The position numbers and the translations under genes are program-made. The notes beneath the pieces are model-generated. The model did not search any database. It saw nothing but the letters and a program-made list of their open reading frames with translations, and was not told where the DNA came from. From Melioribacter sp. (GTDB lineage Bacteria > Bacteroidota > Ignavibacteria > Ignavibacteriales > Melioribacteraceae): a stretch of DNA of 33,187 nucleotides. Of the stretch, positions 1 to 33,187 are shown in pieces (the first letter of the stretch is position 1; every line of letters begins with the position of its first letter). The stretch lies in contig PMDS01000031.1 in the NCBI GenBank assembly GCA_003155655.1, positions 42,975-76,161 on the forward strand. Reading direction: 5' to 3'.

Positions 1-10
1 CGTCTTTTGT

Positions 11-132
11 CTCCACCGTAAAGAGCCTGTGTGAAAATAGGGAGTTAAGAGAATTATTGTTTTGTTTTTAAAAAGAAATCGAAACATTTTTTCAAAAAAT
101 CTTAATTATCACACACTCTCTAAACGGTGGAG
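11..132. repeat. Inverted-repeat element (MITE-like or structured RNA)
   Basis: Positions 11-34 and 109-132 are 24-base arms that are reverse complements at 20 of 24 positions: the outer nine bases CTCCACCGT match exactly, as do the inner six GTGTGA and a central AGAG. They enclose about 74 AT-rich bases with no convincing gene. I see no transposase and no clear target-site duplication, so it may be a miniature inverted-repeat element, a fragment of an insertion sequence, or a long RNA hairpin. It lies downstream of the leftward DUF4922 gene, which ends at 184. Confidence 0.5.
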
Positions 133-183
133 TTATGAAGTTGTAAAATCAATTGGCATAAATACCTTTTTGCGTAACGTGAG

Positions 184-1173
184 TTATTTAGTAAAAATTT
201 CTCCTATTTTTTTTCTTAAATATTCAAAATATTCCTTTGGTAGAGTTACCTGCTTATAGATACTTATTATATCCTCACTTTTTATTTTTTCAAAGTCTTC
301 TTTACGGGGTATAATTAACAAGCCTCCCATATCAACAGCGGCAGGACTTATTAATAATTTACTCTCATCATCCGCATAGAATTGGTGTGGTCTGTGTTTT
401 AATCTTGGAAATATTATCAAACGCCATGATCTTTCATGGAAGGTTGCAATAATATTCATTAGAGGCTCTTCATTAAGAAGAGAGATTTTTTTAAAAGCTT
501 TCACAAAGGTTTTGAAGGCAAAAAGCAATTCACCTTTGTATTGAGATTCGAAAGAAATAAAATAGCGGAGATGATCTTCAAAAAAGCGAACATCTATTTT
601 TCCATTTCTTAATACCATTGGTCCTAACTTTTCAATCATCATACAAAATTCATATTCAACAGGAATTTCATTTTTGGTAACAGCTTGAAAATGCATGTGA
701 TCGGGGGCAGAGGATCCGCATTTGGGACCATTATAAAAAACTGTGTAAAATTTCCCAAGCGCATGGGTAATATCGAGCAATTCTTCAAAGTTGCCGATAA
801 TTGTTTGGGGCAGATGATGTTTTTTTGAAATCGTAAAGTGTTCCTGGAATATTGGGTATGGATTTGAAAGGATTACAAAATTTTTATTATAAACTAAACA
901 TTCCTGCTCTTTAGGAAGATTTTCGAGACATAAAAAACATTTACGCAATTTTATTGCCGGGGCGCCTACATCTGCCGAAGACGAAGTTATTCTTTCTGGG
1001 TTGAGCTGAATTTTTATATCAAAATTTTCAAATTCATATTTACGCGTTTGAATTCTGCCAAGTGCTTCATAATTGTTTCTGCAAAGCTTCCAGGAAGTTT
1101 TTTGCTTTTCAAGCAGTTGCCGGGTTTGTTCAGGCCAATTATTCTCCGACTTATTCTTTTCTTCAAATATCAT
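184..1173 (-). CDS. DUF4922 / HIT-like nucleotide phosphorylase family protein
   Basis: The 329-residue protein has the signature of the GalT/Ap4A-phosphorylase branch of the HIT superfamily. Residues 158-165 read DHMHFQAV, an H-x-H-x-Q motif in which the second histidine (H161) would be the nucleophile that takes up a nucleotidyl group. Residues 104-113 ([10 protein letters not shown]) fit the preceding strand of the fold, and CFLC at 79-82 may bind zinc. There is no signal peptide, so it should be cytoplasmic. The start overlaps the end of the upstream glycosyltransferase by 11 bases, which points to coupled translation. Family knowledge suggests a sugar-nucleotide or dinucleotide phosphorylase or transferase; the substrate cannot be told. 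Confidence in the fold is good, in the exact activity low. Confidence 0.75.
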
Positions 1174-2626
1174 TTTTCAAATTCTTTTTTTGTCTTAATA
1201 AAATTTCGTTTGTACGCAAATTATCTTTATATGTATTGTTGACATTTATTTTATAAATGTCAAGAACTGTGTCGGTATTACCCGTCCATCTTCTACAAAG
1301 ATAAATTGGTTTAAAGATTCTTCCAATTTTAAAATTGCGAGATATTGTTATTCCCAGATAGTAATCCTCGCCATAACTGACATTTGGAATATTTAATTTA
1401 CGCAGCAGTGGGGTGTAAAAAGCGCGTGGTGCACCAAGTCCATTAATTCTTAATGCATTATTGTGACCGTTTTCAGAAGTCCATTCGGAATGATCAATTA
1501 ATCCTGGAGGAATTTCATTCAAATTAAAGTCTGTTAAAATGTAGGAGCCAATAACCATTGCACACTTTTCTTTTCTAAATGTATCAACAATTGTTTGAAG
1601 TGTATATTCATCCTTGTAAAGATCATCGCTATCCAACTGAACTGAGAATTTCCCACATGCGGGGTTATGAACCGCTTCACTCCAGCAGCCACCAATCAAA
1701 AGATCGGTTCTTTCCGGAATTATATGAATAATTTTTTTGTATTTACCAATTAAGGATTTCAGCAATTCTGTTGTTCCATCAGTTGAATGATTATCAACAA
1801 CAATAATGTTGAAAGGGAAATCCGTTCTTTGTTTTAGTGCAGATTCAACAGCGTGGTTAACTGTGGTTGCCCTGTTTTTTACGGGAATAATCACAGAGGC
1901 TTCTACATCAAAAATATTTTCGTCAAGATTTAATTCTTCAAAATTCGGTTTAAGAAAAGCATTAATTTGCTTAAGATGGTCGGTAGCCGCAATTTCCATT
2001 TCAATTTGAATTGACCTGTTGCTTGGGTTAACATAATCAAATTGTTTTTCATCTGAGTTGCGGGTATCATTTTCTATTACAGTATATAAAAATTCTGGGA
2101 TTTTTTTTATAGGATATCTTTGAGAAATTTTCAAACGCATGTCATACAAACCGGCAAATTTGTAGTCGGTCTTTACGTACGATAGAGCCTCCCTGAATGC
2201 TGTTGCCTTAAAGAATAGTACAGGACCAAAATCAAAATCATCTCTTATACTGCCTGGCTGATAATTAATTGTTGGATGTTCCTGCTGAATGCCATTCTTA
2301 ATTTCATAATAGTCCGAGTAAACTATCCCAGCCTGATTCTCTTCAGCAAAACGTATAAATCTTTCCATTTGGGAAAATGAGGGAATAATAACATTCTGTT
2401 TAACTGATAAAAGAACGTATTCTGTAAAAATTTTTATTGAAAGAAGCTTGATGGTTTGAGTGCTTTGTAAGTTATTAACGTAGAGCGTTTCAGTATCTTG
2501 CAGATTTGAGGCCGGCGAACCGGAACTTAAAATATATGTAGAGATACCATAATCCTTTAATTGTTTAATTAAGCCGGGATTATCATTTTTTACAGATAAT
2601 GGAATGAATGCCGAAATCTTTGCCAT
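1163..2626 (-). CDS. Two-domain family 2 glycosyltransferase
   Basis: The 487-residue protein has a clear GT-A glycosyltransferase domain from about residue 242: [12 protein letters not shown] begins the nucleotide-binding fold, [10 protein letters not shown] is the next strand-loop, and QLDSDD (330-335) holds the DxD-type metal-binding acidic residues. The first 240 residues resemble a second, eroded GT-A fold: a similar opening strand ([13 protein letters not shown]) and [11 protein letters not shown] in the place of the acidic motif. No transmembrane segment or signal peptide is seen, so it should act in the cytoplasm or at the inner membrane face, making a surface polysaccharide or glycolipid. 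It precedes and overlaps the DUF4922 gene, and the two probably form one transcript. Donor and acceptor sugars are unknown. Confidence 0.85.
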
Positions 2627-3010
2627 ATTTGATCTAAATTCTATTAAGTAAGTTATGAAAAAGGGAAAGAATTTGAAATTATCTCTAACCTGAAATTGAA
2701 GGCTTTACACTGCAGACTAAAAAAGTAGCCGGATTAAAAAGGCTAAAATAGTCCGATTTTATTATGAACTGGCTTCTATTAAGTCAAGTGTTAAAATTAC
2801 AAGTAAAAATATTTGACAAATACTGGTAGAAACAAGTTTTATGCAGGGTAAAATTTCTTCTCAAATTCAAAATCTTCGTTTTTTGCGTAAATTTAGAGGG
2901 TACTCTATTGAAGATATGAACCAAATCACATTGAATATTTGTTCTGTACTAAAGTAAATGTGTAAATTTACGATATACATATTAGGTAAAGGTAATTAGC
3001 TCAAATTTAC
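2627..3010. other. Divergent intergenic region, 384 bp
   Basis: This stretch separates the leftward glycosyltransferase from the rightward small secreted protein and must hold both promoters, though I cannot place either one confidently. It contains a short HTH-like reading frame at 2841-2957 (listed separately) and a perfect 10-base palindrome GTAAATTTAC at 2962-2971, about 40 bases before the next start. Confidence 0.5.
2841..2957 (+). pseudogene. Possible truncated HTH (XRE-like) reading frame
   Basis: An ATG-started frame of 38 codons. Residues 8-27 resemble the first helices of a Cro/C1-type helix-turn-helix domain: the stretch QNLRFLRKFRGYSIEDM has the usual I-x-x-L-R-x-x-R-G-x-S-x-E-E pattern. 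It then stops before the recognition helix. There is no good ribosome site, so it is more likely a fragment of a lost regulator than a working gene. It could also be a chance match. Confidence 0.25.
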
Positions 3011-3346
3011 ATGAAGTTCAACAGGCTTACATATTTTGTGTTTCTGGTACTATTATTGTTAAGTGCTAACTTCACAGCTGTACGTGCTCTGGGTAGTTTT
3101 AATACCAGGAAGATAAGCAGTACTGTTTCAGTACAATATAAAGTTAAAATGGATCTGGTTGTTAATAATAAGCAGGAATTATCCATTTTATATAAAGCGT
3201 TATTTGATAATATTGATATAGATTCAAATTTATATATAAGCATTTTCCAAAATCCTATATATTATTTCACTTTTAACAATTCTCTGGTTCTAATAGAAGA
3301 TCAAAACCGAGCTGTATTAAGGTTTGCTGCTTATCTGAGAAGTTAG
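3011..3346 (+). CDS. Small secreted hypothetical protein
   Basis: I do not recognise this 111-residue protein. Residues 1-26 form a typical signal peptide (MKFNRL, a hydrophobic run, then AVRA), so export is likely. The remainder is a small domain rich in alternating hydrophobic and polar residues (VQYKVKMDLVV, LYISIFQNPIYYF) that could be mostly beta strand. There is no cysteine and no lipobox. The ribosome site is weak. It lies just upstream of the RlpA-like gene in the same direction, so the two may be co-transcribed. Confidence 0.5.
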   Translation: MKFNRLTYFVFLVLLLLSANFTAVRALGSFNTRKISSTVSVQYKVKMDLVVNNKQELSILYKALFDNIDIDSNLYISIFQNPIYYFTFNNSLVLIEDQNRAVLRFAAYLRS

Positions 3347-3420
3347 AAACTACCCTTACTCTATCAAAATATTCCTATACTCGAAATCAAAAAGTGTTTT
3401 TAATTAAAAAGAGGTATTAT

Positions 3421-3903
3421 TTGCGTTCAATAAAAATAGGTTTCATCATTAGTTTACTTGCAGCGAGTGTGGCACTGATTAATTTTAGAGACACAAACGC
3501 TACAGCAAATTATGGTGCAGCCAAAATAACTGTTAGCAAAGACGCCAAGCCTAGCATGACCAATATTACGCTGTCGGATATTGGTGTTATGACGGCATCA
3601 TGGTATGGTCCAAAGTTTCATGGCAAGTCTACTGCAAACGGGGAGTTATATAACCAGATGGCATTAACTGCTGCACATAAATATTTGCCGTTTGGGACTG
3701 TCCTTCAAATTAAAAACATAAAGAATGGCAAGGTCGCTTTTGTCAGAATAAACGACCGAGGCCCATATGTTGAAGGAAGAGATCTTGATTTATCAAAAGG
3801 AACTGCCCTCGCTCTTGGAATGATGGATAGCGGGGTTATTAAAGTTAAAGTTTCCGAATTATCTCTTAATACAACTGCCAGTCCTGTAAATACTCTTAAT
3901 TAA
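3421..3903 (+). CDS. rlpA: RlpA-like double-psi beta-barrel protein
   Basis: The protein carries the hallmark of RlpA/barwin-like domains: ASWYGPKFHGKSTANGE, then AAHKYLPFGTVLQI, VRINDRGPYVEGRDLDLSK and ALALGM. RlpA proteins act in the periplasm on peptidoglycan; some are lytic transglycosylases for naked glycan strands. The N terminus is a signal peptide without a lipobox cysteine, so it looks soluble or membrane-anchored, not a lipoprotein. I chose the TTG start at 3421 because GAGG lies six bases upstream; a GTG at 3394 in the same frame would add nine residues but has no ribosome site. The usual C-terminal SPOR domain is absent, so targeting to the septum by denuded glycan is not expected. 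A strong terminator follows. Confidence 0.85.
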   Translation: MRSIKIGFIISLLAASVALINFRDTNATANYGAAKITVSKDAKPSMTNITLSDIGVMTASWYGPKFHGKSTANGELYNQMALTAAHKYLPFGTVLQIKNIKNGKVAFVRINDRGPYVEGRDLDLSKGTALALGMMDSGVIKVKVSELSLNTTASPVNTLN

Positions 3904-3916
3904 ATATTTATATATA

Positions 3917-3957
3917 TAAAAGCCGTCTCGGATTTTATTTCCTGGACGGCTCTTTAT
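3917..3957 (+). terminator. Rho-independent terminator after the RlpA-like gene
   Basis: AGCCGTC (3921-3927) pairs with GACGGCT (3945-3951) around a 17-base loop and is followed by CTTTATT. On the opposite strand the hairpin is followed by TTTTATATA, so it may also stop leftward transcripts from the decayed barrel gene. Confidence 0.75.
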
Positions 3958-3981
3958 TAACAAACCCATTCTTAGATCAAA

Positions 3982-4251
3982 TTACAAATTAAACATAGCC
4001 CCTACAGCAATCTGAAAACCTGTTGGCTTTATAGATTGATCATTTCCGTAATTTTGTTTTCCTTTATCATTAGGCATATTAGTTAATCCAAGAGAATATC
4101 TTACATCTAACGATATACTGACTTCTGGAGAAACCTTATAACTTGTACAGGCGCCAGAAACAACTTTTCCATATCGGGTAGCCAAGACTGGATTATGGAA
4201 AAAAACTAAGTTATAGTTAGTACAAAAAACGGGAGGCGGGTCAATTGCCAT
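3982..4251 (-). pseudogene. C-terminal fragment of an outer-membrane beta-barrel protein
   Basis: The last 45 or so residues of this 89-codon frame look like the closing strands of a Bacteroidota-type outer-membrane barrel: SPEVSISLDVRYSLGL, a short polar loop, then PTGFQIAVGAMFNL ending in a hydrophobic residue. The first 30 residues give no signal peptide and do not look like barrel, and the frame is far too short for a full protein, so this is probably the remnant of a truncated gene. The neighbouring DNA to 4690 is gene-poor and contains another broken frame, which fits decay. Confidence 0.5.
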
Positions 4252-4691
4252 GCAATTATGCTATATCTACAAAATACTGGAATAATGGGTACTGCTTATC
4301 AACCAGTTGATTTAATAAGCATTCAAATTTTTCTTAGTCTATCTCACTGTTTTTCATCTTAGAGACTCCTTTTTGTTTGTTTATTGTTTGGTCATAACAA
4401 TTTTACTAATCTTATAGAGTCTATTCTTTTTCAACTGCTATATTTCAACTAGATTTGAATAAATACCATTGATAGTTATAAAATTATTCTTTATTATATA
4501 TCAAGATAATTTAATATTAATTTTTTTAAACAATACTTGGAAATAATTATATTAGCCAAGTAATCAAAGTATTCCCCCTGGGTTATTAAAGAAATAGTTG
4601 AGAAAAATTTATTATTTACCTGTGCTAAGGGTAGTATTTATTACTTCTTGAAAACAATTATTTCTTGAAATTTATCTTTATAAGGAAAAAC
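4252..4691. other. Gene-poor decayed intergenic region
   Basis: About 440 very AT-rich bases between the leftward barrel remnant and the rightward UppS-like gene. On the minus strand, 4357-4256 has a good ribosome site (AAGGAG) and ATG, but the frame stops after seven codons (MKNSEID) and continues in the same frame as EKFECLLNQLVDK... for 25 residues to a second stop, as if one sense codon had become TAA. The promoter of the 4692-9747 operon should lie in the right half; I cannot place it. Confidence 0.4.
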
Positions 4692-5279
4692 ATGATTTTA
4701 CAAATTCCTAATCATATTGCAATTATTATGGATGGGAATGGAAGATGGGCAAAGAATAAGGTTATCTCAAGAAGTTATGGCCACTTACAAGGAGTTGAAA
4801 CAGTAGAACGAATAATTAAAACATGTATGCGCTTGAAAGTTAAATGTCTAATATTATTTGCATTCTCCAAAAAAAATTGGAAGAAGCTGCTGGAAAAGAT
4901 TGATTCTCTTATTGATTTAACCAGATCTATTTCTAGATTTACATTAGTAACAGCCTTTAATTATTTCGGTAGATGGAATATTATAGAATCTTTTAGAATA
5001 GGAATAAATGGTATTTTTCAAAATAAAGTGAAAATAGATGAGGCGGATGAAAAAAAAATCACAACATATCTTTCAACGAAACGCCTTCCTGAACCGGATT
5101 TTATAATAAGACCTGCTGGTGTATTTAGAATAAGTAATTTTTTTCTTTGGCAAGTAGCATATTCTGAATTATTTTTTACAAATAAACCGTGGCCCGCTTT
5201 TAATCCTGAAGATTTTCTTGAAGCCATTAGAGCCTTCAATTATAGAGAACGGCGTTATGGTAATATCTGTGAAATTTAA
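4692..5279 (+). CDS. Shortened UppS-like cis-prenyltransferase paralogue, probably inactive
   Basis: The protein is clearly homologous to undecaprenyl diphosphate synthase: HIAIIMDGNGRWAK near the N terminus (keeping the catalytic Asp), FNYFGRW, SNFFLWQVAYSELFFT and RERRYG. But it is 195 residues against about 245 for the family. Some 40-45 residues are missing between SLIDL and FTLVTAFNY, a part that lines the prenyl tunnel. The FSxENW motif reads FSKKNW and the RTSGE/RTGGE motif reads RPAGV, so the two glutamates needed for binding and metal (E81 and E213 in E. coli) are gone. It is likely an inactive or repurposed paralogue. I prefer ATG 4692, preceded by AGGAA, over an in-frame TTG at 4665. 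It heads the envelope operon, 32 bases before the next gene. Confidence 0.8.
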   Translation: MILQIPNHIAIIMDGNGRWAKNKVISRSYGHLQGVETVERIIKTCMRLKVKCLILFAFSKKNWKKLLEKIDSLIDLTRSISRFTLVTAFNYFGRWNIIESFRIGINGIFQNKVKIDEADEKKITTYLSTKRLPEPDFIIRPAGVFRISNFFLWQVAYSELFFTNKPWPAFNPEDFLEAIRAFNYRERRYGNICEI

Positions 5280-5311
5280 CTATATACTAACTAATTAAAG
5301 AAGGAGGAACT

Positions 5312-5704
5312 ATGAAGTTCAAAAACATTAAGACTATTTCAATAACATTGTTTGTTATTTTCTTTGCTTTAGCTGTAAATTCTTTTGCTCAAACCCAAGA
5401 TGATATTACTAAAGGCAAAATGGATGGAGAACAAGATGCCAAGGAGGATGTTAGTAGCATTCTCTGGATTGGGGTTGGGTGTTGCACCGGTGGTTTTTCT
5501 TGGTTATATCCTGAAATTTTTGATCTATCTGTTCCTCAAACAAAAATAGTTGGTAAAAGTGCTGATTATATGCAAGCATATATAGCATCATATAGAGCTG
5601 AGAAGAAATCTAAGATCCAAACAAATTCCTGTATAGGAGGAGGAATTTATTGGGGCGTCTCTGTGGTCTATGTTGTTCTAGTTGCTGCGTCAGTTAATAA
5701 ATAG
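5312..5704 (+). CDS. Glycine-rich secreted/membrane hypothetical protein
   Basis: A 130-residue protein with a signal peptide ending at SFA-QTQ, preceded by a strong AAGGAGG ribosome site. The mature part starts with an acidic, Asp/Lys-rich stretch (KGKMDGEQDAKED), then a hydrophobic Gly/Cys segment (WIGVGCCTGGFSW), a polar middle with SADYMQAYIASYRAEKKSK, and a final hydrophobic segment with GGG and valines. Small proteins of this layout (Asp-rich head, glycine-rich membrane hairpin, 'Y..aY...Y..k.k' linker) occur in many Bacteroidota envelopes without a known function. It probably sits in the periplasm or a membrane. Its good ribosome site, just after the degenerate UppS gene, suggests higher expression than its neighbours. 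Confidence 0.6.
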   Translation: MKFKNIKTISITLFVIFFALAVNSFAQTQDDITKGKMDGEQDAKEDVSSILWIGVGCCTGGFSWLYPEIFDLSVPQTKIVGKSADYMQAYIASYRAEKKSKIQTNSCIGGGIYWGVSVVYVVLVAASVNK

Positions 5705-5718
5705 TCTCTTTTTAAGAA

Positions 5719-6411
5719 ATGAGTAAAGTTTTAATATTTTTACTTGCCTTATCAATAGAGATTTTCTCACAGAATATTGAGACATGTCAGGTTAAGTTCC
5801 GGAGAGTTGTAAATTATCACTCATCTCATGATACAACTTCCGGAACAATATATTTTAAGAATAGTAATTTTACGATTATTGATATAAAACTACCGATAAA
5901 TCAGATTTTGTTTTTTGGCAAAAATGATCTTCAAATTTATTATCCAATTGAAAACAAATTATTTAATATCAAAAGCAAAAATCCATTTAGCTTGCCCTTT
6001 TTTCTTTCCTTTCTTTCTGTTATTAAGGAAGATAATGGTTTAGTTGAACCAGGGTTTCAAATTTATAATTCACAAAAGGTTGATGATACTCTATTTGTTT
6101 TTTGGAAACCACCTAAAAATCTGAACAATATATTATCTAAACAAGTAATGAAATTTTGCAACGACAAATTAGTATTCTCTGGATCTTATGACTTAAATGA
6201 TAAATTAATTGTTTATGTCATTTATAGCGATCATGTAAAATATATAAATACATCTTTCCCTTTAAAGATTAGAATAGTCCAGAATAGCTCCAAGAACCAA
6301 TCTATTGAAGAGATAGAATATTTTCAACCAATGTTTAATGAAAAACTTCCCGAAAATATTTTATATTTTCATCTACCTCCAACGGTTGAAAGGAAAGATA
6401 TAACTTGGTAA
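5719..6411 (+). CDS. LolA-like outer-membrane lipoprotein carrier domain protein
   Basis: A 230-residue secreted protein with a signal peptide ending near IFS-QNIE. The pattern of the mature part fits the LolA/LolB half-barrel fold: a strand pair GTIYFKNSNFTIIDIKLPINQILFFGKNDLQIYYPIENKLF (positions 5839-5961) in which a 'P-x-x-Q-x-x...dLxIYyP' motif is followed by amphipathic helices (FLSFLSVI) that could form the lid. LolA-fold proteins carry lipids or lipoproteins across the periplasm. No lipobox cysteine is seen. It lies between a glycine-rich membrane protein and a YidD-domain protein in one operon, so a role in moving or assembling envelope parts is inferred. Assignment is by pattern only. 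Confidence 0.55.
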   Translation: MSKVLIFLLALSIEIFSQNIETCQVKFRRVVNYHSSHDTTSGTIYFKNSNFTIIDIKLPINQILFFGKNDLQIYYPIENKLFNIKSKNPFSLPFFLSFLSVIKEDNGLVEPGFQIYNSQKVDDTLFVFWKPPKNLNNILSKQVMKFCNDKLVFSGSYDLNDKLIVYVIYSDHVKYINTSFPLKIRIVQNSSKNQSIEEIEYFQPMFNEKLPENILYFHLPPTVERKDITW

Positions 6412-6421
6412 TTGGATCAAT

Positions 6422-6847
6422 ATGAAATTCCAAATAATTTTTATAACTCTTTTCTCATGTGGATTATTATTTGCTCAAATTAATTTAAATGATTTGAACT
6501 CCTCAATAATTTCAACAGTTTTAATAAAGGAAATAACGGGAGATATAAATGCGGATATTATTACTAACACAAAGTCAATTGATAATTTTAATGAATTAAG
6601 TTTTTCTTATTCTTTTGTTATCAAATCATATCAACGGTATATTTCTTCTCAAGATAGGGACCAATGTATGTTTCAACCTAGTTGTTCGGTCTTTTCAGAA
6701 CAAGCAGTAAGGAGCGAGGGGCTGGTTAAAGGAATATTATTAACAGCCGATAGATTGACAAGGTGCAACGGGATTGGTTCAATGTATTATGAAAACACTA
6801 ATCCAGAAACGCATAAAATTATTGATCCAGTGGAAAATTATAAGTGA
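6422..6847 (+). CDS. yidD: YidD-domain protein with an N-terminal signal peptide
   Basis: Residues 61-118 match YidD, the membrane-protein insertion efficiency factor that works beside the YidC insertase: IKSYQRYIS, CMFQPSCSVFSEQAV, GLVKGILLTADRLTRC. The three conserved cysteines are at 82, 88 and 115. Ordinary YidD proteins are 70-100 residues, start with the amphipathic helix and sit next to rnpA and yidC. This one is 141 residues and carries a signal peptide (residues 1-18, MKFQIIFITLFSCGLLFAQ) plus a 40-residue linker, so the domain should end up in the periplasm. It overlaps the next gene by four bases (GTGA), which implies coupled translation. Confidence 0.85.
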   Translation: MKFQIIFITLFSCGLLFAQINLNDLNSSIISTVLIKEITGDINADIITNTKSIDNFNELSFSYSFVIKSYQRYISSQDRDQCMFQPSCSVFSEQAVRSEGLVKGILLTADRLTRCNGIGSMYYENTNPETHKIIDPVENYK

Positions 6848-7731
6848 AATATTTCTTTAACCTTTTTTGTTTGTTTGTTTTTCTTGCCTCAAATGTGTCT
6901 GGTCAGGTTGAAAAGATCTTGGAAAGTCATTCTGCTAATATATTTTTGGAAGGGTTTGCAAAAGAATTATACTCGCAAAAAGATTATGAAAGAGCATATA
7001 ATGAATTTGACCGATTTGTATTTCTCAATAAAGGAAAATTAAATTTAGACTCAACCTTTATGTATCTTGCCAAATGTTCCATTGGATTAAAAAGATATGA
7101 TAATGCAAATAAAATTTTGAAAAACCTTTTGGATTCTCCTTATGACAAACATAATGCTGAATTAAGAAATTCGGCTGTTTATTTCTATTCATATTCACTT
7201 TTTCTTCAAGAAAAAAATGAAATGAGCCTGAAAATTTTAAATACTGAATCTCCTCAGGATACTTCTTTTATTAAATCATCCCTAATTGCACTTAACTATC
7301 TCCAACTTAGAAATTATAAATTATCTAAAGAAGCTATCCTTAATAAAAATCCAAATAATTCTGAAATTTTATTTCTCATTGACAATGGCGAAAAGATATC
7401 TTATAAATCCCCATTCTTGGCGGGTTTATTTTCTGCAATAATTCCCGGAACTGGTAAAATATATACCGAGCGCACTTTTGATGGATTGTTTTCTTTAATC
7501 AGTATTGGAATATTAACTTGGAGAGCTTATTTGGGATTTCACGAAGACCAGTATAATTCTACAAGTTTTTGGTTTTATGGTTCGCTTTCAGCCTTGTTAT
7601 ACGCCGGTAATGTTTATGGCTCGGTAAAAAGTGCTGAGTTATATAATGAACAATTAAATGTAAATTATAATTTTAAAATTAGATGTCAGCTTGATAAGAT
7701 TTTTAAAATATTTGATTGTGATCCTAATTAG
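6844..7731 (+). CDS. TPR protein with C-terminal membrane module, paralogue 1
   Basis: A 295-residue protein starting at a GTG that overlaps the yidD stop. Residues 1-20 are a signal peptide (ending VSG-QVEK). Residues 35-175 are helical repeats of TPR type (AKELYSQKDYERAYNEFDRF, YLAKCSIGLKRYDNANKIL). From 189 comes a hydrophobic module: SPFLAGLFSAIIPGTGKIY, GLFSLISIGILTW and FYGSLSALLYAGNVYGS, probably two or three membrane segments with a conserved PG-x-G turn. The next gene has the same layout, so the two are paralogues that may form a heteromer. Function unknown; TPR domains usually hold partners, here perhaps the YidD or LolA-like proteins. The 3' end overlaps the next gene by 41 bases. 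Confidence 0.7.
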   Translation: MKYFFNLFCLFVFLASNVSGQVEKILESHSANIFLEGFAKELYSQKDYERAYNEFDRFVFLNKGKLNLDSTFMYLAKCSIGLKRYDNANKILKNLLDSPYDKHNAELRNSAVYFYSYSLFLQEKNEMSLKILNTESPQDTSFIKSSLIALNYLQLRNYKLSKEAILNKNPNNSEILFLIDNGEKISYKSPFLAGLFSAIIPGTGKIYTERTFDGLFSLISIGILTWRAYLGFHEDQYNSTSFWFYGSLSALLYAGNVYGSVKSAELYNEQLNVNYNFKIRCQLDKIFKIFDCDPN

Positions 7732-8533
7732 TATAAGTTCAATGTGCGTTGCACAACAAAAAGCAGCTAATCTTGCCGATCATTTTTTCTCTGAAGGTAA
7801 TTATAGAGAAGCAATAACTGAATATAAAAGAAATCTTTTTTATATCGATAAATCTGAAGAGAAATGGCTGACCATGTGTAAAATAGCAAGCTCATATTTA
7901 TTTTTAGAAGATAAAACAAACACCATCATTTACATTAATAAAGCAAAGGATTTCTCGACGAATGATAGTCTGAGTGATGAAATCAAATTATTCCAGGCTA
8001 ATTCTTATTTGTTTTTCAAAGACTACCAGCTCGCAAATTTGCTCTTATATCGGCTTGTTAATTTTTCAAAATATTCTGTGATAATTAATAAAGCGAAAAA
8101 AATAATAATTCTAAAATTTATTTTGGCTCATGAATGGGATGAGTTGAATGATTTTTTAGAAAAAAATAAAATCGCTTCTTCTGTTGATGATGTAAAAAAA
8201 ATAATAGCAGATGAAAAGGAAAAAACGTTAATACCTTCTTGGGCAGGTACGTTATCTACTTTTTTCCCCGGCCTTGGACAATTTTATGCCGGTGATGTAG
8301 AAAATGGACTGAATGCTGTTTTGCTTAATGGCTTTTTGCTTTATAGTGTTCTTAATTCATTTATTATAAAGGATCTCGTAGACTGCATAACTTGGAGTAT
8401 GTTATTATACAGATATTATGTCGGTAATATTGAAAAGGCAGAAAAAATAGTTGAAAAGGAAAATTTACAACTTGATTATCAAACAAAAAAAAGAACTTTG
8501 CAATTTTTTAGACAATATTTTATGGATAATTAA
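7691..8533 (+). CDS. TPR protein with C-terminal membrane module, paralogue 2
   Basis: A 280-residue protein with the same plan as its upstream neighbour: a signal peptide (residues 1-21, ending CVA-QQ), helical repeats (ADHFFSEGNYREAITEYKRNL and following) and, from 181, the membrane module IPSWAGTLSTFFPGLGQFY...GLNAVLLNGFLLYSVLNSF, matching the PG-x-G turn of paralogue 1. The TTG at 7691 gives a full signal peptide and overlaps the preceding gene by 41 bases; a TTG at 7712 would give a shorter one. No ribosome site is obvious, so translation probably depends on the upstream gene. Its stop overlaps the next start (TAATG). Confidence 0.7.
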   Translation: MIRFLKYLIVILISISSMCVAQQKAANLADHFFSEGNYREAITEYKRNLFYIDKSEEKWLTMCKIASSYLFLEDKTNTIIYINKAKDFSTNDSLSDEIKLFQANSYLFFKDYQLANLLLYRLVNFSKYSVIINKAKKIIILKFILAHEWDELNDFLEKNKIASSVDDVKKIIADEKEKTLIPSWAGTLSTFFPGLGQFYAGDVENGLNAVLLNGFLLYSVLNSFIIKDLVDCITWSMLLYRYYVGNIEKAEKIVEKENLQLDYQTKKRTLQFFRQYFMDN

Positions 8534-9150
8534 TGATTTTACTAAGTTTATCTAAGCCATTTTTCTTGTTAAATATATTTATCTTTTCCTTAAATGGAGG
8601 ATTAAATTGGATTGATTATTATCCAATTGGTAACCATTCTTATTGGAATTATTCTATTACAGAAAACAATGAAAATTATAAGCAAAGTGTTGTAATGACT
8701 TATTTGGAGTCAGGTGAACAAAATGATTTCATGATTGAAACCAGCGGGAAGAGAAAATCAAAATTTTATTTTACTCATGACAAGGAAAAAGTATATTTAA
8801 ATAACGTTGAATTAAACTGGGGAATAATTCCTTTTCCAATTAAATTAAAATGCTCAACTTCTGTACCTGTCTTTGTTTTTGATGGCTATAAAAATGAAGA
8901 ATGGGCCTGGAAAGGCACATTTCAATTTCTATTTATAACAAAGGAGGTTGAGATTAACTATCAAATACTTGGTTTTGAATTAATCAATTCATCATTGGGC
9001 TCAATAGAATGCCTTAAAATAAAAACAATTTACAAAGAGTCAGATACAAATCGAGAATTAATATCTTGGTTCGCAAAAGGAATAGGTTTGTTAAAGGAAA
9101 AATCAGATCAATATGAAAAACAATTGATTGATTTCAAAATATACAAATAA
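8533..9150 (+). CDS. Secreted hypothetical protein of the 'YYPIG-x-YW' type
   Basis: A 205-residue protein starting within the stop of the previous gene (TAATG). The first 22 residues are hydrophobic and may act as a signal peptide or anchor. The mature start reads WIDYYPIGNHSYWNYSI, the opening seen in many secreted Bacteroidota/Ignavibacteria proteins (usually 'YYPLAVGNYWEY'), and the end reads SWFAKGIGLLKE, the matching closing motif. These are beta-rich extracytoplasmic domains without a known function. In between lie alternating strands (KFYFTHDKEKVYLNNVELNW, LKIKTIYKESD). The operon context suggests an envelope role. I cannot name a substrate or partner. Confidence 0.6.
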   Translation: MILLSLSKPFFLLNIFIFSLNGGLNWIDYYPIGNHSYWNYSITENNENYKQSVVMTYLESGEQNDFMIETSGKRKSKFYFTHDKEKVYLNNVELNWGIIPFPIKLKCSTSVPVFVFDGYKNEEWAWKGTFQFLFITKEVEINYQILGFELINSSLGSIECLKIKTIYKESDTNRELISWFAKGIGLLKEKSDQYEKQLIDFKIYK

Positions 9151-9159
9151 GGAGCTAAT

Positions 9160-9747
9160 ATGAAAGAGAAACTTTTAGTTTTATTTTTAATCATTCTTTT
9201 ATCTCAAAATGTTTTTGGGCAGGGCTCATCAATTGGCATTACTGTTGGTGTAGGGGCTTCCATCTTAGAGAAAAAAGAATTATACGGAAATATTCAAACT
9301 GATTTTTATCCTGAAATTGGTGGTTTTCTGAATTTTTCAGGCGTCGAATTGGGTATAAACGCAGGTTTAGTTTATAGGAAATTCGATGATTCATACTATA
9401 CTTATACCTATTATTATGGTTACAATTATTACAAGGTAACATATAAAATTATATTTATTCCTATTAATGGTTATGTAAAAATTAGACCGCTAGATTTTGT
9501 AATCCCAGATATTCAAATAGCGCCTTATATTGGAGCTGGGTTAGGCGCTTTTGTTGGCGCGGGTGATGATTTTTCTAAAAAATCTTATCTAAATATTCTC
9601 GGCTTTGCAGGTATTGAATATAAGGTAATACGAAATTTAGATATTTATATTGAAGCAAAGTATTGCTATTCTAAACTAACTAATACTAATTACAATCTTG
9701 GCGGTATTTTTATGACCGCTGGGGGTCAAGTAAAACTTCCTTTTTAA
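9160..9747 (+). CDS. Outer-membrane beta-barrel protein
   Basis: A 195-residue protein with an AAGGAG ribosome site and a clear signal peptide (ending VFG-QGSS). The mature part has eight or so amphipathic strands separated by glycine turns, many rich in tyrosine: SIGITVGVGASI, VELGINAGLVYRKF, IIFIPINGYVKIRP, IAPYIGAGLGAFVGAG, DIYIEAKYCYSKL and a final strand MTAGGQVKLPF ending in phenylalanine, as expected for insertion by the BAM complex. A run YYTYTYYYGYNYYK marks a tyrosine-rich surface loop. It is the last gene of the envelope operon and could be its outer-membrane end point or cargo. A stem-loop follows at 9839. Confidence 0.8.
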   Translation: MKEKLLVLFLIILLSQNVFGQGSSIGITVGVGASILEKKELYGNIQTDFYPEIGGFLNFSGVELGINAGLVYRKFDDSYYTYTYYYGYNYYKVTYKIIFIPINGYVKIRPLDFVIPDIQIAPYIGAGLGAFVGAGDDFSKKSYLNILGFAGIEYKVIRNLDIYIEAKYCYSKLTNTNYNLGGIFMTAGGQVKLPF

Positions 9748-10203
9748 TTACTAAAGATATTGTATTAATAAATTGTATTAGATATTATATAATCTGCCGA
9801 CTCCCATTGTTAGTAAAGCTTAAACTGCAAGATCACGCCCAAGCATTTTGCTTTCGGCAAGATGCTTGGTTTGTAAAATATTTCCATCGGTGTTATATTG
9901 TCAATTAAAGTTTGGATGCCTGTGATTCAAATATCCGTAACTCAAAAGCAATTTTTTCTTTGAAATAAAACTGTAATGCGGAAAAGTATGCTGCAATCAA
10001 GGCATAACATTTCATAATTCATATTTGGGGGAGTATTATTGAGACGATTATTGCTCCCTCCGAAGATTCGACTAGAATACTACCGTTGTGCAAGGTAAAA
10101 ATAGATTTAACAATTGCCAACACAAACCAACCCCGCCTGGTTTTCTTATCCGGGATTTATCTGTATGATAAAAAAGATCAAATATTTCTTTTTGTAAATA
10201 AAT
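9748..10203. other. Convergent intergenic region, 456 bp
   Basis: This lies between the end of the rightward envelope operon and the end of the leftward pgi gene. It holds the 13-bp stem-loop at 9839-9869 (listed separately). An open frame of about 70 codons runs from 10008 into pgi on the plus strand but has no ATG, GTG or TTG start and resembles nothing I know, so I do not call it. No RNA gene is seen. Confidence 0.5.
9839..9869 (+). terminator. Stem-loop, probable terminator of the envelope operon
   Basis: CCAAGCATTTTGC (9839-9851) pairs with GCAAGATGCTTGG (9857-9869), 13 pairs including one U-G, around a five-base loop. It is followed only by TTTGT, a weak U-tract. It starts 92 bases after the last operon gene. 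It could instead protect the 3' end of the mRNA. Confidence 0.55.
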
Positions 10204-11922
10204 TCAAATCAATTCAGCAAGTTTATTAATTTTTCCAGCTTCGTCGGATAATAAATTTAATGTTAAAACTTTGCGCCCATTATCAGTGAGAGCCTGGCTG
10301 TCGCCAAGAGCCTGTGCATTTATCAAAACTCCAAATGACATAGCAGATTTTGAACTTCCTGCTTCATCGGGAATTGGTACATCTTCAGTAATATTAGAAA
10401 GGATCTGGATGAATAAACCATTTCCGCCGTCACCCTTATGCAGTTGACCCGTTGAATGAAGAAAACGCGGACCATATCCAACAGTTACGGCGGCTTTGTA
10501 TTTTTTCTGAATTTTTGTCCGTAATATTTGCAATGCTTCCGAGATTTCGTCGCAAGGTTTTAAATATGCTTGAATAGCTACATATCTTTTAAGTTTATTA
10601 ACACTGTCATAAAGTTCAATGTCATATAAAAAACCGTTGATAATATTCCCCAAGTATTTTTCGGTTGTATTTCCATAAACTTCAATGCCGCTTTCCAGAA
10701 GCGCTAAATTCGATTTAGGAAGATTACCTGTTTTTGAGTATTCCTGAACCATTTTTCTTGCCAGGATTTTTGCAGATTCTACATTGGGCTGATCAAAAGG
10801 CTGAATGCCAGTTAACCAGCTTGCAACTGCGGTTGCAATTTCCCACCGGAACATTTCTGCACCAAGCTCATAAATATCATCAAGCGCTATTTCTATTGTG
10901 GGAAAGTTTGCGGTGCGTAAAGAGTCAATTTTAATATCGAAGGAATCATCTCCGGCAAGTTTTAGATAAATAAAAAGTCTGTCATTAGAATAATAACCGG
11001 GAGAAAGAATTTCTTCTCCTACAACCGGCAGAATTCCCTTCCCAATCTTGCCGGTGCTTTCTGCAATTAATTGTTCAGCCCAGATTCCAAAATGTGAAAG
11101 TGCGCGGGATGTAAAAAAAGTAACCTTGTCAATTCCGGAATTTGCGAGGGAGCCAATTATAACTCCGAGTTCTGCAGAAGAATCAGGTCCGTTCAAAATA
11201 CTGTTTTTATTTGCGTTGGCAGTGTTTAAAGCCCTGGTAAGTAAGTCTTTTACATTCACTCCAGCAAGCGCTGCGGGTACTATGCCAAAAAGTGAAAGAG
11301 CCGAATATCTTCCCCCGATATTCGGATCGTTCAAGAAGATTTTTCTAAAATTAAGCTGTTTTGCTATCGTTTCAAGCCCGCTGCCGGGATCAGTAATAGC
11401 AATAAAATGATTCCCTGCAATTTCTTTTCCAAGTACGGCAGCAGTCTGGTTGTAGAAATATTTCATGAATGAAAATGTTTCTACAGTTCCACCGGATTTT
11501 GTGGAAACTATGTATAAGGTTTTTGCGGGATTAAATTTTTGTGAGCATTCTAAAACAGCGCCGGGATTTGTGCTGTCTAAAACAGATAAATCTAGATAAT
11601 CTTCTTTCTTTCCAAATGTTAAACGGAAAACCTCAGGAGCAAGACTTGAGCCTCCCATACCAAGCAGAAGTGCATGAGTAAACCCGTCATTTTTAACCGT
11701 TTGCACAAAGCCTTCAATTTCCTGCAAAGATGCTAATGAGGCTGAAGGACTTTCCAGCCAGCCGAGGCGATTTATAATTTCGTCCGGCTTGCTGCTCCAA
11801 ATTGTAAAATCTTTTTGCCAGATTCTCTCAACAATTTTTTCTTTCCTCACCCTGGAAAGAGAGTCTTCATATTGTTTTTTATATTTCCCTAAATCTATCT
11901 TCAATGAATTGCTGTTTTGCAT
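10204..11922 (-). CDS. pgi: Glucose-6-phosphate isomerase
   Basis: A 572-residue protein with the SIS fold of phosphoglucose isomerase: LLGMGGSSLAPEVF and VSTKSGGTVETFSFM bind the sugar phosphate, and GGRYSALSLFG follows as in the family. It interconverts glucose-6-phosphate and fructose-6-phosphate in the cytoplasm. The sequence resembles the isomerase half of the bifunctional transaldolase-PGI proteins more than classical PGI: it is longer at its C terminus (HSTGQLHKGDGGNGLFIQI and the following 60 residues) and the transaldolase half is absent here. The gene starts 33 bases after the KimA-like transporter gene and is probably read with it. Confidence 0.9.
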   Translation of the reverse strand: MQNSNSLKIDLGKYKKQYEDSLSRVRKEKIVERIWQKDFTIWSSKPDEIINRLGWLESPSASLASLQEIEGFVQTVKNDGFTHALLLGMGGSSLAPEVFRLTFGKKEDYLDLSVLDSTNPGAVLECSQKFNPAKTLYIVSTKSGGTVETFSFMKYFYNQTAAVLGKEIAGNHFIAITDPGSGLETIAKQLNFRKIFLNDPNIGGRYSALSLFGIVPAALAGVNVKDLLTRALNTANANKNSILNGPDSSAELGVIIGSLANSGIDKVTFFTSRALSHFGIWAEQLIAESTGKIGKGILPVVGEEILSPGYYSNDRLFIYLKLAGDDSFDIKIDSLRTANFPTIEIALDDIYELGAEMFRWEIATAVASWLTGIQPFDQPNVESAKILARKMVQEYSKTGNLPKSNLALLESGIEVYGNTTEKYLGNIINGFLYDIELYDSVNKLKRYVAIQAYLKPCDEISEALQILRTKIQKKYKAAVTVGYGPRFLHSTGQLHKGDGGNGLFIQILSNITEDVPIPDEAGSSKSAMSFGVLINAQALGDSQALTDNGRKVLTLNLLSDEAGKINKLAELI

Positions 11923-11955
11923 AATGTTTCATTCCAATTTAAGTTTGTACGGTGT

Positions 11956-13926
11956 CTACATTCTGATTGGAAGAATCATATTTGGAACACCGCTAAAATG
12001 CAAGTCCCTTTGTAAAGCAAAGGCTGTTTCATTATGTAAAATTTTGTGATAAAACTTTTCTACACGGAAAGAAAGTTTTCCTGTAAAAACCATAGAGCGA
12101 TTGAATTCCTGCGCCACTTCTTTGCACAAATCGCCCGCACTTTTTATAACATCTGTGCCAACTGCCATTCTATATTCGGCTTTTAATCCAAGACGTCTTG
12201 CAAAATCAACGTATTTCTTAAGAGACTCCTCAACTGCTTTTTTATGATCTTCAAGTCCTTCTTCGCCTTTGAATAATCCTTGATCAACTACGCAAACTGA
12301 AACAAAAATAAAGTTCTTATAAAAGTTAGGGAATTGCTTGACTATTGTTAAAAATGTATGAATGCCGAATCCGTTGTATCCATTCACAAGCTGTATGGCA
12401 GTCATTTCTTTGGGGTCTACAGGCCCTTTATTTGGCTCGCCATAAGTTGGAATTGAAGTTAAAAGTTCATCAAATTTCTTTTTGTCGTCATTCACTTTCA
12501 TATAATGTGAGCGGATAATATAACATAAAACAATAAGTACTGAAGTAAGAATTAATGTAATCCAACCACCCTCTAGAAATTTTTCAAATACTGTGATGAT
12601 CAGAATAGTCAAACATAATGTTAACCCGGTTAAGTGAACTGATAAATGTTTTTTCCATTCTTTTTCTTTTTTACGATGCGTTATAAAAAATTTGGACATG
12701 CCAAATTCTGATAGGGAAAAAGTAAGAAATACATTGATTGAATACATAACTACAAGAGCTGAAATAGAACCATGCGTGTAGAGTAGTAATGCAAGAGCTG
12801 CAGTACCAACCATAACTACACCGTTTTGCATTGTTAAACGTTCCGAAAACGCTGCAAATCTATGCGGCAGCCACGAGTCGACTGCCATGTTAGCCATTAC
12901 TCTTGGTGCGTCTATAAAACCAGCCTGGGCGCCTACTAAAAGCAATGCACCTTCAGAAAATATTGTTACCACTGCAAGAATTTGTCCGAAGCTCCATGAA
13001 CTAAATAGCTGGTTAGCCAAAACGGCATTCAAAGTCTTTCCTTCAGTTGGTTTTACGTTAAATAATAGATAACAAAGAAAAAGTCCGCCTGCTGTTACGG
13101 CAAGCGAAGTTGCCATGTAAATCATAGTACGTTTACCGGTTTTAACTTTAGGGTCCCGCATAATTTGAAGACCGTTAGAAACAGCTTCAATTCCTGTGTA
13201 AGTTCCTCCTCCTAACGAATAAGCGCGAAGCAAAAGCATCAGTATACCCATAAATCCTATTGCACTGATATCATGTTGAAAACTTGCATGAAAATTTGTA
13301 ACAATAGGTTTTATCTCTCCAACATGACTAAATATACCATATCCAAGTAAAATAACATGCGTCACTACAAATGTTATAAATATTGGCGCTAAACCGGTAA
13401 TAGATTCTTTTATTCCGCGAATATTTAATATTATTAAAAGTATTATAAGAAGTGATGCAAAAGTAATTTTGAATCTTTGCATTTCTAACGGTAAATAACT
13501 AAAAATGGCATCGGAACTTGCAGCTATTGAAACGGTAATTGTCAGAATATAGTCAACAAGAAGAGCAGAACCGGAAATTACTCCCGCTCTTTCCCCAAGC
13601 ATGTGTGTCGCAACTATGTACCCACCACCGCCATGAGGAAAGTGTTCAATTATTCTTGAGTAGGCATAAGAAATAATAAAAACAGTAAGCGTTGTTGCAA
13701 CTGCCAATAACAATGCAAGATATGTATGACTTCCCAATGCCCTGAATGCTTCTTCAGGCCCGTATGATGATGACGACAAACCATCGGCGCCTAAACCTAT
13801 CCATGCAAGAAGAGGAATTAAAGCAAGTTTATGGAATATTTTGGGATCGTTTACATTTTTGGGCAAGCCAAATACTAAATGCTTGAGACTATGTGGGTTT
13901 TGTGAAGAATCTTGTTCACCTGACAT
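11956..13926 (-). CDS. APC-superfamily transporter, KimA-like (probable potassium/proton symporter)
   Basis: A 656-residue protein with about 12 membrane helices and a cytoplasmic C-terminal domain. The pattern is that of Bacillus KimA: GADGLSSSSYGPEEAF in helix 1 (Asp48, Tyr55), HFPHGGGGYIVA, SGSALLVDYILTITVSIAASSDA (Asp125, then serine/threonine ligands), and GTYTGIEAVSNG. KimA imports K+ with protons, and its C-terminal domain binds cyclic di-AMP. Here the C-terminal 180 residues keep the fold (FIFVSVCVVDQG, MVFTGKLSFRVEKF) and end with ILHNETAFALQRDL as in KimA. GPEE in place of the GTEQ of KimA could alter specificity. Amino-acid transport is the main alternative. It lies 33 bases upstream of pgi in the same direction. 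Confidence 0.8.
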   Translation of the reverse strand: MSGEQDSSQNPHSLKHLVFGLPKNVNDPKIFHKLALIPLLAWIGLGADGLSSSSYGPEEAFRALGSHTYLALLLAVATTLTVFIISYAYSRIIEHFPHGGGGYIVATHMLGERAGVISGSALLVDYILTITVSIAASSDAIFSYLPLEMQRFKITFASLLIILLIILNIRGIKESITGLAPIFITFVVTHVILLGYGIFSHVGEIKPIVTNFHASFQHDISAIGFMGILMLLLRAYSLGGGTYTGIEAVSNGLQIMRDPKVKTGKRTMIYMATSLAVTAGGLFLCYLLFNVKPTEGKTLNAVLANQLFSSWSFGQILAVVTIFSEGALLLVGAQAGFIDAPRVMANMAVDSWLPHRFAAFSERLTMQNGVVMVGTAALALLLYTHGSISALVVMYSINVFLTFSLSEFGMSKFFITHRKKEKEWKKHLSVHLTGLTLCLTILIITVFEKFLEGGWITLILTSVLIVLCYIIRSHYMKVNDDKKKFDELLTSIPTYGEPNKGPVDPKEMTAIQLVNGYNGFGIHTFLTIVKQFPNFYKNFIFVSVCVVDQGLFKGEEGLEDHKKAVEESLKKYVDFARRLGLKAEYRMAVGTDVIKSAGDLCKEVAQEFNRSMVFTGKLSFRVEKFYHKILHNETAFALQRDLHFSGVPNMILPIRM

Positions 13927-14193
13927 TTCTGTTTATATCCGGAATTAATTTAAAATAGCAGGGGCGAAGATAAAAACGAATAGTTATAAAACCTAATACT
14001 TCAATATTTTTAACTAATTGAACCTTAAAAATTGAGGAGCGATGATTTATGGGTGGTTTTGCAGCAATTTTAAAGATTTCAAAGTGTAAGTTTTACCAGG
14101 AAAATACCAGCTTTGCAAAATTTTCAATACTATTACATTATACATTTTAACATGTAACTTTTTTCAAATTAACTTTTCAAATAGGACTAAATT

Positions 14194-14796
14194 ATGACAG
14201 AGACCTGGAATTTAGACAGCCTGGATAATATTGGTGGGCACAAAACTGAGAAAATAGGTGAACCAAAGTTAGAAAAAACATCAAAAGGCGATTCGGTAAT
14301 TTTTGATGGAATTGGAAGCGGACTAATTGTGCATTCAAATCCCCTTAGAAATGCTGAAGCAATTACTATCGAAATAATTTTCAACCCGGCTAATTCAAGC
14401 AGTCCAAATAATATTGAGCAGCGGTTTGTTCATTTTCAGAATTTGAAAAATGAAAACAGTAGAATTCTTATTGAATTGAGGTTGACAAAGGATAATCAAT
14501 GGTTTCTCGACACATTTATTAAATCAGATGATGCAGCACTTACTCTTTATGCCGAAAAATATCCTCATCCGCTAGACCAATGGCATCATGTTGCGCTCGT
14601 TTATGAAAATGGAATAATGAAACATTTTGTAAATCAAGTTGAAGAAATGTCCGGCAATGTAAATTATGTTCCAATCGAGGCGGCAGATACTTCAATTGGC
14701 ATGAGAATAAATAAAGTTTCATGGTTTAAGGGGGCTATTAAAACATTGCGCGTATCTGATAAAGCTCTCTCACCCTCAGAATTTTTATATTTGTAA
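14194..14796 (+). CDS. LamG-like jelly-roll protein without a signal peptide
   Basis: A 200-residue protein made of one concanavalin-A/LamG-like domain: DSVIFDGIGSGLIVHS, AITIEIIFNP, HPLDQWHHVALVYENGIMKHFVNQ (the diagnostic W-H-H-V-A-L-V-Y strand), then FKGAIKTLRVSDKALSPSEF at the end. Such domains bind glycans or peptides and are nearly always exported, but this one starts MTETWNLDS with no hydrophobic leader. The only upstream in-frame sequence is AT-rich non-coding DNA, and a weak AGGA site precedes the ATG. It may act in the cytoplasm or leave by another route. No similar gene is nearby. Confidence 0.75.
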   Translation: MTETWNLDSLDNIGGHKTEKIGEPKLEKTSKGDSVIFDGIGSGLIVHSNPLRNAEAITIEIIFNPANSSSPNNIEQRFVHFQNLKNENSRILIELRLTKDNQWFLDTFIKSDDAALTLYAEKYPHPLDQWHHVALVYENGIMKHFVNQVEEMSGNVNYVPIEAADTSIGMRINKVSWFKGAIKTLRVSDKALSPSEFLYL

Positions 14797-14904
14797 TTAA
14801 GATCAAAATAATTTGGTATTAGTAAATAAAAAGAGAACTTGTTGCTATGGCTCATAATTTATCTAAGTGGGCAGCCCTGGCTCTTTGATATTTGTTGCAA
14901 CAAA

Positions 14905-14945
14905 AAATAAAGAAGCCGTCACAATGTTACTTTTGAGACGGCCTC
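14905..14945 (-). terminator. Rho-independent terminator of the Lys/Glu-rich gene
   Basis: On the minus strand GCCGTC pairs with GACGGC across a 16-base loop and is followed by TTCTTTATTTTTT. The stem and the TCTTTATT tail resemble the terminator at 3917-3957, so this may be the standard terminator form of the organism. Confidence 0.7.
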
Positions 14946-14973
14946 ATTACTTTAGATATTTATTAAAGATAAA

Positions 14974-15405
14974 TTACTTTTTCTCTGCTGCTTTTACGGC
15001 TTCTTTTTTTTCTTCTTTCTTTATAGCTTCTTTTTTCATTTCTTTCTTAACTTCTTTCTTTACAGCCTCTTTCTTCATTTCCTTCCTAACTTCTTTTTTT
15101 ACAGCTTCTTTCTTCATTTCTTTTTTTATAGCCTCTTTCTTCATTTCCTCCCTAACTTCTTTTTTTACAGCTTCTTTCTTCATTTCTTTTTTTATAGCCT
15201 CTTTCTTCATTTCCTTCTTAACTTCTTTTTTTTCAACTTTCTTTTCCGCTGCCTTAATAGCCTCTTTCTTTTCTTCTTTCTTTTCCGCTGCTTTAACAGC
15301 TTCTGTTTTTGCTTTTTCATCAACTTTCTTTTGCGGCTGAACTTGTGCAAATACGTTTACTGTAACAAAAGAAAGAATTATTACTACCGCTAATAACCTT
15401 TTCAT
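14974..15405 (-). CDS. Secreted Lys/Glu/Ala-rich repeat protein, predicted single alpha-helix
   Basis: A 143-residue protein. Residues 1-20 are a signal peptide (MKRLLAVVIIL... ending VFA-QVQ) behind a GGAG ribosome site. Everything after residue 25 is charged repeats of KKEMKKEA[IV]KKEM and EKKEAVKAAEKK type, with no aromatic residue, proline or glycine. Lys and Glu alternate at i/i+4 spacing, which favours a stable lone helix more than a coiled coil. The coding DNA holds tandem 66-bp units. It may be a periplasmic spacer, a cell-wall or nucleic-acid binder, or a charge buffer. A terminator follows. The mature protein is strongly basic. Alternative starts are not needed. Confidence 0.75.
   Translation of the reverse strand: MKRLLAVVIILSFVTVNVFAQVQPQKKVDEKAKTEAVKAAEKKEEKKEAIKAAEKKVEKKEVKKEMKKEAIKKEMKKEAVKKEVREEMKKEAIKKEMKKEAVKKEVRKEMKKEAVKKEVKKEMKKEAIKKEEKKEAVKAAEKK
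15088..15219 (-). repeat. Tandem 66-bp coding repeat
   Basis: Two adjacent 66-bp units, 15088-15153 and 15154-15219, are nearly identical and each encodes 22 residues; a partial copy lies at 15045-15087 and diverged ones elsewhere in the gene. The length is a multiple of three, so copy number can change without breaking the reading frame. Confidence 0.85.
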
Positions 15406-15634
15406 TTTTTCTCCAAATAGTTAATAAATTTTTAAGAACTACATATGAAACTTAATCATAAGTACATTGATAATTCTAATTTTTGAGTGTTCGTTCTTCA
15501 TTAAATAGCGGGATAAAAAGTAAGTAAATAAATATTTCTAAATCGATGAAATGGTAAAATGTTTTAAATGTTGTGGACAGAATCGTTGTTTTGTATTTTT
15601 AATAGGAAGGCAAATTAATTATAAGTTTATTTCT

Positions 15635-15650
15635 AAAACGGAGTCGTTTT
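15635..15650 (+). promoter_or_regulatory. Small hairpin presenting the mscS ribosome site
   Basis: AAAACG (15635-15640) and CGTTTT (15645-15650) form a perfect 6-bp inverted repeat whose loop is GAGT. The Shine-Dalgarno GGAG (15640-15643) is in the loop and at the edge of the stem, nine bases before the TTG start. The stem is weak; it might tune translation or be chance. Confidence 0.3.
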
Positions 15651-15652
15651 AA

Positions 15653-16714
15653 TTGGCAGAATTACTTGAGAAAAAATTCTGGGGCAATACAGTTGAAGAA
15701 TATTTTCTTGCAGCAAGTATTCTTATTGTTGCAATAGTTATAATATTTTTGATAAAAACAATTGTCCTAAGAAGATTTAGAAAAAAATGCAAAAATCAGC
15801 AGCAGCGGGTTTCTTTGGAATTTATTGTTAGAAATGTTAATAGATTTATTATTCCCGCGCTTTGTTTAGGTTCAATTTATATGGCGTTGGAATTCCTAAG
15901 CTTTGGTCCAAAAGCTGATAAAATAATAAATGTTATTTATGTAATAATTGCATCGTGGTTTGCCCTTAGGTTTATTATTACCGCAATTGATATTTCCCTG
16001 AACAACTATTTTCAGAAATTTAAAGGAAAAGAAGACAGCAAAAAGGTTAAACCGCTTATTAGTTTCATTAATTTCTTTGTTTGGATTACCGGATTATTAT
16101 TTCTTTTAGATAATCTTGGTTTTCAAATTTCTACTATTGTAGCAGGACTGGGGATTACCGGAATTGCTGTAGCGTTAGCAGCCCAGGCTTTATTGGGTGA
16201 TCTATTCAGCTACTTTGTAATCTTTTTTGACCGCCCTTTTGAAATAGGTGACTTCATAGTTTTTGACGGCTTCTCAGGCTCAATAGAAAAAATTGGAATC
16301 AAAACTACAAAATTAAGATCCCTTTCAGGCGAGCAGCTCATTGTTGCTAATTCAAAATTGACAAATACACTTTTGCGCAATTATAAAAGAATGGAAAAAA
16401 GAAGGATAGTTTTTAATATTAACGTGACTTACAAAACAACTACTGAACAATTAAAACTTATACCACAATTAGTAAAAGGTATAATAAAGAGTTTTGAATT
16501 AACAGAATTCGACCGTGGAAACTTTCAGCAATTTGGAGATTCAAGTCTGGTATTTGAGTTCGTTTATTTCATTCTTTCTTCCGATTACAATTTGTACATG
16601 GATACTCAGGAAAAAATTAATCTTGGTGTTTATGAGCAGTTCCAAAAATCAGGAATTGAGTTTGCATTTCCTTCCAGGTCAATTTTTATTAATGAAGTAG
16701 AAAAACAAAAATGA
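15653..16714 (+). CDS. mscS: Small-conductance mechanosensitive channel (MscS family)
   Basis: A 353-residue protein with about five membrane helices in the first 190 residues and the MscS beta and C-terminal domains after. The pore helix reads STIVAGLGITGIAVALAAQALLGDLFSYFVIFFDRPFEIGDFI (around 16131-16259), with the Gly/Ala packing and the A-x-Q-x-x-L-x-D turn of the family. The soluble part follows (GSIEKIGIKTTKLRS, NSKLTNTLLRNYKR) and ends with IEFAFPSRSIFI, the usual closing motif. It releases solutes under hypo-osmotic stress. I use the TTG at 15653 with GGAG upstream. Its stop overlaps the start of the Rrf2 gene (ATGA), so the two are translated together. Confidence 0.9.
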   Translation: MAELLEKKFWGNTVEEYFLAASILIVAIVIIFLIKTIVLRRFRKKCKNQQQRVSLEFIVRNVNRFIIPALCLGSIYMALEFLSFGPKADKIINVIYVIIASWFALRFIITAIDISLNNYFQKFKGKEDSKKVKPLISFINFFVWITGLLFLLDNLGFQISTIVAGLGITGIAVALAAQALLGDLFSYFVIFFDRPFEIGDFIVFDGFSGSIEKIGIKTTKLRSLSGEQLIVANSKLTNTLLRNYKRMEKRRIVFNINVTYKTTTEQLKLIPQLVKGIIKSFELTEFDRGNFQQFGDSSLVFEFVYFILSSDYNLYMDTQEKINLGVYEQFQKSGIEFAFPSRSIFINEVEKQK

Positions 16715-17139
16715 CAGTTTTCTTTTCAAAGACATGTGAATTAGGACTTCAGGCGGTTTTATTCTTATCAACCAAGGGGAAAAGAATTTATAATGCTATT
16801 GATGTCTCGAAGGAGCTGAAGGTACCGAAGGAATATGTATCTAAAGTATTGCAGATATTAACAAACAGCGGCATTGTCGGCTCAAAGAAAGGTAAGAATG
16901 GCGGGTTTTTTCTTGCAAAGGAACCAGCTCAAATCAAATTGATTGATATTGTAGAAGCCATAGACGGGCTTGGTGTTTTCAAATCATGTGTCCTCGGATT
17001 TCCCGGATGTTCCGTTGAAGCTCCTTGCCCTGTGCACGATAAATGGGGAAAACTAAGAGATGAAGCTTTTCAAATGCTTAGTGCCGAAACGCTTGAACAT
17101 CTTAAAGAGAAAAGCAGCAGCAAAATTGCTTCCTTATAA
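16711..17139 (+). CDS. Rrf2-family transcriptional regulator with three cysteines
   Basis: A 142-residue winged-helix regulator: residues 1-65 form the DNA-binding domain (KTCELGLQAVLFLS, then LKVPKEYVSKVLQIL as recognition region and GSKKGKNGGFFLA as wing), followed by the long dimer helix. Cysteines 93, 100 and 106 (CVLGFPGC...CPVH) match the cluster ligands of IscR/NsrR/RsrR, with spacing x6-x5 against the usual x5-x5, so it likely holds an iron-sulfur cluster and senses nitric oxide, oxygen or redox state. It overlaps the mscS gene by four bases, and its stop overlaps the convergent methyltransferase gene by six. Its targets are unknown; autoregulation through mscS is possible. Confidence 0.88.
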   Translation: MTVFFSKTCELGLQAVLFLSTKGKRIYNAIDVSKELKVPKEYVSKVLQILTNSGIVGSKKGKNGGFFLAKEPAQIKLIDIVEAIDGLGVFKSCVLGFPGCSVEAPCPVHDKWGKLRDEAFQMLSAETLEHLKEKSSSKIASL

Positions 17140-17898
17140 TTTTACCGCTTCAATAAACATATCTTTTGAATCAGTAGAACTAAATTTTTCCCCGGCAAAA
17201 TTTTTTACGAATATTAATTTACTAAAACCGGCTTCTTTTAAATAGTAAGAGATTTCCGATTTTGTATGCGGATAGTGTATTGTCGAAACCAGGTTGAAAT
17301 TTCTAGAGGAATCTGTGTTGAATGAGAGGATGTTGAAAGCCAAATTTGTTTTATAAAAATCATAAAACCTGATTATAATCTTACCGTCTCTGCTGGCAAT
17401 GTTATTGATTCTTTTATTTTCCTTTATGATCGAGCGGTAGTTTAGAATGTGAAGAAGTATTTTTCCGTCCGGCAAAAGCACGGAATACATTTTTTTAATC
17501 GCTTTCTTCAGAGTCGGTATATCAAAATGCGCAATTGTGTTCCCGACGGAAACGACATTATTAAATTTTTCTTTAAAGCTTTTTGGTATTGATTCTAAAG
17601 AATACAGCTCTGTTGTTAAATTAACCTTATATTTTTCTGCGTTTCGCTTAGTCTCTTCAATCATTTTTGGCGAAACATCGAATGACGTAACAACGTGTCC
17701 ATTCAAGGCAAGAGCAATGGAATCCAGCCCTATTCCGCATCCTAAATCTGCTATATTACCTTTTACGGGAAATAAATTTTTATAAGCATTAATTCTCAAA
17801 TCAAGGTTTTTTCCGAAGTCTACCATCTTTTCATAAAAATCCGAAACTTCATCATAAAAATATTTTGCAGAGGAAATGGTGTTTTTTTGTTTTTTCAT
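17134..17898 (-). CDS. Class I SAM-dependent methyltransferase
   Basis: A 254-residue cytoplasmic protein with the Rossmann-type methyltransferase fold. Motif I is GNIADLGCGIGLDSIALAL, binding S-adenosylmethionine; DVSPKMIEETKRNA is the acidic loop after strand 2; VVSVGNTIAHF corresponds to motif IV; LLPDGKILLHIL precedes the variable substrate part. The N-terminal YDEVSDFYEKM is common in small-molecule (ubiquinone/glycine/sarcosine-like) methyltransferases. The substrate cannot be told. The gene is convergent with the Rrf2 gene and overlaps its last bases. It is 136 bases downstream of the DUF6599 gene on the same strand, separated by a possible coding remnant. Confidence 0.85.
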   Translation of the reverse strand: MKKQKNTISSAKYFYDEVSDFYEKMVDFGKNLDLRINAYKNLFPVKGNIADLGCGIGLDSIALALNGHVVTSFDVSPKMIEETKRNAEKYKVNLTTELYSLESIPKSFKEKFNNVVSVGNTIAHFDIPTLKKAIKKMYSVLLPDGKILLHILNYRSIIKENKRINNIASRDGKIIIRFYDFYKTNLAFNILSFNTDSSRNFNLVSTIHYPHTKSEISYYLKEAGFSKLIFVKNFAGEKFSSTDSKDMFIEAVKL

Positions 17899-17930
17899 AC
17901 ATCACCGGAGAGGAAATTATAAAAAACGTC

Positions 17931-18023
17931 TCAATTAATTTTTGTTGTTTGTAAAATAATTCCTTGCTGATCTATCACAACAACGTTCACCGGTATATTG
18001 GTTCCGGAAATATTTACAGCTTC
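17931..18023 (-). pseudogene. Possible coding remnant, beta-rich tail
   Basis: Between the DUF6599 stop and the methyltransferase start, one minus-strand frame reads EAVNISGTNIPVNVVVID followed by QQGIILQTTKIN and a stop. It is 30 residues with alternating hydrophobic strands, like the end of a secreted beta-sandwich protein. It has no start codon with a ribosome site and a stop lies just upstream. It may be the tail of a deleted gene, or chance. Confidence 0.25.
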
Positions 18024-18034
18024 CCGTTAATATT

Positions 18035-18868
18035 TTAATTTAGGGACTCAATAAATTTTTTGCTCTCTGCTTCTTTCATATTAGTTTCTATAAAAATTAA
18101 TTCTGTGGAAGAAAGTATTTTTATTAATTTCTTCTTCTGCTCACTTATTAATTTTTCTTGAAATTTAACTGAATCATTTTTATCTGAGAAATTAACTTGT
18201 GCAACATTTATGTAACCGTTAGAGTTTTCAAACGGAATAATATATAATTCATAATTTGAAAAGCCGTCAAACAGGTCTATCCATCCGGGAAAACCGTTTT
18301 GCATTCCAAGATTTCCTGTTATCAGTTTTGTTTGATTCTGATAGCTGCTTAAAATTTTATTTTGAAATATCTTCGGCAAAGAAAAAGGAATTTCCCCGGT
18401 TTTTGACAATATTTTGGAGAATAATTGTAACATTACTCTATTTGATTCTTGATCTCCCTTGTCCTTAGATATGGAAATATAAAATTTTCCTACCGCAGCT
18501 TGAATTTGGTACTGACTGATACAAATGAATTTTGTTAACGTGTCATCTTTTAAGCATTTAAATCGTGATACTGAAAAAATACCAAATGCAGATTCAGCAG
18601 AGTTCATTTTATAAATCTCAACCCGAAATCTTATATCATTCAATTCAACATCCTGGAATAAGAGCGAGTTAAACCCGTACTCAAGATAAATATCCGCTCC
18701 GCCGTCAATCAGTCCCCATAATGAATTGCCGTCGAACAAAGTTGTACGCCCGATTATTAATCCATCGAGATCACTCGATTTCAGTTCGGGAAAACCTTTT
18801 TCATCTTGAGCCGCAAGAATCGATAATAGTATTATAGAAAAGAAGAAAATATATTTAAAAACCCTCAT
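18035..18868 (-). CDS. DUF6599 family secreted protein
   Basis: A 277-residue protein with a signal peptide (MRVFKYIFFFSIILL... ending LAA-QDEK). The mature part has the DUF6599 hallmark: LWGLIDGGADIYLEYGF (in the family usually LW..ING.A..Y..YGF), then FRVEIYKMNSAESAFGIFS and later ISISKDKGDQES. The family is widespread in Bacteroidota, Acidobacteria and Planctomycetes, is extracytoplasmic and has no known activity. I start at ATG 18868; a TTG at 18892 in the same frame would overlap the upstream DUF362 gene by 11 bases and add eight residues. The two genes are adjacent in the same direction and look like one operon. Confidence 0.75.
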   Translation of the reverse strand: MRVFKYIFFFSIILLSILAAQDEKGFPELKSSDLDGLIIGRTTLFDGNSLWGLIDGGADIYLEYGFNSLLFQDVELNDIRFRVEIYKMNSAESAFGIFSVSRFKCLKDDTLTKFICISQYQIQAAVGKFYISISKDKGDQESNRVMLQLFSKILSKTGEIPFSLPKIFQNKILSSYQNQTKLITGNLGMQNGFPGWIDLFDGFSNYELYIIPFENSNGYINVAQVNFSDKNDSVKFQEKLISEQKKKLIKILSSTELIFIETNMKEAESKKFIESLN

Positions 18869-18881
18869 AAAGACTTTTTTC

Positions 18882-20033
18882 TCACAACTCAATTTTCTGT
18901 AATTGTATTTTAGTTAAGTCTGCAACTCCAAGATGCAGATTTTCTGCAAGATCCATAAAATTTCTGTAGCGTGGTACGTCTTCCTTCTGAAGTTTTTCTT
19001 CTATCCTTTTTTTAAGAACAATTTCATAACCGATTCTATCAACAGCAACAGGGTCGGTTCCCACAAGAATGGTTTTGTAATTGGTAAAAAACTGCGGGTT
19101 TGCTGCGGGTCCTCCGTTGAAACAACCTTTAAGACCATCCACAATATTAAGAACAACCTTATCTCTCAAAGGCGGGAATGCACAAACTTCTGCGCAGGTC
19201 TCCATCCAAAGCTGCTTATGAAGTCTGCCCGTGTTTGAGATTGCGCCGAATGCCAGGTTCTTCATGCATAGCGTTATTGAAGAGCCGGCATTCTTCAAAA
19301 CAGGTACATTTATAATCTTATCAACCATTTGCGTAACAATTTTAGAAAAGTAAGAATACTTACCGTCATTGATCATATAAGGAATTGTTTCGGTATCATA
19401 TTTTTCTTCGCAGTCAGCCCAATAGTACCAGTCTTTATCAATTCTCTGTTCGCTGTAAAGTTTTCCATTGGCGTCATACATCGAGCCTTTTTCGTCGGGG
19501 TATTCGGTGCCGATAATTTGAATTCCTAGAAAATTTTCTTTTGTAAAACCGGCATCCTTTAAATCTTTTTCTCTCCTATCCCAGATTAAAATATTGCTTC
19601 CGGGTATTCCGGCTTCTTCTAGTTGTTTAATAATTGCTTGCGTCACTTCAATGCTTGTTGTAAGTGTCGGACCACCAATGGGGTTTACTTTCAAACCAAT
19701 TCTATCTTTTTCATTGACAAACATTTTCCATGCATCTTTTAAAGAAGATTTACCTGTAAGCGAGAGCATTCCTTTGGCAACCATATCGTATGCGGCTGTA
19801 TAAATTATTTTGTTTTCAACAACGCTGTTGTTGTTTGATACCTGGATAACCTTTCCAGGAAATTTACCGGGCATTGAATTTTCTGTCCGCGGATATTTCT
19901 CCGCGTCTTTAATATTAGTAGCAGGCTTTGGATTTGTCTGCTGGCAGAAACTGTTTAACGGCAACAGTAAAATTAAAAAGCCAAAATTCAACAAGGTTGT
20001 CCTATTAATAAAACTTTTAGAATATGCTTTCAT
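18882..20033 (-). CDS. DUF362 domain-containing secreted protein
   Basis: A 383-residue protein with AAGGGAG seven bases from its start codon and a hydrophobic export signal (residues 10-28, ending SFC-QQTN). The DUF362 domain is clear: DRIGLKVNPIGGP, VTQAIIKQLEEAGIPGSNILIWDRREKDLKDAGF, KIINVPVLKNAGSSITLCMKNLAFGAISNTGRLHK (around 19210-19320), and TILVGTDPVAVDRIGYEIV. Some family members carry iron-sulfur clusters, but no ferredoxin CxxCxxC motif is present here. An in-frame start at 20081 would add 16 residues but lacks a ribosome site. It precedes the DUF6599 gene by 13 bases. Function unknown; DUF362 may handle a substrate for a redox or polymer pathway. Confidence 0.8.
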   Translation of the reverse strand: MKAYSKSFINRTTLLNFGFLILLLPLNSFCQQTNPKPATNIKDAEKYPRTENSMPGKFPGKVIQVSNNNSVVENKIIYTAAYDMVAKGMLSLTGKSSLKDAWKMFVNEKDRIGLKVNPIGGPTLTTSIEVTQAIIKQLEEAGIPGSNILIWDRREKDLKDAGFTKENFLGIQIIGTEYPDEKGSMYDANGKLYSEQRIDKDWYYWADCEEKYDTETIPYMINDGKYSYFSKIVTQMVDKIINVPVLKNAGSSITLCMKNLAFGAISNTGRLHKQLWMETCAEVCAFPPLRDKVVLNIVDGLKGCFNGGPAANPQFFTNYKTILVGTDPVAVDRIGYEIVLKKRIEEKLQKEDVPRYRNFMDLAENLHLGVADLTKIQLQKIEL

Positions 20034-20164
20034 TTTAACTCCCTTGAGATGAAAAGATATTTGAGAATGAAAATTATACATATGTTAGACGAAATTCAGT
20101 ACAATTAAGTGGCACTAAAAAAGACGTTCAGTGAAATGGGTCTATCATTACTGTTAAGGAATAG

Positions 20165-21187
20165 TTATTGATCCTGAGGGACAGCATTTGATATTAAAGG
20201 ACAATTGCAAAATTCTAATTGCATTGAATCTCGTTTGATTTTTCCATTTCCATTCAAGACAAAATCAAAATGTTTTAGAACTTTTTTCTTATCTATAAAT
20301 TCGATTTGGGTATGATCAATTGCGCGGTTATTTTTTGGAAGTAAGTAATATTTTGACAAACCTTCCCAGTCAACATCCCTAAGGGAAATAATATCTTTTA
20401 AGAAAAAACTAACACAATATTCTCCAAGTTTTGAATTGGATTGTTCATTTTTAAGTTTTTCGTTAGCAATTGTGACATATTTATTATCCAATTCAAATCC
20501 TATGAATTTTCGGCCAAGTCTTTTTGCTGCAATAGCCGTTGTACCAGTACCCATAAAAGGATCGAGGACAATATCTGATTCATCTGTGCCCATTAAAATT
20601 ATTCTCTCTAAAAGATGAATAGGTAATTGACAAGGATGTTCGTCTCTATATTTATTATGCTTTATTCTGTGAATATCTGTCCATACATCAGAAAGTAAAG
20701 GACCAAAAGGATGCAAACTTTGTTTTTTACCTCCATAATCTTTTAATAAATAGCCGCATTTTCGACATCGTTTGTGGGGATATCTTAACTCAAAAAATTT
20801 TGTCTGTTTAATATCTTTAACATAATAAAGAATACCATAATGAGAAGGCTGCAAAGATTTACCCATAGGGGCAGTTGGGGCATCCCAGGAAATCCAATGT
20901 CTAAAAGTCGCATATTTATTTAGGATGGATGAATAGTAAGTTAACCATTTAGGTATATTATGTATGAAAATAGAGCCTGTAGGTTTTGTTACCCTAACCA
21001 TTTCTTTTATCCATAACTCACACCATATCAAGTATTCCCCAAATTCCAAGGAGTCTTTATAGCCATTGTATTTTTTCTTTAAATTAAATGGAGGATCTGC
21101 AAAAGTAACATCGATTGAATTGTCTGGTATTTCTTTAAATAATTCTAACGAATCTCCATTGATTATTTTATTTATAATTTTCTTCAT
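20165..21187 (-). CDS. Type II DNA methyltransferase, beta class, probably N6-adenine
   Basis: A 340-residue methyltransferase. The catalytic motif IV comes first (DPPFN, residues 31-35) and the SAM-binding motif I is near the middle (DPFMGTGTT, 209-217) after EHPCQLP, the usual motif X region. This IV-TRD-I order defines the beta class, and DPPF/DPPY is the mark of amino-adenine enzymes. The target-recognition part between them holds RCRKCGY (140-146), half of a possible zinc knuckle. It is the last gene of the leftward restriction-modification unit, two bases after the nuclease gene. The terminal 110 residues are unusual for the family and may help recognise DNA. Confidence 0.88.
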   Translation of the reverse strand: MKKIINKIINGDSLELFKEIPDNSIDVTFADPPFNLKKKYNGYKDSLEFGEYLIWCELWIKEMVRVTKPTGSIFIHNIPKWLTYYSSILNKYATFRHWISWDAPTAPMGKSLQPSHYGILYYVKDIKQTKFFELRYPHKRCRKCGYLLKDYGGKKQSLHPFGPLLSDVWTDIHRIKHNKYRDEHPCQLPIHLLERIILMGTDESDIVLDPFMGTGTTAIAAKRLGRKFIGFELDNKYVTIANEKLKNEQSNSKLGEYCVSFFLKDIISLRDVDWEGLSKYYLLPKNNRAIDHTQIEFIDKKKVLKHFDFVLNGNGKIKRDSMQLEFCNCPLISNAVPQDQ

Positions 21188-21189
21188 AA

Positions 21190-22167
21190 TTATTTTAGTG
21201 TGTTCTTTAATAATTCTTTAAATCTGACTAATTCATCTTCGTGAAAAGTAAAAACGTCTTCATAAGCCGAAACCATTCTTTTCAAATCGCCTTTTCTTAC
21301 GTACCACCCAATACCGTCTACAAAACCAATGAATTTTGCTTTTGGATAATGTTGCTTGATTAGTACATCTATTGATATTTCAGTTTTTGATTTATCACCC
21401 TGACCGGATGATGTAGTGACCAAATAAGAACTTTCAATGATAATAAAAGGATTTTTCTTATTAGGAATTATAAAATCCATTGTCCTTTTGGAGGCAGGCG
21501 CATTTGTAATTAATTCGGAAAGATCACCTGTTTCAAAAGTTACTTTTAGTTCCTCTAAAATATTTTCAATTACTGTTTCAGGATTATTTTCCTTTTGACC
21601 TGAATAAGAACCTTTTTCTTTGTATCTGATTAACGTATCGATTAAATCGGGAATTTGATATTGTAATTTTGAAATACTTAACTTTTTTAGCTCAAACAAG
21701 GGTAAAGTTTTAGCGAGGAATGGTATTGTTGCACCTTCAAAAAAAAGATTTACAATTCCTTGTCTGAAGGATTCATTGGTTTTTATCATTGCAAGAATTT
21801 TCGAATCTGACCATTCAACTATTCCATCTTCAGATATTTTTTCACTCTTGAACCATTTTTCCTTTATAAGAATTTTATTAAGTTCAGCATCATCAACGAC
21901 TCTAATTAAAGTAGTAATTCTCTTTAAATTCTCATTTGAAAAGCCAGTTAAAGCTAGTAAAGCACGCAATCCATTTTCTTTCTCAAATATTAATTTTTCA
22001 AATAATTCTTTTTTTAATCCATTAAGTTCAATATCGTTCTTTAAATTTAACAGTAGCTCTTTAATTGAATTTACATAGCCCTCATAACTTTCTTCAAATT
22101 TCTTATTATAAAAATAGAATGTGTTTTTATCGATAACTTTTTTAAATTTTTCATCAGTTGATTTCAT
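21190..22167 (-). CDS. Type II restriction endonuclease, PD-(D/E)XK-like
   Basis: A 325-residue protein between two DNA methyltransferase genes. The likely active site is D231 in KRTMDFIIP and E245 in FIIIESSY; a lysine of the usual ExK triad is missing, and SGQGDKSKTEI just after may supply it, as in DpnII/MboI-like enzymes where the lysine comes from a nearby G-S-K loop. The end reads GFVDGIGWYVRKGDLKRM, typical of these nucleases. The first 180 residues are helical and may bind the target. I start at ATG 22167 with AAGGGG nine bases away and a 10-base gap after the upstream stop; an in-frame ATG at 22212 would overlap that gene. The recognition site cannot be read from the sequence. Confidence 0.75.
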   Translation of the reverse strand: MKSTDEKFKKVIDKNTFYFYNKKFEESYEGYVNSIKELLLNLKNDIELNGLKKELFEKLIFEKENGLRALLALTGFSNENLKRITTLIRVVDDAELNKILIKEKWFKSEKISEDGIVEWSDSKILAMIKTNESFRQGIVNLFFEGATIPFLAKTLPLFELKKLSISKLQYQIPDLIDTLIRYKEKGSYSGQKENNPETVIENILEELKVTFETGDLSELITNAPASKRTMDFIIPNKKNPFIIIESSYLVTTSSGQGDKSKTEISIDVLIKQHYPKAKFIGFVDGIGWYVRKGDLKRMVSAYEDVFTFHEDELVRFKELLKNTLK

Positions 22168-22177
22168 TAAAAACCCC

Positions 22178-23422
22178 TTAAACCATTTTATTAAAAAAGA
22201 GAACATATTCATCTTTCATTACATTTCGTAGACCTTTTATAGGCTTAATAATACTTTTAACCAGTTTTAAATTAGCTTTCTCACAAAAATATATTATTTT
22301 ATCTTCCAGGCGAATACCACCAGTCTGATTTGTATTTGAGCCAATAATTATTACAGCATATTTATTTGGCTTGAGAACTCTTGCGATTTCAGTACAAACG
22401 GTTTTCATATCTTCAAAATAATTATTAAGCCTTTCTATTTTATTCTTTCCTCTTAGACCAATCATTTTTTCTTTTAGTTTTTCTGTGTCTAATCCTAAGT
22501 ATTCAAGTTGATCTTTATCGTTGCTTGCATAATCAATTGCAAACGAATAAGGAGGTGAAGTTATTATTCCATCAAAGCAATTATCCTCATAATGTAAGCT
22601 AATCGCTGTTGATTCTTTAGAAACAATTACTTCCCCTATATTTTTTTTATCATAAAAAGGATTTTCTAAATAATTCAAAACAGTGTAAATATAACGTTCT
22701 AGAACTTTATTAAACAACTCTTTATGAGAGGAACTTTTAGTTCTGTTGAAGTAACCCATTGAATCAAGGAAAGCAAGCAAAGTAAGATAATAATTTGGCT
22801 CATTTTCAAACAACTGGCTATTCTTTTTAGAATCATACTTTTTCTTAGTCGAAAAGAAGCTGAATAACTTATCTTTTTTAGTTATTAGTTTTTGTAGTTC
22901 CTCATTTTTTGATTTAAGGGATTCATATTTAGTTTTGGTCATTAGCCTACAAAATGGACTAATGTCAACTGCAACAGAATTGATCCCAAGTAGGGAAGCT
23001 TCGATATTGGTTGTTCCACTTCCACACATTGGGTCGAGAACTAAATTACCATTTTTTATACCGATAATGTTTAAAATACTTTTTATTAATTGCGGGTGAA
23101 ATTTACCGCGATAAGGAAAAAGTGAATGCGTTGCATAACCAGTTGAAAATAGTCCATTTTCAAAATAATTCTTTGTTCTGGTGGATCTAGATAATATTTC
23201 AAACGATTGTTTAAAAGTATTTGCTTTGAAATGAGATGTTAATTTTGAGTTAACTGACTTAATATATGCTGTTTTTTTTAACAACTCCTCTTTTTGTAAA
23301 GAATGGTATTCTAAAAATGCAAGCTCTAATTCAAATAATTCGGTGACCGATGGCAATAATTGGATTTCCTCACCGAATAATTTTTTTATAAAATTATTTG
23401 AAAATATATTTATTTCATTCAT
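22178..23422 (-). CDS. Type II DNA methyltransferase, probably N4-cytosine
   Basis: A 414-residue methyltransferase with motif I first (LDPMCGSGTTN, 129-139) and motif IV second (TSPPY, 288-292). The SPPY tetrapeptide is the mark of amino-cytosine (N4) enzymes, in contrast with the DPPF of the partner. About 150 residues separate the motifs, with a lysine-rich stretch (170-200) that could be the target-recognition domain. Before motif I, FPYRGKFHPQLIK is the substrate-side motif found in this subgroup. It is the first gene of the leftward unit, so the DNA is protected before the nuclease is made. A 7-bp inverted repeat lies about 45 bases upstream of its start. Confidence 0.85.
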   Translation of the reverse strand: MNEINIFSNNFIKKLFGEEIQLLPSVTELFELELAFLEYHSLQKEELLKKTAYIKSVNSKLTSHFKANTFKQSFEILSRSTRTKNYFENGLFSTGYATHSLFPYRGKFHPQLIKSILNIIGIKNGNLVLDPMCGSGTTNIEASLLGINSVAVDISPFCRLMTKTKYESLKSKNEELQKLITKKDKLFSFFSTKKKYDSKKNSQLFENEPNYYLTLLAFLDSMGYFNRTKSSSHKELFNKVLERYIYTVLNYLENPFYDKKNIGEVIVSKESTAISLHYEDNCFDGIITSPPYSFAIDYASNDKDQLEYLGLDTEKLKEKMIGLRGKNKIERLNNYFEDMKTVCTEIARVLKPNKYAVIIIGSNTNQTGGIRLEDKIIYFCEKANLKLVKSIIKPIKGLRNVMKDEYVLFFNKMV

Positions 23423-23662
23423 GTCATAAATATATCAAAGTATGACTCAGTATTCAGTAATAAAATAATTAATCTTAAATTAATTTGTAGAAATAAACTT
23501 ACTATCTTTTTGCTTGTTTAGGCGCTTCAAAAGGGTTTTTTTATCAGTATAAACTACATTTTTTTATTGCCTCATTAAATATTTCTCTCTAAGTTGTTTG
23601 TATTGCTGCGCGTTATTACCAATAAATTTAATTGTTTTTCATTTTATTGAGGGGAAGTACAG

Positions 23663-24154
23663 GTGGAAGAAAAAAAATTAGTTTGCCCAAATTGCGAATG
23701 TGAAATAAAAGAGGACGATGATTTCTGTCCTGACTGCGGAACACTCTTTGCGGAAGATGTAAAATGTGCTGCTCACGAAGATAAAAACGCGGAAGGAGTT
23801 TGTGTAATTTGCTGTGAACCGTTTTGTAAAGAATGCGGCAGTTTTATTGACGATGTCTTTTTCTGCGAGGAGGATAGTGATTACAAGTTTTCCGAAGGAA
23901 GAGTGAATCTTTTTGAATCGAATGACCCTGAACAAATGGATGTTGTAAAAAATATTCTGGAAGAAAAAGGTTTGCACCCATATATTCTTTCGCAAACAAG
24001 AGGGAATAAATCTTTTGTCCTTGGCGCTGATCCCACTGCAATGTTAATGCCTGGAAAATACGCAAACGATCTATCTTACTTATATTTAATGATACCTTTT
24101 CAAGAAGTGATTAAAGCGGAAGAAGTACTTCAGGAATTAAAGCTGATAGAATAG
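23663..24154 (+). CDS. Zinc-ribbon / B-box / DUF2007-like protein
   Basis: A 163-residue protein with three parts. Residues 8-26 form a zinc ribbon (CPNCECEI...FCPDCG). Residues 35-68 hold a B-box-like zinc site (CAAHEDKNAEGVCVICCEPFCKECG...FFC). Residues 80-163 resemble DUF2007, a putative signal-transducing domain: VNLFESNDPEQMDVVKNIL, EEKGLHPYIL and the closing EVIKAEEVLQELKLIE. No membrane segment is seen. The GTG start at 23663 is set by GAGGGGAAG upstream. The 3' end is duplicated at 24239-24347. It probably acts as a cytoplasmic protein-protein adaptor; its partner is unknown. It is divergent from the restriction-modification unit. Confidence 0.8.
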   Translation: MEEKKLVCPNCECEIKEDDDFCPDCGTLFAEDVKCAAHEDKNAEGVCVICCEPFCKECGSFIDDVFFCEEDSDYKFSEGRVNLFESNDPEQMDVVKNILEEKGLHPYILSQTRGNKSFVLGADPTAMLMPGKYANDLSYLYLMIPFQEVIKAEEVLQELKLIE

Positions 24155-24170
24155 AAGTTGTTGGTGAAAT
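24062..24170 (+). repeat. Original copy of a duplicated gene 3' end
   Basis: This 109-bp stretch, the last 31 codons of the zinc-ribbon gene plus 16 bases after its stop, recurs at 24239-24347. The offset of 177 bases is a multiple of three, so both copies are in the same frame. Confidence 0.9.
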
Positions 24171-24177
24171 TTCACGG

Positions 24178-24234
24178 CCTTCAAGGACCATTCCTTGACG
24201 GGATAAATTACTGTCGAGGAGTGGTCCTCGACAG
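24178..24234. repeat. Pair of REP-like hairpins (REPIN-like)
   Basis: Two stem-loops. The first has arms TCAAGGA (24181-24187) and TCCTTGA (24192-24198) around CCAT; the second has perfect 10-bp arms CTGTCGAGGA (24211-24220) and TCCTCGACAG (24225-24234) around GTGG. Read on the minus strand the first is very similar to the second, so the two form an inverted pair like REP doublets. They sit exactly between the two copies of the duplicated gene end. Confidence 0.65.
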
Positions 24235-24238
24235 CCAA

Positions 24239-24347
24239 GTAAACGAATTAGCTTACTTTTATTTAATGATTTTCTTTCAGGAAGTAATTAAAGCAGAAGA
24301 AGTGCTTCAGGAATTAAAGTTGATAGAATAGAAGTTGTTGATGAAAT
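24239..24347 (+). pseudogene. Duplicated 3' end of the zinc-ribbon/DUF2007 gene
   Basis: Reads VNELAYFYLMIFFQEVIKAE followed by EVLQELKLIE and a TAG, matching the end of the gene at 23663. Across the last 17 codons the differences are synonymous (CAA/CAG, GTG/GTA, GCG/GCA, GTA/GTG, CTG/TTG), which suggests that a whole second gene once existed and was under selection before most of it was lost. No start codon or ribosome site precedes it. Confidence 0.8.
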
Positions 24348-24370
24348 AAATAAAATTACTGGAGAATAAA

Positions 24371-25630
24371 ATGAATGCCGACACTAAATTTGGTTTTATT
24401 CCCATTTCAAGCTCAATCTCGCAAATTCCGGTTGAAGAAATAGCCGGTGATATTTTACATTCATTTCATGAACTTGGCGGCGAAAAATTTGAAGATGATA
24501 TGATTAATCTTCCTTTCCCGGTTTTCTATTTTATTGTTACGGGCGGTATCGAACAAAAAGTTTTGAATTTATGGAATGAACGCAAAAAACTTTTTCCAAA
24601 TGAGCCAGCTATTCTAATTGCACACTCCTGTAATAATTCTCTTCCGGCAGCGTTGGAAATACTGGCGCGGCTACATCAAGACGGAGAAAAGGGAAAAATT
24701 ATTTATGCAGATGATAACACAAGCAAGAATTGGAAAAATGAATTAGAAAAGTTAGTTAATCATAAAAAAGTATTTCATCAGCTTAGTAAATCCAGAATAG
24801 GCTTGTTTGGCAAGCCCTCAGATTGGCTTGTTGCCAGCATGCAGGAACCGGAACTAATAAAAAATGTATGGGGACCGGAAGTGATTCAACTGGAACTGGC
24901 TGAACTGATTTATATGATTCCTGAAATAAAAGATGAACAAATAGAAGAAGCGCATTACCATTTCACTTCAAAAGCGGCGGGAGCTAAAGAACCGTCCAAA
25001 AAAGAAATTAAAAATGTTGTCCGGGTTTATTGTGCCTTAAAAGAATTAATAAAAAAATACGGACTCGATTCGGTTTCGGTACGCTGCTTTGACCTAGTAA
25101 CAGATCTTAAAACTACAGGATGCTTTGCATTATCAAAACTGAATGATGAAGCAATAATAGCCGGGTGCGAAGGAGATCTTGTCTCGACACTTGGAATGCT
25201 CTGGGTAAATTATTTAACAGATCAAACGGTTTGGATGGCAAATCCTGCACAACTTGACGAATCAAATAACTCAGTTTTACTAGCACATTGCTCTGTACCT
25301 ATCAGTATGGCAGAAAATTACAAGCTGCGTTCACATTTTGAATCCGGTATTGGAGTGGGTATACAGGCTGAAATGTCTAAAGGAAAGGTGACTATATTAA
25401 GAATAGGTGGGAAGAAATTAGAAAAAATTTGGGTAACTAACGGCGAAATTTTAGAATCTGCCCCGTCTGAAAATCTTTGCCGCACACAGGTAATGGTTAA
25501 ACTGCATGGATCTGTTAAGGTTAATGATTTATTGGAAGCTCCATTGGGGAATCATTTATTATTGCTGCGCGGCAGTTATGCCAAAGAACTGACAGAATGG
25601 CACGAATTGTTTATCGCCCATAAATTCTAA
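24371..25630 (+). CDS. L-fucose/L-arabinose isomerase family protein (COG2407-like)
   Basis: A 419-residue cytoplasmic protein with the fucose/arabinose isomerase fold. The C-terminal two thirds are diagnostic: RCFDLVTDLKTTGCFALSKLND, IAGCEGDLVSTLGMLWVNYLT, WMANPAQLDE and VLLAHCSVP, in which the acidic residue after GC and the final histidine belong to the metal site of the isomerases. The N-terminal third (FGFIPISSSI..., YFIVTGGIEQKVL) corresponds to the Rossmann-like domain. Members of this group often act on sugars other than fucose or are uncharacterised. Start ATG at 24371 follows GGAG. The PEGA lipoprotein lies 49 bases downstream; no other sugar gene is nearby. Confidence 0.75.
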   Translation: MNADTKFGFIPISSSISQIPVEEIAGDILHSFHELGGEKFEDDMINLPFPVFYFIVTGGIEQKVLNLWNERKKLFPNEPAILIAHSCNNSLPAALEILARLHQDGEKGKIIYADDNTSKNWKNELEKLVNHKKVFHQLSKSRIGLFGKPSDWLVASMQEPELIKNVWGPEVIQLELAELIYMIPEIKDEQIEEAHYHFTSKAAGAKEPSKKEIKNVVRVYCALKELIKKYGLDSVSVRCFDLVTDLKTTGCFALSKLNDEAIIAGCEGDLVSTLGMLWVNYLTDQTVWMANPAQLDESNNSVLLAHCSVPISMAENYKLRSHFESGIGVGIQAEMSKGKVTILRIGGKKLEKIWVTNGEILESAPSENLCRTQVMVKLHGSVKVNDLLEAPLGNHLLLLRGSYAKELTEWHELFIAHKF

Positions 25631-25679
25631 TTAAAAATAGAGTGAAAATTTTCGATAATAGAAAAAAAAGAAGTTTAAT

Positions 25680-26081
25680 ATGATGAAATTATTCAAAGCC
25701 GCATTGCTTTGCCTGATAACAGCGCTCCTGTGTTCATGTTCAACAATTTTAAACACCACCACGCAGGGAGTTGAGATAAAAACCAAACCGTCAAATGCCA
25801 AAATAACAATTGACGGCAAAAAATATGGCACTACACCACAGGTGATTAATCTTGAAAGGGGGAATAATCATATTGTTAAATTGGAACTTGATGGATATGA
25901 TCCATACGAGACCCAGTTGACAAGAAAAATTTCCGGATGGTTTTGGTTAAATATCTTTAATGCTATTGTTCCGGGTGTCCTTATCGATTATATGAGCGGA
26001 AGCATGTACAGACTTCTTCCGGAAAATTTTGAAGCAGAACTTCAGCCCGCAAAGCCGCCGGAAAAACCAGTGAAAAGATAG
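25680..26081 (+). CDS. PEGA-domain lipoprotein
   Basis: A 133-residue lipoprotein: a hydrophobic leader ends in the lipobox LLCSC (cysteine 20), so the mature N terminus is lipidated. Residues 28-80 are a PEGA domain: GVEIKTKPSNAKITIDGKKYGTTPQ, followed by LERGNNHIVKLELDGYDPYE, a beta-sandwich found on cell surfaces. Then come a hydrophobic segment (WFWLNIFNAIVPGVLIDYMSG) and a proline/lysine-rich tail (PAKPPEKPVKR). Proteins of this design bind envelope partners; the ligand is unknown. It is probably co-transcribed with the isomerase-family gene upstream. Confidence 0.8.
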   Translation: MMKLFKAALLCLITALLCSCSTILNTTTQGVEIKTKPSNAKITIDGKKYGTTPQVINLERGNNHIVKLELDGYDPYETQLTRKISGWFWLNIFNAIVPGVLIDYMSGSMYRLLPENFEAELQPAKPPEKPVKR

Positions 26082-26628
26082 TACCAAATTTGCTTGATTT
26101 ATTTTGATTAGGGTACTTTTAAATGCACTTTAAATAGAATCGTTACGCAATTATTGTAACCTAGACGAAAATAATGCGCATGTAAAAAAATTAATGTGCC
26201 ATCGGGGCTTGTATTCTAATCTTTACATGGGGTACAATAATTGCATACTATATTAGTATTTTCTAAGTATAGTCTAGTTTAATATGGGATTTGACTTACA
26301 TATCATAGACCTACTCTATAACAAAAGAATGCGAAACTAAATTTGAAGCAAAATAAATTAAGGCGAATTTGTGAAGCCAGGGGATACAGAATTTTTAATA
26401 AGAAATTTATCACCGGCTGATATTTTTTTAGCTGCACTTTTTTTTCTCATCATTATAACTAATCAGAAGAATTTTTGTATTTACCCAAATTTATCAAAGC
26501 AAATCCATCTTACAGCCCCTTTTTGCCCTTGCTAATCATACTCTTTTAGGCAGAATTTTGAAAGATGTAAAAATTCTAAAACATAATTGGTATAAAAAAA
26601 ATTTTTGTGTCACTGTGGAGGAAATAAT
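26082..26628. other. Intergenic region before the von Willebrand cluster, 547 bp
   Basis: AT-rich, with no known gene. It holds a possible small ORF at 26371-26535 (listed separately) and must contain the promoter of the three-gene cluster. A weak 6-bp stem AGTACC/GGTACT at 26080-26117 is followed by TTT and could end the PEGA transcript, but its loop is long. Confidence 0.45.
26371..26535 (+). CDS. Possible small membrane protein
   Basis: A GTG-started frame of 54 codons with AAGGCG upstream at a good distance. It opens with MKPGDTEFLIRNLSPAD and has one hydrophobic run, IFLAALFFLIIIT, that would suit a single membrane span, then a polar tail with three cysteines. I do not recognise it. The region is AT-rich, where such frames arise by chance. 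Confidence 0.3.
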   Translation: MKPGDTEFLIRNLSPADIFLAALFFLIIITNQKNFCIYPNLSKQIHLTAPFCPC

Positions 26629-28725
26629 ATGAAACGATTATCACTAAATTTAATTCTTGCCTGTACGGTTATTCTGATTTTATTCCCTTACAATGAAATA
26701 AGAGCTGTAGGGGCGCTTTATGTTAGGCCTAGATTCAGCACCCAGCAATATCAAAAAATGGCAATTAAAAATATCGACGTCAATGTTTCAATGCAGGATC
26801 AGGTTTCGCTTACTTCTGTTGATCAGACATTTTATAATGAAATGAATACATCTGTAGAAGCGATATATATTTTTCCGCTTCCTGAAAACGCGATGATTAC
26901 ACGTCTTGTTTACTGGTTTAACGGAAAACAATATGAGGCTACAATTAGAGAGAGACAGGAAGCTGTTGCCGATTATAACACAAAAGTAAGACAGTGGATG
27001 GATCCGGCTTTACTTGAATATCTGGGAAACAATTTATTTAAATTAAGCATCGTTCCCGTAAATGCTCTTAGTGAGGTAAGAGCTTCAATTACATATGTCG
27101 AAATGTTAAACTATGATTTCGGTAAGGTGAATTATAAATTCCTTTTGAACACAACACAGCTTTCTTCAAAACCTATTGAAACAGTCCATCTTATTGTTGA
27201 TGCAAAATCCCAAAATATTTTTAAATACTTTAAATCGCCGTCACATGGTAATATGATCGATACAAAGATTAATATGTTATCAAATAAGCATTATACTTTG
27301 GAATTTGGTGATGAGAATTTTACGCCCGATAAAGATTTGGAAATCCAGTTTGAAACTGTGCGTAATGAAATCCAATTTACTCTTCTGACTTATGCTCCAA
27401 CAGTTCAAGATTCAATGGGAACAAGTTTGTTCTATACGCTTTGGGCCACGCCGCCGGATTCAATTGCTAACGATAAAATAATTCCAAAAGACATTGTATT
27501 TACAGCAGATGTTTCGTCAAGCATGGAAGGGGAACGGCTTCAACAAGTTAAATCTGCATTGAACAATTTTCTGGCATTGTTAAATCCAAACGATAGGTTT
27601 AACATTTTAACATTTGGAACGTTTATTAATAAATTTAAACCGGATTTGGTGCCAGCAACCCTGAATAATATTAATGATGCAAAAAATTATGTATACCAAT
27701 TGTACGCTCTTGGTCTCACAAATATCGATCAAGCATTAGTCGAAACTCTAAAACTAAGCTATAATACCGCATCGTCTTGTAATGTAGTTTTTCTAACAGA
27801 TGGACAACCAACCTGGGGAGAAACCCGAAGCGATTCAATTATAAGTCACGTCAGTTTACTTAATAAGAATAGTATCCGGATTTTTTCATTTGGTGTTGGC
27901 GAGGATGTGAGTAAAAGTTTATTAACAAATTTATCTGCACAGAATCACGGTTACGCACAGTTCATAAAATCAGACGACAGTATTTCTACAATAGTTAATA
28001 ATCAATTTACTAGAATTTCGAAACCGGTAATGAAGGATATTGCGATTAGTATTAACGGTCTAAGAACTTGGGATCAGTATCCTAAAACACTCAGTGATTT
28101 ATTTTGGGGAAGCCAGATTGTTCAATATGGGTTATATGATAATAAAGGCACATTCGATGTGAAATTAGCCGGAACTATTTTAAATCAAGCGGTAGAATAT
28201 CATCAGAATATAGCATTCACAGATACATCGAGACAATACAGGTTTGTTCCGCGATTGTGGGCAAAAAGTAAAATTGATTATCTCTTAGATTTAATCCAGG
28301 TATATGGTGAATTACCCGAATTGGTAAAACAGGTAACTGACTTGAGTCTTCAGTTTCAAATCTTAACCCCCTATTCGGCTTTTTATGTCGACCCAACAAA
28401 ACCAACCGGGGTTGAAAAACTGGGAAATAGTATTCCGAAAAATTTTTCTTTGATGCAGAATTATCCAAATCCTTTTAATCCCGAAACCACTATCGAATAT
28501 AACCTTCCGGCTCAAGCAAGAGCTTATAATGTTGTTATAAGAATTTACAATTTCTTGGGACAGTTGGTTAGAGAACTGGTAAATCAAGAGCAGTCTGCTG
28601 GCCGCTATAGTATAGTTTGGAATGGAAAGGACAACTCCGGTCATGGTCTTGCAAGCGGAGTATATATATATACAATTCAAGCGGGTGAATTTAGACAAGC
28701 GAAAAAAATGGTATTGATGAAATAA
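26629..28725 (+). CDS. VIT and von Willebrand A domain protein with type IX sorting tail
   Basis: A 698-residue secreted protein behind a strong GGAGG site at 26629 (an in-frame start at 26605 adds eight residues and is unlikely). After a signal peptide come a VIT domain (about 45-190; FYNEMNTSVEAIYIFPLPENA is its core), a von Willebrand A domain (about 287-480) and a C-terminal type A sorting domain (from about 610; NYPNPFNPETTIEYNLP, then SGVYIYTIQAGEFRQAKKM). The metal site is intact: D294-x-S296-x-S298, T364 and D391 (LTDGQP). VIT-VWA proteins resemble inter-alpha-trypsin inhibitor heavy chains and often bind matrix proteins. The tail would send it through the type IX system to the surface. 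Confidence 0.9.
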   Translation: MKRLSLNLILACTVILILFPYNEIRAVGALYVRPRFSTQQYQKMAIKNIDVNVSMQDQVSLTSVDQTFYNEMNTSVEAIYIFPLPENAMITRLVYWFNGKQYEATIRERQEAVADYNTKVRQWMDPALLEYLGNNLFKLSIVPVNALSEVRASITYVEMLNYDFGKVNYKFLLNTTQLSSKPIETVHLIVDAKSQNIFKYFKSPSHGNMIDTKINMLSNKHYTLEFGDENFTPDKDLEIQFETVRNEIQFTLLTYAPTVQDSMGTSLFYTLWATPPDSIANDKIIPKDIVFTADVSSSMEGERLQQVKSALNNFLALLNPNDRFNILTFGTFINKFKPDLVPATLNNINDAKNYVYQLYALGLTNIDQALVETLKLSYNTASSCNVVFLTDGQPTWGETRSDSIISHVSLLNKNSIRIFSFGVGEDVSKSLLTNLSAQNHGYAQFIKSDDSISTIVNNQFTRISKPVMKDIAISINGLRTWDQYPKTLSDLFWGSQIVQYGLYDNKGTFDVKLAGTILNQAVEYHQNIAFTDTSRQYRFVPRLWAKSKIDYLLDLIQVYGELPELVKQVTDLSLQFQILTPYSAFYVDPTKPTGVEKLGNSIPKNFSLMQNYPNPFNPETTIEYNLPAQARAYNVVIRIYNFLGQLVRELVNQEQSAGRYSIVWNGKDNSGHGLASGVYIYTIQAGEFRQAKKMVLMK
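28408..28725 (+). repeat. Sorting-tail cassette, copy 1
   Basis: The 318 bases encoding the C-terminal sorting domain recur without any length change at 32851-33168 and contain long identical runs, the longest 42 bases at 28672-28713. The rest of the two genes is much less alike. Confidence 0.85.
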
Positions 28726-28781
28726 TTTTAAATAAATTGATGGACTTTTAATAGATTACTTCTTATCTAAAAGTATGGGTA

Positions 28782-31124
28782 ATGAACATGAAAAAAATAT
28801 TTTTTGTTATGCTTGTTCTGTATTCTGGAATATTCGCGCAGAATAAGAAGTTATACGATGTTGATGGAGCTGAGAAGGGAAATAATTTTTTAAAATTTGA
28901 AAATATTTTAGATGCAACCGACCAAATAAGCAACTCAAAATTGGCTTCTACTATTTTATCCGGCGGATATTTCACAATTGGAACTACCGGTGGTGTATCA
29001 GCAAATAGTTTGGATGATAATTGTACTATTACCTATGGCCATCCATATGCAAAAACTTCCTACCCGGTTATTTCAATCGATGGAAAGTGGTATAAACTCG
29101 ACGACTTTTTCAAACCTTCTGAAATGAATATTGCAATAAGTTTCGACACTCTCAAACTTACAGCCATTCAGTCTGGCTACATCTCTTATGTATTTAAGAT
29201 TTGTATTAAAAATGACGGCCAGGGAATTATTTTTCAACAAAGCGTTAAAAATTTAGATTCTACTCCGCACACGCTTGCCTGCGGATTTGTTTTTGATCCG
29301 GCACTTGCTAAAAATGGTGATGGATATTTAGAACTGCCGGATGGATTTCTTGGCGGAAACAGAATATTTGAACCGGGAACGATTCCAAACAATTTAATCT
29401 TGTGGGAACGGGCTATAGGTGCAAAAGGTATTGGAATTCAAATTGATTATCCGGGCGAGCAACCGGAAAAAATAATTGCAGCTAATTGGGATGAAATATA
29501 TAAAAATGCAGGACCCCAGACTCCCATTTTAAACAGAACTTTGTATGATCTTGTGATTGAACTTTTTGGGAAAGCGAAAAATCTAAATGCAAACCAAAGT
29601 ATTTCTGATGAACTTGATGTTAGTCTGCTGCAGCCGGATTTTTCTTCTTCACTTTTTTTGAGATGGGATTTGCAAAATTATCTTACTGTACAAAGCGGTC
29701 AGCTATTTCCGCAAAACTTTAATACGTTTTTAGAAATTAACAAAAACGGCGGTTCATCGAATTCAAATGTCAGTGTCGATTTAACATTACCTTCATTTCT
29801 GACTTCTTCACAAACAAGCGGTTCGTTTAATTTAACCGGAGAGCAAAGTTTAGACAAAATTGATCTGACTGCGCACATAAGATATGAAGAAAAGATAGAA
29901 GAGGTTACCGCAAAAGTAAAAAGCGGCAATAGCATTCTTGACGAGATTCATAGAATGATTTACATGCCTGCAATTCCAGTCTCAGATACAGGATTAGTTG
30001 TAAAGATCGATACACTTGTTGTTTCTAAGTTTCCTAATCTGGATATAAAATTTGAAGCACAAAGAAAAGCCAATGGATCAAAAATAGTTGATCTCACTCC
30101 TGAAAATATTTTTCTATATGAAGAATCTTCCCGGATTGAAAATTTTACAATGAAAAAAGATACTTCGGGAGGGGTAAATTTTGCAGATATAATTTTTGTG
30201 CTGGATGTAACCGGAAGTATGGGCGGAACAATTGATCAGGTAAAGAAAAATATTACAGTCTTTGCCGATAGCCTGTCGCTAAGAGGTATAGATTTTAGAC
30301 TTGGAATGGTTACGTTTTTAGACATAGTTGAAAATAAATATCCATTTACAAAAGATGTTGCTTTATTCAAATCCCAGGTGGATCTTCAATATGCTCATGG
30401 AGGCGGTGATGAGCCTGAAAATTCTTTGCAAGCTCTGCTTGATGCTTCTAATTATCCATTCCGTCTTAATTGCAACCGGGTAATAATTTGGATTACTGAT
30501 GCCACTTATCATGAGAAAGATAGCTTTACATCACTTCAAAAAAGCGATGTAATAAGTGCTCTGCTCACAAATAGTATAATAGTAAATTCGATCGGGCCCA
30601 CATTTAATAAATCTAGTTGGTACGACCCGATAATCGGTCCTACAGGTGGCAAATTCTATGACATATCAGGTAACTTCAAAGATATTTTAACGGATATTTC
30701 GAAATTCAAAGTTGCTAGCAAATATATTCTAAGTTTTATTTCCGGAAAAACCAGCTTACCCGGCAAGATAACAATTCAAATAAAATATTCCGGTCTGGGC
30801 GGTGAAGCCACAATAAATAATTCTAAAACTAATTCTTTACAATTAGCAAAAATATTGTCGTTCTATCCTAATCCGTTTAATCCGCAGATTACTTTTAAGG
30901 TTAATAAAGCCGGAATTACAAATGGAAGCATCTTTATTTACAATTCAATTGGGCAATTAGTAAAATCATTCCAAATAGGAAAAGATTTTCAGAGTATTAA
31001 CTGGAATGGGAGAAATGAAAAAGGAGAGTTAATAGCTTCCGGCTTTTATATTGTTCAACTAAAACTTTCTGACGAAGCTACTCAGGGCTACAATGAATTC
31101 GCAAAAATTCTATTTTTGAAGTGA
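28782..31124 (+). CDS. Secreted von Willebrand A protein with type IX sorting tail
   Basis: A 780-residue protein with a signal peptide (ending IFA-QNKK). Residues 30-380 form a large beta-rich region I do not recognise; it differs from the VIT domain of the neighbours. A von Willebrand A domain begins near 466 with a complete metal motif D475-V-T-G-S479 (FVLDVTGSM), followed by GGGDEPENSLQALLDA and a VIIWITDATY strand; this D-x-T-G-S form is like that of integrin and chloride-channel-type A domains. The C terminus (about 695-780) is a diverged type A sorting domain (FYPNPFNPQITF...GFYIVQLKL...). It lies 56 bases after the VIT-VWA gene and 13 before the next. Probably a surface adhesion or scaffold protein. 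Confidence 0.85.
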   Translation: MNMKKIFFVMLVLYSGIFAQNKKLYDVDGAEKGNNFLKFENILDATDQISNSKLASTILSGGYFTIGTTGGVSANSLDDNCTITYGHPYAKTSYPVISIDGKWYKLDDFFKPSEMNIAISFDTLKLTAIQSGYISYVFKICIKNDGQGIIFQQSVKNLDSTPHTLACGFVFDPALAKNGDGYLELPDGFLGGNRIFEPGTIPNNLILWERAIGAKGIGIQIDYPGEQPEKIIAANWDEIYKNAGPQTPILNRTLYDLVIELFGKAKNLNANQSISDELDVSLLQPDFSSSLFLRWDLQNYLTVQSGQLFPQNFNTFLEINKNGGSSNSNVSVDLTLPSFLTSSQTSGSFNLTGEQSLDKIDLTAHIRYEEKIEEVTAKVKSGNSILDEIHRMIYMPAIPVSDTGLVVKIDTLVVSKFPNLDIKFEAQRKANGSKIVDLTPENIFLYEESSRIENFTMKKDTSGGVNFADIIFVLDVTGSMGGTIDQVKKNITVFADSLSLRGIDFRLGMVTFLDIVENKYPFTKDVALFKSQVDLQYAHGGGDEPENSLQALLDASNYPFRLNCNRVIIWITDATYHEKDSFTSLQKSDVISALLTNSIIVNSIGPTFNKSSWYDPIIGPTGGKFYDISGNFKDILTDISKFKVASKYILSFISGKTSLPGKITIQIKYSGLGGEATINNSKTNSLQLAKILSFYPNPFNPQITFKVNKAGITNGSIFIYNSIGQLVKSFQIGKDFQSINWNGRNEKGELIASGFYIVQLKLSDEATQGYNEFAKILFLK

Positions 31125-31137
31125 GCGGGAAACTGAC

Positions 31138-33168
31138 ATGAAAAATATTTTTTCTATTACAATAAATATTTTGTTTATATGGCTGGCGTGTTCTTCTGCA
31201 AATGGATTGCTGATGCCCACAGATAAAAATTATCCCAAAGATTTTTTGAAAGCCAGATCAACAGAAGTTACAATTCAAATTAATGGATTGGTTGCAGAAA
31301 CAACGGTCTATCAGGAATTTGTTAATGAATGGACCAGCCCAACAGACGCAGTATATTCGTTTCCGCTTCCGGCAGATGCGCGTGCAACTCAATTTTTATA
31401 CTGGAAGGGGGACATTGTTTATCAGGCCGTTTTAAAAAAGAAAGAACAATCAACTAATCCCGGAACCGGCGAAGGTGGCGTTGCTGCCGATGTTAACAAT
31501 TACATTGGCACAAATGGCATCAAAATACTTTTAAGCGGAATTGAGCCCGGAGGAATTCAAAAAGTTGAATTGCATTATATTAGCAGATGCGATTATTACC
31601 AGGGGAAGTGCACTTATACTTTTCCGTTAAATACAGATCAATTTATAACTTACCCGTTAGAGCTACTTCAGTTTAACATCAGCGTTAACTCAAATCAAGA
31701 GATTACTAATTACAACATTCCAAATTTTACAGGGTACAGAGTTCTTAATTCCGATCAGCACAAGTTGAGCTTAGAAATAGTTACATCAAAAGCGTATATA
31801 AATCAAGATTTTGAATTCTCATATGAGACTAGTACTCAAACAATGAGCATGGATTTTTATTCTGTAGCAAATGATACTACTGACGGTCACTTCGCATTAT
31901 TTGTACGACCACAGAACTCAGCACAACCGGATAGTATTCTTCCAAAAAGAATAATATTCCTTTTGTCTAACAACAGCACTATGCTTGGCGACAAATTAGA
32001 TAAAAGCGTTTTTGCAATATCAAAATCTCTAGATCAGTTATCTTCCAAAGATTATTTCAATATTGTATCGTTCGGTACATCACCTGTTAAATGGAAGTCT
32101 GGTCCTGTGGCAGTAACATCTGATAATTTGATCAGTGCAAAAGACTTTCTTACAAAGGTTGGAATATCTTACGGAATAAATATAAACACAGTTTTGAAAG
32201 AAGCATTGACACAAATTCAAGACAATATTTTTAGCAATGCAATAGTCATTTTTACTGACGGAAGATCAGTTCTCGATCCCAAAGAGATTGAATCGCTGAA
32301 TAACTTTAACACTGGAATTTTTCCAATAGGCATAGGCACAAACCTGGATCGATCAAAGTTAGAAATGACTGCTGCATTGAATTACGGATTTGTAACATAC
32401 CTGAATCTAACTGATAATCTCAGCGATAAAATGATTCGAGTTTTCAACCAAATTAATCAACCGGTTTTGAAAAATGTCGGATTCGAATTTGGTAAGGCGT
32501 CAGTTTCCAACATTGTTCCGCAAAAGGCAATGTCAACTTATGCCGGTTCTTCATTTTTTATGGTGGGAAGATATAAAAATAATGGAACTTCTTCGGTTAG
32601 TATTGCAGGTACTTCTGCAAAGGGTGTAACGGCTTACGGATTCTTGCTTGATTTTAGTAATTCCAAGACAGACAACAAATTTACGGAAGCACTTTGGGCA
32701 AAAGAAAAAATAGATGATATTGAAAGACAGATCGATGTTTACGGTGAGAAAGATTCTCTTAAAACAGAAGATATTAAATTAAGTTTGGCTTATGGTATTC
32801 GCTGTCGTTACACAGCATATATTGCAGATTATATTACACATCCTTCAACAGGGGTTGAATGGTTGGGAAATAGTATTCCGGATAATTTTTCTTTAATGCA
32901 AAATTATCCAAATCCATTTAATCCGGAAACCACTATCGAATATAACCTGCCGGCTAGCGCAAAACCTTACAATGTAGTTATTAGAATTTACAATACCCTG
33001 GGGCAGTTAATTATAGAACTTGTGAATCAGGAGCAGTCTGCTGGCCGGTATAGAATAGTTTGGAACGGAAAGGATACATTCGGTCATCGTCTTGCAAGCG
33101 GAGTATATGTATACACAATTCAAGCGGGTGAATTTAGACAAGCGAAAAAAATGGTAATGTTAAAATGA
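31138..33168 (+). CDS. VIT and degenerate von Willebrand A protein with type IX sorting tail
   Basis: A 676-residue paralogue of the protein at 26629. After a signal peptide (ending ANG) come a VIT domain (38-170; VYSFPLPADARATQFLYW) and an A-type domain from about 268. In the latter the metal motif D-x-S-x-S is replaced by SNNST (277-281), and the third-loop threonine is also lost, although FTDG remains; the domain should therefore not bind metal in the usual way. The C-terminal 105 residues are a type A sorting tail almost the same as in the first gene (NYPNPFNPETTIEYNLP). It lies 13 bases after the second von Willebrand gene, and a short hairpin (CGACA/TGTCG) follows the stop at the window edge. 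Confidence 0.88.
   Translation: MKNIFSITINILFIWLACSSANGLLMPTDKNYPKDFLKARSTEVTIQINGLVAETTVYQEFVNEWTSPTDAVYSFPLPADARATQFLYWKGDIVYQAVLKKKEQSTNPGTGEGGVAADVNNYIGTNGIKILLSGIEPGGIQKVELHYISRCDYYQGKCTYTFPLNTDQFITYPLELLQFNISVNSNQEITNYNIPNFTGYRVLNSDQHKLSLEIVTSKAYINQDFEFSYETSTQTMSMDFYSVANDTTDGHFALFVRPQNSAQPDSILPKRIIFLLSNNSTMLGDKLDKSVFAISKSLDQLSSKDYFNIVSFGTSPVKWKSGPVAVTSDNLISAKDFLTKVGISYGININTVLKEALTQIQDNIFSNAIVIFTDGRSVLDPKEIESLNNFNTGIFPIGIGTNLDRSKLEMTAALNYGFVTYLNLTDNLSDKMIRVFNQINQPVLKNVGFEFGKASVSNIVPQKAMSTYAGSSFFMVGRYKNNGTSSVSIAGTSAKGVTAYGFLLDFSNSKTDNKFTEALWAKEKIDDIERQIDVYGEKDSLKTEDIKLSLAYGIRCRYTAYIADYITHPSTGVEWLGNSIPDNFSLMQNYPNPFNPETTIEYNLPASAKPYNVVIRIYNTLGQLIIELVNQEQSAGRYRIVWNGKDTFGHRLASGVYVYTIQAGEFRQAKKMVMLK
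32851..33168 (+). repeat. Sorting-tail cassette, copy 2
   Basis: Colinear with 28408-28725, with no insertion or deletion; 33115-33156 is identical to 28672-28713 over 42 bases. It encodes the last 105 residues of the third von Willebrand protein. Confidence 0.85.
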
Positions 33169-33187
33169 CGACAAATGTCGCCTCAGA

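Follow-up and report, generated by a model that had tools for sequence, protein, structure and literature searches.

A shortened, catalytically altered UppS paralogue at the head of a gene run in a Melioribacter sp. genome

The uppS2 locus and its distribution

The window analysed here, a stretch of 33,187 nucleotides from one contig of a Melioribacter sp. assembly (phylum Bacteroidota, class Ignavibacteria, family Melioribacteraceae), carries near its left end an open reading frame that we refer to as uppS2. The frame begins with an ATG codon behind an AAGGA-like ribosome site, runs for 195 codons to a TAA stop, and contains neither a frameshift nor a premature stop codon, remaining open across the junction of an internal deletion; the observation of the earlier note that the frame is still open was therefore borne out. 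The GC content at the three codon positions (0.37/0.35/0.20) retains its contrast. Both the PF01255 profile (E 6.9e-53) and the TIGR00055 profile (190.5 bits, against a cut-off of 109.55) match uppS2, in each case split over two stretches and, as for a competent UppS, above the curated cut-off. The genes and remnants at the locus are as follows.

3985 to 4155, minus strand: remnant of a native outer-membrane-protein-like gene (its last 56 residues) at the left edge of the insert, from comparison with sister genomes, its nature judged by eye
4692 to 5279, plus strand: uppS2, a shortened, catalytically altered UppS paralogue of 195 amino acids, from profile matches and alignment
5312 to 5704, plus strand: ORF5312, which opens a five-gene cluster that is also present in other members of the class
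5719 to 6411, plus strand: ORF5719, a cluster gene, LolA-like by eye only
6422 to 6847, plus strand: a second YidD homologue
6844 to 7731, plus strand: a TPR-like protein, cluster gene
7691 to 8533, plus strand: a paralogous TPR-like protein, cluster gene, start codon uncertain
8533 to 9150, plus strand: ORF8533, in the same run
9160 to 9747, plus strand: ORF9160, the last gene of the run, scoring 20.7 bits against Surface_Ag_2, just under the cut-off of 22
10022 to 10191, minus strand: the end of a native histidine-kinase-like gene, left as a remnant in two frames at the right edge of the insert, from comparison with sister genomes, its nature judged by eye

At the corresponding locus, the sister genomes G001, G005 and G007 have an RlpA-like gene followed by response-regulator-like and histidine-kinase-like genes, and G007 additionally has an outer-membrane-protein-like gene (all assigned by eye). 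Since remnants of native genes flank uppS2 and the seven genes behind it, the region from approximately 4156 to 10021 (about 5.9 kb) is an insert or a replacement. The genes to the right of it (pgi and an amino-acid permease gene) are likewise without counterparts in the stretches that were compared. No repeats framing the insert were found among those listed (the best 20 of 44 direct families and 25 of 108 inverted pairs), which are short and imperfect except for a low-complexity array at 14.9 to 15.3 kb, and there is no tRNA gene within the window. Contamination of the contig was considered and ruled out by its synteny with the sister genomes.

uppS2 is the first of eight genes separated successively by gaps of 32, 14 and 10 nt, three overlaps and a gap of 9 nt, and this tight spacing suggests that they form one operon. 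The GC content at third codon positions is 0.204 in uppS2, 0.209 to 0.260 in the other seven genes and 0.260 to 0.357 in six flanking genes; the lower values within the insert are suggestive only. ORF5719 had no Pfam or NCBIfam match at an E value of 0.001.

The cluster formed by ORF5312, ORF5719, the YidD homologue and the two TPR-like proteins was also encountered in five further class genomes. It is whole in three of these (G203, G320 and G137); in G388 the contig ends before the second TPR gene, and in G131 no YidD was called. ORF5719 has relatives in 7 of 391 class genomes (a count that includes the genome under study and one partial relative) and in 4 of 395 genomes of the phylum (including the genome under study and two of the five with the cluster). 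The genes behind uppS2 are homologous, at 25 to 41% identity, to the standard yidD-TPR-TPR cluster of the class, copies of which in the same genome and in G001 were compared; the version in the insert differs in that ORF5312 and ORF5719 stand in front, with uppS2 before them. None of 12 loci with the five-gene or the standard cluster showed a UppS motif, some of the contigs ending nearby, and to the extent that the class has been sampled, only this genome's own copy of the five-gene cluster has gained uppS2. Within the class the five-gene cluster (5312 to 8533) is rare and scattered, and the standard cluster sits elsewhere in the genome.

Further features of the window lie at a distance from the insert. 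A low-complexity protein rich in Lys, Ala and Glu, made up of short direct repeats, is encoded on the minus strand at 14974 to 15405. The region from 20165 to 23422 is a likely restriction-modification locus, in which a DpnII-like nuclease gene lies between two DNA methylase genes, and three adjacent large proteins encoded at 26605 to 33168 are, by eye, von Willebrand A domain-like with C-terminal sorting tails.

The assembly comprises 4.62 Mb in 137 contigs, with a completeness of 100 and a contamination of 1.06. It has PF01255 matches at three places, namely, an intact uppS, uppS2 and a third, very divergent copy. The search for a full-length uppS that the earlier note had proposed thus succeeded: the intact gene encodes 273 residues and is followed by bamA-like and skp-like genes (by eye). 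The third copy (6888 to 7541, minus strand, on another contig of the same genome) lies at a contig edge and is interrupted by a run of N; it is without the RxxGE glutamate and the RxG tail, and a Vreelandella plasmid protein is 48.5% identical to it over 86%. No second match of this kind appears in 56 related genomes.

Each of the 11 other genomes of the genus has one UppS, and of 57 relatives, counting the genome under study, 55 carry a single UppS and one lacks it, the present genome alone having more. We found no orthologue of uppS2 in 78 other genomes of the family, the 11 sisters included (matches with E up to 1e-32), or in a sample of 390 other genomes of the class (E up to 1e-30), where the matches other than uppS2 itself are full-length frames of 250 to 305 residues that are matched in their second half. 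A scan of named genomes kept 80 loci of at least 565 confirmed. Viral contigs gave no match to uppS2, and 25 phage and 114 plasmid records gave matches that are all below 60% identity among the best 12 listed for each. The case for uppS2 is thus limited by its occurrence in a single genome, orthologues not having been found.

Residues and structural elements lost and retained

UppS proteins from 148 fetched loci gave 126 distinct sequences, one of which is the window copy, and uppS2 was aligned with the other 125, which measure 235 to 299 residues from stop to stop. The alignment located the following features within the gene.

4872 to 4874, plus strand: codon 61, AAA, which gives Lys where FSxENW has Glu (alignment)
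4919 to 4920, plus strand: junction, between codons 76 and 77, of an in-frame deletion of 42 residues, 126 nt (alignments)
5121 to 5123, plus strand: codon 144, GTA, which gives Val where RxxGE has Glu (alignment)
5253 to 5261, plus strand: codons 188 to 190, R-Y-G, the retained C-terminal RxG motif (alignment; role from PMC7573591)

The central gap confirms the claim of the earlier note that some 40 middle residues had been deleted, with boundaries that the alignment may move by a few residues. Both glutamate replacements named in that note, as well as the retention of the MDGNGRWA aspartate, are also seen in the alignment. The ENW glutamate is present in all 125 references and is Lys in uppS2 (E61K); the acidic position of RxxGE is Glu in 122 and Asp in 3 references and is Val in uppS2 (E144V), which accordingly has neither of these two acidic residues of a competent UppS. 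Six further residues conserved in at least 95% of the references are replaced around the gap (T54I, R65K, P66L, E69K, M74I and N80I). In total, 49 of the 57 columns conserved at this level and shared with uppS2 are retained and eight are changed; of the columns conserved at 98% or more, 37 of 40 are retained, the losses being E61, R65 and E69.

The retained residues include D14, N16 and R18 of MDGNGRWA, R27, H31, R140, R146, S148, E159 and the R188-x-G190 motif, and the second half of the protein (RISNF, YSE and RERRYG) is likewise well conserved. In the human enzyme, an aspartate holds Mg2+, two arginines and a serine hold phosphate at the IPP site, R85 binds the diphosphate of FPP, and the partner subunit contributes its RxG motif to complete the active site (PMC7573591). 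By our own residue mapping, D14, R140, R146 and S148 of uppS2 would correspond to the Mg2+ and IPP-site residues, and the aspartate and the Arg/Arg/Ser set of a competent UppS would thus be in place; the counterpart of human R85, if the mapping is right, is Lys in uppS2 (R65K). With the exception of R65K, uppS2 therefore appears to retain the residues that bind substrate diphosphates.

An AlphaFold model of uppS2, built on a 66-row alignment, has a mean pLDDT of 86.8 and a pTM of 0.83, with the pLDDT falling to 61 at the junction (residues 71 to 80). Since that alignment contains full-length homologues, the confidence is partly borrowed and folding is predicted only. The model has five sheet strands (residues 8-12, 52-57, 84-89, 137-141 and 159-163), in addition to two short C-terminal strands, and six helices at least four residues long; a model of the intact UppS of the same genome has six sheet strands, and the same method counts ten helices in it. 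The NgBR domain is described as having six helices and five strands, and other cis-prenyltransferases seven and six (PMC7573591); since our method counts ten helices where that paper counts seven for such enzymes, helix counts compare poorly.

The segment absent from uppS2 corresponds to residues 78 to 119 of the intact UppS, where that protein has strand 94-99, helix 107-119 and, before them, the latter half of helix 68-91. According to the models, the deletion would take out an edge strand (strand C), helix 4 and half of helix 3, and residues needed for the six-stranded sheet and the full helices 3 and 4 of a competent UppS are missing. In MM_0014 of Methanosarcina mazei, the order of the sheet is 7-6-1-2-5-3 (PMC8131916), which places strand 3 at the edge; it is plausible that loss of its counterpart would leave strands 2 and 5 adjacent via one hybrid helix and that the shortened protein could still fold. 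Fold searches with uppS2 returned UppS and other cis-prenyltransferases, the best match being VIA (Z 23.3, rmsd 2.4 over 192 residues). Other cis-prenyltransferases fill the sequence and fold matches listed for uppS2, and NgBR is absent among them. Identity to the intact UppS is 5/21 in the helix 5 region, 5/14 in the helix 6 region and 11/15 in the linker; the dimer-side helices are thus poorly conserved and the dimer-side linker is retained.

With the loop and tunnel cut and two near-invariant acidic residues gone, normal chain elongation by uppS2 is very unlikely, and the loss of this activity is a well-supported prediction from the sequence.

Pattern of divergence and competing explanations

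The changes in uppS2 are unevenly spread. Six of the eight in columns conserved at 95% or more lie next to the deletion in a stretch of 21 residues (Fisher 1.4e-4), and a scan for clustering gave p values of 0.004 at the 95% threshold, 0.017 at 90% and 0.054 at 98%, figures to be read with the segment having been picked after the data were seen and with the strictest threshold giving the highest value. Residues that are unseen in the family occupy 21 of the 195 positions of uppS2, where the 125 references average 2.3 and reach 12 at most; 8 of 27 lie within residues 54 to 80 and 13 of 168 elsewhere (p 0.003). Neutral runs reached eight unseen residues in this segment with a probability of 0.001, yet outside it the 13 observed stand beside a neutral mean of 12.6.

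In columns conserved at 80 to 95%, uppS2 retains 9 of 24 residues (0.38), where the lowest value among the 125 references is 0.54, and in columns conserved at 50 to 80% it retains 20 of 52. When 1500 neutral decays were simulated from real UppS proteins, values as low as these were reached in 2 and 64 runs, respectively. All 15 changes in the 80 to 95% columns are to residues used by other UppS proteins, and all eight changes in the columns at 95% or more are to residues seen in none of the 125 references. That moderately conserved columns are so poorly retained, and changed only to residues that the family accepts, we read as an indication that most of the divergence arose under selection. 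The terminal branch of uppS2 is very long (2.03 changes per site in one tree and 2.88 in the other, with medians of 0.17 and 0.16), and its phylogenetic neighbours differ between the trees. Grouping of uppS2 with its own genus was not rejected (p-AU 0.361) in the second tree, which comprised 83 of the 126 rows, eight long-branch rows and alternate rows without a kinship label having been dropped.

Our preferred explanation, which we hold tentatively, is that uppS2 is translated into a pseudoenzyme, which either pairs with the normal UppS or competes with it. A role as a partner is favoured by the presence of an intact uppS, by the retained RxG motif and by the five strands of the model, as reported for NgBR, as well as by the clustering of unseen changes at the deletion and the position of uppS2 at the head of a tight gene run on the insert. 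Points that weaken the explanation are the occurrence in one genome, the choice of the clustered segment after inspection of the data, the neutral number of unseen residues outside it, the partly borrowed confidence of the model, the poorly conserved dimer-side helices and the absence of NgBR among the matches listed. The earlier note had left a choice between a recent pseudogene and an NgBR-like partner; the data lean toward a remodelled, constrained protein, and strict likeness to NgBR did not hold, the diphosphate-binding residues being kept.

The second most probable explanation, and one that may well be correct, is that uppS2 is a decaying gene, that is, a uppS that was acquired or arose by duplication, is redundant in the presence of the intact one and has undergone an in-frame deletion and several missense changes. 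As the first gene in a tight run, its frame may stay open only to spare the genes behind it from polar effects. When neutral decay was simulated to an equal loss (8 of 57 conserved columns), the frame stayed open in 12 to 28% of the runs, depending on the mutation model; the open frame therefore says little about function and was rejected, as too weak, as proof of it. The fragments of native genes at the edges of the insert are still recognisable, one of them split over two frames, and the time since insertion may therefore suffice for such damage. Constraint is not visible in orthologues, none having been found in the 78 family and 390 sampled class genomes. Against decay stand damage that is uneven and clustered beside the deletion, moderately conserved columns that are poorly retained with replacements accepted by the family only, deletion ends that fall in helices and remove an edge unit, 195 codons without a frameshift or stop, and a retained contrast in codon-position GC. 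Since the unseen residues outside the clustered segment are close to the neutral number, a spell of decay atop a long constrained history may also apply.

It is improbable that uppS2 is an active enzyme of altered specificity, in which a short or absent tunnel would give a short product or prenyl transfer to another acceptor. Such an enzyme could draw on the retained D14, N16, R18, R140, R146, S148 and E159, and an O-prenylating relative is known (PMC8131916); 3 of the 125 references have Asp instead of the RxxGE glutamate, which is accordingly not strictly fixed. The ENW glutamate, however, is fixed in 125 of 125 references and is Lys in uppS2, the arginine that binds the FPP diphosphate (human R85) is also Lys if the mapping is right, and the 35 solved relatives listed all measure 217 to 340 residues. 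An error of sequencing or assembly, with the deletion or the substitutions not present in the organism, is highly improbable: the assembly is a draft of 137 contigs and only one genome has uppS2, but the frame is open across the junction, and the contig belongs to the genome, as indicated by sister counterparts for nine of the ten ORFs that immediately precede the insert (62 to 86% identity) and for two genes beyond it (67 and 82%).

If uppS2 is a pseudoenzyme acting on or beside the normal UppS, the following course of events can be envisioned. It would have diverged from a full-length UppS mostly under constraint, losing an edge strand/helix unit together with loop residues of the chain-elongating site and keeping the diphosphate cradle, the dimer-side linker and the C-terminal RxG tail, and it would have entered the genome with or beside the five-gene cluster. 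The protein may pair with the chromosomal UppS and lend its RxG tail, as NgBR does; alternatively, it could replace one half of the active UppS dimer and thereby lower output, or it could hold prenyl diphosphates without elongating them. The anatomy of uppS2, the presence of an intact uppS in the genome, the insert with its edges and the uneven spread of the changes are observed; we infer expression and folding of the protein, as we do its action through pairing with UppS or through the holding of prenyl diphosphates.

Comparison with known systems

With bacterial UppS (TIGR00055/PF01255), uppS2 shares profile matches above the cut-offs, the MDGNGRWA motif, the RISNF region and the RxG tail; it differs in being 42 residues shorter in the middle of the protein and in the replacement of the ENW and RxxGE glutamates and of six more conserved residues. 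Among the open-licence papers listed, judged by titles and the openings of abstracts, none describes a non-catalytic UppS paralogue from bacteria.

The NgBR/Nus1 subunits of eukaryotes resemble uppS2 in several respects: the model has five sheet strands rather than six, the RxG tail is as in NgBR, and an active homologue is present in the same cell. The motif is found as R188-Y-G190, with a putative reach into the active site of a partner; RxG is also described from homodimeric enzymes and as absent from yeast Nus1 (PMC7573591, PMC8131916). In contrast to NgBR, which is described as having no substrate-binding site (PMC7573591), uppS2 retains diphosphate-binding residues, and it has no N-terminal transmembrane domain of the NgBR type, its ATG codon lying 13 residues ahead of the MDGN aspartate. 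Membership of uppS2 in the NgBR/Nus1 family was therefore rejected, since it keeps the substrate cradle and is without the membrane domain, and any resemblance to the mode of action of NgBR would be, at most, one in outline.

That uppS2 is an independent bacterial counterpart of NgBR/Nus1, which has shed an edge unit and its residues for elongation, retains a trans-acting RxG tail, travels with a gene cluster and modulates the UppS of its host through heterodimers, is a bolder proposal that we consider unlikely. If true, the use of pseudo-subunits, known from eukaryotes and one archaeon, would be extended to a mobile bacterial paralogue that does not elongate chains and that might naturally regulate the carrier lipid needed for cell-wall synthesis; if uppS2 is merely a dying gene, it is ordinary. 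The archaeal case is that of MM_0618/MM_1083 of Methanosarcina mazei, a heteromeric cis-prenyltransferase (as cited in PMC8131916) which, although archaeal and likened to uppS2 by description rather than by sequence, provides a prokaryotic precedent for cis-prenyltransferases of two subunits.
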